DNA from: Pseudooceanicola batsensis HTCC2597
GTDB lineage: Bacteria > Pseudomonadota > Alphaproteobacteria > Rhodobacterales > Rhodobacteraceae
Direction of reading: 5' to 3'
Assembly: GCF_000152725.1 (NCBI RefSeq)
Contig: NZ_CH724131.1
Span: forward strand, 979,856 to 1,043,855
Length of the DNA stretch: 64,000 nt
The position numbers and the translations under genes are program-made. Within the stretch, counting starts at the first letter, position 1. Every line of letters starts with the position of its first letter. The notes under the pieces were generated by a model, which worked only from the letters and a program-made list of their open reading frames with translations, had not been told where the DNA came from and made no database searches. Positions 1 to 64,000 of this stretch are shown here, piece after piece.

Positions 1-639
1 CGCGCCCTCGAGCACGGCCTGCCGGAACGACCCGCCGTGGTGGAACTTGGCCCCTTCGTAGACGCCGGAGGTATCGGCATGGGCATCGATATGGACCATG
101 CCGACGGACCCGTGCCGGCGCGCCAGCGCGGCGATGACCGGGCGCGAGATCGAATGGTCGCCCCCGACCGAAAGCGGCAGCAGGCCGGCGCCCACGACCC
201 GGTCGTAGAAGGCCTCGATATCCTCGTGGCACGAGGTCAGGTCATAGCGCGACCGCATTGGCACGTCCCCGAGGTCGGCGAACCGCAGGGCCTGCAGGGG
301 CGCCACGCCGAGCACGCGGTTCCAGGGGCCGATCCGCTCGATCTCGCGCACCGCCTTGGGGCCGCGCCGGGCCCCCGCGCGGTTGGTCACGCCCAGATCC
401 ATGGGCACGCCGATCAGCGCCACGTCGATCTCGTCCGTCCGCCCGCCTGCAACGAGAGCCTGCGCGATGTCCGGCCGGTAGGGCGCGTCAAGCAGCGTCG
501 ACACCCCGGCGAAGGGCCAGGCGCGCCGCCCGCCCTCGCCGAACTGAGCATCCGCCACGGCCTTGAGCCGGGGGTCGTGGAACACCGCGCCCCGATCATT
601 TCCATAGAGCTCGCGCAGTTCCTCGAGTGTCTTCGCCAT
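1..639 (-). CDS. Agmatinase/ureohydrolase family enzyme (3' end outside window)
   Basis: The first 213 codons are in the window; the frame runs off the left edge. The product belongs to the arginase/agmatinase (ureohydrolase) superfamily, binuclear Mn enzymes that release urea from guanidino compounds. Two metal-binding motifs are visible: GGDHS near residue 155 and DAHAD near residue 185, plus a conserved GVPMDLG segment near residue 80. The start ATG at 639 has a GGAGG Shine-Dalgarno 5 nt upstream. Family members also include guanidinobutyrase and guanidinopropionase, so the substrate cannot be fixed from this fragment. The next gene on the same strand, the cupin, lies 88 bp upstream and may be co-transcribed. 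Confidence 0.88.
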   Translation of the reverse strand, partial: MAKTLEELRELYGNDRGAVFHDPRLKAVADAQFGEGGRRAWPFAGVSTLLDAPYRPDIAQALVAGGRTDEIDVALIGVPMDLGVTNRAGARRGPKAVREIERIGPWNRVLGVAPLQALRFADLGDVPMRSRYDLTSCHEDIEAFYDRVVGAGLLPLSVGGDHSISRPVIAALARRHGSVGMVHIDAHADTSGVYEGAKFHHGGSFRQAVLEGA

Positions 640-727
640 GCCGGCCTCCGGTTTCCCCGGCGACAGGGAACCCCGGCGCCGCCGGGAAGACAAGCCCCGC
701 CGGGGCGCCTGCCCCCGGCGACAGGCG

Positions 728-1216
728 CTATTTCCGGCCGGCCCCGGCGGGGTTGTCGATATCCCCGTGGTCCACCACGTCCCACGGCAGCCCCGCGTTG
801 CGGTAGATGCGCTTGCCCAGGCGCGGATAGTCGCCGACGTCATGCGCCAGCCGCTCGCCCACGACGATGCATTTCAGCGGGCCGGCGCCGGTATTGCGGA
901 TCGTATGCGCCAGGCCGCCCTTTCGGTAGCCGATGAAATCGCCCGGGCCGATCGCGTGTTCCGCCTCGCCGATCACCGCCGTCGCCTCGCCCTCGAGCAC
1001 GTAGACGCATTCGTCCTCGAAATGGTGGAGATGATACTCCGTCGTCTCGTCCCCCGGCTCCACCGTGATGAGGTGAAAGCCGAACCCGGTGATCCCCGTG
1101 CGGTCGCCGAGCGACCGGTTCACCCGCCTGGCCCTGTCGTTGAGGAAATGCGTCTTGTGCAGCCCCTCCATCGCCGCGATATCCGCGGCCTTCAGCAGGT
1201 ACGTCTCCTCGCGCAT
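728..1216 (-). CDS. Cupin-domain protein
   Basis: A 162-residue, probably cytosolic protein with a single conserved beta-barrel cupin domain. Cupin motif 1 is seen around residues 65-85 (EYHLHHFEDECVYVLEG, with His and Glu ligands) and motif 2 around residues 105-120 (GDFIGYRKGGLAHTIRN). Such stand-alone cupins bind a metal and act as sugar isomerase-like, dioxygenase or sensor proteins; the substrate here is unknown. I chose the ATG at 1216 because AAGGAGG stands 7-8 nt upstream; an in-frame upstream start at 1270 would add 18 unsupported residues. The RBS sits inside a copy of a short recurrent motif (1226-1259). Confidence 0.8.
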   Translation of the reverse strand: MREETYLLKAADIAAMEGLHKTHFLNDRARRVNRSLGDRTGITGFGFHLITVEPGDETTEYHLHHFEDECVYVLEGEATAVIGEAEHAIGPGDFIGYRKGGLAHTIRNTGAGPLKCIVVGERLAHDVGDYPRLGKRIYRNAGLPWDVVDHGDIDNPAGAGRK

Positions 1217-1225
1217 CGCGCCCTC

Positions 1226-1259
1226 CTTCTTTGGTCCGGCAAATATCCCCGCCGGAGGC
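1226..1259 (-). repeat. Recurrent GGGATATTT...AAAGAAGG motif, copy 1
   Basis: Read on the minus strand the segment is a CTCC..GGGGATATTTGCCGG block followed by AAAGAAGG. It closely matches the plus-strand segment at 14601-14634. Here it supplies the ribosome binding site of the cupin gene; the other copy lies just past the end of soxG. The function is unknown. Confidence 0.5.
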
Positions 1260-1312
1260 ATCCGGCACAAGCCGTCCCGCGGCCCGGCCGGGCACGGGGC
1301 CGTCCGGAACGA

Positions 1313-1341
1313 GAAAGCCCCCGCGAAACGCGAGGGCTTTC
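1313..1341 (-). terminator. Terminator of acpP
   Basis: A near-perfect 13-bp stem (GAAAGCCC core, one G-T wobble) around a 3-nt loop, 25 bp after the acpP stop codon. It separates acpP from the downstream cupin gene. Confidence 0.75.
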
Positions 1342-1366
1342 GATCACCGCAAGGGCGCCCGAGGGA

Positions 1367-1600
1367 TCAGGCAGCGTCCTTGATGAACTTCACGGCGTCA
1401 CCGAAGGTCTGGATGTTCTCGGCGGCGTCGTCGGGGATCTCGATGCCGAACTCTTCCTCGAAGGCCATCACCAGCTCGACCGTATCGAGGCTGTCCGCAC
1501 CCAGGTCGTCGATGAACGAGGCGTTCTCGGTCACCTTGTCTTCTTCCACGCCCAGATGCTCGACGACGATCTTCTTCACGCGTTCCGCGACATCGCTCAT
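1367..1600 (-). CDS. acpP: Acyl carrier protein
   Basis: A 77-residue acidic protein, the cytosolic carrier of acyl chains in type II fatty acid synthesis. The phosphopantetheine attachment motif GADSLD is centred on Ser37, in the usual helix II position. Length and sequence match Rhodobacter-type AcpP throughout. AGGGGA precedes the ATG. In related genomes acpP normally stands between fabG and fabF. Here neither neighbour is present: a 0.9-kb non-coding spacer lies upstream, and downstream come a terminator and a cupin gene. The gene therefore appears to be transcribed alone from its own promoter. Confidence 0.97.
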
Positions 1601-1652
1601 GGGATTATCCCCTCATATCTCTGTGGGCCACTGGCCCGGTTCTGCCCTCGCC

Positions 1653-1738
1653 CCGGTCGGGGTCGTGCTGTGATGCCCCCGCGGGGGCGGTTGATCCCGC
1701 ATACTGCGAGTGGCCCGGGCATGGCGACATGCCCCGGC
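1653..1738 (-). other. Structured 5' leader of acpP (three hairpins)
   Basis: Between the proposed promoter and the acpP ribosome binding site the leader contains three successive GC-rich inverted repeats. They are GCCCCGG/TCGGGGT near 1653-1668, GCCCCCGCGGGGGC near 1674-1688, and GGGCATG-GCGA-CATGCCC at 1717-1734. They could protect the mRNA or regulate translation. I do not recognise a known riboswitch class. Confidence 0.4.
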
Positions 1739-1750
1739 TGGCCTGCGCCG

Positions 1751-1778
1751 CCTATAGCATAAGCGACAGGGGACGCAA
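1751..1778 (-). promoter_or_regulatory. Candidate sigma-70 promoter of acpP
   Basis: On the minus strand TTGCGT (1773-1778) and TATAGG (1751-1756) are separated by 16 bp. This would give a leader of about 145 nt before acpP. Confidence 0.45.
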
Positions 1779-2016
1779 ACGGTTTCGAACCTGCCCGACA
1801 TAGGGAGGCTGCCGTGCCGATACCACCCCCGCGATGCATCAATCTGCTGCCTGCGCGGGGCGGCCGGCGCCGGAGTACGGGGCGACGCCCCTGCCGGTCG
1901 CCGTTCCGGCCGCACGAGGGGACAGGGGGGCGGCGGGCGGACGAAGGGTGACGCCGGGCCGCGGCCCTCGGGGGCGGTCGCGGGAGTGTCCATCGCAGTG
2001 CCGGCAGCGCCGACCA

Positions 2017-2065
2017 GGGCGACGCACGCAAGTGTCGCCGTGGGGCGACGCGCGCAAGTGTCGCC
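2017..2065. repeat. Two tandem 23-bp stem-loop repeats
   Basis: Two copies (2017-2039 and 2043-2065) of a 23-bp unit differ at one base. Each contains GGCGAC and GTCGCC arms able to form a 6-bp hairpin. They lie in the 929-bp gene-free spacer 1601-2529. Confidence 0.7.
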
Positions 2066-2180
2066 GGGGCCGCTCGACCGGGTGCAGGGGTGCTACAAGG
2101 TACGAAACGTTCTATGCCGGATACCTCGGCCCGTGGTAATCGAGCCGCACCGGCAGGCAGGAAAGCCTCTCTCTGCACCC

Positions 2181-2375
2181 GTCGCACGCATTCACCGGGA
2201 TCGCCTGCGGAACGGCGCCGAGCATTTCCGGCGCATCATCCGATGCTCGCGGTCCCGATACCGTCCCCAGCCGAACCCGTCGCACGCATTCACGGGGTCG
2301 CCTGCAGAACGGCGCCGAACGTTTCCGGCGCATCATCCGATGCTCGTGGTTCCGATACCGTCCCCGGCCGAACCC
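2181..2375. repeat. Imperfect tandem repeat, unit about 98 bp, two copies
   Basis: Copy 1 starts at 2181 and copy 2 at 2279, both beginning GTCGCACGCATTCAC. A third copy starts at 2376 but diverges after GTCGC. Copies share the block around CATCATCCGATGCTCG and GATACCGTCCCC. The region lies between acpP and the ABC exporter; no convincing gene covers it. Confidence 0.75.
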
Positions 2376-2529
2376 GTCGCGTCTTCCCCGGGACCGTCTG
2401 CAGCGCCCCTGCCCGGCCCCCGCGAAGCCGGACACCGTCCCGCCCCGCCCGGCTTTCGCGCCGACCCAGCCTCTCCGAGCCTGCGCAGAGCCGCCGGGTC
2501 CGGCTCCGCCGTCCCGGCGGGCGCCGGGC

Positions 2530-4347
2530 TCACGCCGCCTCGGCCTCCTGCCGGGCCCAGAGCGCGGCATAGCGGCCGCGGCGGGCGAGAAGCTCGGCAT
2601 GGGTGCCTTCCTCGGCGATGCGCCCCGCCTCGAGCACGACGATCCGGTCGGCATCCGCGATGGTCGAGAGGCGGTGCGCGATGACAAGCACCGTCCGCCC
2701 CTCGCCCGCCCGGTCGAGCGCGGCCTGGATGCCCCGTTCGGTTTCGGTGTCCAGCGCCGAGGTCGCCTCGTCCAGCAGCAGCACAGGCGGGTTCTTGAGC
2801 AGCGTCCTCGCGATGCCGACCCGCTGCTTCTCGCCCCCCGAGAGCTTGAGCCCGCGTTCGCCCACGGTGGTGTCGTAGCCGTCGGGCAGCGAGGCGACGA
2901 ACTCGTGGATCTGCGCGGCGCGGGCGGCGGCCTCGATCTCCTCCTGCGTAGCGCCGTCGCGACCGTAGGCGATATTGTAGCCGATGGTGTCGTTGAAGAG
3001 CACCGTATCCTGCGGCACCACGCCGATCTGCGCGTGCAGGCTGTCCTGCGTCACCTCGCGCAGGTCCTGCCCGTCGATGCGGATCGCCCCCCCGGTCACG
3101 TCGTAGAACCGGAAGAGCAGCCGGCCGATGGTGGACTTCCCCGACCCCGAGGGACCGACGATCGCCACCTTCTGCCCCGGTTCGACCGTCAGGCTGAGGT
3201 CCCGCAGGATCGGGCGTTCCGGATCATAGCCGAAATCGACCCGGTCGAATTCCAGCGCGCCGCCCCGCACCTCGAGCGCGGGGGCGCCCGGCCTGTCCCG
3301 TATCTCGGCCGGCTGTTCCAGCAGATCGAACATTTCGCCCATGTCGACCAGCGCCTGCCGGATCTCGCGATAGACCGTGCCGAGGAAATTCAACGGCATC
3401 GTGATCTGGATCATGTAGGCGTTGACCATGACGAAATCGCCCACGGTCAGGGTGCCGTTGCTCACCCCGATCCCCGCCATGACCATGACCGCGATCAGCC
3501 CGCCGGTGATCAGGAAGGACTGGCCGAAATTCAGGAAGGCCAACGAATACTGGGTCTTGAGCGCGGCGCGTTCGTATTTCTCCATCGCCCGGTCATAGCG
3601 TGCCGCCTCGCGCGCCTCGGCGCCGAAATACTTGACCGTCTCGAAATTGAGCAGGCTGTCGATCGCCTTCTGGTTGGCGTCGGTATCCTGGTCGTTCATC
3701 TCCTTGCGCTGCTTCACCCGCCATTCCGTCACCCGGAAGGTGAAGGCGACATAGCCCCAGATCACCACGGCGACGACGACGAGATACCAGATGTCGAAGG
3801 CCCACCACAGGACCACCGCCACCATCAGCAGCTCCAGAACGAGCGGTCCGATCGAGAACAGCAGGAAGCGGAGGAGGAAATCCACCCCCTTCACGCCACG
3901 TTCGATGATCCGGCTCAGCCCGCCGGTGCGCCGGGTGATGTGGTAGCGCATCGAGAGGCGGTGCATATGGGCGAAGGTTTCGTAGGCCACCTGCCGCAGC
4001 GCCTTCTGGCCCACGGGGGCGAAGACCACGTCGCGCAGCTGCTGGAACCCCACCGACATCAGCCGCGACAGCCCGTAGACCACCGTCAGCGCAATGGCTC
4101 CGAGCGACATCAGCCAGGCCGCGCTGTCGCCCTCTCCGGCCAGCGAATCGACGGCGGCCTTGTAGAAGAAGGGCGTGCCGACGGCGATCAGCTTGCCGAT
4201 GAAGAGCACGGTCAGCGCGATCACCACGCGGCGGCGCACCCAGGGCGCGTCCGATGGCCAGAGATAGGGCAAGGCACGGCGCACGATGGCCATGCCGTTC
4301 TGCGGCATCTCCGTGGTGGTGAGCTTCGTCGGCCCGCGTCTGCGCAT
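2530..4347 (-). CDS. Atm1-family ABC exporter (fused permease-ATPase)
   Basis: A 605-residue half-transporter with six predicted membrane helices in about residues 25-320 and an ATP-binding domain in the last 240. The ATPase shows Walker A GPSGSGKST, signature LSGGEKQR, Walker B VLLLDEAT and the H-loop IAHRLST. The permease carries NFETVKYFGAE, a segment characteristic of the Atm1/ABCB7/HMT1 group, whose members export glutathione-bound persulfides or metal-thiol conjugates. I chose the ATG at 4347 (AAGGA 7 nt upstream) over the start at 4395. It is divergent from the ArsR-type gene, with only 82 bp between them, which suggests metal- or thiol-linked control. The exact substrate is inferred from the family. 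Confidence 0.9.
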   Translation of the reverse strand: MRRRGPTKLTTTEMPQNGMAIVRRALPYLWPSDAPWVRRRVVIALTVLFIGKLIAVGTPFFYKAAVDSLAGEGDSAAWLMSLGAIALTVVYGLSRLMSVGFQQLRDVVFAPVGQKALRQVAYETFAHMHRLSMRYHITRRTGGLSRIIERGVKGVDFLLRFLLFSIGPLVLELLMVAVVLWWAFDIWYLVVVAVVIWGYVAFTFRVTEWRVKQRKEMNDQDTDANQKAIDSLLNFETVKYFGAEAREAARYDRAMEKYERAALKTQYSLAFLNFGQSFLITGGLIAVMVMAGIGVSNGTLTVGDFVMVNAYMIQITMPLNFLGTVYREIRQALVDMGEMFDLLEQPAEIRDRPGAPALEVRGGALEFDRVDFGYDPERPILRDLSLTVEPGQKVAIVGPSGSGKSTIGRLLFRFYDVTGGAIRIDGQDLREVTQDSLHAQIGVVPQDTVLFNDTIGYNIAYGRDGATQEEIEAAARAAQIHEFVASLPDGYDTTVGERGLKLSGGEKQRVGIARTLLKNPPVLLLDEATSALDTETERGIQAALDRAGEGRTVLVIAHRLSTIADADRIVVLEAGRIAEEGTHAELLARRGRYAALWARQEAEAA

Positions 4348-4403
4348 GGGAGGGTCCTTGACTGGCTTGCCGTATCGGTCCGGCTGGCGTATCACTGCAA
4401 TAG

Positions 4404-4427
4404 TTCAACGATTCATGAGTAGTTGAA
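4404..4427. promoter_or_regulatory. Candidate ArsR-type operator
   Basis: An inverted repeat TTCAAC-N12-GTTGAA ends 2 nt before the arsR-like start codon and lies between the two divergent genes. Its place and symmetry fit an autoregulatory ArsR/SmtB site. No strong Shine-Dalgarno is seen, so the mRNA may have a very short leader. Confidence 0.45.
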
Positions 4428-4429
4428 AT

Positions 4430-4774
4430 ATGGAGCAGGCACAAGCCCTCGGCGCGCTCTCGGCGCTGGCCCACGAGACCCGGTTGCAGATCGTCCGCCT
4501 GCTGGTGCCCTGCGGCCAGAGCGGCCTCTCGGCGGGCGAGATCGGGGCGCATGTGGCCTGTTCCGCCTCGCGCCTGTCCTTCCACCTCTCGTCGCTGGAA
4601 CAGGCCGGGCTGATCGCCGCCCGGCGCGAGGGCCGCCGGGTGATCTACAGCGCCCGGCGGCGACGGATCGGCGGTCTGATCCACTACCTGCTGAACGACT
4701 GCTGCGCCGGAGATCGCACCGTGGGCGAGATGTGCCGGCTCCACGCGCCCGACTGCAACTGCGGCTGCGGCTGA
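4430..4774 (+). CDS. ArsR/SmtB-family transcriptional regulator
   Basis: A 114-residue winged-helix repressor. The helix-turn-helix lies around residues 35-70 (GEIGAHVACSASRLSFHLSSL) followed by the wing RREGRRVIYSA. Cysteines are concentrated outside the classic CxCxxC site: Cys at about 28 and 45, a CC pair near 90, and a C-terminal HAPDCNCGCG tail. This points to metalloid, metal or thiol sensing. It is divergent from the Atm1-type exporter and probably controls both genes. The inducer cannot be named from sequence; arsenite and cadmium are family possibilities. Confidence 0.85.
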   Translation: MEQAQALGALSALAHETRLQIVRLLVPCGQSGLSAGEIGAHVACSASRLSFHLSSLEQAGLIAARREGRRVIYSARRRRIGGLIHYLLNDCCAGDRTVGEMCRLHAPDCNCGCG

Positions 4775-4798
4775 AACGGGGGCCAGTGCCGCCGGGGG

Positions 4799-5193
4799 GC
4801 ATCCTCGGGCGCGACCCGAGGAGCTCCCGACCGTCCCGCATCGCCGAGACCGGCAGCAAGGTCCCTGACGGTGCCGACGTCAACGCCCTCGACCCGTGGC
4901 TCTTTCGGCCGCTCCTCACCGCCGCGACCCGCAGCTCGTCCGGTCTTCCACACTACCGCCATCCACAAATTCGCCCCGTGGTTCGCCGTCCCTCGGCGAC
5001 CGGTAGCTCTTCCGGTCTTCCACACCGCCGTCATCCTCGGGCGCGACCCGCGGATCTTCCGTCCGTCACGTATCGCCATCACCAGCAGCTCGTCCGGTCT
5101 CCCTCACCGCCGTCATCCTCGGGCGCGGCCCGCGGACCTCTCCCCCGCCCCTCGCGCCAACCGGCCGGAGATCCTCGGATCAAGTCGGAGGAT
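4799..5193. repeat. Dispersed palindromic CATCCTCGG repeats
   Basis: The 724-bp spacer 4775-5498 has no convincing gene. It holds at least four copies of a palindromic element reading CATCCTCGGGCGCGACCCG: near 4800, 5031 and 5110 in the forward direction and near 5170-5193 inverted. Longer imperfect repeats containing CAGCTCGTCCGGTCT recur near 4932, 5003 and 5085. This resembles the REP-like intergenic palindromes common in alphaproteobacteria. Confidence 0.6.
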
Positions 5194-5498
5194 GACGGGC
5201 CTCTGGGAAAACGCCCGGTTCGGGCAGCCCCGACGACGCCGCGCCGTGGCTGCGAGCGTTTGACAGATCGACCGGTCCGGCTGGAAGAGACCATCCGAAC
5301 CGATCGCGACGGGGGCGCGGAGTATGTGAGAGATTCCCCGCCGCGAGCCCGAGGAGGCCGGGGCGCCGTGCGCGACGCCCCCTCGGCAGAGCCGCAGGGC
5401 CGTCTCGAAGAGGCGATGGGACCGCTCGGCCCCGGTCCCTGCCGGAACACGTGCTCCGCTCTTGACCGGACGCTTGACGACGTCCGGCCATGGCGACC

Positions 5499-8400
5499 CT
5501 ATTCCGTATCCGTCCCGGCGGTGTCCTCGTCCTCCGGCTCGGGAATGGTGAAGACCTGGCCCGGATAGATCAGGTCGGGGTCGCGGATGAGGTCGCGGTT
5601 GGCTTCGAACACCCGCACATAGAGGATCCCGCGGCCGTATTTCTCGCGCGCGATGGCCCAGAGGGTCGAGCCGGGCTGCACCGTCACCTGCCCGAAGGGC
5701 GTCCGGGGCCGGCTGTCCGGCGCGGCGGCCGCCACCTTCTCGGGGGTTTCGCGCTTGAAGGGCGTCTCGATCCGCGAGGTGACCTCGCCCTCGGCGTTCA
5801 GCTCGTCGACCCGGAGCGTGTAGACGCCGCCGGCCACGTCCTCGAGGCTGGTGGTCCAGCTGCCGCCGGTGTCGATTTCGGCCAGGGCCACGGGGCTGTC
5901 GTCGAGATAGACGCGCACGAACTGGCCGACGCGGCCCCGACCGGCAAGGTCCACCCCGCCCGTTTCGGAATAGGTGATCGCGTCGATCGCCACGTCTTCG
6001 GTCGGGCTGGCCGGGGACTGGAGCACGCGCACGCCATCCTCGTCAGCAAGCAGAACGGTCGGTGCGGCGGGCTCTGCCGGGGTCTCCGGCGTGGCCGGAG
6101 CGGCCGGTTCCGGCCCGGCATCGGCCATGGTCAGGGGCTCCGCGGGCGGCTCTTCGTCTGTGCGGGACGCTGCGGCGGCGCCGGTCGCGTCCCGGAGCGG
6201 GGTCGCCGCGTCCGTCCCTGCGCCCGTGCCGGGCGTGGCCCCGGCGGCAGTCGCGCCAGGTTCCCCGGCCTCCGCGCGCCGCAGGTCCGTCGCCTCGGTG
6301 GCGGTGCCAGTCGCGGTCTGCGCGGTGCCGGTCGCGGTCTGCGCGGTGCCGCCGGTAGCGGTGTCGCCCCCCGTCGCGCCGGCCTCGCCCGGAGCGGGGG
6401 TCTCTGCCGTTGTCGCCGCGTCCGCGACGTCGGTTCCGGAACCATCCGGCGCCCCTGTTGCGGGCTCCGAGCGGGATCCGTCCGTCCCGTCACTTCCGGT
6501 CGGGGCCTCTGCCTCGCGAACTTCGCTCTGGCCGCCCGCGGTCTCCCGCACGGTCTGGCCGCCCTCGTCCGGCGTGGAGGCGGGGGGTCCGGCGGGGGCG
6601 TCGACACCGGCGGCGGCCTCCGCCATCCGGTCCTCGGTGGCGCTCTGCGCAGCGGCCCCGGCATCCCCCGCGATCTCAGCGGTTTGCGTGGTGCCATCGG
6701 CGCGCTCGCCGTCGGTGCCCCCCGCGATCGCGGCGGGAGCGTCACCTCCCGCCGGGTCGGCGGAGGGGGTCGCGGGGCTCTCGTCCAGAGGCTCGATGGC
6801 AGCCATGCGTGACGGTGCGGACCCCGCGTCGGGGTCGCTCCGGGCCGGGCTCTCGTCTCCCGGCGCGTCCCCGGGGCGCCCGCCTTGCGCCGCGTCGCTC
6901 TCCGGCGCGGTTCCTGCCGATGCATTGGCCCCGCCCGCCTCGTCCCGAGCCGACGACCCCTCCGTCTCGGTTCCGGAAGACCGGGGCAAGGCCGACGAGG
7001 CATCCCCCGGGGCCTTGGCCGTGGCCAGTTCCCCGCCGGACGCGGGGGCCGGATCGGCTGCGTCCGAGCTTCGCCGTCCCTCGTCTGGCTGGGATGACCG
7101 GTCTGCCGGCTCCGTTCCTGCGGTCGCGACCTGCTGATCGGTGACCCCCGAGGCGTCACCGGGCGCGTCGCCGGTCGCGGACGAGGCGGTCTGGCCGGTC
7201 GAAGCCACCGCCCGGTCCCCGTCGCCCGACCCGGAACCGTCTCCGGGGGGCGTTGCCCCGTCCCGGGCGGTGCGCGGCGCTGCCCCGGTCCGGTCCGAAG
7301 CCGGACCCTCTGCCGAGGGATCCGTGGTGTCGGATGGGGCGACGGAGGCCACGGAGGGCGTTTCGGGTGCGGGGTCCGGGGCGCGCGACCCGGCCTCCGG
7401 CGCGCCCGGATCGGGGCTGTCTCCGGGGGCGAGCGTCGCGACCTTCGGCGTCTCCGCAGCCGCTTCGTCGCCCTCCGCGGCCGGTCCGGCATCCGTCCCG
7501 TCCGACGTGACGGTGGCGTCCGCCGCCGGTCCGGCAGAGGCGAGCCTATCGGCAGCCGTTTGCGCCGCACCGCCCGAAGGCGCGTCACCCGCTGGCTCTG
7601 CCGTGTCGCGCGAAGAGGCGGTGCCGGTCGCATCGGCCTCTGGCTGAGCCTCTGCCACGACGGGCGCGGCGATCGGCCGGTCCGCCATGTCCGGGCCCTC
7701 CGCGCCGTCCTCTGCCGTGCCGCTCGGAGAGGCGGTGTCGGACGCATCAGCCTCTGCCCGGGCCTCGGTGCCGGCGGGCGCGGCAGTCGGGTCGTCCGCG
7801 CCGCCCGTACCCACGTCCCCGGCCGCGTCGGTCGGGGAGGCGGTTTCGGGCGCGGCGGCATCCGGTGCGTCCGGCTCCTGATCGGGCAGCAGCGCCAGCC
7901 GGTCGCCGCCCGCGTCGTCGGCGCCCGCGGGCTGCGGATCGGTCTCGGCTCCGGCCGGGCCGGCGGTGTCGCCGACCGGGGCCTCTGCCGTGTCCTCGAC
8001 CGCCTCGGCCACCTGCGGCGCGGCGGTCGGCCCGAGGAGGACCTCCTGCACCGAGGCCATGTCTCCGCCCGCGCCGGTCATCGACAGCGTCAGGACACGC
8101 GGTGCCGCGCTTGCGGGAATGTCGAGGAAGGCCACGAACTTGCCGTCGCCGCCCGCCCGTTCCCGGGCCACGACATGCCCGTCGAGCATGACCGAGACCT
8201 CTGCATCCGGCGCGGCCTTGCCGGCCACCAGCGCCGAGCCGTCGGGCTCGACCCGCACGATGTCGAAACTCGGCGGAGCGGTGTCGGGCGCGGGGGACTC
8301 CGTGTCGGCCACCGCCGGCCCGTCGCCGGCCGCGTCGCCGCTGCCGCCGGTCCCGGGCATCTCCGCATCATCGGCGGCGGTGCGTGCGGCCTCATCGGTG

Positions 8401-8582
8401 CCGGGGCCGGCCGATGCCTCGTCTGCGCCCGGCTCCTCGCGGGCCGAGACCTCGGGGTCGATGCGGGGAAGTCCCAGATCGGAATCGAAAACGCCACTGA
8501 AATAAGCGCCGGCCGCCACGATCACGGCCGTGACAACCGCACCGGCCGCAAGGCCGCCCCCCCCGTTGAATTTCCCCGCCAC
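5499..8582 (-). CDS. Giant low-complexity LysM-domain membrane protein
   Basis: A 1027-residue protein from a GTG start with AAGGAAG upstream. One membrane helix lies near residues 10-30. A small beta-type domain follows at about 95-185 (FDIVRVEPDGSALVAGK). Then come some 650 residues of Ala/Thr/Gly/Asp/Glu/Pro-rich low-complexity sequence. A second folded domain at about 870-960 (DAITYSETGGVDLAGRG) precedes a C-terminal LysM motif at about 970-1015 (VQPGSTLWAIAREKYGRG) that should bind peptidoglycan. The architecture suits an inner-membrane protein spanning the periplasm to the wall. Homologues in Rhodobacteraceae have the same ends and a shorter linker. Role unknown. Confidence 0.85.
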   Translation of the reverse strand: MAGKFNGGGGLAAGAVVTAVIVAAGAYFSGVFDSDLGLPRIDPEVSAREEPGADEASAGPGTDEAARTAADDAEMPGTGGSGDAAGDGPAVADTESPAPDTAPPSFDIVRVEPDGSALVAGKAAPDAEVSVMLDGHVVARERAGGDGKFVAFLDIPASAAPRVLTLSMTGAGGDMASVQEVLLGPTAAPQVAEAVEDTAEAPVGDTAGPAGAETDPQPAGADDAGGDRLALLPDQEPDAPDAAAPETASPTDAAGDVGTGGADDPTAAPAGTEARAEADASDTASPSGTAEDGAEGPDMADRPIAAPVVAEAQPEADATGTASSRDTAEPAGDAPSGGAAQTAADRLASAGPAADATVTSDGTDAGPAAEGDEAAAETPKVATLAPGDSPDPGAPEAGSRAPDPAPETPSVASVAPSDTTDPSAEGPASDRTGAAPRTARDGATPPGDGSGSGDGDRAVASTGQTASSATGDAPGDASGVTDQQVATAGTEPADRSSQPDEGRRSSDAADPAPASGGELATAKAPGDASSALPRSSGTETEGSSARDEAGGANASAGTAPESDAAQGGRPGDAPGDESPARSDPDAGSAPSRMAAIEPLDESPATPSADPAGGDAPAAIAGGTDGERADGTTQTAEIAGDAGAAAQSATEDRMAEAAAGVDAPAGPPASTPDEGGQTVRETAGGQSEVREAEAPTGSDGTDGSRSEPATGAPDGSGTDVADAATTAETPAPGEAGATGGDTATGGTAQTATGTAQTATGTATEATDLRRAEAGEPGATAAGATPGTGAGTDAATPLRDATGAAAASRTDEEPPAEPLTMADAGPEPAAPATPETPAEPAAPTVLLADEDGVRVLQSPASPTEDVAIDAITYSETGGVDLAGRGRVGQFVRVYLDDSPVALAEIDTGGSWTTSLEDVAGGVYTLRVDELNAEGEVTSRIETPFKRETPEKVAAAAPDSRPRTPFGQVTVQPGSTLWAIAREKYGRGILYVRVFEANRDLIRDPDLIYPGQVFTIPEPEDEDTAGTDTE

Positions 8583-8695
8583 CCAAGCTTCCTTTCGTCA
8601 AGGCACGGCCCACGTCTGGCCTGCACGGTTGAGCACGTATATCAACAAGCCCGACACGGGTCAAAAGCCCCGGATTCGCTGAAAAAGGACCCCTG

Positions 8696-9280
8696 ATGAC
8701 CTCCGATGCCCCCGCCCTTTCCGTCTGCGTCTTCTGCGGGTCGCGCCCCGGCGCGGATCCCGCCTATGCCGAGGCCGCCGAGACCTTCGGCACAGCGCTC
8801 GCGCAGGAGGGCTGGCGGCTGGTCTACGGGGCGGGCGACGTCGGGCTGATGGGCGGGGTCGCGCGGGCGGCGCAGGCCGCGGGCGGCGAGACCTTCGGCG
8901 TGATCCCGGTCCACCTGCTGCACGCCGAGGTCGGCAAGCGCGACCTGACGAATTTCGTGGTGACCGAGAACATGCACGAGCGCAAGAAGGTCATGTTCAT
9001 GAACTCGGACGCGGTGGTCGTCCTGCCCGGGGGCGCGGGCACGCTGGACGAGTTCTTCGAGATCCTCACCTGGGCGCAGCTCGGGCTGCACGCCAAGCCG
9101 ATCATCCTGCTGAATACCTCGGGGTTCTGGACGCCGCTCGTCGCGCTGGTCGATCACGTGATCGAGCGCGGCTTCGCGGCCGAGACGCTCAGGGCGCTGG
9201 TGACCCTGGCGGAGAACCCCGCAGCGGCCATGCAGGCGCTGCGGGCCCATGAGGGTCAGGCGAGTTCGGCCCGCAGCTGA
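8696..9280 (+). CDS. LOG-family protein (TIGR00730-type Rossmann fold)
   Basis: A 194-residue cytosolic protein of the LOG (lonely guy) lysine-decarboxylase-like family. The signature PGGAGTLDE, the catalytic and phosphate-binding motif, is near residue 105, and the N-terminal CVFCGSRPG with YGAGDVGLMGG is typical. Members hydrolyse nucleoside 5'-monophosphates (cytokinin-riboside or AMP phosphoribohydrolase) to base and ribose-5-phosphate. AAAAAGGA precedes the ATG. The 3' end overlaps the tail of the convergent host-attachment gene by 25 bp. Confidence 0.9.
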   Translation: MTSDAPALSVCVFCGSRPGADPAYAEAAETFGTALAQEGWRLVYGAGDVGLMGGVARAAQAAGGETFGVIPVHLLHAEVGKRDLTNFVVTENMHERKKVMFMNSDAVVVLPGGAGTLDEFFEILTWAQLGLHAKPIILLNTSGFWTPLVALVDHVIERGFAAETLRALVTLAENPAAAMQALRAHEGQASSARS

Positions 9281-9705
9281 TCCTCGATCTCGTTGATCGG
9301 GTGATTGGTGAGGGTCTTGGGCACCTCGTTTATAACCCTGGATTCGACCTCCTTGTGCATCTTCTTGCGGAGCTCGCCGAGCACCTTCGGCGGCGCCACC
9401 AGCACGATCTTCTCGAACTTGTGCTTGTGCGCCTGCTTGTAGAGCAGATCGGCCAGATCGTCGGCGAACCGTTCCTTGGCGAGTTCGTGCCAGTCGGTAT
9501 CGTCCATGGCCGACACCTGCTGCACGCCGCCGTCCTGCTTGCGGCCCGGCCGGTTGGCCGACTGGTCGATATCCTTGGGATTGTCCTGCTCTTCCTTGCG
9601 CACCACCTCGAGGTTCGGGTTCTCCTCGTCGGTGATGTTCTTGAGAAACAGCGCCTTTTCGCCATCCGCGATCAGGACCCAGCCGTCATGGGGAATGCCG
9701 CCCAT
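9256..9705 (-). CDS. Host attachment family protein
   Basis: A 149-residue protein matching the 'protein required for attachment to host cells' family (bacterial eRF1-like). It opens with WVLIADGEKALFLKN and carries VLVAPPKVLGELRKKM in the second half. Family members are cytosolic and have been linked genetically to plant or host attachment in Agrobacterium; the biochemical role is unclear. The start codon overlaps the stop codon of the upstream small gene in TAATG, so the two are likely translationally coupled. Confidence 0.8.
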   Translation of the reverse strand: MGGIPHDGWVLIADGEKALFLKNITDEENPNLEVVRKEEQDNPKDIDQSANRPGRKQDGGVQQVSAMDDTDWHELAKERFADDLADLLYKQAHKHKFEKIVLVAPPKVLGELRKKMHKEVESRVINEVPKTLTNHPINEIEDQLRAELA

Positions 9706-9935
9706 TACATCTTCTCCTTGTCGCCGCTTTCGTTCTGATCCTGTGCCAGCGGCCGCGTGGCCCCGGCCGAGGTCTCGTCGAGCCGCTTCTTCTCGTCCCG
9801 CTTGCCGACCTTGCGCTGGATGTTGCCGCCCTTGGCGCCCTCGTGGCTGGGGGTCTCCTCGAGGTTCTCGGGCTTCTCGCCCAGGATTTCCTCGGTTTCG
9901 CGGCGGCCGTCTTTCGATTTCTGGCGCTCTGCCAT
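9705..9935 (-). CDS. Small hydrophilic protein, coupled to host-attachment gene
   Basis: A 76-residue, very charged protein (many Lys, Glu, Asp, Arg; almost no hydrophobic stretch), likely disordered. I chose the ATG at 9935 because GGAGG lies 7 nt upstream; an earlier start at 9968 has none. It shares one base of its stop with the next ATG. I do not recognise a family. Confidence 0.65.
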   Translation of the reverse strand: MAERQKSKDGRRETEEILGEKPENLEETPSHEGAKGGNIQRKVGKRDEKKRLDETSAGATRPLAQDQNESGDKEKM

Positions 9936-10096
9936 GTCTCGATCCTCCATCATGGTTCTGTGGCTCAACGGATCGCGGCGCGCGGCGGTTCCGCCGCCCC
10001 CGGGGATCGTGACCGGCCGGAGGGAGCTTGCCGATGATCCGCTCGCCGGGCCGTCGACCCGGCGCGGTGGTGCCCGAGGCCGCCCGCGGGCCCCGA

Positions 10097-11011
10097 TCAG
10101 CCCCGGACGAGTTGCAGGGGTGCCGGGCGGCCGTCCCGCGCCATCTCGTCGCGCAGCCAGTGCCGGAAGGCGCGGATCATCGGCTCCCCGGCCCGGGCCT
10201 CGGCGCAGGCGAAGGAATAGATCACGAAAGGCAGGGTGACCTGGTCGAAGAGCCGCACCAGGCGGCCGCTCGCCAGCGTGTCGCGCACCATCATGTCATA
10301 GGCGAGAACCACACCTCCGCCCTGCTCGGCCGCCGTGGTGGCCAGCTCGCAATTGGGAAACTCGGGGCCGCGGGGAAACTGCGGCGGCGGAACCCCGGCG
10401 AGAGCGAACCAGTCGGCCCACATGTCCATCGTTTCGTCGTGCATCAGGGTCGCGCGGTAAAGGTCCTCGGGCCGGGCGAGCCGCAGTTCCTCCTTGAGGG
10501 CGGGGCTGACCACGGGGTAGCGGCCGGATTCCATCAGCGGTTCGACCAGAACCCCCGGCACCGGCGCATCGGCCCAGTGGATCACCACGTCCGCGTCGTT
10601 GCTGGCGAAATCGGTCGAGGGCGCGCCGACCGAGACGCGCAGCCGCAGAGCGTCCGCATGGGCGAACCGCGCCATGCGCGGCACCATCCAGCGCGCCGCG
10701 AACCCCGGGGTGCAGAGCACGCGCAGCACCGGCGGGCGGACCTCGGCCCGCGCGGCCTGCGATGCGGCCTCGATGCCGTCGAGCAGACCGGTCAACCGGC
10801 CCGCGTAGCCCTGCCCCGTCAGCGTCAGCGCCAGCGCATTGCCCCGGCGTTCGAAGAGCCGGGTGTCGAGATAGTCCTCGAGCGCCCGGACCTGGTGGCT
10901 GACGGCCGAGGGCGAGAGGCACAGTTCGGCGGCGGCGTCCTTGAAGCTCATGCGCCGGGCCGCGGCCTCGAAGGCGCGGACGGCGGCGAAAGGCGGGAGC
11001 TTGCGTCCCAT
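10097..11011 (-). CDS. LysR-family transcriptional regulator (GcvA-like)
   Basis: A 304-residue LysR regulator. The winged helix is in the first 65 residues (SFKDAAAELCLSPSAVSHQVRALE), and the substrate-binding domain from about residue 95 has the layout of the GcvA/AmpR subgroup. The ATG at 11011 places the HTH at the normal distance from the N-terminus; upstream starts to 11071 add an atypical extension. It is divergent from the exported putative metallopeptidase gene with a 111-bp gap. The effector is unknown. Confidence 0.88.
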   Translation of the reverse strand: MGRKLPPFAAVRAFEAAARRMSFKDAAAELCLSPSAVSHQVRALEDYLDTRLFERRGNALALTLTGQGYAGRLTGLLDGIEAASQAARAEVRPPVLRVLCTPGFAARWMVPRMARFAHADALRLRVSVGAPSTDFASNDADVVIHWADAPVPGVLVEPLMESGRYPVVSPALKEELRLARPEDLYRATLMHDETMDMWADWFALAGVPPPQFPRGPEFPNCELATTAAEQGGGVVLAYDMMVRDTLASGRLVRLFDQVTLPFVIYSFACAEARAGEPMIRAFRHWLRDEMARDGRPAPLQLVRG

Positions 11012-11122
11012 GGCGGATGAACCCCGTTCAACCGTTGCTGAAAAAGCGTCTTTTGCGTGCGGTTCGGTCACATCCTAGCATCTTTTCACGTCCATACAAA
11101 AACCCCCGCCAAGGAGAGACCG

Positions 11123-11674
11123 ATGTCGATCCCCACCCGCGTCAGCCGCTGGCTGACCGCGCCGATCCTCTGCGCGCTTGTCGCGGGCGCCCTTCACGCC
11201 GGCGACACGGATGCGCCGGTCCGCATCACCCTCCGGCCCGCCGGTGTCGATGCGGTGGCGGATGCCGGACTGCTGGACCGGCTGAACGCCTGGCTGGATG
11301 CCCATGTCGACTGGCCCGCCCCCGACCGCGCGCCCGCGATCCGCTATGTCACACCGCGCCAGGCCGCGCGGATGGCGGGCGCCCCGGCGCTCGGGCACGG
11401 GCGGCACCGCGGGCTCTACGATGCCGCGACCGGGACGATCCACCTCGTCACGCCCTGGTCGGCGGACGAGCCCGGGGACGTCTCGGTCCTGCTGCATGAA
11501 CTGGTCCACCACCGGCAGGCGGATCATCATTTCTATTGCGCCGCGGCGCAGGAGCCCGCCGCCTACCGCGCGCAGGAGGCCTGGCTGGCGGAACGCGGTC
11601 TCACGCTCGAGGTGAATTGGCTGGCGATCACATGGGCGGCCGGTTGCACGCGGCGGGACATCCATCCGGACTGA
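11123..11674 (+). CDS. Exported protein with HELVHH motif (putative metallopeptidase-like)
   Basis: A 183-residue protein with an N-terminal signal peptide (residues 1-24, cleavage after ALHA). The motif LLHELVHHRQ near residue 130 matches the zinc-metallopeptidase HExxH pattern. Four cysteines may form disulfides in the periplasm. AAGGAGAG lies 7 nt upstream of the chosen ATG at 11123; the longer frame from 11057 lacks one. It resembles a family of small uncharacterised proteins (DUF6647-like). Proteolytic activity is inferred only from the motif. The divergent LysR gene may regulate it. Confidence 0.7.
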   Translation: MSIPTRVSRWLTAPILCALVAGALHAGDTDAPVRITLRPAGVDAVADAGLLDRLNAWLDAHVDWPAPDRAPAIRYVTPRQAARMAGAPALGHGRHRGLYDAATGTIHLVTPWSADEPGDVSVLLHELVHHRQADHHFYCAAAQEPAAYRAQEAWLAERGLTLEVNWLAITWAAGCTRRDIHPD

Positions 11675-11844
11675 GCCGCGCGCCGCACCGCGAGCGGAGG
11701 GTCTTCCCCCGCGCCAGCGCGCCGGGACGGGTCCGCCGGAGCGCCGAACGCGGTGCGATGTGCCCGCCCCGTTGGGGGCGCCGCCCCCGTCATGCGGACA
11801 TCGCCCCCGCGTGCGCTACGGCCTCCCTGCCGCAGCCGGCCCGA

Positions 11845-12675
11845 TCAGGCAGGGCGCGTCGCGGCGACGGTCCGAAGCAGGGCGTTGATCTCGTCCGCCA
11901 GGATCCGCGGGTGATCCTCGGGGGTGAAATGCAACCCGCCCTCGATCCGGCGCAGCGGCGCGCCGAGATCGGCGGCAAGCCTTTCGCCATATTCCACCTT
12001 CTGGAACTCGTCGGCTGCGCCCCAGACGATCCGGGCGGGGAGACCGAGCCCGGACAGCTGTCCGGCGATGGTCTTGGTGTCCTCGACGTTCAGGGATTGT
12101 GCCTGGCGGACGAAGGCCTCGGCCTCGCCGTGGCGGTCGTAGTGCGGCGCATGCGCCTCGAAGGCCGCTTCGGCCGCCGCCTCCGTTTCGTGCCCCTTCG
12201 AGAACATGAGCTTGAGCAGCTGGTGAAAGGAGCTGTCCGGCGCGTGCTTTGCGATCGAGCCGGTCTTGGCCACGGCGGCCACAAGCGGCACGGGCCAGGA
12301 ATCATAGCAGATCGCATTGGTCAAAAGCAGTCCGCTGACCATCTGCGGCGCCCGCACGGCGGCGATCTGCGCCACGCCTCCGCCCAGGTCGTGCCCGACC
12401 AGGGTCGCGCGCTGAATCCCCTGGCTGCGCATCCACGCGATCAGGTAGTCGGCCTGAGTCGCGACAGAAATGTCGCGGTCCCGTCCTTCGGGAATGGATG
12501 CGCCGTAGCCCGGCATCTCCCATGCGATGACCCGGTGCCCTTCGACAAGCGGCGCGACCTCGCGCCAGAGGGCGGGACAGGTCGGGATGCCGTGGAGCAG
12601 TATGACCGGGTCTCCGGGCCCCCTCTCCTCCCAACGCATGGCGATGCCGTCGACGGTCGTGCTGTGGCTTTGCAT
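11845..12675 (-). CDS. Alpha/beta-hydrolase, dehalogenase/epoxide-hydrolase type
   Basis: A 276-residue alpha/beta-hydrolase. The nucleophile elbow VGHDLGGG uses Asp rather than Ser, as in haloalkane dehalogenases, epoxide hydrolases and haloacetate dehalogenases. The oxyanion segment LLHGIPT is near residue 28, and the catalytic His is in GGLHFTPEDHP near residue 250. No signal peptide is seen. The substrate cannot be assigned. It stands alone, with a 170-bp gap to the upstream exported-protein gene. Confidence 0.82.
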   Translation of the reverse strand: MQSHSTTVDGIAMRWEERGPGDPVILLHGIPTCPALWREVAPLVEGHRVIAWEMPGYGASIPEGRDRDISVATQADYLIAWMRSQGIQRATLVGHDLGGGVAQIAAVRAPQMVSGLLLTNAICYDSWPVPLVAAVAKTGSIAKHAPDSSFHQLLKLMFSKGHETEAAAEAAFEAHAPHYDRHGEAEAFVRQAQSLNVEDTKTIAGQLSGLGLPARIVWGAADEFQKVEYGERLAADLGAPLRRIEGGLHFTPEDHPRILADEINALLRTVAATRPA

Positions 12676-12877
12676 GGTGCGATCCTTCTTTCCGGAACTG
12701 AGGGTCTCCCCCTACCAATCCGCGCCGGTCAGGTTCGTTCCCCCAGCCCCTCGTCCGACGTCGCGGCGCGGGCAGACACCGGGCCGACTTCGGCCGCACG
12801 CCCAGAATGGCCGGCCGCCTTTGCCGCAGGACCGGGCGCGCCCCCGTTCCCGCAGCCTTGCCCCGCCCGGGAACGCA

Positions 12878-12906
12878 AAAGGCCCGCCGGTGTGCGGCGG
12901 GCCTTT
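12878..12906 (-). terminator. Terminator of sodB
   Basis: A 12-bp perfect stem (AAAGGCCCGCCG) with a short loop, 22 bp downstream of the superoxide dismutase stop codon, ending in TTTTGC on the transcribed strand. Confidence 0.8.
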
Positions 12907-12927
12907 CGGCATCGGCATGTCGAGGGA

Positions 12928-13527
12928 TCACATCCGCGAGGCGACGTTTTCCCAGTTCACCAGCTTGTCGAGGAAGTTCGACAGATAGGCCGGGCGCTTG
13001 TTGCGGAAGTCGATGTAGTAGGAGTGCTCCCACACGTCGCAGCCCAGAAGCGCGGTCTGGTTGAAGCAGAGCGGGTTCACGCCGTTCTCGGTCTTGGTGA
13101 CCTTGAGCGAGCCGTCCTGGTCCTTGACCAGCCAGGCCCAGCCCGAGCCGAACTGGCCGGCACCGGCGGCGGAGAATTCTTCCTTGAACTTGTCGACCGA
13201 CCCGAAGGCCTCGGTCAGGGCCTTCTCCAGCTCGCCCGGCATCTTCTTCTCGCCTGGCGCCATCATTTCCCAGAACTGGTTGTGGTTCCAGTATTGCGAG
13301 GCGTTGTTGAAGATGCCGTTCTGCGCGACGGCGTTCGGATCGTAGGTGCCCTTGATGATCTCTTCGGCGGACTTGCCTTCCCACTCGGTCCCGGCAATCG
13401 CCTTGTTGCCGTTGTCGACATAGGCCTTGTGGTGGATATCATGATGATATTCCATCGTTTCCTTGGACATGCCGAGATCGGCGAGCGCGTCGTGGGCATA
13501 GGGGAGATCGGGAAGTTCGAAGGCCAT
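12928..13527 (-). CDS. sodB: Superoxide dismutase, Fe/Mn family
   Basis: A 199-residue cytosolic Fe/Mn superoxide dismutase, which converts superoxide to oxygen and hydrogen peroxide. The N-terminus MAFELPDLPY and the metal ligands (His in EYHHD near 28, His in the NHNQFW segment, and Asp and His of DVWEHSYY) are all present. The length is typical for bacterial SodB. The frame extends 270 codons upstream, but only the ATG at 13527 has a GGAG-type site (AAGGAGCCCACC) and gives a normal N-terminus. An Fe form is more likely than Mn, by similarity. Confidence 0.95.
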   Translation of the reverse strand: MAFELPDLPYAHDALADLGMSKETMEYHHDIHHKAYVDNGNKAIAGTEWEGKSAEEIIKGTYDPNAVAQNGIFNNASQYWNHNQFWEMMAPGEKKMPGELEKALTEAFGSVDKFKEEFSAAGAGQFGSGWAWLVKDQDGSLKVTKTENGVNPLCFNQTALLGCDVWEHSYYIDFRNKRPAYLSNFLDKLVNWENVASRM

Positions 13528-14239
13528 GGTGGGCTCCTTTCCTTGGGGAATTGCTTTGCCCCTAGATGTTACCCTTCCATCCGAAACGTCAACCCTCCGG
13601 CGCCGGGACGCGGTTGCAGGGGCGGGCCCGACAAAAAGCGGGGCCGACGATAAGCGGGGCCTGCCATCCCGTCCGTCCCGCCTGGAGGAAAGAGCTCCGC
13701 CATGCGCCCGCCGGACCCGTCGGCCCCGCGCGGGCCGTCGCGAAGACGCGGGCGCCAACGCCCCGCACCCCGGCCGTGCGGCTGCACGCGCTGCGGCGGC
13801 CGACCTGCGCCACTGCCGGCTTGGTCCCCGGCGCGGGACCGCTGATCGGAACGCGGAAAAGAGGCGAGAGGCTATCCGGAGCGGCAGGACGCTGCGCATC
13901 GGGCCGGAGCGCGACCTGCCCGACCGCGTGGCGCTTGCCGTCGATTGCGAAACGGCATTGGCGGACCGCTTCGGCGACAGGCCGGAGATCGAGGGCGACC
14001 GGGCGGTGCCGATCGACACCGCCGCACCGCTGTCACCGAGGCTGCCGACATCTGCGGCGCGCCGACGCCGACCTGCCGCAGGTGGCGGCGGGTGGCATGT
14101 CGGCGTCGGCCTGCCGGTAGCGGCGGCGGTCCAGAGCGCGGCGACAGGTCGGCCTGATCGGTCACGACATGGGCCCGCGAGGGGGCCGGTCCGGCCGATT
14201 GTCGCAGTGCCCCGGCACCGGACGCCCCTTGCAGGCTGC
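13528..14239. other. Gene-free spacer upstream of sodB
   Basis: About 700 bp of GC-rich DNA with no gene I can support. One long plus-strand frame crosses it but has no RBS, no recognisable motif and runs into tandem repeats. It may hold degraded coding sequence. Confidence 0.5.
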
Positions 14240-14580
14240 GAATGGCGAGGGGGCGCTGCTTTGCCGTTATTTGCGGCGCCCCCGGCGCGACGCTGCGGCA
14301 GCTTGACCCGTCGAACCTTCGACCCGAATGTCATCGAGGTTCGAAACGTGGAGGGGGGCCCAGCTCTGCCGCTATTTGCAGCGCCCCGGGCGCGACGCTG
14401 CGGCAGCTTGACCCGTCGAACCCTTCGACCCGAATGTCATCGAGGTTCGAAACGTGGCGAGGGGGCCCAGCTTTGCCGTTGTTTGCAGCGCCCCAATGCG
14501 GACCGGCGCCGTGCGTTGCACCGTCAAAACATCGCCCCGACGGTTGCCCCGGTTCGAAACGTGGCGAGGGGGCGCTGCCC
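14240..14580. repeat. Imperfect tandem repeat, unit about 105 bp, about 3 copies
   Basis: Units begin with a GTGGCGAGGGGG block followed by TTTGCCGTTATTTGC and end with GAGGTTCGAAAC. The TGCCG anchor recurs at 14262, 14367, 14474 and about 14577, giving periods of 105, 107 and 103 bp. Copies 1 and 2 are nearly identical around CGACGCTGCGGCAGCTTGAC. Copy 3 diverges in its middle. Confidence 0.8.
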
Positions 14581-14600
14581 CCTCCGAGCCCGGGCGGGCT

Positions 14601-14634
14601 CTCCTCCCCCGGGATATTTCCGGCAAAAAGAAGG
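14601..14634 (+). repeat. Recurrent GGGATATTT...AAAGAAGG motif, copy 2
   Basis: CTCCTCCCCCGGGATATTTC followed by CGGCAAAAAGAAGG, matching the minus-strand copy at 1226-1259. It directly abuts the 3' end of soxG. A similar block is often seen next to genes in Rhodobacteraceae; this is recollection, not tested here. Confidence 0.5.
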
Positions 14635-15192
14635 TCAGGAGATGCGCGGGCTGGCGGCCGCCTGCGCGAGCAGGTCGAAGGCGTAGCGCGCGACCGAGCG
14701 GAAGCAGATCACTTCCACCGTCCCCGGCGCGGGCATCCAGAAGGCGCAGGCGACCTGCGCCAGCCGGGTGCGGCGGATCTCTCCGGTGGCGAAGGTCGCC
14801 ATGTCGACCGGCGCCAGGCGGGCAAGCACCTCGCGCAGGGCCGCGTCCTCGCCCGTGAGGCGCAGGAGCGCGCGCGCATCGGACATGTCGGCGGCCAGCG
14901 CATGGGACGAGGCGAGCGTCTCGGTCAGCCCGGCCAGCGTGGCGGCGAGGCGCGCGCGGGGCAGGATCAGCAGGGCTTCGTCCGGGCTCATCCAGGCGAG
15001 GCGCTTCTCACCCTCGACCGCGATGCCGCGCCGGTCCGGCACGGCGAGGCCCGCGGCCCGGGCCAGCGCGTCCGAGACGGTGGCATCCGAGAGATCGCCA
15101 CGCAGGGTGATCATGCCGCGCGGCGCGAGATCCTCGACGCGGACGGAACCCTCGACGGTCAGGCCGTGCAATGCGGATACGGGGTCAGACAT
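14635..15192 (-). CDS. soxG: Sarcosine oxidase gamma subunit
   Basis: A 185-residue subunit of heterotetrameric sarcosine oxidase, which oxidatively demethylates sarcosine to glycine, producing 5,10-methylene-tetrahydrofolate and hydrogen peroxide in the cytosol. It shows the GcvT/YgfZ-like fold pattern of SoxG (LTGEDAALREVLARL; FATGEIRRTRLAQV; final catalytic-core packing segment AFWMPAPGTVEV). It is the last gene of the run soxD-soxA-soxG and overlaps the 3' end of soxA by 8 bp, as is usual for this operon. Confidence 0.93.
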   Translation of the reverse strand: MSDPVSALHGLTVEGSVRVEDLAPRGMITLRGDLSDATVSDALARAAGLAVPDRRGIAVEGEKRLAWMSPDEALLILPRARLAATLAGLTETLASSHALAADMSDARALLRLTGEDAALREVLARLAPVDMATFATGEIRRTRLAQVACAFWMPAPGTVEVICFRSVARYAFDLLAQAAASPRIS

Positions 15193-18181
15193 TCTTAGTG
15201 CCCTCCTTGTCGTAGAAGACCGGGTCGACGATCTTGGCGGGGACGGTGCTGCCGTCGACCTTGTTGAAGGCGACGGTTTCGCCCATCCGGTCCGGCCCGT
15301 TCAGCACGAGGCCCATGGCGATCCCCCGCCCGAGCGTGGGCGAGTGGTAGGTCGAGGTGACCCGCCCCTGCACGTTGCGCTGACCATTGGCGTTCTTCCC
15401 TTCGGCGAGCGCATAGGCGCCCTCGGGCAGGACCGAGCCGTCGGACGTTTCCAGACCGATCAGTTTCCAGCGGTCAGGGCGCGTCATGTCCGCGCGCTGC
15501 TGCGCGCGTTTGCCGATGAAATCGTCCTTCTTCTTCGAGATCGCCCAATGCAGGTTGAGGTCCTGCGGAATGACCGTTCCGTCGGTCTCGTCGCCGATCA
15601 TGATGAAGCCCTTCTCGGCCCGCATGACATGCAGAGCCTCGGTGCCGTAGGGCATGACGTTCCATTCCGCGCCGGCCTCGTGCAGCGCCTTCCAGAGGGC
15701 GAGGCCCTGCCCCGCGGGCACCGCGATCTCGTAGGACAGCTCGCCCGAGAAACTGATCCGGTAGACACGCGCCTCGATCCCGGCCAGCCGGTGATCCTGG
15801 AACGACATGAAGGGAAAGTCCTCGTTCGCGATGTTCCGCGCCCCGAGCTTTTGCAGCACCGCGCGCGCCTGCGGACCGACCACGCCGATCTGGGCGTATT
15901 GTTCCGTCGCGTTGACGGTCCAGACCTTCCAGTCCCACCACTCGGTCTGGAGCCATTCCTCCATATGCGCGTGGATGCGGTCGGCGCCGCCGGTGGTGGT
16001 GTGGCACATGAACGTGTCCTCGTCCCATCTGGCCACGACGCCGTCGTCCATCAGGAAGCCGTTCTCCGAGCACATCAGGCCATAGCGGCACCGGCCCGGT
16101 TTCAACGTGGACATCATGTTGGTGTACATCATGTCCATGAACCGGCCCGCATCCGGCCCCTTGACGATGATCTTGCCAAGCGTCGAGGCGTCGAGCAGGC
16201 CGAGCGCGCCGCGCGTCTGGGTGATCTCGCGGGTGACGGCGGCCTGCCGGTCCTCGCCGGGGCGGAGGTAGGTGTAGGGGCGGCGCCACTGGCCGACCGG
16301 CTCCCAGTCGGCGCCGTTGGCGGCGTGCCAGTCGTGCAGCGGGGACCGGCGCAGCGGCTGGAACGTCTCGGCCCGCGCCTCGCCCGCGATGGCGCCCATC
16401 GAGACCGGCGTATAGGGCGGGCGGAAGGTGGTGGTGCCGACCTGCGGGATCGGCGTGTCGAGCGCGCCGGACAGGATCGCCAGACCGTTGATGTTGGAGA
16501 GTTTCCCCTGATCCGTCGCCATGCCGAGCGTGGTGTAGCGCTTGGCGTGTTCGACGGACTCGAACCCCTCCTGCGCGGCAAGCTGGACGTCGGTCACCTT
16601 CACGTCGTTCTGGTAGTCGAGCCAGGCCTTGGCGCGCAGCGCCCGCCCGGCCGAGGCGGGCATGAGCCAGACCGGCTCGATCGGGTTGGTCTCGGGCGCG
16701 GCGGGCGCGTCGGGTGCGGCGACCTCTCCCGCCTTGCCGAAGGCACGGGCCGCGGTCAGTCCTGCCCTGGTCGCCTGCGACAGGACGTCGGCGGCGTCGA
16801 ACACCCCGAAGGCCGCGCCGGCGCAGGAGACGAAGGCCCGTCCATCAGCGCCGGTCGGCGCGCGGTCGGGATCGGGGCGGAACATCGCCTGCGCGTCGTC
16901 CCAGGTCAGCTTGCCGCCGCAATGCGACCACAGATGCACCACCGGGGACCAGCCGCCCGACATGGCGACCGCGTCGCAGGCGATCTCTTCGACCGGGGCG
17001 CCCTCGCCCACCTGCTTGCAGAGCACGACGCCGGTCACCCGCTTGCGGCCCTTGACCCTGGCGATGCCGTGGCCCTTGAGCACCCGGATGCCCGCCGCCT
17101 CGGCCTCGGCCCCGAGCGCACCGGCGCCGCCATGGCGGGCATCGACGATGGCGGGCACGGTGAGCCCGGCGCCGGCAAGGGCCAGCGCGGTGCGGTAGGC
17201 GTCGTCGTTGTTGGTCACGACCACGGTGCGGTCGCCGGCCGAGACGCCGAACCCGACCAGATAGTCGCGCAGGGCCGAGGCCAGCATCACCCCGGGCACA
17301 TCGTTGCCCGCGAAGGACAGCGGCCGTTCGATGGCGCCGGTGGCGGTGATCACCTGCCCGGCCCGGATGCGCCACAGGCGGTGGCGCGGGCCGGACTTGT
17401 GCGCGAGGTGATCCGTGAGGCGCTCGTAGCCCAGCACATACCCGTGATCGTAGACGCCGGCGCCCATGCAGCGGGTGCGGATGGTGACATTCTCCATCGC
17501 CCCGATCTCGGCCGCGAGCGTCTCGACCAGCGCGGCGCCCTCGGTTCCCTCGTCCACCGGCGCGCGGCCGCCCAGCACCGGCTCCTGTTCCAGCAGGGTG
17601 ACCCTCGCCCCGCCGGAGGCCGCCGCGCGGGCCGCGGCCAGCCCGGCCAGCCCGCCGCCGATCACCAGCACGTCGCAGAAGTGGTAGTAGTGCTCGTAGG
17701 TATCCGCGTCGCGGTCCTTCGGCGCCTTGCCGAGTCCGGCGGACTGGCGGATGAAGGGCTCGTAGACGTGTTTCCAGAAGGCGCGTGGCCAGAGGAAGGT
17801 CTTGTAGTAGAACCCCGCCGGCAGGAAGCGCGACAGATGCGCGTTGATCTCGCCCACGTCGAATTCGAGCGACGGCCAGTGGTTCTGGCTCTGCGCCTCC
17901 AGCCCGTCGTGAAGCTCCTGCATGGTGGCGCGCTGGTTCGGTTCGAACCGGCCGCCCTGCCCGATCCCGAAGAGCGCGTTGGGTTCCTCGGTGCCGCTGG
18001 CCACGACGCCGCGCGGGCGGTGATACTTGAACGACCGCCCCATCATCATCCTGTCGTTGGCCAGCAGCGCCGAGGCAAGCGTATCGCCCGCATAGCCCCT
18101 GAGCTGCTGGCCGTTGAACGTGAAGGTGACCGGCCTCGACCGGTCGATGCGCCGGCCGCCTGTCTTCAGTCGGGTGCTCAT
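15185..18181 (-). CDS. soxA: Sarcosine oxidase alpha subunit
   Basis: A 998-residue catalytic subunit. The order is: N-terminal ferredoxin-like domain (residues about 15-100, with FKYHRPRG), a dinucleotide-binding Rossmann domain starting at VIGGGLAGLAAA near residue 172 (NAD-binding in characterised enzymes), and a C-terminal aminomethyltransferase-like domain (about 610-990) that binds folate. The length is normal. It starts 42 bp after soxD and overlaps soxG by 8 bp, so the three form one transcript. Confidence 0.96.
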   Translation of the reverse strand: MSTRLKTGGRRIDRSRPVTFTFNGQQLRGYAGDTLASALLANDRMMMGRSFKYHRPRGVVASGTEEPNALFGIGQGGRFEPNQRATMQELHDGLEAQSQNHWPSLEFDVGEINAHLSRFLPAGFYYKTFLWPRAFWKHVYEPFIRQSAGLGKAPKDRDADTYEHYYHFCDVLVIGGGLAGLAAARAAASGGARVTLLEQEPVLGGRAPVDEGTEGAALVETLAAEIGAMENVTIRTRCMGAGVYDHGYVLGYERLTDHLAHKSGPRHRLWRIRAGQVITATGAIERPLSFAGNDVPGVMLASALRDYLVGFGVSAGDRTVVVTNNDDAYRTALALAGAGLTVPAIVDARHGGAGALGAEAEAAGIRVLKGHGIARVKGRKRVTGVVLCKQVGEGAPVEEIACDAVAMSGGWSPVVHLWSHCGGKLTWDDAQAMFRPDPDRAPTGADGRAFVSCAGAAFGVFDAADVLSQATRAGLTAARAFGKAGEVAAPDAPAAPETNPIEPVWLMPASAGRALRAKAWLDYQNDVKVTDVQLAAQEGFESVEHAKRYTTLGMATDQGKLSNINGLAILSGALDTPIPQVGTTTFRPPYTPVSMGAIAGEARAETFQPLRRSPLHDWHAANGADWEPVGQWRRPYTYLRPGEDRQAAVTREITQTRGALGLLDASTLGKIIVKGPDAGRFMDMMYTNMMSTLKPGRCRYGLMCSENGFLMDDGVVARWDEDTFMCHTTTGGADRIHAHMEEWLQTEWWDWKVWTVNATEQYAQIGVVGPQARAVLQKLGARNIANEDFPFMSFQDHRLAGIEARVYRISFSGELSYEIAVPAGQGLALWKALHEAGAEWNVMPYGTEALHVMRAEKGFIMIGDETDGTVIPQDLNLHWAISKKKDDFIGKRAQQRADMTRPDRWKLIGLETSDGSVLPEGAYALAEGKNANGQRNVQGRVTSTYHSPTLGRGIAMGLVLNGPDRMGETVAFNKVDGSTVPAKIVDPVFYDKEGTKNV

Positions 18182-18223
18182 GTCTTGGGCCTCTCGGAGT
18201 CTCGGATCGTCATCGGTGCGGGG

Positions 18224-18553
18224 TCAGGCAAGGTCGCGCCAGCGCCAGCCGGGGCGCTTTGCGCGGATGGTTTCCAGCAGGTCTTCGGGCGGCCGGGTGG
18301 ACTGGGCCGGATAGGTGCCGAAAACCTCGAGCGTCGCGGTGTCACGGGCGGCGTGGAACCACTTGCCGCAGCCGTAGACATGCCGCCAGCGTTCGAAATG
18401 CACGCCGCGCGGGTTCTCGCGGTGAAAGAGGTAGCCTTCCAGCGCCGCGTCGTCCGATCCGGGCCCCTCGCGTTTCAGATGGGCCTCGCCGCCGCCGTGG
18501 AACTCGGTCTCTTCGGCGGTGACGCCGCAACAGGGACAGGTGAGGATCAGCAT
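18224..18553 (-). CDS. soxD: Sarcosine oxidase delta subunit
   Basis: A 109-residue zinc-binding structural subunit of tetrameric sarcosine oxidase. The N-terminal CPCCG (Cys6, Cys8, Cys9) and the HVYGCGKWFHAARDT segment supply the zinc ligands. GGAGGTGTC precedes the ATG at 18553; longer upstream frames are not supported. It is normally placed between soxB and soxA. Here soxA follows 42 bp downstream, but soxB lies 1.5 kb upstream. Confidence 0.94.
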   Translation of the reverse strand: MLILTCPCCGVTAEETEFHGGGEAHLKREGPGSDDAALEGYLFHRENPRGVHFERWRHVYGCGKWFHAARDTATLEVFGTYPAQSTRPPEDLLETIRAKRPGWRWRDLA

Positions 18554-18583
18554 GACACCTCCTCGCCCGCGGGGCGCGGGACG

Positions 18584-18614
18584 AAAAAAGGCCGGACGCG
18601 AAAAGCGCCCGGCC
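18584..18614 (-). terminator. Rho-independent terminator upstream of soxD
   Basis: A 10-bp stem (GGCCGGGCGC, one mismatch) around a TTTTC loop, followed by six T on the minus strand. It ends 31 bp upstream of the soxD start, so it would block read-through from upstream minus-strand genes or act as an attenuator for soxDAG. Confidence 0.75.
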
Positions 18615-19039
18615 GAGTTGACAGGTAAGGGACAAGGGAAATGACGGCCAGTGCCGTCTTCCCAGGCAGTGAAGGGGAAACATTCCGCGCGGGGGAATTG
18701 TTCCGGGAGAACGGGGCGCGCCGGCGCTTTTTTGCATACGCTCGTTCGGTGGAAGCGGCGGGGCGCGCAGAGAGGTGGTTCACCGGCGTCCCGGCCTCGC
18801 GACGGAGCCTGCCGGGGACGGCCGTCGCAGGGCGCACCGCCCGGCCATGGGAGGAGAGTGCAGCCGCGCCCGCCGCAGGCGCAGGACGGCATCCGAGGGC
18901 CGCGGCGCGGATCGGTCTACCGCGCCGATCGGCAGCGACGACCGGTGTCGCGCTGCCGTGGCCGGCCGGGTACATGCAGAACCCCCGGCACCCGGACGAT
19001 GCTGAGGACCGGGGGCTGGCGGTCAGCGCGTGCCGGGTC
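18615..19039. other. Gene-free spacer between soxD and the small membrane gene
   Basis: No supportable gene. A GC hairpin (CCCCCGG/CCGGGGG) at about 18980-19019 follows the stop of the upstream small gene and may be its terminator. The rest must contain the promoter of soxDAG if the terminator at 18584 is constitutive. Confidence 0.5.
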
Positions 19040-19336
19040 TCAGTTCTCGGCCGTGGCCGCTGCGCCGGACGTGGCTTCTGCGTTGTCGGTTTCGGCCGTG
19101 GCGCCGGCCTCGGCGCCATCGTCGACGGCTTCGGCTCCGGCGGCGCTGTCGGACGTGGTGTTGATCTCGACGTCGGTATCCGCCGGCACGCCACCCCCCA
19201 TGAGAACGCCGTCCGAGAAGACGACATACGCAAGCGCAGCGACGAGGACGACGAGACCGCCGACGATGAAGGCGAGGGCACCGGACGAGCGCGATCCGCC
19301 CGTGGTGCGGTTTTCGTTGATGTTGCGATCGGCCAT
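19040..19336 (-). CDS. Small acidic single-pass membrane protein
   Basis: A 98-residue protein. A charged N-terminus (MADRNINENRTTGGSRS) is followed by a membrane helix at about 19-40 (LAFIVGGLVVLVAALAYVV) and an Ala/Asp/Glu/Thr-rich acidic tail. GGAGA lies 7 nt before the ATG at 19336. It is unrecognised beyond this pattern, but similar small tail-anchored proteins occur widely in Rhodobacteraceae. It separates soxB from soxD. Confidence 0.65.
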   Translation of the reverse strand: MADRNINENRTTGGSRSSGALAFIVGGLVVLVAALAYVVFSDGVLMGGGVPADTDVEINTTSDSAAGAEAVDDGAEAGATAETDNAEATSGAAATAEN

Positions 19337-19605
19337 GACCAGATCTCCGGTTCCGTTTCGGGTGTCCGGTGAACGGGCAGGAGCGGGAAATGGTTCCCCG
19401 ACGGAAGGATCCGGCGGTGGCGGGAAGCCGCCGGAAAACGCCGCCAAGCGGAACCCGCGAGAGCCCGGAGACGTTTTGCCACTGAATTCGGCAGCACCGG
19501 AAAAACCGACGGCTTGCAGTACGGTTCCGCTAACGGAACCACCATATCTTGTGGTATTCCGAGGCCATCCCCCTCGCCAATCGCCCCGACGAAAGAGGCC
19601 CGAGC

Positions 19606-20013
19606 ATGCAGTCCAAGATGATCCTGAAGACAGGCCTCCGCCCCGACAGCCGAAAGCTTCCTTTCGTGGTGCATCGCGACATCAGCAGCCTGCCCCACCG
19701 GCCGGGCCTGTTCGTCCTGCTGGGGCCCGGTCAGACCCGTCGCGACCGGCCGCTCTACTTCGGCTATGCGGATCGCAGCATGCGGGACCAGTTGCCCTAC
19801 GACCCCGGTTTCGCCCATGCGATCCGGTATGGCCCGCTCGACTTTGCCTCGGCCTATGTGCCGGGCGGAGAGGATCCCGCGACGCTGGTGCATGACCTCG
19901 CCGTGGCCAACGACGCCCCGGTGAACGCCGCCGCCGACGCCCTGGCCGAGATCGAAGCGGCGCAATCCACCATCCAGGCTCAGGCGCTGGCCCGCAAGAT
20001 CGCCGCCCAGTAG
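19606..20013 (+). CDS. Hypothetical protein inserted between soxB and soxD
   Basis: A 135-residue soluble protein of unknown family. The central segment (GLFVLLGPGQTRRDRPLYFGYADRSMRDQL) is compatible with a small alpha/beta fold, and the C-terminus is Ala-rich helical. I preferred the ATG at 19606, preceded by AGAGG, over the frame start at 19549. It is transcribed against the sox genes, and its 3' end lies 64 bp from the end of soxB. No function is proposed. Confidence 0.6.
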   Translation: MQSKMILKTGLRPDSRKLPFVVHRDISSLPHRPGLFVLLGPGQTRRDRPLYFGYADRSMRDQLPYDPGFAHAIRYGPLDFASAYVPGGEDPATLVHDLAVANDAPVNAAADALAEIEAAQSTIQAQALARKIAAQ

Positions 20014-20077
20014 AGGGCGTGCGGCCGGGCCGCGAGAGGCCGGAGTGCTATGCGGTGCCGGGATCATCGCGCCCTGC

Positions 20078-21325
20078 CTAGTGCGCCACGCCCGCGGCGA
20101 CGCTTTCGTCGACGAAGCGGCCCTGGCGGAACCGGTCCAGCCCGAACTCGGCGCAGAGCGGCCCCGGCCGTCCGTTCGCCATCATGTCGGCCATGGCCCA
20201 GCCCGAGCCGGGGATCGCCTTGAACCCGCCGGTGCCCCAGCCGCAGTTGATGTAGCAGCCGGCGAGCGGCGTGGGTGAGATGATCGGCGAGCGATCGCCC
20301 GTCATGTCCACGATCCCGCCCCATTGGCGCAGCATCTTGAGCCGGGAAATCATCGGAAAGGTCTCGACCAGCGCGCGGGCGGTCTCCTCGATATGATGGA
20401 AGGATCCGCGCTGCGTATAGTTGTTGTAGCCGTCCGCGCCGCCGCCGATCACCATCTCGCCCTTGTCGGACTGACTCATGTAGCCGTGGACCGTGTTGGC
20501 CATCACCACGACGTCCATGCAGGGCTTGATCGGCTCCGACACAAGCGCCTGGAGCGCCACGGATTCGATCGGCAGCCGGAAGCCCGCCTTTTCCGCCATG
20601 ACGCCGGAGTGTCCCGCCACCACGATGCCCAGCCGGTTGCAGCCGATCGCGCCCCGGGTGGTCTCGACCCCGGTCACCTTGCCACCCTCCTGCCGGACGG
20701 CGGTCACTTCGCACTGCTGGATGATGTCCATGCCCATGTCGGAACAGGCCCGCGCATAGCCCCAGGCCACCGCGTCGTGGCGCGCGGTCCCGGCGCGCGG
20801 CTGCCAGAGCGCCCCCAGCACCGGATAGCGCGGCCCCGAGATGTCGATGATCGGCACCAGCTCCTGCACGCGCTGCGGCGTGATGAATTCGGTCGTCACC
20901 CCCTGCAGCGCGTTGGCCTGCGCGGTCCTGCGATAGCCCCGCACCTCGTGTTCCGTCTGCGCCAGCATCATCACGCCGCGCGGGCTGTACATGATGTTGT
21001 AGTTCAGCTCCTGGCTGAGCGTCTCGTAGAGCGAGCGCGCCTTTTCATAGATCGCGGCCGAGGGGTCCTGAAGATAGTTCGAGCGGATGATCGTCGTGTT
21101 CCGGCCCGTGTTGCCCCCGCCCAGCCAGCCCTTCTCGAGCACGGCGACATTGGTGATGCCGTGGTTCTTTCCCAGATAGTACGCCGTGGCGAGGCCATGT
21201 CCGCCCGCGCCGATGATGATGACGTCGTAATGCGCCTTGGGCTGCGCCTTTTCCCACGCCCGTTTCCAGCCCGTGTGGTCCCGCAGGGCTTCCCGGGCGA
21301 GGGCGAAGGCGGAATAGCGTTTCAT
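20078..21325 (-). CDS. soxB: Sarcosine oxidase beta subunit
   Basis: A 415-residue flavoprotein subunit that carries FAD and covalent FMN and oxidises sarcosine. The FAD-binding motif IIIGAGGHGLATAYYLG is at about residue 36, followed by VLEKGWLGGGNTGRN. The segment TARHDAVAWG contains a candidate His for covalent FMN attachment. AAGGAG precedes the ATG at 21325; a 64-residue upstream extension is unsupported. It is separated from soxD by two small genes and a terminator, which is unusual for soxBDAG. Confidence 0.95.
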   Translation of the reverse strand: MKRYSAFALAREALRDHTGWKRAWEKAQPKAHYDVIIIGAGGHGLATAYYLGKNHGITNVAVLEKGWLGGGNTGRNTTIIRSNYLQDPSAAIYEKARSLYETLSQELNYNIMYSPRGVMMLAQTEHEVRGYRRTAQANALQGVTTEFITPQRVQELVPIIDISGPRYPVLGALWQPRAGTARHDAVAWGYARACSDMGMDIIQQCEVTAVRQEGGKVTGVETTRGAIGCNRLGIVVAGHSGVMAEKAGFRLPIESVALQALVSEPIKPCMDVVVMANTVHGYMSQSDKGEMVIGGGADGYNNYTQRGSFHHIEETARALVETFPMISRLKMLRQWGGIVDMTGDRSPIISPTPLAGCYINCGWGTGGFKAIPGSGWAMADMMANGRPGPLCAEFGLDRFRQGRFVDESVAAGVAH

Positions 21326-21552
21326 CGGGCGACTCCTTGACGGTCGGAACAGCATGAGGTGAGCCATATCAGTCATGCCGCCGGCCCCCCGCCGCAATAC
21401 GTCATTTTCTGACACGAACCCGACAAGGAACGATTTGCCGGGTGCGTCATCTTTGCGCGGATCGCGCGGCCAAGACAAACCGTCGCTCCCGGTCTTTTGC
21501 CCTTTTTCCCGGCGCACCGCGTCGCTAGATGGGGCGGAGGGAGTGTCGCGCC

Positions 21553-22986
21553 ATGCTTGAATGGATCATACCGGCCCTGATGTCGCTGGCCGTCGCGCTG
21601 ATGATCGGGCTGTCCGTTCTGCGGGCGCGCGACGCGGCGGGCGCCGGCGAGGATGCCGGGCAGGACCTGGCGCTCTACCGGAAACAGCTGGACGACGTCG
21701 CCCGCGACCGCGCGCGCGGCACCATCCCCGAGGACGAGGCCGAGCGCCTGCGCGCCGAGATCGCCCGCCGCCTGATCGCCGCCGACACCCGGGCCGCCCG
21801 CGCCCGCCCCGAGCGGGAGCCGCTGCGCCTCCGCCCCGCGCTGGTGGCCTTTCTGCTCGCCGCGCTCGTCGCCCTGCCCCTTGGCCTCTATGCGCGGATC
21901 GGCGCGCCCGGTTACGGCGACCTCGCCCTGGGCGACCGGCTCGACATGGCGCGCGAACGGCGCGAGGGCCGCCCCGACCAGCGGACCGCCGAAGCCGAGG
22001 TGCCGCCGATCGCCGTCCCGCAGCAGGAAGACGCGCCCGCCGATTTCGAGACCCTGATCGAGAAGCTGCGCCTAGCCGTGCTGGAACGGCCCGACGATCT
22101 CGAGGGGCAGCAGCTTCTGGCGCGGAACGAGGCGGCGCTCGGCAATTTCCGGGCCGCATACAAGGCGCAGGAAGAGGTCCTGTCGCTGAAGGGCGACGAG
22201 GCCACGGCCGCCGATTTCATCGCCTATGCCGACATGCTGATCCTGGCTGCCGGGGGCTATGTCTCGCCCGAGGCGGAAGAGGCCCTGCGCGCCGCTCTGG
22301 CCCGCGACCCCGAGAACGGGCCGGCGCGCTATTACATGGGTCTGATGATGCGCCAGAACGACCGCCCCGACGTGGCGTTCCGCCTCTGGGACCGGTTGCT
22401 GCGCGACGGCCCCGAGGATGCGGCCTGGATCCCGCCGATCCGGGCGCAGATCGACCGCGCCGCGCAGCTGGCGGGCATCGACTACGACCAGCCCGCGCCC
22501 GCCGACACGCTCGCCGGCCCCTCGGCCGAGGATATCGCCGACGCGGCCAACCTGTCCGAGGCGGCCCGCGCCGAGATGGTGCGCGGCATGGTCTCGCGCC
22601 TGTCGGACCGGCTGGCCACGCAGGGCGGCAGCCCCGAGGAATGGGCCCGCCTGATCCGCGCCTACGGCGTGCTGGGCGATACGGCCCGCGCCCGCGCCAT
22701 CGCGGCCGAGGCCCGCCAGGTCTTTGCCGCGGTACCCGAGGCCATCGACCGGATCGCCGCCGCCGAGGCCAGCCTGTCGGAGGACACGGCAGAGGACACG
22801 GCAGAGTCCGCGGAAGGCGGGGAAGCCGGGGAAGACGCGGAAGAACCGGTGGAGCGCGATCCGGCCCGGGACCCGGATGAGGCCCCGGACCGGGCGACGG
22901 AAACCTCGCCTCCGGCCATCCCGCCCTCGGCGCCCGGACCGGAACAGATGATCGGCGACGACGCGACGCCCGAGGTCTCGCAATGA
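21553..22986 (+). CDS. ccmI: Cytochrome c maturation protein CcmI
   Basis: A 477-residue apocytochrome c chaperone of the Ccm system I haem ligation complex. Two membrane helices (about 1-22 and 92-114) flank a cytoplasmic loop with a leucine-zipper-like stretch (LALYRKQLDDVARDRARG). The periplasmic part contains tetratricopeptide repeats (from about residue 165) and ends in an acidic, Glu/Asp/Pro-rich tail. GGAGGGAG lies upstream of the ATG at 21553. The stop overlaps the ruvX start by 4 bp (ATGA). Confidence 0.92.
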   Translation: MLEWIIPALMSLAVALMIGLSVLRARDAAGAGEDAGQDLALYRKQLDDVARDRARGTIPEDEAERLRAEIARRLIAADTRAARARPEREPLRLRPALVAFLLAALVALPLGLYARIGAPGYGDLALGDRLDMARERREGRPDQRTAEAEVPPIAVPQQEDAPADFETLIEKLRLAVLERPDDLEGQQLLARNEAALGNFRAAYKAQEEVLSLKGDEATAADFIAYADMLILAAGGYVSPEAEEALRAALARDPENGPARYYMGLMMRQNDRPDVAFRLWDRLLRDGPEDAAWIPPIRAQIDRAAQLAGIDYDQPAPADTLAGPSAEDIADAANLSEAARAEMVRGMVSRLSDRLATQGGSPEEWARLIRAYGVLGDTARARAIAAEARQVFAAVPEAIDRIAAAEASLSEDTAEDTAESAEGGEAGEDAEEPVERDPARDPDEAPDRATETSPPAIPPSAPGPEQMIGDDATPEVSQ

Positions 22987-23468
22987 TCCACGAAACGGTC
23001 GAGGAGTTCGCCGCCGCCCTGCCCCCGATGCGCGCCATTGCCGGTCTCGACTTCGGCGACAAGACGATCGGCGTAGCCGTCTCGGACACCTTCCTGTCGG
23101 TGGCCACCCCGCTCGAGACCATCCGGCGGCGGAAGTTCGGTCAGGATGCGGACGCGCTGTCGGCCCTGCTGGCCGCCCGGACCATCGGCGGTCTGGTTCT
23201 GGGCCTGCCGCGCAACATGGACGGCAGCGAGGGACCGCGCTGCCAGTCGACCCGGGCCTTCGCCCGCAATCTCGCGCGTCGCCCCGATTTCGCCGATCTG
23301 CCCCTGACCTTCTGGGACGAGCGCCTGTCGACCGTGGCGGCCGAGCGCGCGCTGCTCGAAGCCGACACCTCGCGCCGCCGCCGCGCCGAGGTCATCGACC
23401 ACGTGGCGGCGGGCTATATCCTGCAGGGCGCGCTGGACCGCCTGCGCCACCTGAAAGGCGCCTCATGA
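22983..23468 (+). CDS. ruvX: Holliday junction resolvase RuvX/YqgF-type
   Basis: A 161-residue RNase H-fold protein. IAGLDFGDKTIGVAVSD gives the first catalytic Asp (near residue 23), GLVLGLPRNMDGSEG is the conserved central loop, and FWDERLSTVAAERAL gives the second acidic position. The family is implicated in pre-16S rRNA processing and Holliday junction resolution. It overlaps ccmI and the DUF1289 gene by 4 bp on each side (ATGA), so the three are one operon. Confidence 0.93.
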   Translation: MIHETVEEFAAALPPMRAIAGLDFGDKTIGVAVSDTFLSVATPLETIRRRKFGQDADALSALLAARTIGGLVLGLPRNMDGSEGPRCQSTRAFARNLARRPDFADLPLTFWDERLSTVAAERALLEADTSRRRRAEVIDHVAAGYILQGALDRLRHLKGAS

Positions 23469-23713
23469 CCGACGACATCTGGAAACGCGACGAGGTCGAG
23501 AGCCCCTGCATCAAGGTCTGCGTCATCCATCCCGAGACGCGGCTCTGCACGGGCTGCCTGCGCAGCATCGACGAGATCACCGCCTGGGCCCGCATGAGCC
23601 CCGGGGCGCGCCGCGCGGTGATGGAGGACCTGCCCGCACGCAAGCCCCTGCACGAGAAACGCCGCGGCGGCCGCGCCGCAAGGCTCGGCCGCCGCAGGGC
23701 GAAACCCGACTAG
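23465..23713 (+). CDS. DUF1289-family protein
   Basis: An 82-residue protein with the DUF1289 pattern: SPCIKVC (two Cys near 15 and 19), LCTGCLRSIDEITAW (two Cys near 28 and 31), then a basic Arg/Lys-rich tail. The four Cys may bind an Fe-S cluster or zinc. It is co-transcribed with ruvX through a 4-bp overlap. The role is unknown; a link to RNA or ribosome biology is only suggested by the operon partner. Confidence 0.88.
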   Translation: MTDDIWKRDEVESPCIKVCVIHPETRLCTGCLRSIDEITAWARMSPGARRAVMEDLPARKPLHEKRRGGRAARLGRRRAKPD

Positions 23714-23715
23714 GA

Positions 23716-24723
23716 TCAGGCGGCGAGGTCGACCTCGTCCTCGCAGACCAGTTCGATATGGTGGGCGCGCACCGTGCCGAACCCGCCGAGCACCACGGCC
23801 ACGCAACGCCCGCCAAGCGTCACGGCAGCGCTGCCCGGCCGGAGCGGATCCTCGGCGATGCCGATCCGCCCGTTCCCGGCCTCGCCCGGGCGGTAGGCGA
23901 TGAGAAGCTGGTCCTGTTCGGGGTCGAAGTCCTCGACCGTGGGCGCGTCCCGGGTGTCGAGCCCGGCCGCGGCGGCCGGTGTCTCGACGGCGGGCGCCGG
24001 CGCGGTGGTTGGCGCGGTGGTCGGCGCGGAGGTTTCGGCGGCGGGCTCTTCGGTCAGCGTGTCGGTCGCGAGGGCGGCGCGGACGTCGTCCCAGTCCTCT
24101 TCCCACTCCTCTTCCCGGGCTGCGTCATCGGCCAGGCCCACGTCTGCGCCACCGTCCGCGTCTACGAAACTGTCCTCGATGTCGTCCGCGGCCTCGCCGT
24201 GCAGGTTCTCGTCATCGGCCATGTCGATCTCGGCCAGGATGCCCATGACCAGTTCCTGATCGCGCTGGTCGTCCTCGGACATCAGATCCGCGTCGCCCTG
24301 CAGTTCCTCATCGTCGTGCGGGCCCTCGGCTTCCGGCTCGTCCTCGTCGGTGGCCCAGACGAAGGCATCCGCCGTGTCCGCGCTGACCGGCGTCACCTCG
24401 CGGTCGTCCTCGGCGAAGGTGTCGCCCGCATCCCGGTCGCGACGCGACTGGAGCGGCTCGGGCGCATCGAGATCCTCGGCGGAGCCCCGGAAACTGGCCA
24501 GCGTATCCGCCCCGACCGCATCCTCGGCCAGCCCGACCATCCTGCGCATCTTGCGCGCGACGACGTCGATCCCGAGGATGCCGATACCGGACTGACCCTC
24601 GGCGTCGTTCAGCGCGTCCTTGGCGGTCTTTTCGGCCATGGCCTTGCTCTCGGCCTCGCCGGTGGACGAGGTGTAGATGACCCCGATGGTCGCGATTGTG
24701 ATCAACACCAGCAGTTCAATCAT
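23716..24723 (-). CDS. Membrane-anchored acidic protein with RTX-associated-like tail
   Basis: A 335-residue protein with an N-terminal hydrophobic helix (MIELLVLITIATIGVIY) and a long acidic, disordered middle (Asp/Glu-rich, about residues 85-250). The compact C-terminal module contains VEDFDPEQDQLLIAYRPG. That module resembles the sequence that closes RTX-type calcium-binding proteins in Rhodobacteraceae, but no RTX nonapeptides are present. AAAGGG stands upstream of the ATG at 24723. The 3' end is 2 bp from the convergent DUF1289 stop. Function unknown. Confidence 0.65.
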   Translation of the reverse strand: MIELLVLITIATIGVIYTSSTGEAESKAMAEKTAKDALNDAEGQSGIGILGIDVVARKMRRMVGLAEDAVGADTLASFRGSAEDLDAPEPLQSRRDRDAGDTFAEDDREVTPVSADTADAFVWATDEDEPEAEGPHDDEELQGDADLMSEDDQRDQELVMGILAEIDMADDENLHGEAADDIEDSFVDADGGADVGLADDAAREEEWEEDWDDVRAALATDTLTEEPAAETSAPTTAPTTAPAPAVETPAAAAGLDTRDAPTVEDFDPEQDQLLIAYRPGEAGNGRIGIAEDPLRPGSAAVTLGGRCVAVVLGGFGTVRAHHIELVCEDEVDLAA

Positions 24724-24874
24724 GGCCCGGCCCTTTCGGTATTCTCCACCCTCGACTCTCATGGGCGAATGGGGCCGGGCCGTGGCACCAGTTAGGCGCT
24801 ATCGCGGAAATCTGACACACGCTATGGGTGAATCGAACAGATTTCGGCCATGTTTGCCGCAGTACGTGCCCGTC

Positions 24875-24894
24875 CGGGAACCACAGTGTTCCCG
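24875..24894 (-). terminator. Candidate terminator of the TauE/SafE gene
   Basis: A perfect 7-bp stem (CGGGAAC/GTTCCCG) with a 6-nt loop, 17 bp past the stop codon of the exporter gene; no T-run. Confidence 0.45.
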
Positions 24895-24911
24895 TTTTCG
24901 GAACAATGGCT

Positions 24912-25733
24912 TCAGCCGAACCAGACCCGGCGCAGCATGTTCGCGGCGACGAGCAGCAGGAAGATCCCGAAGATCCGCTTGAGCGGGCCGGCATCGGTGG
25001 CATGGGCCAGCCGCGCCCCGAGCGGCGCGGTGATCAGCGTCATCGCGATCACCACGGCGAAGGCCGGCAGGTTCACCGCCCCGATGGTCAGCGGCGGCCG
25101 CGTCTCGGCCGGCAGCGAGACCAGCAGGAAGCCGATGACCGAGGGCACGGCGATGATCACGCCGAACCCTGCCGCGGTCGCCACCGCGCGGTGGATGGGC
25201 CGGCCGTAGAGCGTCATCAGCGGCACGCCGAAACTGCCCCCGCCGATCCCCATGAGCACCGACAGGAACCCCACGAGCGGCGACAGGAGCCATCGCACCG
25301 GCCCCGTCGGCATGGCCTCGGCGATCCGCCAGTCCGACCGCCCGAGCGACAGATAGAGCCCGATCACCATGGCGAGGATGCCGAAAAGCGCCTGCAGCGC
25401 GTCGGACCGCAGCGCCGCCGCGGCCAGCACACCGATCACCGCGCCGATGGCGATGCCGGGGCCCCATCCTCTCAGGATGTCCCAGTCCACCGCGCCCTTG
25501 CGATGATGCGACTGCACCGACCGCAGCGAGGTGACGATGATCGTCGCGAGAGAGGTTGCCAGGCAGAGCTGCATCAGCTTGTCCCCGTCGAACCCCAGCG
25601 ACTGGAAGGCGTAGAAGAATGCCGGCACCAGCACGATCCCGCCGCCGACCCCCAGCAATCCGGCCAGAACCCCGGCGAAGGCGCCGATCACGGCCAGGAG
25701 GCCCAGCATGGCAAGTACCGCTGTCGGCTCCAT
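24912..25733 (-). CDS. TauE/SafE-family sulfite/organosulfur exporter
   Basis: A 273-residue inner-membrane protein with eight or so predicted helices. The twin family motifs GLLGVGGGIVLVPAF (near residue 25) and SVLMGIGGGSFGVPLM (near residue 160) mark the two TauE/SafE repeats. These carriers move sulfite, sulfoacetate or related anions. AGGAGATGG precedes the ATG at 25733. It is divergent from the Bcr/CflA-type exporter gene. Confidence 0.9.
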   Translation of the reverse strand: MEPTAVLAMLGLLAVIGAFAGVLAGLLGVGGGIVLVPAFFYAFQSLGFDGDKLMQLCLATSLATIIVTSLRSVQSHHRKGAVDWDILRGWGPGIAIGAVIGVLAAAALRSDALQALFGILAMVIGLYLSLGRSDWRIAEAMPTGPVRWLLSPLVGFLSVLMGIGGGSFGVPLMTLYGRPIHRAVATAAGFGVIIAVPSVIGFLLVSLPAETRPPLTIGAVNLPAFAVVIAMTLITAPLGARLAHATDAGPLKRIFGIFLLLVAANMLRRVWFG

Positions 25734-25871
25734 TTTCCATCTCCTTGTCAGACCGCTCACAGGTGCCAGCTTTCCCCGACCTGCGCAAGCGGTGCCGCAG
25801 CGCCGCAAAAACCGCCGGAGCGCCGTTGCACCGCCACGGAATTGACCCGGCGCCGGAAGACCGCTAGCCCG

Positions 25872-25889
25872 CTGAACCATCCGGTTCAG
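25872..25889. promoter_or_regulatory. Palindrome overlapping the Bcr/CflA leader
   Basis: CTGAACC-ATCC-GGTTCAG, a perfect 7-bp inverted repeat, ends at the AGGAG ribosome binding site of the exporter gene. It could be an operator or a translation-hiding hairpin. Confidence 0.35.
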
Positions 25890-25898
25890 GAGTTCCCC

Positions 25899-27083
25899 AT
25901 GGTTCGTCTCGCCCTCATTCTCGGACTGCTGTCCGCCGTCGGGCCCTTTGCGATCGACATGTATCTGCCCGCCCTGCCCGCCATCGCCGCGGATCTCGGC
26001 ACGACCGAGGCGGGCGTGCAGCTGACCCTGACGGCCTATTTCATCGCCTTCGGCGTGGCCCAGCTCTTCTACGGGCCGCTGGCGGATGCCGCGGGCCGCA
26101 AGCTGCCGCTGCTGCTGGGCCTGGGGATATTCGCCGCCGGCTCGGTCGGGGCGGCCTCGGCCGGGACGATCGAGGTCCTGGCGGCCTGGCGCTTCGTGCA
26201 GGGGCTGGGCGGCGCCGCGCTGATGGTGGTGCCGCGCGCCGTGATCCGCGACCGCTATACCGGGACCGAGGCGACGCGGCTGATGGCGATGATCATGCTC
26301 GTCATCTCGATCTCTCCCATGCTGGCGCCGCTGGCCGGATCCGGCGTGATCGCCTTGGCGGGATGGCGCTGGATTTTCTACGCGCTCCTGCTGGCGGGCG
26401 GCCTGTCGATCCTGCTGCTGACCTTCGGCCTGCCCGAGACCCTCGCCCGGGAAAGCCGCCAGACACCCCGCCTGGCACCGATGCTGGCCGGGGCGAGACG
26501 CCTGCTGACGGATCCGATGTTCATGGGTCTGACCTTCGTCGGCGGCTTCGGCATGGCCAGCTTCTTCGTCTTCATCGCCTCGGCCAGCTTCGTCTACACG
26601 CAGCAGTTCGGCCTGACGCCGACCGGCTTCTCGATCGCCTTCGCGATCAACGCCATCGGGTTCTTCGGCGCCTCGCAGGTGGCTGCGCCGCTGGGCGCCC
26701 GGATCGGCATCGGCCGTCTGGTGCGGATCGGGGTGAGCGGCTTCGCCACGGCGACGGTGCTGCTGGCGGCCGTCACCCTGGGGGGGCTGGCGTCGCTGCC
26801 GGTGGTCGTCGGCGGGCTGCTGGTCGCCAACGCCTTCATGGGGCTGGTGATCCCCACGACCATGGTGCTCGCGCTGGAAGACCACGGCGACATCGCGGGC
26901 CTGGCCTCGTCGCTGGGCGGGACGCTCCAGATGCTGGCGGGGGGCATGATGATCACGCTGACCGGTCCCTTCTTCGACGGCACCGCCACGCCCATGCTGC
27001 TGGCCATCGCGATCTGCGGCCTGCTGGCGGCGGGCCTGTGCTGGACCGTCCTGCGCCCGGTGCGCGACCCCGCCCGGGCCTGA
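25899..27083 (+). CDS. Bcr/CflA-family drug:proton antiporter
   Basis: A 394-residue major-facilitator protein with 12 predicted helices. The N-terminus FAIDMYLPALPAIAADL is diagnostic of the Bcr/CflA multidrug group. Motif A YGPLADAAGRKLPLL follows helix 2 and motif C-like segments follow in helix 5. Family members export bicyclomycin, chloramphenicol and peptides. CAGGAG lies upstream of the ATG at 25899. Drug specificity is not readable from sequence. Confidence 0.92.
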   Translation: MVRLALILGLLSAVGPFAIDMYLPALPAIAADLGTTEAGVQLTLTAYFIAFGVAQLFYGPLADAAGRKLPLLLGLGIFAAGSVGAASAGTIEVLAAWRFVQGLGGAALMVVPRAVIRDRYTGTEATRLMAMIMLVISISPMLAPLAGSGVIALAGWRWIFYALLLAGGLSILLLTFGLPETLARESRQTPRLAPMLAGARRLLTDPMFMGLTFVGGFGMASFFVFIASASFVYTQQFGLTPTGFSIAFAINAIGFFGASQVAAPLGARIGIGRLVRIGVSGFATATVLLAAVTLGGLASLPVVVGGLLVANAFMGLVIPTTMVLALEDHGDIAGLASSLGGTLQMLAGGMMITLTGPFFDGTATPMLLAIAICGLLAAGLCWTVLRPVRDPARA

Positions 27084-27560
27084 GCGGGACCTGAGCGGGG
27101 CCTGAGCGTCGGAGCGCGGGCGCGCAATTGCGCCCGTGACCACCTTGGGCGCATGAGCACCGTCATCCCCTCCCCGACCGGGGATCTCCCGCCAACCTCA
27201 TCCCCGGCCCCGACCGGGGATCTCCCGGTCTACGGTGGTACCGAACTCCAAAACATCAATCCGGCCCGTAATCGCTCTTCACGAGCCGTGAGACTTCCCC
27301 GGCGCAACGCGTTCCGCCCGGCAGCACCGCCGCCCCGTTCGCAGGGCGGCGCCAATGCGCCACCCCGGGCTCCGTCGCCGCTCCTTTGCATCGAACTGCC
27401 GAACGCATCGCAGAGATCGGTACGGAGGGCCGGAGCCACCCGTCCACCCACGGCCATTCCCGGCTGCATCACCGTCGGCCTTGAGGCCGGCCCCCCCCGA
27501 CCCAAGGCGCACGACAACCGGCAAGAGGCCCGAGGATGACGGCACGCCGCGGCGGACCGC
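27084..27560. other. Gene-free spacer with short direct repeats
   Basis: No supportable gene in 477 bp. A duplicated block CCCCGACCGGGGATCTCCC occurs at about 27172 and 27210, with a third degenerate GACCTGAGCGGGG pair just after the exporter stop. The palindrome resembles the intergenic repeats near 4800-5190. Confidence 0.5.
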
Positions 27561-28562
27561 TCACGCCGCCTGCAGAACCGGTTCCAGCGCCTGTTCCACC
27601 AGTTCCGGCCCGGCGCCGGGGCGGTGCGCCCCCTCCGAGAGGATACGGCGCCAGTGCCGCGCCCCGGGGCGCCCCGCGAACAGCCCCAGCATGTGCCGCG
27701 TGACCTGCCCCAGCTTGCCGCCGGCGGCCAGATGCGCCTCGATATAGGGCAGCATCGCGCGGGCGACGGCGACCGCATCGGCATCCTCCCCCGCGCCGAA
27801 GATCCGGCGATCGGCCTGCGCCAGCATGGACGCCGGGTCGTGATAGGCCGCGCGTCCCACCATCACCCCATCGAGCCCCGCCTCGAGGAACCGCTCCGCC
27901 TGGTCGAGCGATACGATCCCGCCGTTCACCGACAGGTGCAGGCCGCTGAACATCCCCCGCATCCTCTGCACGAGGTCGTAGTCGAGCGGCGGGATGTCGC
28001 GGTTTTCCTTCGGCGAGAGCCCCTGGAGCCAGGCCTTGCGGGCATGGATGATGAACCGCCCGCATCCGGCCGCACCGACCCGCGAGAGGAATTCCGGCAG
28101 CACCTCCTCCGGGTTCTGGTCGTCGACGCCGATCCGGCACTTGACCGTGACCTCCACCTCGACCGCCTCGCGCATCGCCGCCACGCAGTCCGCGACCCGG
28201 CCGGGATCACGCATCAGCACGGCGCCGAAGACGCCCGACTGCACCCGGTCCGACGGGCACCCGCAGTTCAGGTTGATCTCGTCATAGCCCGCGGCCTGCC
28301 CCAGGCGGGCGGCGGCGGCCAGTTCCTCGGGGTCCGATCCCCCCAGCTGCAGCGCCACGGGATGCTCCCGGGGCGAGAAGTCCAGCAGATGAACCGCCCC
28401 GCCCCGCACCAGCGCCGGCGCCGTCACCATCTCGGTATAGAGCAGCGCGTGCCGCGACAGCAGCCGGTGCAGGTACCGGCAATGCCGGTCGGTCCAATCC
28501 ATCATGGGTGCCACGGAAAGCCGCGATGCAGCGCAAGCATCTGATTTCAAAGCAGTATTCAT
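27561..28562 (-). CDS. dusA: tRNA-dihydrouridine(20/20a) synthase DusA
   Basis: A 333-residue FMN enzyme that reduces uridine 20/20a in the D-loop of tRNAs with NADPH. Conserved parts: VAPMMDWTDRHCRYL near residue 17, the catalytic Cys in NLNCGCPS near residue 99, and FIIHARKAWLQGLSPKEN, typical of the DusA subgroup. The first 13 residues (MNTALKSDACAAS) precede the conserved core and are encoded by visibly less GC-rich DNA. They may come from the adjacent integrated island, which has replaced the original 5' end. The integrase lies 218 bp upstream, divergent. Confidence 0.95.
   Translation of the reverse strand: MNTALKSDACAASRLSVAPMMDWTDRHCRYLHRLLSRHALLYTEMVTAPALVRGGAVHLLDFSPREHPVALQLGGSDPEELAAAARLGQAAGYDEINLNCGCPSDRVQSGVFGAVLMRDPGRVADCVAAMREAVEVEVTVKCRIGVDDQNPEEVLPEFLSRVGAAGCGRFIIHARKAWLQGLSPKENRDIPPLDYDLVQRMRGMFSGLHLSVNGGIVSLDQAERFLEAGLDGVMVGRAAYHDPASMLAQADRRIFGAGEDADAVAVARAMLPYIEAHLAAGGKLGQVTRHMLGLFAGRPGARHWRRILSEGAHRPGAGPELVEQALEPVLQAA
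28490..28530. other. Putative island attachment site (att) in the dusA 5' end
   Basis: The conserved codons for VAPMMDWTD of dusA lie here, directly beside the integrase-side DNA. DusA-specific integrases are known to recombine within the 5' end of dusA. The exact core cannot be set because the other copy is not in the window. Confidence 0.45.
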
Positions 28563-28644
28563 AACGATAGCTGCTGCCTCAAGAACTCGGAATCAGCGCA
28601 TTTCTCCGCGTTATGCCGGGTTTTCCCGGGTTCCACGAGCAGAG

Positions 28645-28661
28645 TTGCTACGCCGTAGCAA
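28645..28661. promoter_or_regulatory. Perfect palindrome upstream of the integrase
   Basis: TTGCTACG-C-CGTAGCAA: 8-bp arms, 1-nt centre, between dusA and the integrase. It may be an operator or a recombination-directionality/arm-type site. Confidence 0.45.
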
Positions 28662-28780
28662 TTTGGTCGGTCAACTTCCTTCACGGTCAAGAGGACCTCC
28701 GCGAAAGCCTCAGCACCTCGATTTCCGGGTTTCCGGACCCGGACCAACCTTCCGCCTGAGACAGAATAAGGAAGCTCCAC

Positions 28781-30028
28781 ATGTCCGCAGAGATCATCAC
28801 CTTTCCCAACTCCCAACTGACTCCCCGCCCGGCAACCTCTGTCGCAGGACTGACGGTCGATGCCGAAGCCTCGCACAGCGCAAAGCCACCTCTTGATACT
28901 TGCTCTCGGGCATCGGCCGACCGGCGCCGCAAGAAGAAAGGTAGATCTCGCAGTGTCGAGCCGAACATTCAAGAGATCCGCGGCAAAAACGACAAGCTGT
29001 CCTATCGTGTGCAGATCCGGAAAGCCGCCTCTGGGAAAAGCATGAGCTTCACCAAGACCTTCTCTAAGCTCGCGATGGCGAGGAAGTGGAAGAAGCGAAA
29101 GCTTGCCGAGATCGAAATCGATGGTGTCGAGTTTGTGGCCCGAAATGGAGATACGGTGGCTGACGCAATTTCTGCTCGCTTGGCCAAGCACAAGAACCTG
29201 GGCCGATCGGCGAAGCAACAACTCGTCTGGGTCATGAAAAGCGACTTTGGAAAGAAGAAGCTGTCCGACTTATCCCTGGAAAGTCTGACTGAGCTCGCGG
29301 ACGACATGCTTGCGGAAGAGCGGCAACCGCAGACCGTTGCGGGGTATCTCACGATACTTGTGAACACGCTGCAATGGGCCTCGAGGCGTGGCTTCTCTCT
29401 TCCAATTGCCGCCATGAGAGAGGCCATGGAACACCTATGGGAAGACGAGATACTCGCCCGCTCAGAAGAACGGGATCGCCGACCCACGATCGATGAACTG
29501 AACAGGATTCTTGACGCGGCGGCTGCCAACAAAAGACAGAAAATTCCCCTCGCGAAGATTATCGTATTCGCCATTTATAGCTGTCGGCGTTTGGGAGAGA
29601 TATGCCGGCTTCGCTGGGAGGACCTACGCGTCGAGAAGCAGGAAATCCTGGTTCGAGACATGAAACATCCGAAGAAGAAGAAGGGCAATGACGTCTGGTG
29701 TAGTCTAACCGACGAAGCCATGGCGATCATCCTCTCTATGCCTCGAGACGGTGAGTTCATATTTCCATTCAAGGCAGCATCGGTCGGAACAGCGTGGCGT
29801 CGCCACCGCGACTCGCTCGAGATTGAGGATCTACGTTTCCACGACCTGCGACACGAAGGTATCACCCGGCTTTTCGAGATGGGGATGGCAGCAGCTTTCG
29901 TTGCCAAACACTCGGGTCACAAGAATGGCGGATGTCTTTATCGCTATGAGCACGTTGAGCAGGAAGGAGATAAACTTGCAGGATGGCGATGGACCCTGCG
30001 GGCGGCAGGGTGCGTAGATTCTGCGTGA
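28781..30028 (+). CDS. Tyrosine integrase (dusA-associated genomic island)
   Basis: A 415-residue tyrosine recombinase. A basic N-terminal arm-binding region (RRRKKKGRSRS) is followed by a SAM-like core-binding domain (about residues 120-215) and the catalytic domain. The residues are in place: Arg in SCRRLGEICRL, Lys in the KHPKKKKGN turn, HDLRHEG (His-x-x-Arg), the Gly-His of HSGHKNGG and the nucleophile Tyr in LYRYEHV. It sits against dusA and points away from it, as DusA-type integrases do. Its base composition is lower in GC than the chromosome to the left. AAGGAAG precedes the ATG. Confidence 0.93.
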   Translation: MSAEIITFPNSQLTPRPATSVAGLTVDAEASHSAKPPLDTCSRASADRRRKKKGRSRSVEPNIQEIRGKNDKLSYRVQIRKAASGKSMSFTKTFSKLAMARKWKKRKLAEIEIDGVEFVARNGDTVADAISARLAKHKNLGRSAKQQLVWVMKSDFGKKKLSDLSLESLTELADDMLAEERQPQTVAGYLTILVNTLQWASRRGFSLPIAAMREAMEHLWEDEILARSEERDRRPTIDELNRILDAAAANKRQKIPLAKIIVFAIYSCRRLGEICRLRWEDLRVEKQEILVRDMKHPKKKKGNDVWCSLTDEAMAIILSMPRDGEFIFPFKAASVGTAWRRHRDSLEIEDLRFHDLRHEGITRLFEMGMAAAFVAKHSGHKNGGCLYRYEHVEQEGDKLAGWRWTLRAAGCVDSA

Positions 30029-30116
30029 CCTTTCGGCGATCTCGATCCCTGCTGGCGATGTTGTCGACCATCGCTTTACACGGGGACAAGGCGGCTTGGT
30101 CGTGGTCGGCCTCTTC

Positions 30117-30416
30117 CTATTGCGCGCAATACAACCTGTGCAGGGTTTCCAGCACCGCCGCGGCCTCAGTTCCCGACAGGCGATAATAGATCGTCTGGCT
30201 GTTCCGTCGCCTCTCGATCAGGCCCGCATCCTTCAGCCGCTTGAGTTGCTGGGACATGGTGGGCTGAGCGACGCCGCAGGCCTGCGCGAGCTCGCCGACG
30301 GAGCGCTCGCCTTCCACCAGGCGGCATAGAATTCGCAAGCGGCCTTCGGAGGCCAGCATCTTCATCAGCTCCGAGGCTCTTTTGATGTCGCCCTCGAGCA
30401 GGTCGTCGCCGGACAT
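30117..30416 (-). CDS. BigR/SqrR-type persulfide-sensing ArsR repressor
   Basis: A 99-residue ArsR-fold repressor. Two cysteines match the redox pair of BigR/SqrR/YgaV proteins: one in RLRILCRLVEGE (about residue 31) and one in the C-terminal HRLYCAQ. In characterised members reactive sulfur species link these cysteines through a polysulfide and release DNA. The recognition helix region is VAQPTMSQQLKRLKDAGL. I chose the ATG at 30416 with GGAG 7 nt upstream; a GTG start at 30428 is an alternative. It is divergent from the sulfur operon it most likely controls. Confidence 0.88.
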   Translation of the reverse strand: MSGDDLLEGDIKRASELMKMLASEGRLRILCRLVEGERSVGELAQACGVAQPTMSQQLKRLKDAGLIERRRNSQTIYYRLSGTEAAAVLETLHRLYCAQ

Positions 30417-30429
30417 TACATTCTCCACC

Positions 30430-30456
30430 TTGAATATTCATAATTAGATATATATT
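30430..30456. promoter_or_regulatory. AT-rich operator/promoter region of the sulfur operon
   Basis: An AT-rich block containing the palindrome GAATATTC and GATATATATT lies between the divergent repressor and the YeeE/YedE gene. Its composition stands out sharply from the GC-rich surroundings and fits a BigR-type binding site and divergent promoter. Confidence 0.5.
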
Positions 30457-30512
30457 GGCCGGTAGACGACATCAAGCGCGCTCGCTCCTGCGCGCCATCA
30501 CGGAGCCGAGAG

Positions 30513-30941
30513 ATGGAAACCACGTTTACCCCCTGGCTGTCGCTTGGCGGCGGCATGATGATCGGCGCGTCGGCGGTGCTGCTGATGGCCACCAACGGCC
30601 GGATCGCCGGCATTAGCGGTCTGACTTCGCGCATCTTTGCGCGCGGCAGCGATGGCGAGGCGCGGGGCGTTTCGGCCTTGTTCATCCTGGGCCTGCTGCT
30701 GGCGGCCCCGCTGTGGCTGCTGATCGCGGGCGACTGGCCGCAGCAATGGGTGCCGTCGAGTCCCGTCCTGATGGCTGTCGCCGGCCTTCTTGTGGGCTTC
30801 GGCGCCGTGTTCGGAAGCGGCTGCACTTCGGGCCATGGGGTCTGCGGCATCTCCCGCGGCTCCGCCCGCTCCATCGTTGCGACGCTCGTGTTCATGGCCG
30901 CGGCCTTCGCGACCGTTCTTATCACCCGTCACCTGATCTGA
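30513..30941 (+). CDS. YeeE/YedE-family transporter subunit (PmpA-like)
   Basis: A 142-residue inner-membrane protein with four predicted helices and the conserved GSGCTSGHGVCGISR segment near residue 105, whose cysteines are needed for thiosulfate or sulfur uptake in YeeE relatives. It pairs with the following gene; in larger homologues both halves are fused. It is the first gene of the repressor-controlled sulfur operon. Confidence 0.88.
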   Translation: METTFTPWLSLGGGMMIGASAVLLMATNGRIAGISGLTSRIFARGSDGEARGVSALFILGLLLAAPLWLLIAGDWPQQWVPSSPVLMAVAGLLVGFGAVFGSGCTSGHGVCGISRGSARSIVATLVFMAAAFATVLITRHLI

Positions 30942-30951
30942 GGCTCGCGCC

Positions 30952-31392
30952 ATGAAACAGCTTTTCGCCCTCGTCTCCGGCCTGATCTTCGGCCTCGGCC
31001 TGATCGTCTCCGGCATGGCCAACCCGGCCAAGGTGCTGAACTTCCTCGACCTCTTCGGCAGCTGGGACCCGAGCCTCGCCTTCGTCATGGGAGGCGCGAT
31101 ACTGGTGACAGCACCGGGTTTCGCCTGGCTCACACGAACGCGTGAGCGGCCGTTCTTCGACAGCGAGTTCCGCATCCCCCAGAAGAGCGATCTCGAGCCC
31201 AAGCTCATCGTCGGCGCCACGATCTTCGGGATCGGATGGGGTTTAGGCGGCTTTTGCCCGGGCCCGGCGCTTACCGCCCTGCCGATCGCGGCGACTGGCA
31301 CTCTTGTCTTCGTTCCCTTCATGCTGATCGGCATGTGGGCCGCCCGCCACGTCCCCGACAACCCGTTCTCACCGAAAGGAGCCACTCAATGA
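30952..31392 (+). CDS. YeeE/YedE-family transporter subunit (PmpB-like)
   Basis: A 146-residue membrane protein, the second half of the YeeE/YedE pair. IFGLGLIVSGMANPAKVLNF opens the first helix, and FGIGWGLGGFCPGPAL carries the conserved Cys near residue 102. The stop overlaps the next start by 4 bp (ATGA). Together with the previous subunit it probably moves a sulfur anion or sulfane sulfur across the inner membrane. Confidence 0.88.
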   Translation: MKQLFALVSGLIFGLGLIVSGMANPAKVLNFLDLFGSWDPSLAFVMGGAILVTAPGFAWLTRTRERPFFDSEFRIPQKSDLEPKLIVGATIFGIGWGLGGFCPGPALTALPIAATGTLVFVPFMLIGMWAARHVPDNPFSPKGATQ

Positions 31393-32306
31393 GCGATCCG
31401 TTGAAGTCCCGCGTCGTCCGCCACTCGCCCTCCACCGGGACCGGCAGCCCCGATGTGTGGGGCATCTACGAGCCGGACACCGGCTCAATCCAATATATCT
31501 GCGCCGACCCGGTGACAAAGAAGGCGGCGTTGATCGACGTGGCCTGGAACTTCGACCACCGGAACTATCGCTTCTCGACCGAGAGCATGGACCAGGTGCT
31601 GGATCTTGTGCGCGAGAATGGGTTGGAGGTGGAGTGGGTTCTCGACACCCATCCGCATGCGGACCATGTGATGGCCTCGGCGCACCTCAAGGAGCGCACC
31701 GGCGCGCCCAACGCCATCGGCGCACTGGTTCCCGAAATCGCAAAGATCTGGGCCGATCTTTACAACCTGCCCGAGGCGTTCGACCCGGAGCGCGACTTCG
31801 ACCGGCTGTTCGAAGAGGGCGAGACCTTCAGGATCGGCGAACTCGACGTGAAGATCATGCTCTCGCCGGGCCACACGCTCGGGTCGATAACCTACCTCTG
31901 CGGCGATGCGGCTTTCGTGCACGACACGCTGATGCAGCCTGATGTCGGCACCTCGCGCTCCGACTTCCCGGGGGGCAAGACGTCCGAATTGTGGGACTCG
32001 ATCCAGGACATCCTGGCCCTGCCGGGCAACACGCGTCTCTTCGTCGGCCACGACTATGGCGGACCCGACCGGGACGAGCCGATGTGGGAGGCGACGGTCG
32101 ACGAGCACAAGGCGCACAACAAGCACGTCAAGGACGGCACGGACCGCGACGACTACATCAAGCGCCGGCAGGAGCGCGACGCGACGCTGCCGCTGCCCGA
32201 CCGCATCCTCGCCGCGCTGCAAGTGAATTTGCGGGGCGGGCGCCTGCCGCCGGCGGAGGATGACGGCAATCACTACCTGAAGCTGCCGGTGAACCGCTTC
32301 GACTGA
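31389..32306 (+). CDS. Metallo-beta-lactamase-fold persulfide dioxygenase-type protein (Blh MBL half)
   Basis: A 305-residue MBL-fold protein. DTHPHADH (near residue 78) gives the HxHxDH metal site, LSPGHTLGS holds a second His and LFVGHDYGG a third. It resembles the C-terminal half of Blh, the persulfide dioxygenase of BigR operons, which oxidises glutathione persulfide to sulfite. The DSP-phosphatase half usually fused to Blh is absent here and is encoded separately at 35611. The length is about 60 residues above ETHE1. It overlaps the preceding transporter gene by 4 bp. Confidence 0.85.
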   Translation: MSDPLKSRVVRHSPSTGTGSPDVWGIYEPDTGSIQYICADPVTKKAALIDVAWNFDHRNYRFSTESMDQVLDLVRENGLEVEWVLDTHPHADHVMASAHLKERTGAPNAIGALVPEIAKIWADLYNLPEAFDPERDFDRLFEEGETFRIGELDVKIMLSPGHTLGSITYLCGDAAFVHDTLMQPDVGTSRSDFPGGKTSELWDSIQDILALPGNTRLFVGHDYGGPDRDEPMWEATVDEHKAHNKHVKDGTDRDDYIKRRQERDATLPLPDRILAALQVNLRGGRLPPAEDDGNHYLKLPVNRFD

Positions 32307-32366
32307 GGCTTGGGCGGGCGGTCTCAGGGCCGTTCGCCGCTCCAACAAGATTTCGGACCTGATGCC

Positions 32367-34175
32367 ATGTCACTGTCACGCTACTTCCCGATTCTCGACT
32401 GGGGCCGCCGCTATGATCGGACCGCCCTGACCGGCGATGCGGTGGCGGCGGTGATCGTGACGATCATGCTGATCCCGCAGTCGCTTGCCTACGCACTGCT
32501 GGCTGGCATGCCGCCCGAGGCGGGCATCTACGCCTCCATCGCGCCGATCCTACTCTATGCGATCTTCGGCACGTCCCGGGCCCTGGCAGTGGGACCGGTG
32601 GCCGTGGTCTCGTTGATGACGGCGGCGGCGGTGGGCAACATCGCCGAGAGCGGCACCGCAGGCTACGTCGCCGCGGCCCTAACGCTGGCGGCGCTGTCCG
32701 GCGCGATGCTCCTCGCCTTGGGGCTGCTGCGGTTGGGCTTCCTCGCGAACTTCCTGTCGCACCCTGTCATCGCGGGCTTCATCACCGCCAGCGGCATCCT
32801 GATCGCCGCCAGCCAGCTACGGCACATCCTGGGAATAGAGGCCGAGGGCCACACACTGCTCGAGATCGCGAAAAGCCTTTGGGCGCATCTGGACGAGGTA
32901 AACGTCATCACCCTCGCGCTCGGCGCCTCGGCCACGGCGTTCCTCTACTGGGTGCGCGGCGGGCTGAAGCCGCTGCTGCGCCGGGCTGGTCTCGGCCCGC
33001 GGGCGGCCGATATTGGCGCCAAGACCGGACCTGTGCTGGCCATCGTGGCAACCACCCTTGCGGTTTGGGCCTTCGATCTTGAGGCGCGGGGCGTGGCCAT
33101 CGTCGGCGAGGTGCCGCAAAGCCTGCCTCCGCTCACCGTGCCCTCTGTCTCGCCGGAGCTGCTTCGGCAGCTTGCGGTGCCCGCCCTGCTGATCTCGATC
33201 ATCGGCTTCGTCGAATCCATCTCGGTCGCCCAGACCCTGGCCGCCAAGAAGCGCCAGCGCATCGATCCCGACCAGGAGCTGATCGGCCTCGGCGCCGCCA
33301 ACATGGGCGCGGCCTTCACCGGCGGCTTCCCGGTGACAGGCGGCTTCTCGCGCTCCGTCGTTAATTACGATGCGGGGGTCGAGACGCCGGCGGCCGGGGC
33401 CTTCACCGCTATCGGCCTTGCGCTGGCGGCGCTGTTCCTGACGCCGCTGATCCACTACCTGCCCAAGGCGACGCTGGCCGCCACCATCATCGTGGCGGTG
33501 CTGAGCCTGGTAGACCTGTCGATCCTGACGCGCGCCTGGACCTTCAGCCGCGCAGATTTCGCCGCCGTCTCGGTCACCATCCTGCTGACGCTGTTTGCCG
33601 GGGTCGAGTTGGGGGTGACAGCGGGGGTGGTGACTTCGATCCTTGTGCACCTCTACAAGACCTCGCGGCCGCACATGGCCGTGGTTGGCCGGGTGTCCGG
33701 CACCGAGCACTTTCGCAACGTGCTACGGCACGAGGTAGAAACACAGCCGCACGTCCTGTCGCTGCGGGTGGATGAAAGCCTCTATTTTCCCAACGCGCGC
33801 TACCTTGAGGACCAGCTGGGCGCCTTCGCCGCCGACAAGCCGGATCTCACCGACGTGGTGCTGATGTTCCCGGCGGTCAACGAGGTGGACCTGTCGGCGC
33901 TGGAGTCGCTCGAGGCGATCAACACCCGCCTGCGCGATGCCGGCATCCGACTGCATCTGAGCGAAGTGAAGGGACCTGTCATGGATCGCCTCCAGCGCAG
34001 CCATTTCCTGGACGAGCTGACGGGGGAGATCTTCCTGAGCCAACACGAGGCCGAGCTTCATTTAAGGAATCCGGAGGCCGCGCGAGCCCCTGCGAGCTCG
34101 GGCGTCGCGGCGAAAGGCGCAGCGCGATCGGCGGAATCGCTCCGGTCAGGTGGAGCAAGCCGGAACGGTCCATGA
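32367..34175 (+). CDS. SulP-family anion permease with STAS domain
   Basis: A 602-residue SLC26/SulP transporter. The membrane domain (residues about 15-420) contains IPQSLAYALLAGMPPEAGIY, a family signature, and GGFPVTGGFSRSVVNYDAGV. The C-terminal STAS domain (about 450-560) includes LMFPAVNEVDLSALESL. SulP proteins carry sulfate, bicarbonate or related anions; in this operon export of sulfite or sulfate made by the dioxygenases is a plausible role (inference). A Ser/Ala/Arg-rich tail follows the STAS domain. The start at 32367 is chosen by the family N-terminus. Confidence 0.9.
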   Translation: MSLSRYFPILDWGRRYDRTALTGDAVAAVIVTIMLIPQSLAYALLAGMPPEAGIYASIAPILLYAIFGTSRALAVGPVAVVSLMTAAAVGNIAESGTAGYVAAALTLAALSGAMLLALGLLRLGFLANFLSHPVIAGFITASGILIAASQLRHILGIEAEGHTLLEIAKSLWAHLDEVNVITLALGASATAFLYWVRGGLKPLLRRAGLGPRAADIGAKTGPVLAIVATTLAVWAFDLEARGVAIVGEVPQSLPPLTVPSVSPELLRQLAVPALLISIIGFVESISVAQTLAAKKRQRIDPDQELIGLGAANMGAAFTGGFPVTGGFSRSVVNYDAGVETPAAGAFTAIGLALAALFLTPLIHYLPKATLAATIIVAVLSLVDLSILTRAWTFSRADFAAVSVTILLTLFAGVELGVTAGVVTSILVHLYKTSRPHMAVVGRVSGTEHFRNVLRHEVETQPHVLSLRVDESLYFPNARYLEDQLGAFAADKPDLTDVVLMFPAVNEVDLSALESLEAINTRLRDAGIRLHLSEVKGPVMDRLQRSHFLDELTGEIFLSQHEAELHLRNPEAARAPASSGVAAKGAARSAESLRSGGASRNGP

Positions 34176-34208
34176 AACGAGCAAGTTAATTCACAAGGAG
34201 GACCTGTC

Positions 34209-35600
34209 ATGACCCTGCGTTTCGAACAGATACTGGCCGACGGCGTCGCCGAATGCTCCTACCTGCTCGGCGACGACTCGGCCCACACCTGCGCCGTCGT
34301 CGACCCGCGCCCCGACGTGGAGGTCTACCTCGAGACCGCCCGGCGCTTAGGCCTCGCCATCACCCATGTCTTCGAGACCCATATCCATGCGGATTTCCTC
34401 AGCGGCGCGCGCGAGCTGGTGGACCGCCTCGGCGGTCAGGCCAAGCTCTATGTCAGCACCGAGGGCGGGGCCGAATACGGGTTCGAGCATGAGCCCGTGC
34501 GCGACGGCGACGAGTTCACCTTCGGCGGCATGCGTATGAAGGCGCGATATACCCCCGGCCACACGCCTGAGCACGTCTCCTACCTGCTCTTCGACGGTGA
34601 CACCGAGACGCCGTGGGGCGTGCTCTCGGGCGATGCCTTCTTCGTGGACAGCGTCGGCCGGCCTGACCTCCTGGGCGACGACCAGTCCGAGGAGCTGGCC
34701 GAGAAGCTCTTCCACACCGTCCGAGATGTCTTCATGGCGCTGCCCGACGACGTCATTATCTACCCCTGCCACGGCGCGGGGTCGGCCTGCGGGCCCGACA
34801 TCGGCGACCGGATGTCCTCGACCATCGGCTATGAGCGGCGCTTCAACAGCTACGCCCAGATTGAGGAGCTGGAGAAGTTCAAGAAGGCGATCCTGGGGGA
34901 CGCCCCTCCGGTGCCGACCCATTATCCGCGCATGAAGAGGGTGAACGCAAAGGGCCCGGAGGTGCTGCGCAACCTGCCGCGGATCGAGCCGATGACCGTG
35001 GAGCGCTTTGCGGAGGCGGCGGAGGGGGGCGCGCAACTTCTCGACGTGCGCGACATGATGGATTTCGGCGCGGGCCACGTGCCCGGAAGCCTGAACATCG
35101 GCGCGCGGCCGGAGCTGTCGGTGTGGGCCGGCTGGTTGCTCGATCCAGAGAAACCGATCTACCTCGTCCTACACGAGGATGCTGAGCTTCCAGACGTGTT
35201 GCGCCTCCTCTGGCGCACCGGCTTCACCGACTTCGGGGGCTACCTCGCGGGCGGCATGGCGGCTTGGCGCGAAGCGGGGCGGGAGTTCGCGCAGATCCCG
35301 CAAATTTCCGTGCATGAGCTGCACAAGGCGAATGACTTGCAGCCGCTCGACGTGCGCAAGCCCGATGAGTGGGAGGGTGGGCACGTCCCGGGCGCCCGCC
35401 ACGCCTTTCTCGGAGAATTGCGGGAGGAGATGGACAACCTCGATCGCTCCACCCCCTACGCCACCTATTGCGCCAGTGGTTTCCGCGCCTCGATCGCCGC
35501 CAGCCTGCTGAAGAAGAACGGCTTCGAACAGGTGTGCAACGTGCCGGGTAGCTGGAAGGCCTGGAGCGCCGCTGGCTACGACGTCGAGAAACCGAGTTAA
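34209..35600 (+). CDS. Persulfide dioxygenase-rhodanese fusion (CstB-like)
   Basis: A 463-residue cytosolic fusion of an ETHE1-type MBL domain (residues about 1-240; THIHADF, TPGHTPEHVS, DAFFVDSVGRPDLLG) and two rhodanese domains. The first rhodanese (about 265-345) has no active-site Cys. The second (about 360-460) has the active loop YCASGFRAS. CstB-type enzymes oxidise low-molecular-weight persulfides to sulfite and transfer sulfur to form thiosulfate. AAGGAGGACC precedes the ATG. With the separate MBL protein at 31389 the operon encodes two sulfur-dioxygenase-type enzymes. Confidence 0.9.
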   Translation: MTLRFEQILADGVAECSYLLGDDSAHTCAVVDPRPDVEVYLETARRLGLAITHVFETHIHADFLSGARELVDRLGGQAKLYVSTEGGAEYGFEHEPVRDGDEFTFGGMRMKARYTPGHTPEHVSYLLFDGDTETPWGVLSGDAFFVDSVGRPDLLGDDQSEELAEKLFHTVRDVFMALPDDVIIYPCHGAGSACGPDIGDRMSSTIGYERRFNSYAQIEELEKFKKAILGDAPPVPTHYPRMKRVNAKGPEVLRNLPRIEPMTVERFAEAAEGGAQLLDVRDMMDFGAGHVPGSLNIGARPELSVWAGWLLDPEKPIYLVLHEDAELPDVLRLLWRTGFTDFGGYLAGGMAAWREAGREFAQIPQISVHELHKANDLQPLDVRKPDEWEGGHVPGARHAFLGELREEMDNLDRSTPYATYCASGFRASIAASLLKKNGFEQVCNVPGSWKAWSAAGYDVEKPS

Positions 35601-35610
35601 GGAGAACACC

Positions 35611-36069
35611 ATGCAAGATACGGTTCAGATCAACGATCGCTTCACGATCGCCAAGTTCGCGCCCGAGGCCGATCAGGTCCGGCAGGCCGCGCAGGAGGGC
35701 TTCAAGTCGCTCATCAACATGCAGACCGATGACGAGGACAAGAAGCTGAAGATGAAGCCGCAGGAGGAAGGTGAGACGGCGAGAGAGGCCGGTCTGACCT
35801 TCCTGCATCATCCGGTCGACGGCGAGAAACTCTCCGAAGACCTTGTCGATGACTTCCGCCGAAAGGCCACCGACCTGCCGGCCCCGGTGCTGGTTCACTG
35901 CGCCTCTGGCAAGCGGTCCGGGGCCTTCGTGATGATGCACATCGGCTGCGAGCAAGGCCTGACCGGCGATGAGGTAATCCGCAAGGCCGAGGAAATGGGC
36001 TTCGAGTGCGACACGCCGGAGCTGGAAGACTTCGTGAAGAGCTACGTGAATAGCCACAACGGCAAATGA
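35611..36069 (+). CDS. DSP-type phosphatase-like protein (Blh N-domain, stand-alone)
   Basis: A 152-residue dual-specificity-phosphatase-fold protein. The P-loop HCASGKRSG (Cys-x5-Arg) is near residue 97. This domain is normally the N-terminal part of Blh; here it is free-standing at the end of the operon, 10 bp after the dioxygenase-rhodanese gene. The P-loop Cys has been proposed to act in sulfur transfer rather than phosphate hydrolysis; that is uncertain. AAGGAGAAC stands upstream of the ATG. Confidence 0.85.
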   Translation: MQDTVQINDRFTIAKFAPEADQVRQAAQEGFKSLINMQTDDEDKKLKMKPQEEGETAREAGLTFLHHPVDGEKLSEDLVDDFRRKATDLPAPVLVHCASGKRSGAFVMMHIGCEQGLTGDEVIRKAEEMGFECDTPELEDFVKSYVNSHNGK

Positions 36070-36078
36070 CTGCACCGG

Positions 36079-36100
36079 GCCGGGGACACCTACCCCCGGC
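36079..36100. terminator. Hairpin terminating the sulfur operon
   Basis: GCCGGGG-ACACCTAC-CCCCGGC, a 7-bp stem 10 bp after the last stop codon; it may serve both the sulfur operon and the convergent DUF421 remnant. Confidence 0.5.
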
Positions 36101-36152
36101 CTTGGAGCCCCCATCCGTCCCCGAGACGGGGCCTGCACCTCCAGCCGCGATA

Positions 36153-36591
36153 TCAGGCGCTATTCTTCGATATCACGCTGACTTGCCCATTGCGTTCCAG
36201 ATGGGCCTCCTCGACCTCCAAAAGATCCCGCAAGCCGTTCAGGCGCAGCAACTCAGTGATGTCGTTCTCACCGAAATGAGCCCTCCGAAAAGCCTGCCGG
36301 TCCACCTTCCCATCGCGGACAAGGGTTATGGGACGTCCCTTGACGAGGCGGGAGATCAGCTTCGAACGCGGTGCCAGTGCTGTGACGCCGACATAAAGGC
36401 CTACCAACAAGCCGGTAGCGACGAGGGTAGGTAGTAGCGGGGCATTCCCTGTCAAAGCGCGGCTCAGGCTCGATCCCAGGATCACGGTCAGGACGATGTC
36501 TTGAGCAGATAGGTTCGAGAATGATCGTCTCGGGGCAAGCCGGTAGAGCAGGATCGCGTAGAAAAAAATGATGACGGCGCGGAGGCTCATC
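36153..36591 (-). pseudogene. DUF421 (YetF-type) membrane gene, 3' part, cut by IS66
   Basis: Encodes the last 146 or so residues of a DUF421 protein: membrane helices in LRAVIIFFYAILLYRL and GLLVGLYVGVTALA, then the cytosolic YetF-type domain (GRPITLVRDGKVDRQAF; NDITELLRLNGL). Its true N-terminus lies at 39116-39179. Removing the IS66 element and one 8-bp duplication restores a single 164-codon frame (495 bp including stop) with no frameshift. An ATG supplied by the IS end (36599) or the native Met at 36590 could still start a nearly complete protein lacking about 20 residues. DUF421 proteins are inner-membrane proteins of poorly known role. Confidence 0.85.
36584..36591. repeat. IS66 target-site duplication, left copy
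   Basis: GGCTCATC, identical to 39116-39123. Eight base pairs is the usual duplication length for the IS66 family. Confidence 0.93.
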
Positions 36592-36615
36592 GTAACCATC
36601 CGGCGTGGGCCGCGG

Positions 36616-38242
36616 TCAGGCGGCTTTGCTGCGCTCCGACGATTGCCAGTTCCAAGGAAGCAAATCCGGCACTCGAGAGGCGGTTATCTCTGGCAAGCGA
36701 GCGAGCACATCGGCAAGCCATGCTTGGGGATCGACGTCGTTCATCTTTGCCGTGACGATCAGGGAATACATGAAGGCCGCGCGGTCGCCGCCGCGCTCAG
36801 AACCAGCGAAGAGCCATGACTTCCGACCGAGGGCGACGCCGCGCAACGCTCGTTCGGCTGCATTGTTCGTCAAGCAGATCCGGCCATCGTCGAGGAAGCG
36901 CGTGAAGGCTTCCCAGCGGTCCTTCTTGAACATGTAGGTGATCGCCTTGGCCACCGGGTTGTGCTTCGACATCGTGTCGCGTTCGCTGTGCATCCAATCG
37001 TGAAGATCATCGACCAGAGGGCGCGACCGAAGTTGTCGGACTTCGAGACGCGATCCGGCATCCAGGCCGTTGATCTCCCGTTCGATGTCGAAGATGGCAT
37101 CGATCCGCTTCACCGCTTCCAGCGCGACGGGCGAGATGTCGTGGGCCGGCTTCTTCTTGCGGGCATTCTCCTTGATGTCGGCGAGTTCGAAGAACTTCCT
37201 GCGGGCATGACTCCAGCACAGCGCGCTGCTCGCCGGACCGGGATCACGGTCGCCGCGATAGAGATCGTTGTATCCGCCATAGGCATCGGCTTGCAGGATA
37301 CCTTGCCATCCCGCGAGATGCCGGTTCGGGTGGGTCATCTCCCTGTCCCGGGAGAAGTGGAACACTGCCGCGGGCGGCGCGCCGCCCGCAAACGGCCGGT
37401 CGTCGCGGACATAGGTCCAGAGCCGCGCTGTGCGCGTACCGCCCTTCGCCAGAAGCGGTACCGTCGTGTCATCGCCGTGCAACCGCTCGGCTTGCAGGAC
37501 ATGGGTTGCGGATCAGCGCATGGATGGGCTCAAGCGCGGCGGCACAGGCGCCCACCTGGTCGGCCAGGGTCGACAGGCTGAGATCAACACCTTCCCGGGC
37601 ATAGCGCTCGGCCTGCCGGTTCAATGGCTGATGCTGCCCGAACTTCTCGAACAGGATGGTCGCCAGAAGGTTCGGCCCGGCCCATCCGCGGGGTGTGGCG
37701 TGGAACGGCGCCGGGGGCTGGCTGATCGTCTCGCAGTGGCGGCAGGTAAACTTCTCGCGGACGGTCTGGATAACCTTCCAGCGGCGCGGAATGACTTCCA
37801 GCGTCTCGGTGACATCCTCGCCCATCTTCACGATGCGCTCGGAGCCGCAGCATGCGCAGGACGATGGCGCCTCGATCACGACCCGCTCCCGCGGCAGATG
37901 CTCCGGAAAGGGCTTGCGGACCGGGCGGCGGCGCTGGAACCCCGCGACGGAGGTGGTCTTTGCCGCCTTCTCGGCGGCGAGTTCGTCCTCGGTGGCGGCA
38001 GCCTCGAGCTCCTCGAGTTGCAATTCCATCTGGTCGATCAGGCGAGCGCGGCGCTCCGAGCTATGTCCGTATTGCTCCCGTCGCAGCTTGGCGATCTCGA
38101 GCTTGAGGTGCTTGATCATCGCCTCGGAGGTCGAGACCACCGCGCGGGCCTGTGCCAACTCGTTCTCGGCCGTCTCGGCGCGGGCCTCCGATGCCGCGAG
38201 CGCGGCACGCAATCTGGCAATCTCGGAGGTCGCATCAGGCAT
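36616..38242 (-). pseudogene. tnpC: IS66 transposase TnpC, frameshifted
   Basis: The frame from 38242 encodes the N-terminal part: a coiled coil (ARAETAENELAQARAVV), a zinc-finger-type CACCGS...CRHCET segment and the start of the DDE domain. It ends early at 37469. The following frame (37482 to 36616) carries the rest: HGDDTTVP with the first catalytic Asp region, LQADAYGGYNDLY, CWSHARRKFFE, and NNAAERALRGVALGRKSW with the catalytic Glu. Reading through gives an intact protein if one G of GGG at 37503-37505 is removed. Either the copy is inactivated or the base is an assembly error. Confidence 0.88.
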
Positions 38243-38302
38243 GGCCGAAACCTACCACGCAGCTCCCGGAAAGCCCATGAAAATAAGGGCTGCCGAGTTG
38301 TT

Positions 38303-38653
38303 TCATCCTGCTTTTGCAGGGAGTTGCGTCCAGCGCGGGTTGCGCCAGTCGATCCCCTCAAGAAGATAGCCGAGCTGCGCCGCTGAGACCTGAACAGCTT
38401 CTCCGCTACGGCTGACCGGCCAGATGAACTTCCCCGCCTCGAGCCGCTTGGTGTAGAGCGACATGCCGACCCCATCGTGCCAGAGCAATTTGACCAGGTC
38501 GCCCTTGCGCCCACGGAAACAGAAGATCTCGCCGGCGTGGGGATCGCGTCCGAGCCCCTGCTGAACCTGTAGCGCGAGGGTGTTCATACCGCGGCGCATG
38601 TCGGTGACCCCGCCCGCGATCCAGACCCGCACCCCGGCCGGAAACGCGATCAT
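38303..38653 (-). CDS. tnpB: IS66 accessory protein TnpB
   Basis: A 116-residue IS66 Orf2 protein required for transposition of this family. The opening RVWIAGGVTDMRRGMNTL and the segment FCFRGRKGDLVKLLWHDGVG are the family hallmarks. The start overlaps the end of tnpA by 4 bp. It appears intact. Confidence 0.95.
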   Translation of the reverse strand: MIAFPAGVRVWIAGGVTDMRRGMNTLALQVQQGLGRDPHAGEIFCFRGRKGDLVKLLWHDGVGMSLYTKRLEAGKFIWPVSRSGEAVQVSAAQLGYLLEGIDWRNPRWTQLPAKAG

Positions 38654-39054
38654 GCCCGCTCCAGGATCTGCACCAGTCGTGCAAGAGCCGACGCTTCGAG
38701 CGAGGCGTCAGCAAGCAGTCGTCGTCCGTTCTGCAAGACGATCTCGAAGCGGCCAGAGCACGCATCGCCGCGCTCGGTCTCAGCTCGCTGATCCGCGTTC
38801 GCTGTGATCGCCACCGGCGCGAAATGCATCTCGGATTCCGGCGCAGACAGCCGCCCCTGGCGTGCTTCCCGCCGCCATCGCGTCAGCAGCGAACGAGAGA
38901 TGGCATGTCGCCGCGCCGTCGCCGCGGCCATCCGCGGTGCTGAATAACTCTCCTCTACGATCCGGAGCTTCTCCGCATCCGTCCATCGACGGCGCCGACC
39001 AGTATCCGTGACCGAAAGAACTTCTACTTGGGGCATGAAGCTATGGTCTGTCAT
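38650..39054 (-). CDS. tnpA: IS66 accessory protein TnpA
   Basis: A 134-residue IS66 Orf1 protein with an N-terminal helix-turn-helix (RRWTDAEKLRIVEESYSAPRM; SRSLLTRWRREA). It probably binds the IS ends. ATG at 39054; a second in-frame Met six residues later is also possible. It is intact and coupled to tnpB by a 4-bp overlap. Confidence 0.92.
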   Translation of the reverse strand: MTDHSFMPQVEVLSVTDTGRRRRWTDAEKLRIVEESYSAPRMAAATARRHAISRSLLTRWRREARQGRLSAPESEMHFAPVAITANADQRAETERGDACSGRFEIVLQNGRRLLADASLEASALARLVQILERA

Positions 39055-39115
39055 AGGTTCAGACCCTTAGCTGAAATCCAAACCCGTGTTCAGGCGGCCC
39101 TCGCCGGAGGCGTAC

Positions 39116-39179
39116 GGCTCATCTGCCACCACGCGATATGCGGCGTATCCTGCCCGATCAGATAATGGAATGTCTCCAT
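39116..39179 (-). pseudogene. DUF421 gene, 5' part
   Basis: Starts at ATG 39179 with GGGAG upstream and encodes METFHYLIGQDTPHIAWWQM before running into the IS66 end. The frame joins exactly to the fragment at 36153-36591 when the element and one GGCTCATC copy (39116-39123) are removed. Confidence 0.85.
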
Positions 39180-39281
39180 TCTTTCGGCTCCCTTTTCCCA
39201 GGCAGGATGCCACGGCTCGGGAACGGGCGAAACCGAGGGCGGAATCGCCTTGCCTCGCAGCGCCTGAGAAGGATGCCGTCG

Positions 39282-40457
39282 CTACACTCCGGCGATACTC
39301 GGCTGCTGCGCCGGGCCGTCATCGCTCGTCGAGTCGAGCGTGAGTGGCAGCTTCACGGCGAACCGAGCACCTCCGTCCGGGCTGCGCCCCCAGGTTACTT
39401 CGGCCTCAAGCTTCTGTGCCATTGCCTGGAGAATGACCATGCCAAGACCCTTGCTTTTGTGCGGGTCGAAATCTTCCTCCAGTCCGGGCCCATCGTCGTC
39501 GATCAGCAGTCGCAGATGCCCTTCGGTCGCATCACCCTGAAGGCCGATACGCTGAGCGCCGCTCTTGACCGAGTTCAACACGAGCTCGGTGATAAGGTGA
39601 CCCAACGAGACCAATTGGCCCCGGTCCAGCTGAAGCGATGGACATTCCACCTCGATCAATCCGCCTTTGGGGCACAGCGGGAAGAGTTCACGGCCCAGCA
39701 CCTCCAAAAATAGTGCCAGATCCCCGTGCTTCGAGTGGCCGGGTAGGCTCTGCTGAATATGCCGGTTGGCCTGCGCGATGGCTCTAATGCGCGCGGCGAT
39801 GTCGTTGAGTTCTGTTGCGACCACCCCGTCATGCTGCGCCGCCTTGCGCCGCGCGACCGAAGAGATGAGCTGCAAGCTGTTCATGATCCGGTGCTCGACC
39901 TCCTCAGCGAGAAGTTCCTTCTCCCGCACCTCTCGCCGCAGCGCTTTGTGCATGTCGATCGCCTCGCGCCTCAACTCGAGCTCGTCCATGACCACGGCTG
40001 CCAGCTCCTCGAGGATCGCCGTCTGCGCGGACGTGATCTCACGCGGCTCCTTGTCGATGACGCACAGCGTGCCGAGGCCGTAACCATCCTGGGTCCTGAG
40101 CGGGATACCGGCGTAGAAGCGGAGCCCGAACTCACCCGCGACCAGCGGGTTGGCAAGGGCCACCGGCTCAACGGAAGCGTCGCTGAGAATCCACGGGCCG
40201 TCTTGCAGGATTGCAGAAGCGCAGAGCCCCGGGTCCCGGGGAATTTCCTCCACGCCGTCCAGCCCTTCATGGCTCTTGAACCAGATGCGGTCCTCATCAA
40301 CGATCGAGATGATGGCGATTGGAACATCCAGCAATCGCGCGGCCAATCTGGCGACTCGATCAAAGGCACCGTCGGGGGGCGTATCCAGCACAGCATACCT
40401 GCGCACCGCTGAGAGCCGTGCTCTCTCTTCCTGAAGTGGCAGGTCGAAGTGATTCAT
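39282..40457 (-). CDS. GAF-domain HWE/HisKA_2-type histidine kinase
   Basis: A 391-residue cytosolic sensor kinase. A GAF domain (about residues 25-165, with FYAGIPLRTQDGYGLGTLCVID) is joined by a helix to the phosphoacceptor region EVEHRIMNSLQLISS (His near residue 190). The ATPase follows, with LVLNSVKSG (N-box), LIDDDGPGL and SKGLGMVILQ. This H-box is of the HWE/HisKA_2 type common in alphaproteobacteria. No response regulator is adjacent. The gene lies 103 bp upstream of the disrupted DUF421 gene, on the same strand. Confidence 0.88.
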   Translation of the reverse strand: MNHFDLPLQEERARLSAVRRYAVLDTPPDGAFDRVARLAARLLDVPIAIISIVDEDRIWFKSHEGLDGVEEIPRDPGLCASAILQDGPWILSDASVEPVALANPLVAGEFGLRFYAGIPLRTQDGYGLGTLCVIDKEPREITSAQTAILEELAAVVMDELELRREAIDMHKALRREVREKELLAEEVEHRIMNSLQLISSVARRKAAQHDGVVATELNDIAARIRAIAQANRHIQQSLPGHSKHGDLALFLEVLGRELFPLCPKGGLIEVECPSLQLDRGQLVSLGHLITELVLNSVKSGAQRIGLQGDATEGHLRLLIDDDGPGLEEDFDPHKSKGLGMVILQAMAQKLEAEVTWGRSPDGGARFAVKLPLTLDSTSDDGPAQQPSIAGV

Positions 40458-40701
40458 GATGGCTCACATGCAGTGGTTCATTGAGCCAGGATATAGGGAG
40501 GGGATGAAGGCGACAAACGCAATCTGCCGCTTCCCGGTAGCCGCGGTCTACTACGCGCTGATCGACATGCAGCCACAAGCAGCGTGACCCATACTTATCA
40601 GCCTCCAAGGAAACCGGGGCGATTCATGACGTTGCGTAAGGGTGATTTTTTGCCAATGCGGACTGAACCCAGATCCTGAGTATCCTAATGTGGAGGCTCA
40701 A

Positions 40702-40956
40702 ATGGATACTACGGAACTGCTTCTGAAACACTACGGCTTCCGACCGTATATCCCTCTGGCGGAGGCCGGATCTCTTTGGGGGCATACGGAGAAAACCATG
40801 AAGGACAAGATCGACTCCGGTGAGATCCGATTACCATACTTCACCTCGGACGGGAAACAGAAGTCCGTAAAGCTCGTTCGCGTGGCGAATATCGCTACCA
40901 TTCTTGATCAGCGATCGGCTGAAGCTGACAGAGAGTTTGCGAAGCTTTGGAGTTGA
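40702..40956 (+). CDS. PrtN-like (pyocin activator family) small DNA-binding protein
   Basis: An 84-residue protein matching the PrtN pattern: LLLKHYGFRPYIPLAEAGSL, an HTH-like segment LWGHTEKTMKDKIDSGEIRLP, and a C-terminal VKLVRVANIATILDQRS. In Pseudomonas PrtN activates pyocin genes, but small homologues are common in mobile DNA of other proteobacteria. GGAGG 6 nt upstream supports the ATG at 40702. No tailocin genes are in the window, so the target is unknown. Confidence 0.65.
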   Translation: MDTTELLLKHYGFRPYIPLAEAGSLWGHTEKTMKDKIDSGEIRLPYFTSDGKQKSVKLVRVANIATILDQRSAEADREFAKLWS

Positions 40957-41296
40957 CAAACTGAGTCACGACCTTCGAATTCCATGTCTCTATAGGCGTC
41001 AGGCAAAGCGAAATCGTTGCTGCGGGGGGCTTTCGTGTCTCTTAACGGCATAGATTCAGTGGCTCTTTGGCCAGGGTTACCCTGGGTCGCAGATACCGCA
41101 GTGCGCGTCGTAAACTGAATTTGAGGCAATTAGCTTGGTCGTGACCGCAGGGAAGGATGGCCTCTGGTCAATCGCCTGCCGGCTCCAGCAACAGAAAAAC
41201 AGATCGCACCTGCACCTGTGCTTACAGTCATCCCATCCAAGAGAGAGGGCAGCTTCGCTCCGTCAAGGCGACGCGCCCGGAGACGCGCCGTGGGGC
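40957..41296. other. Gene-free spacer
   Basis: 340 bp between the PrtN-like gene and the small-gene pair. I see no supportable gene, repeat or strong promoter. Confidence 0.4.
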
Positions 41297-41704
41297 TCAT
41301 TGGGCTAAGAGCGCGCTGGTTATCTCCAAGGCATAGGCCGCATTCAGGGCGCCCTCTACTTCACTGGCGAGGTCGACGAGCTCCGCCTGGAAGTGCTGAA
41401 GGCCGCCCGCCCGGGCGGTCCGCACAGGTGCGTGATAACCACAGTCCGGGTCATGCTCGTGCCCTCGCCAAATGAGCGTCGTCCCCTCCTCAACCTCTCG
41501 CTCGATCCGCAGCGTGAAGGCCTCCAAATCCCGGAGAAATTCCTCGCTCACGATATCGCGTGCCGCGATCCGCCGGCTGATGTTGCCAGCGAAAGCACGA
41601 TCCCTTGTCTCGAGCATCGGAATGATCTTCTCGTCGAGGCATTTCCCGACGACGCGAGCCTGCCGAAGCGCGTCGGCAACGCGTTGTGCAATGAGGTCCA
41701 TCAT
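41297..41704 (-). CDS. Hypothetical protein of the recombinase region
   Basis: A 135-residue soluble protein, mostly helical with charged segments (REVEEGTTLIWRGHEHDPDC). It starts at an ATG overlapping the stop of the upstream gene by 4 bp (ATGA). I do not recognise a family. The pair is transcribed in the same direction as the recombinases. Confidence 0.6.
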   Translation of the reverse strand: MMDLIAQRVADALRQARVVGKCLDEKIIPMLETRDRAFAGNISRRIAARDIVSEEFLRDLEAFTLRIEREVEEGTTLIWRGHEHDPDCGYHAPVRTARAGGLQHFQAELVDLASEVEGALNAAYALEITSALLAQ

Positions 41705-42096
41705 GCTGCCTCCCCGATTGCCGCGGCGGCGCAGGCCCGCAAAGCCTTTAGGCCGCGCTCGAGAGCTTCGGCACATAGCCGGGCGTCGTCGGCGCGTGGA
41801 TCATCTGGATGTAGCCCGATGAAGCAAATCGCTTCCGGACTATCGAGGTCATCGGTGAAGTCCAGCATCAGAAGGCGATGCAATGCGATAAGGTCGTCTT
41901 CGATCTCCTCAGGCTTCGATTGATCGGCCAAGGCATCGATCGCCGATTGAGCCTTGGCCGCCCAAGGCGCCCCACCAAGCAGGTCAGCCGCCGCGACAAG
42001 TCGATCACCATCGGCCTTGAGCCAGGCGATGAACTGGCGACGGATTTCTGCGGCCAGAAGCGTGGCGCGCATGTCGTTTTTGATATCATGGTGCAT
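41701..42096 (-). CDS. Hypothetical protein of the recombinase region
   Basis: A 131-residue helical, soluble protein (AAEIRRQFIAWLKADGDRL; EEIEDDLIALHRLLMLDF). AAGGAGATC upstream of ATG 42096 makes it a good gene. No recognisable family. It is translationally coupled to the downstream partner, suggesting that the two products act together. Confidence 0.6.
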   Translation of the reverse strand: MHHDIKNDMRATLLAAEIRRQFIAWLKADGDRLVAAADLLGGAPWAAKAQSAIDALADQSKPEEIEDDLIALHRLLMLDFTDDLDSPEAICFIGLHPDDPRADDARLCAEALERGLKALRACAAAAIGEAA

Positions 42097-42216
42097 ATCA
42101 GGGATCTCCTTCGAGAATTCCCAAGCCTCCAGTGGCTCGGGTCAAGTGCGGACCGCGCTTCCGGTCCGAAATCGTGAAGCCTCCGGGTGTATCTTCTGAT
42201 TTTTCGACGTGCGGGC

Positions 42217-42250
42217 GTTGACCGCGCCCTCCGAACCGGGCGCGGTCAAC
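42217..42250. repeat. Perfect 13-bp inverted repeat
   Basis: GTTGACCGCGCCC and GGGCGCGGTCAAC flank an 8-nt spacer. It is 143 bp past the recombinase stop codon, in the 296-bp gene-free spacer 42097-42392. There is no T-run on either side. It may be a terminator or a recombinase binding site. Confidence 0.7.
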
Positions 42251-42392
42251 AGCTGCACGATCCACAGCTGCCTTCTGCCGGCCACCATGTCCTGATGCTG
42301 CACTTCAGTGCACAGAATTTACTGAGCTATGGTGAAGCCGCCTCGGTCGCTTTGAGCACGGCTCGACGGCGCAGCGGGGCCCCGCCTCTGTA

Positions 42393-43733
42393 TCAGCGGA
42401 CCGACTGCGCCGAGACAATCTCTCGCACTTGGCTCCAGATTTTTTGTGACGCTGCCCCACCACATTCGGCGCGATAGGGTGCGGTCGACCGGCGGTCGGC
42501 GTGCCCAAGATGCGTGGCGATGACATCAGCGGCGTGTGCCGGATCATGACGTCTCATGTAATCCGCAGCCAAAGTTCGCAGGTCGTGGGAAGGAACGCCA
42601 ATCGCGGCCGTCGTCAGCTCGGTGGGAAGGTTGCGATAGGGCTGGGTGTAATTGAGCGAAAGCCAGTTCTGGCCAACGAGTTCGTTGTAACGAACATGAA
42701 CGAGACGCTCGGGACGACCGCCGAGAACCCACTCATCCAGGATGTCGCAGATCTCCGGCCAGATAGCTCCGGTCTCCGTGGTGCCTCCTGTCTTCTCCTG
42801 GTCCCATTCGGCGCGCCAGGTCCCGTCCATTTCACGGACAAGTTCTTCACCGAACCGCCACGAAACGAGGTCGCCCTTCCGCGGCGGCTTGTTGAGAATG
42901 ACGGCACAGACGACGGCCTGCTGCATGCAACGCCGTCCAGCCGCACTATGCGCGGGCAGATCTTGCGCGCGCGCTCTGAGTTCGCCGATCCTGTCCGCGA
43001 CGTGCGCATACCCTCCTCTCTCCATCAGTTCCGATAGCCGCTCATACTTGTCCTTCTCGTCGAGCGCGGCCTGATCCCGCAGGTCCCGCCAGATGACCCG
43101 CATTGCAGTCAGGCTCTCCTCAGCAACCCCACCTTTGGCGCCAAGGGCGATCAAACCGGCGATGTAGTTGGCGGCGGTGACCGGCTTCACGCGCCGGGTT
43201 TCGTCGGGATGGAACATGAACGCTTCAGCCAGTTCACAGGCTGCAACGAACCCGTGCCTCTCCGAAGCCAAGCCCTCGGCGACGACTGCGGCGCATCGAT
43301 CGATGCTGGCGAAGTAGCGCTTCCGGGTGCTGACCGCCATCGGTGCGGCATCGAATTCCCGTTTTAGCTGCTGCCAAGATGCAGGCCAGTCGGCCCCCAC
43401 GGGCTTCGACGCATTCGAGGCAGCCTTTGCAGACGATTTCTTTCGCCGGGCATACCATTCTTCGCTGACGCGCTTGGCGGGTGCGGTGGACAGGTGAGGC
43501 GCATATGCACTCAGGGCACGTAGCAGACAGCGGAATGTCGATTCAGAAGCGGCGGCGGCGCGGTAAGCCTCCGCGGGTGGCATCGACAGGTCGCCCCTGA
43601 CCGCGCGGACAGCCGACCAGAAGCGCCCCATGACCTGCGCTGCGCCTGGTTCGAGATGCTGAGCGTCGTCAGACATCGCCCGCCTCACAGCCGCAGGCGC
43701 ATCCTTGAGGACCTTAGAGAGATCGAGCTTCAT
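42393..43733 (-). CDS. Tyrosine-recombinase-like protein A
   Basis: A 446-residue protein. The C-terminal half has a complete tyrosine-recombinase set: Arg in NKPPRKGDLVSW, a candidate Lys in QEKTGG, HDLRTLAADY (His-x-x-Arg), the His of THLGHADRR and the Tyr of STAPYRAECG. The N-terminal half is helical with a core-binding-like domain (STRKRYFASIDR). The ATG at 43733 begins 1 nt after the stop of the upstream recombinase gene, so the two are coupled. It differs in length and sequence from the dusA-side integrase. Its substrate sites are unknown. Confidence 0.78.
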   Translation of the reverse strand: MKLDLSKVLKDAPAAVRRAMSDDAQHLEPGAAQVMGRFWSAVRAVRGDLSMPPAEAYRAAAASESTFRCLLRALSAYAPHLSTAPAKRVSEEWYARRKKSSAKAASNASKPVGADWPASWQQLKREFDAAPMAVSTRKRYFASIDRCAAVVAEGLASERHGFVAACELAEAFMFHPDETRRVKPVTAANYIAGLIALGAKGGVAEESLTAMRVIWRDLRDQAALDEKDKYERLSELMERGGYAHVADRIGELRARAQDLPAHSAAGRRCMQQAVVCAVILNKPPRKGDLVSWRFGEELVREMDGTWRAEWDQEKTGGTTETGAIWPEICDILDEWVLGGRPERLVHVRYNELVGQNWLSLNYTQPYRNLPTELTTAAIGVPSHDLRTLAADYMRRHDPAHAADVIATHLGHADRRSTAPYRAECGGAASQKIWSQVREIVSAQSVR

Positions 43734-43734
43734 G

Positions 43735-45657
43735 TCATGTCCTTCGTTGCATGCGCGCAAAGACGTCGGGATGCTGCGCGAGCAAGGACTCGCGCACGGC
43801 CACCGCCGCGGCCTCGCCGCTGTCCTTGCCGTAATGACGGCGCGCGACTTGTTCTGTGTTCGCAAGAACCGAGGCGACATTCGCGAAATCGCCCGGCCGG
43901 ACCGCGAGCATCAGCGTCGCGAGCGCGTGGCGACACTGATGCGGCGTCAGTCCGAGGCCCAGCTGCCGGTCGCCGAGGTCCCAGAGCTCCATGATCGACG
44001 CGACGGACATGCATCCCGTCGGCAAGTTCAGTCCTGATTTACGTAACCTTGGACTGGCGGTGCCTGGAAAGAGATACGGGGATGGCTCGATGCCGCGGAG
44101 CTTAATGAGCTTCGGCCGGTCGACCTGGTCCCATTGCCACAAGACTTGGGCGTCCTCGCCGTGCACGTTCACGATTACACTCTGGCCGTTCTTCACTTCG
44201 CCCCCCGAGAAGCGGATCTCGGCATGCTCTCCGTCGACAATCCAAGTCAGGTTGCGTGGGCAACCCGGAGTCGCCTTGCGGCGGGTCATAAAGAGATTGG
44301 CCGGACGTAGCGCTCGGCTGACCTGAACGGCGTAGGCTGCGGCACAGGCAGAGAGGCGCAGACCGCGCTCCATCGCGAATGTGCTCGACGCAGCCTCAAG
44401 CTCCCTGTGCGAAATGGCAGCGAGGCGCGCCGGCGCATGCACGAATGCGGCCGCAAGCTGCGGAGATTTGCGCAACCGGTCGCATATAGCCTCCGCATCT
44501 GCGGTCATCTCGTCGGGCGAGAGAATATAGTCCGCGTAGAACAAGCGGACGAGACCGATCCGGGCCAAGATCTCGGGATCGCGCAGACCGTGTCTGGCGA
44601 CGGTCGTGAGATTTGTAATACGTGACCAGAGGGTCGAGCTCTCGTCCGCATCCTTGAGAGACACGGTCGATGCGCTTCGCGCGATCTGAGCGTCGCATGC
44701 GGCCTCCAAGGCATCGGTGGTGAAAAGATCGCGCAGCGCCGCAAGGCCGGCGAAACCGGCCTCGGGTGAGTAGCTTTCGCGCAGAAGCCAGGTTGTGGCT
44801 TGCCGGTAGCCGGCCGTCGCCGAGTCGATGTTCTTGGGCGGGCGATCCTTCTTGCCCACGCGCTCTGCAATCTCTTTGTCGACCTCGACAGCAGTCCGGC
44901 CGAGCTTTATCTGCTCCTTCGCCCACGCCTTCAGGTCCGCCGGCTGGCGCAAAGTCTGCCGAAACACGTCTTCGGCATCCGCGCGAAAGGATGCCGGCAG
45001 TGATTGCCACACGATACGCCGCGCCCGGTCCGACGCGGCCGGAACGATGAAGTCCTCGGGCGGGAGCAGGTCCGCAAGCTCCGGCCAGGAATTGTGGCCG
45101 CGTCGGAGCGCAGTAATGCGCTGTGCGAATTTCCGCAGGGTCTTACGCCCATCGGGAGTAGCGTCGTGCCAGAGACGGTCGAACTCCTCCTGGTCGAGGT
45201 GCGGCAGGGCAAGGCGAGCCCGCGCCCGGACCAGAAGGAACGGTTTGTGCGTGCTCGTCGAAAAGAGCGCGCTACGGTCGACGAATCCCTCATTCTCTTC
45301 GATGAACGCGATCGCCTTGTCGTAACTCGTCTGGATGTCCGCGTTCGAAGTGACATGGCCGCGCGCTCCGAGAAATCGTTGCAGGGCCGAACGGACACGG
45401 GAATTCCCGCGGTTGCGGGCTTGCTCGAGGTTCTTCGAGCGGGACACCGCACCGTAGGGCGAAACCGCGATCACCTTCTCGAAATAGCCAAGCTCTGCCG
45501 GAATGAGATCCAACTCTTCTTTGGTCAGGTCGAGCCGCGTGGCGACCTTCTCGATTTCATAAACGGTGTCGCGGCTCTCGTCGGCCTCCTTCGCCCAGTC
45601 CAGAAACTCAGAGAACATCGGCGGGGCGGCGTTGGTCAGTGTGCAGTCGTGTTTCAT
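43735..45657 (-). CDS. Tyrosine-recombinase-like protein B (large)
   Basis: A 640-residue protein. The last 200 residues resemble a tyrosine recombinase: Arg in SRALRPANLF, a Lys in GGEVKNGQSV, PHQCRHALATL (His-x-x-Arg) and the Tyr of ARRHYGKDSG. The position before the Tyr helix that is usually LGH reads LAN, so the second His is Asn. The first 440 residues form a large helical region of unknown fold. I preferred the ATG at 45657 (GGAG 9 nt upstream) to the GTG at 45699. It is coupled to recombinase A. Confidence 0.75.
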   Translation of the reverse strand: MKHDCTLTNAAPPMFSEFLDWAKEADESRDTVYEIEKVATRLDLTKEELDLIPAELGYFEKVIAVSPYGAVSRSKNLEQARNRGNSRVRSALQRFLGARGHVTSNADIQTSYDKAIAFIEENEGFVDRSALFSTSTHKPFLLVRARARLALPHLDQEEFDRLWHDATPDGRKTLRKFAQRITALRRGHNSWPELADLLPPEDFIVPAASDRARRIVWQSLPASFRADAEDVFRQTLRQPADLKAWAKEQIKLGRTAVEVDKEIAERVGKKDRPPKNIDSATAGYRQATTWLLRESYSPEAGFAGLAALRDLFTTDALEAACDAQIARSASTVSLKDADESSTLWSRITNLTTVARHGLRDPEILARIGLVRLFYADYILSPDEMTADAEAICDRLRKSPQLAAAFVHAPARLAAISHRELEAASSTFAMERGLRLSACAAAYAVQVSRALRPANLFMTRRKATPGCPRNLTWIVDGEHAEIRFSGGEVKNGQSVIVNVHGEDAQVLWQWDQVDRPKLIKLRGIEPSPYLFPGTASPRLRKSGLNLPTGCMSVASIMELWDLGDRQLGLGLTPHQCRHALATLMLAVRPGDFANVASVLANTEQVARRHYGKDSGEAAAVAVRESLLAQHPDVFARMQRRT

Positions 45658-45688
45658 CTTTTCGATCTCCAGGGGTGGGGCCTCTCGG

Positions 45689-45712
45689 GCCGCCTTCACG
45701 CGGAAAGGCGGC
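45689..45712. repeat. Hairpin just upstream of recombinase B
   Basis: GCCGCCTT-CACGCGGA-AAGGCGGC, perfect 8-bp arms, nested in a looser CTCGGGCC/GGCCCGAG pair. It lies in the recombinase B mRNA leader and could limit its translation. Confidence 0.5.
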
Positions 45713-45822
45713 TCGTGTGGCCCGAGCCATGGACCTCGTTCGGTCCCTTCAGGAGATCGCGCCCGGCGGAGCGTCTCGCACAGTCTGTCGTGATTTTCCC
45801 GCGTTCCGCAGGATCGCCCCCA

Positions 45823-45843
45823 AACATAACGCCAATTTATGTT
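45823..45843. promoter_or_regulatory. Inverted repeat in the HTH-recombinase spacer
   Basis: AACATAA and TTATGTT, 7 nt apart, are flanked by CCCC and GGGG to make a longer dyad of 45817-45848. It lies in the 268-bp gap between the HTH gene and recombinase B. Confidence 0.45.
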
Positions 45844-45925
45844 CGGGGACGGATGTGCGACAGCCGGGGTCGCCCCGCTCGTGTCGGGATGATCCCTGTC
45901 CCATCTGTGCGACCGAGAGGCGAGG

Positions 45926-46294
45926 TCACGTCCACCATCCCACGGGAAGATCGACGCCCCGCAGCTTCAGCCAGTCGGTCACGTCATGAGGGTTGCAGCG
46001 CACGGCACCGAAGACGCGGCGCGTGGGCATCCCATCGTCAATCCACCGCTCGACGGTGCGCACGCTGACGCGGAGTGCCCCGGCAATCCGCTTCTTGCAA
46101 AGCAGGTCATCCTGGTAGCGAGTAATCCGAGAGCGTTTCGGCATCGGTCCGTCCTCGCAGGCCCACACATCCGGCCAGGCGAGACGGAAGACCCGGCCGA
46201 TGCGGATCGCCTCGATATCACCGGCCCGGATCTTGCGCCGAACCGTGTCGGGACGCAGACCGTAGTGTTTAGCAACTTCCTCAACCGACAGCAT
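45926..46294 (-). CDS. Small protein with two helix-turn-helix segments
   Basis: A 122-residue protein with an excisionase/MerR-like HTH at residues 3-45 (SVEEVAKHYGLRPDTVRRKI followed by IRIGRVFRLAW). A second HTH-like unit follows at about 70-105 (KKRIAGALRVSVRTVERWI). GGAGGAAAAA precedes the ATG at 46294. It is the first gene of the minus-strand run leading to the two recombinases and is divergent from the helicase gene. Regulator or recombination-directionality factor are both plausible. Confidence 0.72.
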   Translation of the reverse strand: MLSVEEVAKHYGLRPDTVRRKIRAGDIEAIRIGRVFRLAWPDVWACEDGPMPKRSRITRYQDDLLCKKRIAGALRVSVRTVERWIDDGMPTRRVFGAVRCNPHDVTDWLKLRGVDLPVGWWT

Positions 46295-46362
46295 TTTTTC
46301 CTCCTCACTTTGGACCTGAGAAGGAAATAGTCCCCAATGCGGCCGGCAAAAAACGCGTCGGT

Positions 46363-46421
46363 GCTGCAAAGGTGTGCTCTGCCAATTGATATCTTCAATT
46401 GAGCGACAACACCTTTGTAGC
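46363..46421. promoter_or_regulatory. 59-bp concentric dyad between HTH gene and helicase
   Basis: The outer arms are GCTGCAAAGGTGT (46363-46375) and ACACCTTTGTAGC (46409-46421), with 12 of 13 bases paired. The inner arms CAATTGA (46383-46389) and TCAATTG (46395-46401) share the same centre near 46392. It lies in the divergent promoter region and is a strong candidate operator or recombination site. Confidence 0.65.
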
Positions 46422-46507
46422 TGCGACAGGGGACAGGGCAGCACGACGCAGCAAATTTTTCCGCGACAGCACCTCGACCCAGTTCCTTCCAAACGAAGGA
46501 GCACCGA

Positions 46508-48676
46508 GTGGACCAGTCACCAAAGTTCGACCTAAGCAGATCAATCCCGTCCTGGAGGGATGTCGATGACGCGCGGCGGGATCTCGCCCGCCTGATAGAG
46601 GACTTCGTCGCGCAATCCGTGGAAGCGCACAACACCGAGGACCCGGAGCCAGTCTTGGCCGTGAAAGTCACGGCGGGAACCGGCAAGACGGGAGCGGCAC
46701 TCAATGCCCTCGCGCACCATGCGGAGCGACTACTCGCTCAAGGGCATGTTCTTGTTCACACACCGACACTCGAGCTTGCGTCCCGCGCTTGCGCGGACTT
46801 CCGCAAGATCGCCCCCGGTATTCCATCTGCCGTCGTGCGGGGTCGCCAAGCCGCTGATCCTTCTCGCATCGGCCACAGGATGTGCGATCGGCATGAACTG
46901 GCAGCGCGGCTGGAGGGACTTGTTCCGTCGCTTACGGAGGCGATGTGCTACGCTGAGCAGGAGGACGGGACCGCATACGAGGCGCCATGTGCAGCCCGAT
47001 GCCCGTATCTGGCCCAGAAATCGGAGGGGGGTGCGAAAGTCTACTTTCTCTCGCACGCCTATTTGAAAGCTCGTCCGCCAATTGACCAGAACCACCCCGT
47101 GGTCCTCCGCATAATCGACGAGAAGGTCTGGCCGACCTTGTCACAGACGATACCGATATCTATCGAGAATTTCATGCGAGCCCCGGCCTTAGGTTTCTCC
47201 CACGTTCTGAGACCTGGCTTGAACAAGGCGCGCTCGGCGATCCTACATGCTCTGCAAACCGGCGCACCCCTTGCCGAGACCCTCGCAGATGCGAAAATCG
47301 GGGATCAGGCGCTCAAGAATCTCAGCAAGGAAGAGGCAGCGTCACGGGTCGCCCTCGATATACGACCGTGGGACTCGGATGAGCAGGCTGCGCAGAAGCT
47401 CTCTGTATTTCAGCTGACCGACTTCAGGGCCTCACGGCTTCGTCAGCGGGTCTTCGAAGAGATTGGCGAGCGCCTTCCTGCATCGTCAATCCGCCTGAGC
47501 TATTGCGATGAACTCGAACGCGGTGAAGCTCGCCAGTTTATCAAGTTTCATGCCTTGGCTCTCGTGCCGCGAGATGCACCGGTTCTTTTGCTCGACGCGG
47601 ACATCGATGACGAGATCGTGGAGAGGATTGCTCCAGGGGCCCAGATCCGCCAAATCGAAGTGAAGCCGAAGGCGAATGTAATCCAGATTGCGGATCGCAA
47701 CCTGTCAAACAGTTGGCTCTTGAACCCGGAACATGGGCCGAAACGGCAAGCCGCTATTCTCGATGTTGTAGCCCGGGAGGTCGATCGAGCTCAGGGCGGT
47801 GGCGTCTTGCTTGTTGCGACCAAGGCGGTCTTGAAGGCGTTACATGCAAAGGCAGGACAGCCCGTGGGCGAAGATGTAGAAGAAGGCCTCCGCCAAGATC
47901 TCTGCGGTGCGTCAGCACGATGGTTTGGACCAAGCACCCAGGGCGTGAACGACTTCGAAGGCTACACGACAATCATTGTCGTTGGTCGTCTACAACCGCG
48001 ACCGTCGGCAATCGAGGATGCGACGCGTTGCATTTTCGGTGATGACGAGACACCTCTGGTCCCGAATGGCCCATTCATGCTGCCAGAACGACCGGCTTGG
48101 CACCTGATGGACAACGACGATCTAATCAAGACCAGTTGTCGGACCCACAGTGATCCTCGCGCTTGCCGCGTTCTCTCACAGATGCGTGAATGCCAAACCT
48201 TGCAGGCGATCGCACGCCTTCGACTCGTAAGTCCGAGCAAGCCGAAGCGTGTTGTGGTTCTGAGCAGCCTCCCTCTTCCGGGGTTCCCGGTTACCCAGCT
48301 CGTGCCTCTCGAAGCCGTGCTACGGGGGATTGAGCAAGAGGCCGATGTTTCCGGATACATTCGCCTGGAACGGGCGCTGCGCGCGACGCGGGGTAAGTCG
48401 GTTCGGGGAACACGCCTTTCAGCGGCCGGTCTCGCGGCAGACCTGCCGAAGGACTTCACTTCTGTAGATATTGCCCGAAATTTTCGGCGCGGTCGGACAT
48501 CTCACATGCTTCTGCGTATGGCAAAGCGGATTGCAGCAAGGAACGGATGGCCGATCTCTGTCCTTTCCCTCCGCCGAGCTGGAGGTGGCAAGCCCACACC
48601 AGCGATTGTCTTGTGCTCAAGCCAGGATGCGGTGCCTTGGGCAAAGAAGCTCTGGCCAGGCCTGACGGCAAAATAG
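46508..48676 (+). CDS. DinG/XPD-like putative Fe-S helicase
   Basis: A 722-residue protein from a GTG start with AAGGAG 7 nt upstream. Walker A VTAGTGKTG is at residues 54-62. Four cysteines at 126, 147, 161 and 165 lie between motif Ia and a motif II-like IIDEKVW (202-208), the arrangement of the Fe-S domain in DinG/XPD helicases. The segment VYFLSHAYL matches the conserved turn before motif II. Further on, LLLDADID and QAIARLRLV resemble later helicase motifs. It is probably cytosolic and acts on DNA or RNA. Overall similarity to any named helicase seems low; helicase activity is inferred from motif order. Confidence 0.65.
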   Translation: MDQSPKFDLSRSIPSWRDVDDARRDLARLIEDFVAQSVEAHNTEDPEPVLAVKVTAGTGKTGAALNALAHHAERLLAQGHVLVHTPTLELASRACADFRKIAPGIPSAVVRGRQAADPSRIGHRMCDRHELAARLEGLVPSLTEAMCYAEQEDGTAYEAPCAARCPYLAQKSEGGAKVYFLSHAYLKARPPIDQNHPVVLRIIDEKVWPTLSQTIPISIENFMRAPALGFSHVLRPGLNKARSAILHALQTGAPLAETLADAKIGDQALKNLSKEEAASRVALDIRPWDSDEQAAQKLSVFQLTDFRASRLRQRVFEEIGERLPASSIRLSYCDELERGEARQFIKFHALALVPRDAPVLLLDADIDDEIVERIAPGAQIRQIEVKPKANVIQIADRNLSNSWLLNPEHGPKRQAAILDVVAREVDRAQGGGVLLVATKAVLKALHAKAGQPVGEDVEEGLRQDLCGASARWFGPSTQGVNDFEGYTTIIVVGRLQPRPSAIEDATRCIFGDDETPLVPNGPFMLPERPAWHLMDNDDLIKTSCRTHSDPRACRVLSQMRECQTLQAIARLRLVSPSKPKRVVVLSSLPLPGFPVTQLVPLEAVLRGIEQEADVSGYIRLERALRATRGKSVRGTRLSAAGLAADLPKDFTSVDIARNFRRGRTSHMLLRMAKRIAARNGWPISVLSLRRAGGGKPTPAIVLCSSQDAVPWAKKLWPGLTAK

Positions 48677-48987
48677 CACTGCGTCATGGGCACGCCTCCG
48701 CGGCATTATCCGGGTCGTTAGTATTGGCCTCGGAGCCGATCGATGTTGCGATGGCAGGAGGCTGAGTAGCAAGACGATGCACTGCCTTGGCACGTATGGC
48801 AGCAATCACCAAGCTCTCGCCTGCCTCTGTGTGCTTTCTATTCGCCAGTTTTCCGATGAAGATCAGGAGGATGCCTAACTGGATGCCATAGGCGTGCAGC
48901 CAAGTCGCCTACCCCGAAATCTGGAGAAAAGTTTTTTTGTTTGCGAGGAAGAGACCAATCTTCATGACAGAAGCAACATTGAGCCCA
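48677..48987. other. Gene-free spacer after the helicase
   Basis: About 310 bp with no supportable gene. An AAAAGTTTTTTTG tract near 48930 may contribute to the promoter of the KfrA-like gene. Confidence 0.4.
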
Positions 48988-49014
48988 GGTTTGTCAAACC
49001 GGGTTTGACAAACC
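48988..49014. promoter_or_regulatory. Twin palindromic operators of the KfrA-like gene
   Basis: GGTTTGTCAAACC at 48988-49000 and GGTTTGACAAACC at 49002-49014: two 13-bp palindromes one base apart, ending 16 bp before the start codon. They fit autoregulation by the downstream DNA-binding protein. Confidence 0.75.
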
Positions 49015-49030
49015 GAAAGGCAAACCTGCC

Positions 49031-49705
49031 ATGACAAAGTCCGTGAAGAACAAGACGAAAACCGGCGGCCGCCCTCACAGTTACGATCCCAACCTCGTGC
49101 ACCAGATCATCGCCGACGGCCTCGCCGGCGGAACACCTGCGGCCAAGCTGGACGCTCCTTACGTCAAGGAGAAGCTGTGCACAGAGCACGGCGTAAACGG
49201 CACGATCCGCAAAGAGGCCCTCGAGGCCTTGGTTGATACCGTCCATGCAGAGCTTGCGGAAGCCGAAAATGTTGCGCTCCTGAAGTCTCTGCCCGAAGGC
49301 ATCGCATCTGCCGTCGACGCCGCTGTCGCGGCTGCGGGGCGCAAATTGCAGCTGGTGGTGGCCCGCCAGCACGCGGCTTCTCAAGGCATCGCGGACAAGT
49401 CGTGCGAGGAACTGCGCGCCGACAAGCGCATTGCGCAGCATCGCGTCGCCGAACTTGAAGGCGATCTCGCCGACGAGAAGAAAGCTCGCATAAGGATCGA
49501 GGAAGAGCGTGACGCGCTTGCGAGGCAATTGGCCGACGTTCAGGAAGAGCTAAGAGTCGCTCGAGCAGAGGTCGATCGGCTTGGTCGCGAGTCCACCGGC
49601 TTTGACCGCCTACTCGCTGAACTGCGCAATCCGGACAACAAGGCCGACATTCGTGCGGCCGTCTCGGACATAATGGCTACCTCGTCACCAGAACCGGCAG
49701 AGTAA
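49031..49705 (+). CDS. KfrA-like DNA-binding coiled-coil protein
   Basis: A 224-residue protein. The N-terminal 60 residues (GRPHSYDPNLVHQIIADGL; EKLCTEHGVNGTIRKEALEAL) resemble the KfrA DNA-binding domain of plasmids. Residues about 120-195 form a long coiled coil (HRVAELEGDLADEKKARIRIEEE is the start). In plasmids KfrA is an autoregulated, stability- and segregation-linked protein. The twin palindromes immediately upstream support autoregulation. Its presence suggests that this island block derives from a plasmid or an integrative element. Confidence 0.78.
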   Translation: MTKSVKNKTKTGGRPHSYDPNLVHQIIADGLAGGTPAAKLDAPYVKEKLCTEHGVNGTIRKEALEALVDTVHAELAEAENVALLKSLPEGIASAVDAAVAAAGRKLQLVVARQHAASQGIADKSCEELRADKRIAQHRVAELEGDLADEKKARIRIEEERDALARQLADVQEELRVARAEVDRLGRESTGFDRLLAELRNPDNKADIRAAVSDIMATSSPEPAE

Positions 49706-49726
49706 GGCGAGGACAGCGCCGGGAGG

Positions 49727-49748
49727 CGGCCGCCCATTCGGGCGGCCG
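49727..49748 (+). terminator. Terminator of the KfrA-like gene
   Basis: CGGCCGCCC-ATTC-GGGCGGCCG, a perfect 9-bp stem followed by TTCCCCC, 22 bp past the stop codon. Confidence 0.75.
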
Positions 49749-50069
49749 TTCCCCCGTTCAAAGGATAGGTTTCTCGGTCGAGCGCCAGCCGAATTACATG
49801 GGTCGAAGCCAGAGCGAACAAGATCCGGTGCCAAGATCCATGGCCCGGGGGGCCGCATGGGGGACGGGCCATGCCGCTGCTTGGCTGGTTGAAACGTGAC
49901 GAGGATCTGAGAGCGGCGGATCGCGCAGGTTGCTGGACGAGGTGTCCGAGCTCAGCCACGGAGAGGGCAGAGAGAGCCTACTGGTCCTGGGCGTCGTTCG
50001 CTGCGGCCGCGAACCGTCCGGCACTAAGGGCGGATACCGGTCTTTCGCTGCACCTCGCATGAACGGCAG
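49749..50069. other. Gene-free spacer upstream of the mercury region
   Basis: About 320 bp between the terminator and the merR stop. No supportable gene; short frames lack ribosome binding sites and recognisable motifs. Confidence 0.4.
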
Positions 50070-50525
50070 CTATTCGGATGTCCTTGCTACCCGTTCTGGA
50101 ACGGCCTGCCCCTCGCTGAGAACATCGAGCAACGGGCAGTCAGGGGTGTCGGTGCCGGTGCAGCGTGCGATCGTTCCGGCGAGAACGGCTTCGATCATCT
50201 GGAGGTCGCGGATCTTCGCGCGGACGACGTCGAGGTGGTGGCGTCCCATTCGTTCGACCTCGGCGCAGGTATGGCTACCGCGATCGACGAGGGACAGCAG
50301 GCCGCGGATCTCTTCCATGGTGAAACCAAGATCCCGGGCGCGCATCACGAAGTTCAGCCGTTCCACATGAGGTGCGCCGTAGCGGCGATGGCCCGACGCC
50401 GTGCGCGGCGGATCGGGCATCAGGCCCACGTTCTCGTAGTAGCGGATCGTCTCGAGATTGCAGCCCGTCAAGCGCGCGAGATCCGAACGCTTTAGGTCGC
50501 TCGCAATGGCGTGACTATCGGACAT
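50070..50525 (-). CDS. merR: Mercury-type MerR transcriptional regulator
   Basis: A 151-residue MerR regulator. The HTH is at about residues 12-55 (LARLTGCNLETIRYYENVGL), followed by the dimerisation helix. The three Hg-binding cysteines are present: one in GSHTCAEVE, one in GTIARCTG and one in DTPDCPLLD. AAGGGG precedes the ATG at 50525; the frame upstream of it is not supported. It represses and, with Hg(II), activates the divergent mer operon by untwisting a 19-bp-spacer promoter. Confidence 0.93.
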   Translation of the reverse strand: MSDSHAIASDLKRSDLARLTGCNLETIRYYENVGLMPDPPRTASGHRRYGAPHVERLNFVMRARDLGFTMEEIRGLLSLVDRGSHTCAEVERMGRHHLDVVRAKIRDLQMIEAVLAGTIARCTGTDTPDCPLLDVLSEGQAVPERVARTSE

Positions 50526-50536
50526 GAGAAAACCCC

Positions 50537-50567
50537 TTGATCCTGTAGTTGCTACAGATCCTATCTT
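50537..50567 (+). promoter_or_regulatory. MerR-type promoter/operator
   Basis: The -35 TTGATC (50537-50542) and -10 TATCTT (50562-50567) are 19 bp apart, the long spacer typical of MerR-controlled promoters. The dyad CTGTAG-TTG-CTACAG fills 50543-50557. Confidence 0.85.
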
Positions 50568-50599
50568 GCCTGTCATCAGGCGACAACCACGGTGAAGCG

Positions 50600-50995
50600 A
50601 TGAGCGAGATGACTGAGATCGAGCGACAGGCACAAAACCATCCGGACAGGTCGGGATGGGCTGCCACCGGCGCCGGGGTGCTCGGCGCGCTGGCGATGAC
50701 CTCCTGTTGCATCCTCCCGCTGGTGCTTGTCAGCCTCGGCGTCACCGGCGTGTTCATCGGCCAGCTGACCGCTCTCTACGCCTACAAGTGGATGACATTT
50801 TTCCTCGCTACCGCGGCTCTCGGCTATGGTTTCTGGAAGGCCTATCGCCCGGTGACCGAGCACGTTTGCGACACCGGCGCCTGCGCCCGACCGGTGGATC
50901 GGGGCGTGATGCGGGCGCTTCTTTGGAGCGCATTGGCCGTCGTGCTGTTGGCCCTGGTTTTTCCCTATGTCGCCCCGCGCATCCTGACCTTCTGA
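50600..50995 (+). CDS. merT: Mercuric ion transporter MerT
   Basis: A 131-residue inner-membrane protein with three predicted helices. The Cys pair in MTSCCILPLVLVSLG on helix 1 and the loop cysteines of HVCDTGACARP are the Hg(II) ligands of MerT. It passes mercuric ion from MerP to cytosolic MerA. It is the first gene of the operon, with merP 13 bp downstream. Confidence 0.93.
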   Translation: MSEMTEIERQAQNHPDRSGWAATGAGVLGALAMTSCCILPLVLVSLGVTGVFIGQLTALYAYKWMTFFLATAALGYGFWKAYRPVTEHVCDTGACARPVDRGVMRALLWSALAVVLLALVFPYVAPRILTF

Positions 50996-51008
50996 TACGG
51001 AGACCCCG

Positions 51009-51305
51009 ATGAAACGAACACTTCTTGCCACAGCTCTGGTGCTGGCCCCTGCGATGTCGCTGGCGGACGAGGCCGAGACCAAGCTGCACGTCACCGGGCT
51101 AACCTGCCCTTCATGTAGCTACATCATCGCCACCGCTTTGAAAAAGGTAGAGAGCGTCCGGATCGCCGAGTTTACCGAGGGCGAGGCCGAGGACGGCACT
51201 TACCTGCTGCAATATGACGACGCCGTCACCGATCCCGAAGCTCTGATCGCTGCCGTGACTGGCGTTGGCTACGGCGCGGCGCTTGCCCCCGGAGGGGGCT
51301 CGTGA
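51009..51305 (+). CDS. merP: Periplasmic mercury-binding protein MerP
   Basis: A 98-residue protein with a signal peptide (about residues 1-19) and a heavy-metal-associated domain carrying GLTCPSCSY (CxxC) near residue 33. It binds Hg(II) in the periplasm and hands it to MerT. The stop overlaps the GTG of merF by 4 bp. Confidence 0.93.
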   Translation: MKRTLLATALVLAPAMSLADEAETKLHVTGLTCPSCSYIIATALKKVESVRIAEFTEGEAEDGTYLLQYDDAVTDPEALIAAVTGVGYGAALAPGGGS

Positions 51306-51532
51306 CCCAGCCCGAGACGCCCGCAGGCAAGAACGACCGCCTCCTGAAATTCGGGCTGATCGGCACAGTCGTCGTGGCGCTCTGCTGCTTCACGCCGATC
51401 CTCGTGATCCTGCTGGGCGCGGTCGGGCTGTCGGCCGTGCTTGGCTGGCTCGACATCGTGCTCCTGCCGGCGCTTGCGCTGTTCATCGGCATCACCCTCT
51501 ACGCGCTTTGGCGGCGCCAACGCATCAACTGA
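51302..51532 (+). CDS. merF: Mercuric transport protein MerF
   Basis: A 76-residue two-helix membrane protein. The Cys pair in VVALCCFTPILV on helix 1 matches MerF, a second Hg(II) transporter. It starts at a GTG overlapping the merP stop. The second conserved Cys pair often found near the C-terminus is missing (the tail reads WRRQRIN). Confidence 0.88.
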   Translation: MTQPETPAGKNDRLLKFGLIGTVVVALCCFTPILVILLGAVGLSAVLGWLDIVLLPALALFIGITLYALWRRQRIN

Positions 51533-51544
51533 AGAGAGACCGAC

Positions 51545-52960
51545 ATGAGAGATTGCTGCACCCCCGAGGGCGGCGCCTATGACCTTGCCGTGATCGGCGC
51601 AGGCTCGGCGGGATTTTCGGCCGCGATTACTGCCGCCGAAGCCGGGGCGCGGGTCGCCCTGATCGGCGACGGAACCATCGGCGGCACATGCGTCAACGTG
51701 GGCTGCGTGCCTTCCAAGGCGCTGATCCGCGCGGTGGAAGGTCTGCACCATGCCCGGGCCGCGAACCGGTTCGACGGTATCCAGGCCGAGGCCCGCGTGA
51801 CCGATTGGGCCGCGACAGTGGCGCAGAAGCAGGTGCTCGTGGAGGAGCTGCGCGCGGTGAAATACGTCGACGTGCTGCCCCGGCACGAGAACATCGACTA
51901 CATAGAGGGCCGCGCCAGCTTCGACGGCGAGGGCCGCCTGACAGTGAACGGCGCGGTCTTTCCGGCGACCAAGGTCGTCATCGCGACCGGCTCCCGACCG
52001 CATATGCCGGCAATTCCGGGCATCGAGGAGGTCGACGCCCTCGACAGCACCTCGGCACTGGAGCTGACCGAATTGCCAGCCTCGATGCTGGTGCTCGGCG
52101 CGGGCCATATCGGGGTGGAACTGGCGCAGCTCTTCGCCCGTGCGGGTGTCGAAGTGACGCTGATCAGCCGCCGGGGCGTGCTGCCGGAAGCAGAGCCAGA
52201 GATATCACAGGCGCTGGAGGGCTATCTGTCCGAGGAAGGCATCCGCCTGGTGCGGGTCGCGGGCTACGAGAGCGTGACCTGCGACGGCGATACCGTGCGT
52301 CTGACCACCACGGACGGCGCCATCTTCGACGCCGAGCGGCTGCTGCTCGCCACCGGACGGGTGCCGAACAGCGACGGGCTGAACCTCGGCTCTGCTGGGA
52401 TCGAGACCGACGTGCGGGGCGGGATCGTCACCGACGCGCAGATGCGCACCGCCAACCCGAACGTCTGGGCCGCAGGCGACGTCACCGGGCGCGACCAGTT
52501 CGTCTACATGGCGGCCTACGGTGCCAAGCTCGCGGCCCGCAACGCGGTGGCGGACGAGGTGCGCAGCTATGACAACGGCACGATGCCCTGGGTTGTCTTC
52601 TCCGACCCGCAGGTGGCGGGCGTGGGGCTGAGCGAAGCACAGGTGCGGGCTGCCGGGCATGAGGTCGTGACCTCGGTCCTGCCGCTCGATGCCTTGCCGC
52701 GCGCGCTCGCCGCCCGCGACACGCGCGGGCTGATCAAGCTGGTGGCGGAGGCGGGAAGCAAGCGTCTCTTGGGCGCGCAGATCCTCGCCCCCGAAGGGGC
52801 TGACAGTATCCAGACAGCGGCGATGGCGCTGAAGGCGGGGCTGACCTACGAGGAGCTGGGCGACACCATTATGCCCTATCTCACCACGGTCGAGGGGCTG
52901 AAACTCGCCGCTCAGACTTTCGAGAAGGACGTGGCCGCGCTCAGCTGCTGTGCAGGGTGA
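51545..52960 (+). CDS. merA: Mercuric reductase MerA
   Basis: A 471-residue cytosolic flavoprotein that reduces Hg(II) to volatile Hg(0) with NADPH. The FAD motif VIGAGSAGFSAA, the redox-active GTCVNVGCVPSKAL, the NADPH motif VLGAGHIGVELA and the C-terminal Cys pair in LSCCAG are all present. It lacks the N-terminal MerP-like domain found in many MerA proteins. It is 12 bp downstream of merF in the same operon. Confidence 0.96.
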   Translation: MRDCCTPEGGAYDLAVIGAGSAGFSAAITAAEAGARVALIGDGTIGGTCVNVGCVPSKALIRAVEGLHHARAANRFDGIQAEARVTDWAATVAQKQVLVEELRAVKYVDVLPRHENIDYIEGRASFDGEGRLTVNGAVFPATKVVIATGSRPHMPAIPGIEEVDALDSTSALELTELPASMLVLGAGHIGVELAQLFARAGVEVTLISRRGVLPEAEPEISQALEGYLSEEGIRLVRVAGYESVTCDGDTVRLTTTDGAIFDAERLLLATGRVPNSDGLNLGSAGIETDVRGGIVTDAQMRTANPNVWAAGDVTGRDQFVYMAAYGAKLAARNAVADEVRSYDNGTMPWVVFSDPQVAGVGLSEAQVRAAGHEVVTSVLPLDALPRALAARDTRGLIKLVAEAGSKRLLGAQILAPEGADSIQTAAMALKAGLTYEELGDTIMPYLTTVEGLKLAAQTFEKDVAALSCCAG

Positions 52961-52963
52961 CCT

Positions 52964-53326
52964 ATGAGTGACAAGTCTTCGCGCGATCTCCTTGGCTCCG
53001 CCAGCGGCTCTGTCATCGCTTGGTGGCTGCCCATCGGGGCCATGCTCCTGGCGATCCCGCTCTCCGATGGCCCCAAGACGGTGATCTGGCTTGTGGCGCT
53101 GGTCTGGATGGGCGGCGCCTGCTTCCTCAACGCCCGGCGCTGCGGTCGTGTCCATTGCCGCTACACCGGGCCGTATCTGCTGGCGATGACGCTTCCGGTG
53201 CTGGGCCATGGCACTGGGCTGGTGCCGCTGGGCGACGGGGGATGGCACTGGCTCGGCCTCGCGGTCGGCGGAGGCACCGCGGCGATCTGGGGGCTGAGCG
53301 AACGCATCATGGGCAGATACCGCTGA
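52964..53326 (+). CDS. Small membrane protein of the mer operon
   Basis: A 120-residue protein with three or four hydrophobic segments and a conserved-looking loop NARRCGRVHCRYTGPYLL holding two cysteines. It starts 3 bp after the merA stop. The cysteine loop suggests mercury or thiol binding, but I do not recognise a named family (it is not MerE, MerC or MerH by length and motif). Confidence 0.7.
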   Translation: MSDKSSRDLLGSASGSVIAWWLPIGAMLLAIPLSDGPKTVIWLVALVWMGGACFLNARRCGRVHCRYTGPYLLAMTLPVLGHGTGLVPLGDGGWHWLGLAVGGGTAAIWGLSERIMGRYR

Positions 53327-53373
53327 GCGCAAGGAACCTACCCATCCGACCGGCAAAACAACGAGGAGCAGAC

Positions 53374-54720
53374 ATGACAGGGACACTCGACCTGATCGTC
53401 ATCGGCGCCGGCATGGCCGGGATCAACGCCGCGAAGAAATGCAGCAAGGCCGGCTGGTCGGTCGCCATTGTCGATGAACTTCCTTACGGCGGCACATGCG
53501 CGCTCAGGGGCTGCGACCCAAAGAAGATGCTGCGTGCCGGTGCCGAGGCGATCGAGGCCGCTCGGAGACTTGAGGACAAGGGCATCACGGGGGCGCCCCA
53601 GATCGACTGGCCCGCGCTGATGAGACACAAGGAAAGCTTCACCGATCCGGTGCCCGAGAACATGGAAAGCGGGCTGCGGGAGGCCGGGGTGCGAACGCTG
53701 CACGGTCGTGCTCGCTTCACGGCCGAAGATCGGATCGGGGTCGAAGGTCATGGCGAGATCGGCTTTCGCCACGCGCTGATCGCTACAGGAGCAAAGCCGC
53801 GGCCGCTGAACTTCCCCGGCGCCAAAAAGTTGATCGACAGCACCGACTTCCTCAACCTCGCTGAGCTGCCCCACCGTATCGTCCTTGTCGGCGGCGGCTA
53901 CATCTCATTCGAGTTCGCCCATATCGCGGCGCGGGCGGGGGCGGAGGTGACGATCCTCGACCGGGGTGCGCGGCAGCTGAAGATGTTCGATCCCGATCTT
54001 GTCGACATGTTGATCGAGCGCAGCCGCGCGGCCGGGATCGAGATCATCTCTGAGGCCGTGATCGAGCGGGTCGAAGAGGCAGAGGGAGCCCACTGCGTGG
54101 TTTACCGGAAGGGGGACGAAAACCATGCCATCGAGGCGGACCTCCTCGTCCACGGCGCCGGTCGGGTGCCTGCCCTCGACCATCTCGACCTCGCTGCTGC
54201 CGGGATCGAAACCGAGCATGGCGGCGTGGAGGTCACACCCTGGCTCCAATCATCGTCGAACCCGCGCATCTTCGCGGCAGGCGACGCCGCCGCATCCGGG
54301 GGCAAGCCGCTGACCCCGGTGGCGGTGTTCGAAGGCAAGATCGCGGCCTCGAACATGCTCACGGACAAGCGGACCGAGCCCGACTACACCGGCGTGCCGA
54401 GCGTGGTGTTCACCATTCCCGAGCTTGCGCGGGTTGGCCTCCTCGAGGAGGAGGCGCGAGCAAGGGGCGAAGTCGATGTCAGCTTCACCGACACCTCGGA
54501 CTGGTTCTCGCAGAAGCGGCTGGGCGAAAGTCACGCGAGCGCGAAGGTCATTACCGGCACGGACGGCAAGATCCTTGGCGCGCACATGTTCGGCCCGGAC
54601 TACGCCGAGTTGATCAACGTCTTTTCTCTCGCGATCAAGCTGGGGCTGACGGCGGCGCAGGTGAAATCGATGCCCGCGGCCTATCCGACTGGGGCGTCGG
54701 ACATCGGGTCAATGTTCTGA
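53374..54720 (+). CDS. Pyridine nucleotide-disulfide oxidoreductase (glutathione-reductase-like)
   Basis: A 448-residue FAD/NAD(P) disulfide oxidoreductase. VIGAGMAGINAA binds FAD; the redox motif GGTCALRGCDPKK keeps the CxxxxC spacing of the family; VLVGGGYISFEFA binds the nicotinamide nucleotide; IFAAGDAAASGG binds the FAD ribityl chain. The C-terminus ends ...YPTGASDIGSMF; the usual glutathione-reductase HPT is YPT here, so the catalytic His is absent. It may reduce a small disulfide that supplies thiols for the Hg pathway (inference). GAGGAG is upstream. Confidence 0.88.
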   Translation: MTGTLDLIVIGAGMAGINAAKKCSKAGWSVAIVDELPYGGTCALRGCDPKKMLRAGAEAIEAARRLEDKGITGAPQIDWPALMRHKESFTDPVPENMESGLREAGVRTLHGRARFTAEDRIGVEGHGEIGFRHALIATGAKPRPLNFPGAKKLIDSTDFLNLAELPHRIVLVGGGYISFEFAHIAARAGAEVTILDRGARQLKMFDPDLVDMLIERSRAAGIEIISEAVIERVEEAEGAHCVVYRKGDENHAIEADLLVHGAGRVPALDHLDLAAAGIETEHGGVEVTPWLQSSSNPRIFAAGDAAASGGKPLTPVAVFEGKIAASNMLTDKRTEPDYTGVPSVVFTIPELARVGLLEEEARARGEVDVSFTDTSDWFSQKRLGESHASAKVITGTDGKILGAHMFGPDYAELINVFSLAIKLGLTAAQVKSMPAAYPTGASDIGSMF

Positions 54721-54781
54721 CCGGCGGCCATCTGCCCGGATTGCCTGCACGTCGACCAAGAAACCGAATAAGACGAGGGAC

Positions 54782-55450
54782 ATGGAGTTTTCTGATCAAT
54801 CGATCCTGCTTGCCCTTGGCCTCGGCCTCCTCGGCTTTATTGAGCCCTGCACCTTCGGGGCGCATATGCTGTTCCTCTCGGCCCAAGAGGGACGTAGGCT
54901 GCGACAGCGTTTAAGCGCGGCAGTGGTTTTCCTACTGGCGCGGCTTGTCGTCATGGGCGGGTTCGGCGGCCTGATCGTCCTCCTCGGCCAGCGCCTGATC
55001 GGTGTTCAGACCGGGATGTGGCTGGTCTTCGGAGCGATCTACCTCGGCTTCGGGATCGCGATCATCGCGGGAGGTGACAGTGGGCTTCGCCGGCGGGTCC
55101 GGTTCGCGCCGGACCGCTGGAAGATCGCCGACGCGCCGCTCCTGCAAGGTGCAGCCTTCGGGTTGAACATCCCCGCCTGCGCTGCGCCCATCCTGTTTGG
55201 GCTGATCGGCACCGCGACCGTCAGCGGCTCGGCCGCGAGCGGCGTGCTGATGATGTCCGTCTTCGCCCTGGCGCTCTCGCTGCCGCTCATTCCCCTATCC
55301 ATCGCGCCCGGACTTGCAGGCGGGCTCGACCGGGTCGCGAACTGGCTGAGGCCGCGCCGTTGGCTCCTGGGCGCGGTTTTCATCGACCTGGGCCTGTGGT
55401 CGATCTGGTTCGGGCTCTTCGTTGATCCGGCGGACTGGAGCGGCAGGTGA
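54782..55450 (+). CDS. CcdA/DsbD-family membrane electron-transfer protein
   Basis: A 222-residue, six-helix membrane protein. The paired cysteines typical of CcdA are in FIEPCTFGAHM (helix 1) and LNIPACAAPILFG (helix 4). Such proteins carry reducing equivalents from cytosolic thioredoxin to the periplasm. Its place in the mer operon, after a disulfide reductase, suggests keeping MerP or MerT cysteines reduced (inference). It overlaps the next gene by 4 bp. Confidence 0.82.
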   Translation: MEFSDQSILLALGLGLLGFIEPCTFGAHMLFLSAQEGRRLRQRLSAAVVFLLARLVVMGGFGGLIVLLGQRLIGVQTGMWLVFGAIYLGFGIAIIAGGDSGLRRRVRFAPDRWKIADAPLLQGAAFGLNIPACAAPILFGLIGTATVSGSAASGVLMMSVFALALSLPLIPLSIAPGLAGGLDRVANWLRPRRWLLGAVFIDLGLWSIWFGLFVDPADWSGR

Positions 55451-56700
55451 CCCCCTGCCGCCGGTTCTGGCATGTCGCGGGCGCCGGCGCAGCATTTCAG
55501 GCCGGCTCGGCGGCGGTGGACAGCGCCACTGTAATGTCGGCGTCGGTCTTCCAGCTGACAGGCAGCCCGGTGGCCGTAGGCGCAGTCTCCACGAGACTGC
55601 GGCTCGGCTGGCTCCTGCCGCAGCTCTTCGTGGGCTACCTTGCCGGGCGCAGTGGCTCCTCGATGCCGTTCTACGTCCTCGGCGCCTTCGGGCGAACGAC
55701 AGCCATCGCCGCGCTCGCTGGCGTCCTGTGGATCGGAGCGAGCGCAGGATGGAGTTCGGCAACTCTTGGCGCGGTCACGCTCGGTTTGTGGGCCGTCTAC
55801 GCCTGTCTCAGCGGCATCGTCGGCGTGCCCTACAACGACATCGTGGCACGGTCCGTGCCATCCCGCCAGCGGAGTAGGCTCCTCGCGGTCCGCTTCTTCG
55901 GGGGAGGCCTTGTGGCCCTGCTTGTCGCCGCCGTCGCGGACAGGCTCCTCCGGGCGCTCGACTTCCCTGCTTCCTACGCGGCGGTTCTGGGTATCGCCGC
56001 CGTGTTGATGCTGGTGTCGTCCGTTGTCTTCACCTCGATGGGGGAACCTGTGAGAGCCACTCCGCCGAAGGCGGCCGCCAGCTTCGGAGCCTATCTGAAA
56101 GAAGGTGCCGAGACATTCCGCAGCGACGCCGTGTTCCATCGCTTCGTCTTCGCGCAGTGGTGCGGCGGCGCCGTGCTCGCCGCAGCGCCCTTCTTCGTGG
56201 TCGCAGCGGACTCGCTGGGCATGAGCCTGCAAAACGTGGCGCTTCTGCTGGGAGCCCAGACGGCGGGCGCCTTGCTCAGCAACCCGCTATGGGGCTGGTG
56301 GGGCGACCGGTTGGGCAAGCTCAGCCTGATGCGCGTGATCGCGGCCAGCCGCATCGCGCCGCCGGTCGCGCTTCTCGCGCTGCTGATGGTTCCAATTTCA
56401 CATGCTGCGCTCATGCCGGCGCTGCTGGCTGTCTTCCTACTGCTTGGCGCCCTGGCGAATGGCTTGACCATCGCGGTCATCGAACTGCTCATGGAGATAT
56501 CGCCGGAGGAGCGCCGACCCGCATACAGCGGCTATTTCAACGCGCTTACGGCGCCGGCCTTCGTGTTGCCATTCGTCGGCGGATTTGCTGTCGCTGCGCT
56601 GGATACCTGGATCGTCTTCCTCATCGCGCTTGCAGCCGCACTCGGCCAGTCACTTCTGCTCGACCGCATCGAAGCTGGACAGGGCCGGGAAGGGCATTGA
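55447..56700 (+). CDS. Major facilitator superfamily transporter
   Basis: A 417-residue, 12-helix MFS protein from a GTG start that overlaps the previous stop. The N-terminal half lacks a clear motif A; the segment GWWGDRLGKLSLMRVIAAS in the middle is a motif A copy in the C-terminal half. It is the last gene of the mer operon, convergent with ccdA on the other strand. The substrate is unknown. Confidence 0.85.
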   Translation: MTPCRRFWHVAGAGAAFQAGSAAVDSATVMSASVFQLTGSPVAVGAVSTRLRLGWLLPQLFVGYLAGRSGSSMPFYVLGAFGRTTAIAALAGVLWIGASAGWSSATLGAVTLGLWAVYACLSGIVGVPYNDIVARSVPSRQRSRLLAVRFFGGGLVALLVAAVADRLLRALDFPASYAAVLGIAAVLMLVSSVVFTSMGEPVRATPPKAAASFGAYLKEGAETFRSDAVFHRFVFAQWCGGAVLAAAPFFVVAADSLGMSLQNVALLLGAQTAGALLSNPLWGWWGDRLGKLSLMRVIAASRIAPPVALLALLMVPISHAALMPALLAVFLLLGALANGLTIAVIELLMEISPEERRPAYSGYFNALTAPAFVLPFVGGFAVAALDTWIVFLIALAAALGQSLLLDRIEAGQGREGH

Positions 56701-56826
56701 GTTCAAAGTTGGAAAACCGAATAAGGCCCTTGTTGCAGTCGAGCGGGGTCCATCCGTGGTGCGCTTCATAGATGCCCATGCCGTTTCCCCATGCAAATGT
56801 CGCACGATACCACCGTAATCCGGTGC

Positions 56827-57552
56827 CTATCCGATCGCTCCCAAGGCCGGAAACGTCTCGAGCAACCAGTAGGAAAAGACGGTCAGCTGGCCGGTCATCA
56901 TCGCGAGCCCCATCAGTATCATCACCGCCCCGGCGACCCTGTGCAGGCCGCGCCCCAAGCCACGGACCCTGCGCAGCCTCGTGCCGGCCTGCTGGATAAA
57001 GGCAGCGACCAAGACGAAGGGCACGCCGAGCCCGACGGAGTAGACCGCGAGGAGCGCCACTCCTTCGCCCATGGTCGTCTGCATGGCGCTCGCCATGAGG
57101 ATCGCGCCGAGGATCGGCCCGATGCATGGGGTCCAGCCGAAGCCGAAGGCGAGGCCGAGGACATAAGACGCCATGGGCTGCCCGCCGGGAATATCGAGAT
57201 CGAAGCGCAGGTCGCGCTCCAGCGCACGAATACGGGCCGCGCCCAGCATGAACAGACCGAACAGCGCGACGATCGCCCCGCCGAGGATGTTCAGCTCAAA
57301 GCGCCATCGCAGCAGGGCCTGCCCGAGCGCGGTGGCGGAGGCGCCAAGCGCGATGAAGATCGTCGAGAACCCGAGCACGAAGCACAGGCTCAGCCAGATC
57401 ATGGCGGCCCGACTCGGCGCCTTGCCCGGTCCCGTGCGCCCGGCGATGTAGGAGACATAGCCGGGCACCAGCGGCAGGACGCAAGGCGACAGGAAGGACA
57501 CCGTGCCGGCCAGAAGCGCGGCGAGAAGGCCGAGGGTCTGGATGTCAGGCAT
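56827..57552 (-). CDS. ccdA: Cytochrome c biogenesis/thiol transport protein CcdA
   Basis: A 241-residue, six-helix membrane protein. FLSPCVLPLVPGY (helix 1) and FGWTPCIGPILG (helix 4) contain the catalytic cysteine pair of CcdA. It moves electrons from thioredoxin to periplasmic thiol proteins such as the TlpA/DsbE-type protein and SCO proteins of the same operon. It is the last of eleven tightly spaced minus-strand genes, 3 bp after the preceding one. Confidence 0.93.
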   Translation of the reverse strand: MPDIQTLGLLAALLAGTVSFLSPCVLPLVPGYVSYIAGRTGPGKAPSRAAMIWLSLCFVLGFSTIFIALGASATALGQALLRWRFELNILGGAIVALFGLFMLGAARIRALERDLRFDLDIPGGQPMASYVLGLAFGFGWTPCIGPILGAILMASAMQTTMGEGVALLAVYSVGLGVPFVLVAAFIQQAGTRLRRVRGLGRGLHRVAGAVMILMGLAMMTGQLTVFSYWLLETFPALGAIG

Positions 57553-57555
57553 GGC

Positions 57556-58032
57556 TCACTTCCGCCACGCGCGCGGGGAGGTGGCGCCGAGATAGGCTGC
57601 CGTGGGCACGACGAGCCATTGCAGGAACGGCGTCAGGCCAGCATCGATGACCGGGATCACCGGCATGATGTCGCGATAGGCCCAGGCCTCCCGCACGACG
57701 ATGTTCAGCCACTCGCTGAAAACGGTGTATCCAACTCCCATTACCACGGCGGCCAGGAGCACCGGGATTGACCGCTGCTTTGGCCACTCCGCGCGTCCGA
57801 ACAGGAACAGCGCCAGAAGCAGGGTGCTGAAGGCGATCATCAGATCGCCGCCCGTGCAATGCACGATGGCGAAAACGATCTCGCCCGCGCTGCCCTCGGT
57901 CCAGATCGTGTAGAGCGGGATGTGGGCGACTTCCCAGAGCAGATGGCCGATGAGGGAGAACAGAAAATAGCGCCGTAGAACCCCCAGCCAGTCCGGGGTC
58001 GCCGCGACGCTTGCTGAATTTGTCACCGTCAT
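57556..58032 (-). CDS. Four- or five-helix membrane protein of the copper/thiol operon
   Basis: A 158-residue inner-membrane protein (RRYFLFSLIGHLLWEVAHIPLY as the opening helix region). It contains His and Trp residues at helix ends and one cysteine (IVHCTGGDLM). The start overlaps the upstream SCO-like gene stop by 4 bp (ATGA). No named family recognised; the conserved-looking GHLLWE and EWLNI segments deserve a profile search. Confidence 0.65.
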   Translation of the reverse strand: MTVTNSASVAATPDWLGVLRRYFLFSLIGHLLWEVAHIPLYTIWTEGSAGEIVFAIVHCTGGDLMIAFSTLLLALFLFGRAEWPKQRSIPVLLAAVVMGVGYTVFSEWLNIVVREAWAYRDIMPVIPVIDAGLTPFLQWLVVPTAAYLGATSPRAWRK

Positions 58033-58637
58033 TCGAACCACCCCAGCGCCCTGTCGAGAATGCCTTCGGGTTCCGGATGCGGATGCGCGTTGGTCAGCCC
58101 GTTGATATGCATGAGGAGATTGAGCGGCTCGAAATCGGTCCCGTGAAAGATGCCGACATGGCGGCCCTGCCGGTCAAAAAGGTGGATCATCGTCGCCTCG
58201 TCCGAGCGCTCTGAGACAGCAGCGAGCCGCGCCTCGAGATCCTCAAGGCCGCCCTGCGACCGCACCATCGACCAGTTCTCGGCGTCGAGCGTATCAATGT
58301 CCGCCGCATCCTCGACCACGGTCACGAAGCCGACCATCTCGCGCATGGGGCCCGCATTGAGCGAGGTGACGGTCTTCGCCAACCGCTGGTGCTGCGCGTC
58401 GCAGGCCTCGGTGCAGGATGCCTGACGGAAATTGACCACGAGAATGCGCCCGGCGAAGTCTTCCAGGCTTAGTGTTTCCCCGTCCTCGGTGACGAGGTCG
58501 GGTCCGGGCCGGAAGATCGCCTCGAAGCCCGGTTCCTTTTCGGCCGTGACTTCGTTCAACCGCTTCCCGGGGTGATCGGCCGAGGCTGCTGAGCCAACCA
58601 TGGCGGCTGTCATGGAGATGAGAATTGCCTGTCGCAT
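58029..58637 (-). CDS. SCO/thioredoxin-fold protein with Cx3C motif
   Basis: A 202-residue exported protein (signal peptide about residues 1-20). RILVVNFRQASCTEACDAQH carries a SCO-type Cx3C pair near residues 74-78. The His expected late in SCO proteins may be the one in FDRQGRHVGIFHG. It is more divergent than the SCO gene next to it. Its ATG shares one base with the stop of that gene. Confidence 0.78.
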   Translation of the reverse strand: MRQAILISMTAAMVGSAASADHPGKRLNEVTAEKEPGFEAIFRPGPDLVTEDGETLSLEDFAGRILVVNFRQASCTEACDAQHQRLAKTVTSLNAGPMREMVGFVTVVEDAADIDTLDAENWSMVRSQGGLEDLEARLAAVSERSDEATMIHLFDRQGRHVGIFHGTDFEPLNLLMHINGLTNAHPHPEPEGILDRALGWFE

Positions 58638-59284
58638 CAACTGCGCCTCTCCTTGTCCAGTCGCATTTCGATTTCCTCGGCGAGATCCTCGGGCGGCTGA
58701 TCCCCCTCGAGGAAGACGGCCTCGAACCGGCCATCAGGGCGCATCAGGTAGATGTGCCCGGCATGGGCCATGGTGTATCCGTCCTGCGCCTCCGCATCCG
58801 CCATATGCTCGTGATATACCTTGAAGCTCTGCGCGGCCTCCGCGGCCTGGGCCGGGCTTCCCGTCAGCCCCACCAGCCGGGGATGAAAGTTCGCGACGTA
58901 GTCCGCCATGACCTCGGGCGTGTCCCGTTCGGGGTCGACGGTGATGAAGAGCGGCGCGACATGGTCCGCGTCTTCGCCCAGCAGGTCGAGGGTAGTGGCC
59001 ATGTAGGCCAGGGTTGTCGGGCAGACATCCGGGCAGTTGGTGAAACCGAAAAACACGAGCTGCCAGCGGCCGGCGTAATCCGTCTGGGTGACCGGGCGTC
59101 CCGTATGGTCGACAAGTTCGAAGTCGGAGCGAATATCCGCCTCGCCGCTATAGACGACCTGTGCGGGCGCGGCCTGATCTCGCAGGAGCAGCAGTCCGGC
59201 GGTGGCAACGGTGAGGACAGCGGCTCCGCTCCAAAGGAGGAAGCGCAGCCGCTTGTGAAAGGTGTCGGGAGAGGAAGTGGGCAT
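58637..59284 (-). CDS. SCO1/SenC-family copper chaperone
   Basis: A 215-residue membrane-anchored periplasmic protein. After one N-terminal helix (LLWSGAAVLTVATAGLLLL) comes the SCO thioredoxin fold with FFGFTNCPDVCPTTLAY (Cx3C copper site) and the third ligand His in AHAGHIYLM. SCO proteins deliver copper to the CuA site of cytochrome oxidase or act as thiol reductases. The start at 59284 gives a normal N-terminus. Confidence 0.92.
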   Translation of the reverse strand: MPTSSPDTFHKRLRFLLWSGAAVLTVATAGLLLLRDQAAPAQVVYSGEADIRSDFELVDHTGRPVTQTDYAGRWQLVFFGFTNCPDVCPTTLAYMATTLDLLGEDADHVAPLFITVDPERDTPEVMADYVANFHPRLVGLTGSPAQAAEAAQSFKVYHEHMADAEAQDGYTMAHAGHIYLMRPDGRFEAVFLEGDQPPEDLAEEIEMRLDKERRS

Positions 59285-59337
59285 CTGTCTGTCTTTCTGT
59301 TTGGCCGGCCCGGGCCGGAGCCCGGGCGGGCCTTCGA

Positions 59338-59625
59338 TCAGCCCTGATCGGCTTGATCGGCCTGGTCGTGATGCTCCTGCATGTGGGTGTTCATCGTCTC
59401 CATCATCTCCATGCAGGCCTGCATGTGCTTCATCATCATCGGCATCATGCCTTCCATGCCTTCCATTCCGGCCATGCCCTGCATCCCCGTCATGTCGCCA
59501 CCCATGTGGCCGCCTTCCTTCGTCTCCTCTGCGTCCGCCGGGGCGGTATCCTGCGCGTAGGCCACGGGCGCGAAGGCGAGCAGGGACAGGGCCACGGCGC
59601 TGCCGAACTTGGTAATGGTCTTCAT
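59338..59625 (-). CDS. Exported Met/His-rich putative copper-binding protein
   Basis: A 95-residue protein with a clear signal peptide (cleavage after AYA, residue 24). The mature part is extraordinarily rich in Met (GMQGMAGMEGMEGMMPMMM) with several His (HMQACMEMMETMNTHM) and one Cys. Met- and His-rich clusters of this kind bind Cu(I) in the periplasm. AAAGGA precedes the ATG. I know no named family for it. Confidence 0.78.
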   Translation of the reverse strand: MKTITKFGSAVALSLLAFAPVAYAQDTAPADAEETKEGGHMGGDMTGMQGMAGMEGMEGMMPMMMKHMQACMEMMETMNTHMQEHHDQADQADQG

Positions 59626-59648
59626 GTCGTATCCTTTCGAGGTAGGGT

Positions 59649-59924
59649 TCAGTCTGTCGGGGTGTCCGGCTTGCCTGCCGGAGCGGTCTTGTTGGCGCAG
59701 GCGGACGAGCCCCCGCGCATGCAGAGCCCCAGCGCGCACATCGCGGCGCAGGGGGCAAAGCTCAGGATCAGGGGGGCCGCGCCAATGGCAGTGAGCCAGC
59801 CCCAGTTCAGGGCCATGCCGGTGCCGATGACGGCCAGCGCCACCAGAATCCATCCACGCCTGCCCAGGCCGGGAAGCCGGCTTGCGGGGATCGTCCCGAT
59901 CGCGTTCGTCGATCGCTCGCTCAT
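59649..59924 (-). CDS. Small two-helix membrane protein with cysteine cluster
   Basis: A 91-residue protein with two hydrophobic segments; the second, LSFAPCAAMCALGLCMRGG, holds three cysteines, and a fourth follows in the tail. The start overlaps the stop of the TlpA-type gene by 4 bp. It may hold copper or exchange disulfides; unnamed family. Confidence 0.68.
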   Translation of the reverse strand: MSERSTNAIGTIPASRLPGLGRRGWILVALAVIGTGMALNWGWLTAIGAAPLILSFAPCAAMCALGLCMRGGSSACANKTAPAGKPDTPTD

Positions 59925-60499
59925 GTCCTGTTCTCCGTTTGAAGCCGGCGCACGACCGGCAGGATTTCTTCTTCCAGCGAGCGGCGGTCGAACGGACCGA
60001 CATGCTTGTAGGCAACGCCGCCGCGTGCATCGATGACGAAGGTTTCTGGAAGCCCGTAGCCCCCCCAGTCGAGCGAGGCGCGCCCGGAGCGGTCGGCTCC
60101 GATGCGGGTGTAGGGATCGCCCGTCTCGTCGAGAAAACGGAGCGCCGCATCCGGCGCATCCTTGTAGTTGATGCCGTGGATCGGGACCGTGTCCCGCGCG
60201 GCCAGCTCGACCAGGAGCGGCATCTCGACCCGGCAAGGCACGCACCATGAGGCCCAGACATTGACGATCGACACCTCGCCTTGCAGGTCCGCAGTCGACA
60301 GGCCGTCGGCGCGGCCCTCGATGGGAGGCAGGTCGAACTCGGGAACCGCTTTGCCGGTCAGGGCCGAGGGCAGCCGGTCGTCGGAGTTCATGAGGCCCCA
60401 GTAGAACGCCGCCGCGAGTGTTGCGAACAGCGCTGCCGGAAGGAGCACTAATACCCGACCACGGGGCCGCTTGCGCGGTTCCTGTTCCGCCGCGCTCAT
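59921..60499 (-). CDS. TlpA/DsbE-type periplasmic thioredoxin
   Basis: A 192-residue membrane-anchored thioredoxin-fold protein. One N-terminal helix (about 15-37) is followed by NVWASWCVPCRVEMP with the redox CxxC near residue 88, and the cis-Pro loop GLPETFVIDARG. The layout is that of DsbE/CcmG, which reduces apocytochrome c. Here the target may instead be SCO or copper-site cysteines. It overlaps genes at both ends by 4 bp. Confidence 0.92.
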   Translation of the reverse strand: MSAAEQEPRKRPRGRVLVLLPAALFATLAAAFYWGLMNSDDRLPSALTGKAVPEFDLPPIEGRADGLSTADLQGEVSIVNVWASWCVPCRVEMPLLVELAARDTVPIHGINYKDAPDAALRFLDETGDPYTRIGADRSGRASLDWGGYGLPETFVIDARGGVAYKHVGPFDRRSLEEEILPVVRRLQTENRT

Positions 60500-61005
60500 G
60501 GCTTGCCCTCGGCACCGGCCGAGACCTCGGCCTGGAAGGCGCGTTCGCGCTTGGACCAGCTGGTCTTGATATAGGCCAGCACTGCCTTGATCTCGTCGTC
60601 GCTCAGCAGCCCCTCGAAGGCGGGCATATCGCTCTCGTAGCCCGGCACCACCGCGCCGACGCCATGCTTGGTGATCGTGAACAGGTCCCGATCGGCATGG
60701 TGCCAGGTGTGGCCGCTGTCGTCGTGCGGCGGCGCGGGCATGCGCCCGTCCTCGGTCCGGCGGCGCCAGTCCGGCTGACCCTCGAGTTTCGCGCCATGAC
60801 AGGCGGCACAGCTCTCGGCATAGATCTCGCCACCTTGCTCGACCATGTCACGGGTGACCGGCTCTCCGAGAACGGAGAGCCCTGCGATCTCCTGCGATTG
60901 CTCGGGCGCTTTTGCTTCCTCCTCCAGCAGGCCCTGCGCCACCGCCGCGATCGCGGCGGCGCCGGCCAAACCGGAAACGAGCCCCAGCGTCAGGCCGCGT
61001 CTCAT
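60496..61005 (-). CDS. Membrane-anchored c-type cytochrome
   Basis: A 169-residue class I cytochrome c with an N-terminal signal/anchor helix. The haem site CAACHG is near residue 68, and the axial Met is likely in ESDMPAFEGLLSD. It is monohaem and probably periplasm-facing. It could link copper(I) or sulfur oxidation in the operon to the respiratory chain (inference). Overlaps of 4 bp on both sides tie it to the operon. Confidence 0.9.
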   Translation of the reverse strand: MRRGLTLGLVSGLAGAAAIAAVAQGLLEEEAKAPEQSQEIAGLSVLGEPVTRDMVEQGGEIYAESCAACHGAKLEGQPDWRRRTEDGRMPAPPHDDSGHTWHHADRDLFTITKHGVGAVVPGYESDMPAFEGLLSDDEIKAVLAYIKTSWSKRERAFQAEVSAGAEGKP

Positions 61006-61154
61006 CGCGGGCTCCTGAGGAACTTGACCAGCGCGATCAGGCTCAGGACCAGCACGGTCAGCACCAGCAGCAGGACCAGCCCGCCTCCGAGCATCATGGT
61101 GCCCATCATCGGGCTACCCATCATCGACATCATGCCCTCCATGCACTCATTCAT
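61002..61154 (-). CDS. Met-rich membrane miniprotein
   Basis: A 50-residue protein: Met-rich head MNECMEGMMSMMGSPMMG, then one hydrophobic helix (LVLLLVLTVLVLSLIALV) and a basic tail KFLRSPR. I chose the ATG at 61154, which overlaps the DUF411 stop by 8 bp. It resembles the 34-residue miniprotein at 63761 in layout. A copper-binding membrane peptide is plausible. Confidence 0.65.
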   Translation of the reverse strand: MNECMEGMMSMMGSPMMGTMMLGGGLVLLLVLTVLVLSLIALVKFLRSPR

Positions 61155-61638
61155 CGGAGAACACCGTGATGTCATCGCCCGAGAAGGCGTAGGTCTTGAG
61201 CGTGCCGCTCTTGCCGGCCATGCCCGGGGCATTCATCGGCATGCCGGGCAAGGTGATGCCGGTGATCTCGGGACGCTCCGTGGTCAGGCGCTCCACGATC
61301 TCGGCCGGGACCAGCCCGCTGACATAGTAGCCGTCCACCTGCGCGAGGTGGCAGCCAAGGCCCTGCTCGGGCACGCCCGCCTCGATCGAGCGCTTGTCGA
61401 AGTCCGGGTCGTCAATCCGCGTCACGTGATAGCCGTTCTCCTCCATGTAGTCGGCATAGGCGTCGCAGCAGCCGCAGTTCCGATCGCGCCAGATCGTCAT
61501 CTGCTTTTCGGCCGGGACGGTGGCTTCGGCCGGCGCGTTGGCGGTGTTGTCGGTTTCGGCGGTGGTGAAGGTCGCGGCGCCAATGGCGGCGGCAGTAGCG
61601 AGGGCCGCTGCGGCGACGGTGAGAAGCTTGCGGTTCAT
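61147..61638 (-). CDS. DUF411 periplasmic metal-binding protein
   Basis: A 163-residue exported protein (signal peptide about 1-22). The DUF411 core has WRDRNCGCCDAYADYM with three cysteines near residues 55-58 and a further Cys in EQGLGCHLAQV; YYVSGLVPAEIVERL and the final ITLPGMPMNAPGM are typical. DUF411 proteins are found in copper-resistance and metal loci. The start is 1 bp after the stop of the beta-propeller gene, so they are co-transcribed. Confidence 0.9.
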   Translation of the reverse strand: MNRKLLTVAAAALATAAAIGAATFTTAETDNTANAPAEATVPAEKQMTIWRDRNCGCCDAYADYMEENGYHVTRIDDPDFDKRSIEAGVPEQGLGCHLAQVDGYYVSGLVPAEIVERLTTERPEITGITLPGMPMNAPGMAGKSGTLKTYAFSGDDITVFSDE

Positions 61639-61639
61639 G

Positions 61640-62584
61640 TCAGCTGTCCTTGGATTGATCGAAGGAACTCCAGGTGGTGCCGCCGTCGCGTGAGACGCGT
61701 AGCCCGGAGGGTCCGGCTGCGATCACGTGGAGTGGATCGGCGGGATCGACGGCGAGCGCGGTGACGGGGGCGAAGGTGACTTGTGCCCAGTTCACCCCGG
61801 CATCCGTCGACAGCCACAGCCCGGAGGGCAGCGCGGCGAGGATGCGCTCGGGCGCGTCGGGCGCAAGGGCGAGGATCTCGACCGGCTCGCCAGCGGGCAG
61901 CGCGGCGGCCTCGGTCGGCGCATTGCCCGCGACCAATGCATCCATCGCGTCTCCCGCGACGACATCCTGCCAGCGGCAGAAGCAGTCCGGCACCCGCGTC
62001 AGCCCGGCCTGCGTGCCCGCATAGAGCCAGATGCCACCCATCCCGGTCTCGTTGGCGACCGAGACGAGGCTGACCACGTCATGCTCCGCGCCGTCGAGAT
62101 AGGGACGGTCCATGACGAACGCCCATGTCTTGCCGTCATCCTCGCTGCGCCACAGCCCGTCGCCCTCGAGAGAGGCATAAAGGGTGTCGGGCGCATGCGC
62201 GGCCATAGTGAGGGACAGGATCGGCGCACCGGGCAGTCCGGCATCCGCCACGGTCCAGCTCACGCCGCCGTCACTGCTGCGGCGCAGGCTGCCGTCCTTC
62301 CATCCGGCGAAGATAACACCAGGACGGGACGGGTGGGTCGAGAGAGTGTTGGGCGGCTCCACGTCGCCGAGCTTCGTCCAGCTTTCGCCGTCGTGCCGCA
62401 GCAACCCGTCGGGCTTGGCGGCAAGAATGGCGGAGCCGTCGAAGGCCAGGGCAAAGGCCGGGTCGAATGCCAGCGACGGGCCTGATCGGGCAAAGCCGGG
62501 GGCAAGGATCGTTGCGCCCAGCACGGCCAAGCCGGAGGACAGGACGCGACGACGCGAAAGCGCGCGTGCGGTAAGGGCAGTCAT
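61640..62584 (-). CDS. Tat-exported beta-propeller (BNR/YCF48-like) protein
   Basis: A 314-residue protein with a twin-arginine-type signal (SRRRVLSSGL, then a hydrophobic stretch). The mature part is built of sialidase/BNR-type repeats: RSSDGGVSWT, RSEDDGKTWA, LSTDAGVNWA and VSRDGGTTWS are spaced about 50-60 residues apart. Such propellers bind proteins or assemble metal centres (YCF48 in photosystem II). It is the first gene of the eleven-gene copper/thiol operon. Cys pair in PDCFCRW. Confidence 0.85.
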   Translation of the reverse strand: MTALTARALSRRRVLSSGLAVLGATILAPGFARSGPSLAFDPAFALAFDGSAILAAKPDGLLRHDGESWTKLGDVEPPNTLSTHPSRPGVIFAGWKDGSLRRSSDGGVSWTVADAGLPGAPILSLTMAAHAPDTLYASLEGDGLWRSEDDGKTWAFVMDRPYLDGAEHDVVSLVSVANETGMGGIWLYAGTQAGLTRVPDCFCRWQDVVAGDAMDALVAGNAPTEAAALPAGEPVEILALAPDAPERILAALPSGLWLSTDAGVNWAQVTFAPVTALAVDPADPLHVIAAGPSGLRVSRDGGTTWSSFDQSKDS

Positions 62585-62682
62585 GGAAGATATCCTGAGA
62601 AGGGATCGGTCGGTTCACGGCCTGCCTGTCCTGATCGGACAGGCACGGCGTTACCAGGCCGTCACCTATGCGGTGCGGCCGG

Positions 62683-63024
62683 TCAACTCAGGATAGTGGT
62701 TCGAGGGGGCGCGGGATCGAAACCCGGTCGACGTGTTCGCAGCGCCGTATCGTCCGGACGCGTTATGCCCCGCGTGGCAACGGTTTGCGGCAGGATTTCG
62801 GGCGACCCCTCGGTCGACAGCAGGGGCGCGGTGCAATCGAGATCGCAGACCAGTTGCTCGCTCGCATCCTGATCGCAGGCAGGGCAGAGATCGTCCTGCG
62901 CCTCGGCGACTGCCGATGCCGCCATGTCGAACGACATCCGGGCACCGGCCGCGTCATGCATCATCACGCCGCCCAGAAGGGCGATCGAGAGGCAGAACGA
63001 GACAAGGCGGACCCATAGGCGCAT
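62683..63024 (-). CDS. Exported cysteine-containing hypothetical protein
   Basis: A 113-residue protein with a signal peptide (about residues 1-27) and two CxxC-type pairs, DLCPACDQDAS and LVCDLDC, followed by a Pro/Thr/Arg-rich tail. It lies 98 bp upstream of the beta-propeller gene on the same strand and may belong to the same operon. Unrecognised; zinc or copper binding is possible. Confidence 0.6.
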   Translation of the reverse strand: MRLWVRLVSFCLSIALLGGVMMHDAAGARMSFDMAASAVAEAQDDLCPACDQDASEQLVCDLDCTAPLLSTEGSPEILPQTVATRGITRPDDTALRTRRPGFDPAPPRTTILS

Positions 63025-63183
63025 GGCACAGATCTATGAACGGACGGGACGCCTGTCCACTGGGCACAGTCAGAAATCAGTCACGAGGCCGTCAACCGGC
63101 GGTCCGTTGCCGATACGGAGGTAGCGACGGAACGTCATCCCGGCCGCCGTGGTTTGTCCTGGCACTCAGCAGAGGAGCAAGAC

Positions 63184-63618
63184 ATGCAAGTCCAAGACAT
63201 CATGACGAGCAACCCCACCTGCTGTGGGGGGAACACCACCATCCAGGAAGCGGCGAAGCTGATGGCCGAGCAGTCCATCGGTGCCTTACCCGTGCTCAAC
63301 GAGGCGGGTGAACCAATCGGGGTCGTCACCGATCGCGACATCTGCTGCGGGGCCGTGGCCGAAGGCAAATCCGGTGCGACCGCCGTTTCGGACGTCATGT
63401 CCACGGACGTGCTGACCACGACGGCAGACGAGGAGGTCTCGTCCTGCTGCAACAAGATGGAGGAGCGTCAGGTGCGTCGTGCCGTCGTCACCGACGAGGA
63501 AGGCAAGTGCTGCGGCATGGTCGCGCAAGCCGACGTTGCGCGTGAGGCGCAAGGGGCAGAAACGGCAGATCTCGTGCAGAAGATTTCGCAGCCGGAAGGC
63601 CGTTCCGGCTGCTGCTGA
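63184..63618 (+). CDS. CBS-domain pair protein with five vicinal Cys pairs
   Basis: A 144-residue protein made of two CBS domains (QVQDIMTSNP... and VSDVMSTDVL...), the fold that binds adenine nucleotides. Unusually it has ten cysteines, all as CC pairs: NPTCCGG, RDICCGA, VSSCCNK, GKCCGM and the terminal SGCC. GAGGAG upstream supports the ATG at 63184. In ordinary CBS proteins these positions are not cysteine. The pairs suggest binding of Hg(II), Cu(I) or As(III), in keeping with the mer and copper genes on the left (inference). No known homologue recalled. Confidence 0.85.
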   Translation: MQVQDIMTSNPTCCGGNTTIQEAAKLMAEQSIGALPVLNEAGEPIGVVTDRDICCGAVAEGKSGATAVSDVMSTDVLTTTADEEVSSCCNKMEERQVRRAVVTDEEGKCCGMVAQADVAREAQGAETADLVQKISQPEGRSGCC

Positions 63619-63624
63619 CGAAAC

Positions 63625-63653
63625 GGGCGGAGCATCATTGTGGTGCTCCGCCC
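63625..63653 (+). terminator. Terminator of the CBS gene
   Basis: GGGCGGAGCA and TGCTCCGCCC form a perfect 10-bp stem around a 9-nt loop, 7 bp past the stop codon. Confidence 0.82.
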
Positions 63654-63760
63654 CTTACTCGGCCTCGGGGCCGGTGGACGAAGCCATCGTCCATGCCGGG
63701 GACCAAAAAGTCCGAAGGTCCCCGCAAGTATCGACGCGGACATAACATAGGAAGACACAG

Positions 63761-63865
63761 ATGATGGACGGCGGAATGATGTTCGGCATGGGGATCTGGG
63801 GTCTTCTGATCCTCGTGCTGGTGATCCTCGCGATCTTGGCGCTGGTGAAATATCTACGCAAATAG
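63761..63865 (+). CDS. 34-residue Met-rich membrane miniprotein
   Basis: Encodes MMDGGMMFGMGIWGLL followed by a hydrophobic helix and the tail ALVKYLRK. GGAAGA lies upstream of the ATG at 63761. It has the same plan as the miniprotein at 61002 (Met head, one helix, LVKxLR tail) on the opposite strand. Unnamed; small and easily missed by gene finders. Confidence 0.55.
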   Translation: MMDGGMMFGMGIWGLLILVLVILAILALVKYLRK

Positions 63866-63870
63866 GTAAG

Positions 63871-64000
63871 GCACCGGGCAAATTCGTCACTCTGGTCACC
63901 GACACCAGCGGCTACCTTGGAGTAGCGGTCGTTCGACGCCTGCACGAGAAGTATCGCGTTGTGGGGCGCGCGATTGCCATGGCCCCTGAATCATCAGGCT
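63871..64000 (+). CDS. NAD-dependent epimerase/SDR-like N-terminus (3' outside window)
   Basis: An open frame to the right edge reads KFVTLVTDTSGYLGVAVV then RRLHEKYRVVGR. That is the N-terminal Rossmann pattern of NAD-dependent epimerase or SDR proteins, with TSGYLG in place of the usual GASGYLG. No ATG or GTG with a ribosome binding site stands at the expected place, so this may be a decayed or internally started gene. Confidence 0.35.

Follow-up and report, generated by a model that had tools for sequence, protein, structure and literature searches.

Gene content and organization of the operon

Within the 64,000-nucleotide stretch of DNA analysed here (the window), eleven closely spaced open reading frames (ORFs) lie on the minus strand, to which all coordinates in this text refer. 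All eleven were found where the preliminary description had placed them, and its family labels (CcdA, two SCO1/SenC proteins, DsbE, cytochrome c, DUF411 and a BNR/sortilin-type propeller) hold. Its count of eleven genes was too low, as it had missed a twelfth, first gene together with its RNA; this gene lies on the same strand at 62683–63024 and precedes the propeller gene by 98 nt. Scans of the 64,000-nt window for tRNA genes and Rfam families found nothing.

The block starts with a β-propeller protein with a twin-arginine N-terminus (61640–62584; PF15902, 36.4 bits), which reaches 89.9 bits against NF045728 (F510_1955 family glycosylhydrolase), under the curated cut-off of 175. The DUF411/CopG copper protein comes next (61147–61638; PF04214, 63.3 bits), and its product aligns with PDB 6WIS (E 1.3e-17) at the CGCC, C-H and Met motifs. 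A Met-rich single-helix miniprotein of 50 residues (61002–61154) and a cytochrome c that by inspection is N-terminally anchored (60496–61005; PF13442 and PF00034) precede a DsbE/CcmG-type thioredoxin-like protein (59921–60499), which scores 163.9 bits with TIGR00385, above the cut-off of 123.15. Next are a Cys-rich small membrane protein (PCAAMCALGLCM; 59649–59924) and a Met/His-rich secreted protein of 95 residues (59338–59625). The two SCO proteins follow. SCO1 (58637–59284; PF02630, 182.1 bits) has the SCO1/SenC profile, the CxxxC motif and the His all present, and is ScoI-like, matching the Bradyrhizobium Blr1131 structures, whereas SCO2 (58029–58640) is a divergent SCO with CTEAC and a weaker profile match (27.4 bits, cut-off 22.8). 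The unclassified four-helix membrane protein MemX (57556–58032) and a CcdA/DsbD-type membrane electron carrier (56827–57552; PF02683, 59.7 bits) complete the block. From propeller to CcdA, the intergenic gaps are 1, −8, −4, −4, −4, 23, 53, −4, −4 and 3 nt, and from these overlaps and the conserved gene order we infer that the block is co-transcribed.

The family search, which included Pfam, returned none for the Met-rich miniprotein, the Met/His-rich protein, the Cys-rich protein and MemX. In a comparison set of 80 loci selected through SCO1, the first three are matched in 64, 58 and 71 loci, respectively. For MemX, an AlphaFold model based on 22 sequences has a mean pLDDT of 84; compared with the PDB, it retrieved nothing at E≤0.001 (best E 1.4), and the sequence has no relative among proteins of known structure (best E 0.26, a pilin).

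Conservation and genomic setting

The same gene order was sought in other genomes and found: at least nine of the eleven genes are kept in 63 of the 80 SCO1-selected loci, strictly collinear in 55 of these 63. The refuting condition set in the preliminary description, a gene order confined to this genome, thus does not hold. Copper-type genes adjoin the operon in 68 of the 80 loci, where P-type ATPase matches may include other metals, and relatives' loci add a multicopper oxidase (a match of the in-operon type in 33/80), CueR and PCu(A)C. The earlier statement that copper ATPases and oxidases are absent is correct for the window and fails for the genome: ~3–11 kb past the window end lie genes for a P-type metal ATPase and two multicopper oxidases, accompanied by CopC, CopD and a second DUF411, and they seemed absent because the window ends before them. 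On its gene content and setting, the block is, putatively, a copper-resistance operon common to many marine bacteria. The proposal of a periplasmic copper/thiol redox system is supported by the CopG-type DUF411, the ScoI-like SCO1, DsbE with CcdA, and the copper-type neighbours.

The sulfur oxidation that had been entertained beside copper finds no support among the operon's family matches. Thiol-redox genes are present, and a pyridine-nucleotide-type reductase, whose C-terminus we take to be mercuric-reductase-like, is encoded next to the operon on the opposite strand, without being part of it; both would suit the oxidation of sulfur or mercury. As the operon's matches contain no family for either activity, and as the neighbours are of copper type in most loci, this candidate was rejected, and we regard it as highly improbable.

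A different role within copper biology deserves more weight. Under copper stress, the operon might supply spare assembly factors for cytochrome c and cytochrome oxidase (DsbE/CcmG, CcdA and the SCOs, joined in relatives by PCu(A)C and TlpA). Respiration would then withstand copper damage, while the neighbouring ATPase and oxidases detoxify. The CcmG type of DsbE and the ScoI-like character of SCO1 fit such assembly repair, as does the presence of PCu(A)C in 60/80 and of a second TlpA in 57/80 loci. As far as the available portions of the respective papers go, TlpA, ScoI and PCu(A)C are responsible for assembling the CuA site of Bradyrhizobium (PMC7558416), and Rhodobacter capsulatus loses its c-type cytochromes when CutO or CutF is lost under copper (PMC8456105). 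However, no oxidase or cytochrome-maturation (Ccm) gene is named among the operon's family matches, and CopG, the Met-rich proteins and the relatives' multicopper oxidase point to detoxification. We therefore consider assembly repair unlikely, and prefer copper resistance.

The leader open reading frame

The overlooked first gene looks like a putative copper sensor. It encodes 113 residues without a Pfam match, with a hydrophobic N-terminus (by inspection), CPAC and CDLDC motifs and the C-terminal sequence DPAPPRTTILS. Each of the 69 loci with a propeller gene also has the leader upstream of the operon (motif scan, 64; tblastn, 5). Its distance from the first detected gene is 93–154 nt in 59 loci and 180–957 nt in the other 10; in a sample drawn differently, it is present in 11 of 12 propeller-selected regions. 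Among 25 aligned leaders, ten columns are invariant, including four Cys and the PPR; a Met and a His are also invariant, and both Cys of the CxxxC motif (CDLDC) are kept in 25/25. Identity to the window leader drops to 22% among these relatives, while the PPR near the stop codon stays invariant (25/25).

According to the part of the source that was available (PMC9973294), CutF-like proteins are defined by a length of <150 residues, PP within the last 15 residues, an N-terminal Sec signal peptide and a same-strand gene ≤1,000 nt downstream, and the seed list carries a CxxxC motif. The window leader agrees in size, in the PP near its end, in the distance to the downstream gene and in the CxxxC motif. 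In these features it is similar to CutF of Rhodobacter, a nascent peptide that senses copper.

Leader RNA structure and pairing with the ribosome-binding site

The leader RNA is predicted to fold into hairpins with covariation. Hairpin P2 (62657–62680), directly 3′ of the leader stop codon, is mostly invariant, and across 14 sequences 100% of its cells are paired; in hairpin P3 (62620–62649), 95.4% of cells are paired and four pairs have changed on both sides. A third helix, P1, would enclose both. Its 5′ strand is formed by the last codons of the leader ORF (TATCCTGAG; 62687–62695), the proposed anti-ribosome-binding-site, and its 3′ strand by the ribosome-binding site of the propeller gene (CTCAGGATA; 62591–62599). 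The outermost P1 pair of the window is common to only 3 of 14 relatives.

By prediction, the RNA structure shields the ribosome-binding site of the propeller gene: the predicted unpaired value of this site is 0.005 in the window leader, and <0.1 in 32 of 46 leaders. Blocking the last 20 nt of the leader in the prediction frees the site in 39/46 leaders, versus 5/46 with a control block. For the window leader, the same block raises site opening only to 0.23.

The pairing between leader tail and ribosome-binding site was evaluated by permutation across lineages. With 14 clusters, matched pairs form 6.43 bp versus 5.05 bp in permuted pairs, and with 19 clusters 7.11 versus 5.42 bp, none of 20,000 permutations being as good in either case; with 9 clusters, p is 0.002. 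Matched pairing exceeds permuted pairing within the short-gap and within the long-gap class. The long-gap alignment A5 was left out of scoring because its subgroups differ in the position of the ribosome sites. At single loci the signal is weak, with synonymous recoding giving p≤0.05 in only 10/48, and the permutation across lineages was therefore relied on. The helices have fewer than six Watson–Crick pairs in 15/43 loci, and in 18/43 loci the tail is equalled in its pairing by more than 5% of the other segments of that ORF. Pairing is weak in loci L120, L125 and L129, and four Thalassospira-type leaders, with gaps of 333–366 nt, have no tail/site pairing. It appears that the terminal codons of the leader keep the first start site of the operon shut unless a ribosome halts on them.

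The hydrophobic N-terminus, the four invariant Cys and the invariant Met and His would equally suit an ordinary secreted copper-binding protein with no regulatory function. Such a protein would hardly be expected to retain the PPR near its stop codon at identities as low as 22%, or to have last codons that covary with the next ribosome-binding site, and we consider this reading improbable.

Comparison with known copper systems

The comparisons with cutFOG, CruR and the TlpA–ScoI–PCu(A)C pathway refer to the available portions of the cited papers. As for cutFOG of R. capsulatus (PMC8456105, PMC9973294), the window operon has a leader ORF with CxxxC and a proline-rich end, an RNA structure (predicted here) hiding the next ribosome-binding site, a Tat-exported first product and a CopG-type gene downstream, with a multicopper oxidase also in many of its relatives. 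Unlike cutFOG, it has a propeller rather than a multicopper oxidase directly after the leader, no oxidase, nine further genes, and a gap of 98 nt compared with 40; its proposed anti-site is formed by the leader's own last codons.

CruR (DUF2946) of Bordetella pertussis (PMC9426467) is likewise a leader ORF with a paired Cys motif and a C-terminal Pro-Pro motif; it responds to copper, a response that is putative for the window leader. CruR control is opposite in sign and Rho-dependent; by analogy, copper would relieve a stall in the leader and shut the operon off via Rho-dependent termination. The DUF2946 profile (PF11162) has no match in the window ORF or in its own genome, and only two weak matches among the 25 relatives' leaders (best E 0.026), so that membership in this family was rejected. 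Moreover, copper switching off a resistance operon would make little sense, and the lock between tail and ribosome-binding site suits translational opening. A CruR-like mode is thus decidedly improbable, and we retain the CutF-like assignment.

The operon shares a thiol reductant and SCO with TlpA–ScoI–PCu(A)C copper-site assembly (PMC7558416), and most of its relatives have PCu(A)C; the window operon itself lacks PCu(A)C, and its genomic context is copper resistance. The DUF411 protein, although aligned with CopG (PDB 6WIS) at its motifs, is encoded in a long operon and not beside copA or cusCBA. In the literature consulted, which covered few subscription journals and included parts of PMC6308992, neither this gene set nor a pairing by the leader tail is described.

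Proposed mechanism and implications

Gene content and order, the leader ORF motifs, the leader RNA structure and the tail/site covariation were obtained by computation. They make it probable that the locus is a copper-resistance operon of twelve genes, in which a CutF-like leader peptide comes first and senses copper, with the proposed tail/site switch. We infer copper binding, stalling, the sign of control and every biochemical step in the following scheme. When copper is absent, the ribosome would complete the leader ORF and depart, and the freed last codons would pair with the propeller ribosome-binding site, closing P1 around P2 and P3 and keeping the operon off. When copper is present, it would bind the cysteines of the emerging, exported leader and cause translation to pause near the terminal PPR, where the ribosome would cover the last codons; this would open P1 and allow translation of the genes downstream. 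The products would then handle copper in the periplasm: Cu(I) would be bound by the Met/Cys-rich small proteins and the SCOs, and oxidised or exchanged by CopG, aided in many relatives by the in-operon multicopper oxidase, with cytochrome c carrying electrons to the respiratory chain, and CcdA and DsbE keeping the thiols reduced.

A marine operon whose genes carry the annotations "sialidase", "SCO family" and "hypothetical" is thereby putatively assigned to copper resistance, and unclassified partners, namely MemX and the Cys-rich and Met-rich peptides, are brought out. To our knowledge, nascent peptides that sense copper have been studied in few cases. More tentatively, the leader may constitute a peptide–RNA double sensor, in which the terminal codons (in many relatives also the stop codon) of a copper-binding nascent peptide serve as the anti-ribosome-binding-site. 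One 113-codon ORF would then be sensor, arrest peptide and RNA switch in one, controlling an entire periplasmic copper-redox pathway, including the MemX family encoded beside CcdA, on chromosomes and plasmids of marine Alphaproteobacteria. Covariation across dozens of natural versions of this one leader indicates which codons would lock which ribosome-binding site, and the proposed switch is therefore testable base by base.

Organisation of the operon and its surroundings

The eleven minus-strand genes at 56827–62584, from the propeller gene (first) to CcdA (last), were confirmed at the positions given in the preliminary description, and profile searches identified CcdA, two SCO proteins, DsbE, cytochrome c, DUF411 and a BNR/sortilin-type propeller among the products. 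The same searches gave no family match for the Met-rich miniprotein, the Met/His-rich protein, the Cys-rich protein, or MemX, the four-helix membrane protein encoded beside CcdA (57556–58032, minus strand). Neighbouring genes are spaced by 1, −8, −4, −4, −4, 23, 53, −4, −4, and 3 nt, as expected of an operon, and co-transcription appears probable from these spacings. DUF411 aligns to CopG (6WIS), Cys and Met motifs included, and DsbE scores above the DsbE family cut-off. SCO1 aligns, including the CxxxC motif and the His, to Blr1131, which we take to be ScoI of Bradyrhizobium. The MemX model (mean pLDDT 84) has four long helices, and 22 columns are invariant in an alignment of 22 sequences; fold, sequence, and family searches with MemX all returned no match. 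The biochemical order proposed for the operon products is one that we infer from their protein families.

A copper ATPase and an oxidase had been described as absent. The contig is 3.4 Mb long, and past the window end (position 1,043,855) it carries multicopper oxidase domains (1,047,292 and 1,054,006), a P-type metal ATPase (1,049,880), and a second DUF411 (1,056,256), adjoined by CopC and CopD. The supposed absence is therefore an edge effect. Another contig of the genome holds further members of the multicopper oxidase, P-type ATPase, and DUF411 families.

Convergent with the operon, a plus-strand cluster at 51545–56700 encodes two pyridine-nucleotide disulfide oxidoreductases, a DsbD-type membrane protein, and an MFS transporter, and relatives of all four likewise lie downstream of the operon in L002, a locus fetched from a relative. 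The first oxidoreductase terminates in SCCAG, an ending like that of mercuric reductase. A CBS-domain protein with many paired cysteines (63154–63618, plus strand; matches in 11 of 80 loci) is divergent from the leader ORF, and between its gene and the first multicopper oxidase, just beyond the window end, are a PIN-domain protein and an integrase-core (IS3-like) transposase (L105:1763–3808, in the stretch past the window end). Elsewhere in the window, 6001–8000 is a local composition outlier (GC 0.782, AT skew −0.367), and 42393–48676 holds three large ORFs, two of which lack any Pfam match; the third weakly matches helicase/NTPase families.

Conservation and distribution

GTDB genomes were scanned with SCO1, and the best 80 of 89 loci were kept, so that SCO1 is present in 80/80 by selection; the figures count loci and not independent events, with near-duplicate records and some contigs ending inside the operon. 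Loci with same-strand tblastn matches number 71/80 each for cytochrome c, DsbE, the Cys-rich protein, and the second SCO, 69 for DUF411, 65 for the propeller, 64 for the Met-rich miniprotein, 63 for CcdA, 58 for the Met/His-rich protein, and 48 for MemX. At least nine of the eleven genes occur in 63/80 loci, 55 of these being strictly collinear, which disposes of the possibility that the gene order is unique to this genome. Matches are out of order in the remaining 8/63, several of them being extra Met-miniprotein or CcdA copies elsewhere in the locus. Counting either strand anywhere in the locus, copper-type genes beyond the eleven accompany 68/80 loci, among them PCu(A)C (60), the in-operon type of oxidase (33), P-type ATPase (32; other metals possible), and CueR (29); a second TlpA, in 57/80, was excluded from this count.

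The distribution is patchy. Propeller matches were obtained in 10/196 sampled genomes of the order and in 6/289 of the class, where they are mostly weak, our own genome counted in both. Annotated examples of the operon lie on plasmids of Limimaricola variabilis, Salipiger abyssi, and Acuticoccus. MemX alone has matches in 112 plasmid records (64 Pseudosulfitobacter), and the one such plasmid examined lacks the other operon genes and has a MemX–CcdA pair close to CueR and a P-type ATPase. At three loci (L126, L127, and L129) the operon is shorter, its matches ending with cytochrome c or with the Cys-rich protein, which suggests that the propeller, CopG, and cytochrome c make up a minimal core.

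A CutF-like leader ORF

A 113-residue ORF (62683–63024, minus strand), absent from the preliminary description, lies 98 nt 5′ of the propeller gene, and its relatives sit upstream of the propeller or of an oxidase preceding it. Among 69 propeller-bearing loci (65 GTDB loci, the window, and three plasmids), a motif scan detected the leader ORF in 64 and tblastn in the other five, 131–138 nt ahead of the oxidase; the distance to the first detected operon gene is 93–154 nt in 59/69 and 180–957 nt in 10/69. In 12 regions selected by the propeller rather than SCO1, leaving out four weaker class matches and including two (L123 and L130) that are probably the same records as L036 and L032, the leader ORF occurs in 11 and DUF411 and cytochrome c in all 12. 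L127, the one region without the leader ORF, is headed by a truncated oxidase. As a rough control, a similar proline motif ends 217 of 12,435 frames of at least 60 codons. Invariant in 25 aligned members are M1, H23, M30, C47, C50, C60, C64, P106, P107, and R108.

According to excerpts of PMC8456105 and PMC9973294, CutF of R. capsulatus has 118 residues, a putative Sec signal, a CxxxC motif, and the proline-rich end PEPEGPPPRL; the cutO ribosome-binding site is hidden by a stem-loop, and in the model proposed there copper bound by the emerging peptide would delay translation and thereby open the stem-loop. CruR, a DUF2946 leader, is of opposite sign (PMC9426467, excerpt). Direct proof of arrest was still missing for both CruR and CutF, as a passage of PMC10987492 states, and the CutF end alone gave no strong stall (PMC9973294, excerpt). 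Our ORF agrees with the CutF-like group, as delimited in the excerpted PMC9973294, in length, Pro-Pro, and neighbours; its signal peptide, also a feature of the group, was judged by eye. Membership of DUF2946 was rejected, the ORF having no profile match and 2/25 relatives matching weakly, and the leader is therefore named CutF-like. On the minus strand of L082, the Limimaricola variabilis plasmid, a second, different CutF-like ORF ending EPPRRLI lies just upstream of an oxidase (5871–7286) and heads an oxidase–DUF411–small protein–cytochrome c cluster.

Predicted pairing of the leader tail with the next ribosome-binding site

The final codons of the window leader, TATCCTGAG, are complementary at nine bases to the ribosome-binding site, CTCAGGATA, and this helix closes a junction around the hairpins. 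Its letters differ by lineage (TTCCTGAG/TTCGGGAA, TCATCCTGAT/ATCAGGATGA, TTCATCTGA/TCAGATGAG, and TTCTCTGA/TCAGAGAG). In 14 short-gap relatives, 88.1% of its cells are paired, with one inner pair changed from A-U to U-A in 4/14 and the outermost pair formed only in 3/14; in 14/26 long-gap leaders, the helix extends to the very end of the stop codon. For 43 distinct tail/site pairs out of 48 (five with gaps of 180–366 nt left out), matched pairs exceeded permuted ones at 19 clusters (7.11 versus 5.42 bp) and 14 clusters (6.43 versus 5.05 bp), a result reached by 0/20,000 permutations in each case, and the helix-length p was 0.002 at 9 clusters. Within the short-gap and long-gap classes, p was 0.0001–0.0184 for helix length, averaged over cluster representatives, and 0.0000–0.0172 for energy. 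When the final 20 nt of the ORF were blocked, predicted openness of the site rose by over 0.02 in 39/46 distinct leaders (0.005 to 0.234 in the window); an equal-size block further upstream had this effect in 5/46.

Other results weigh against such a lock. Fewer than six Watson–Crick pairs form in 15/43 helices, the pairing of the tail is equalled in 18/43 loci by more than 5% of the other segments along that ORF, and synonymous recoding gave p ≤ 0.05 in 10/48 leaders. Tail/site pairing was not found in four Thalassospira-type leaders and is weak in three further loci (L120, L125, and L129), and in several leaders, e.g., the L020 group, blocking the tail had no effect on predicted openness.

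The leader RNA was evaluated with shuffles that leave the relatedness of the sequences in place. The window leader has a folding z of −4.91 (0/200 shuffles as good), and seven others range from −2.55 to −0.08. Two hairpins are conserved in 14 short-gap sequences (100% and 95.4% of cells paired), with 10 both-sides-changed cells versus 2.6 in shuffles (reached by 0/500). The first hairpin of 17 long-gap sequences has 20 such cells versus 8.7 (0/500), the number of pairs with both-sides change being equalled in 20/500 shuffles. Slid versions, short-gap and long-gap, have about 20–52% of cells paired versus 96–98%.

In a literature search made mostly without subscription journals, we recognised no description of this gene set and no report of leader-tail pairing for CutF-like ORFs. 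The kind of leader is already known, because PMC9973294, in excerpt, describes CutF-like ORFs ahead of numerous copper genes. What seems new is a leader of this kind heading so long an operon, together with a covarying lock formed by its final codons.
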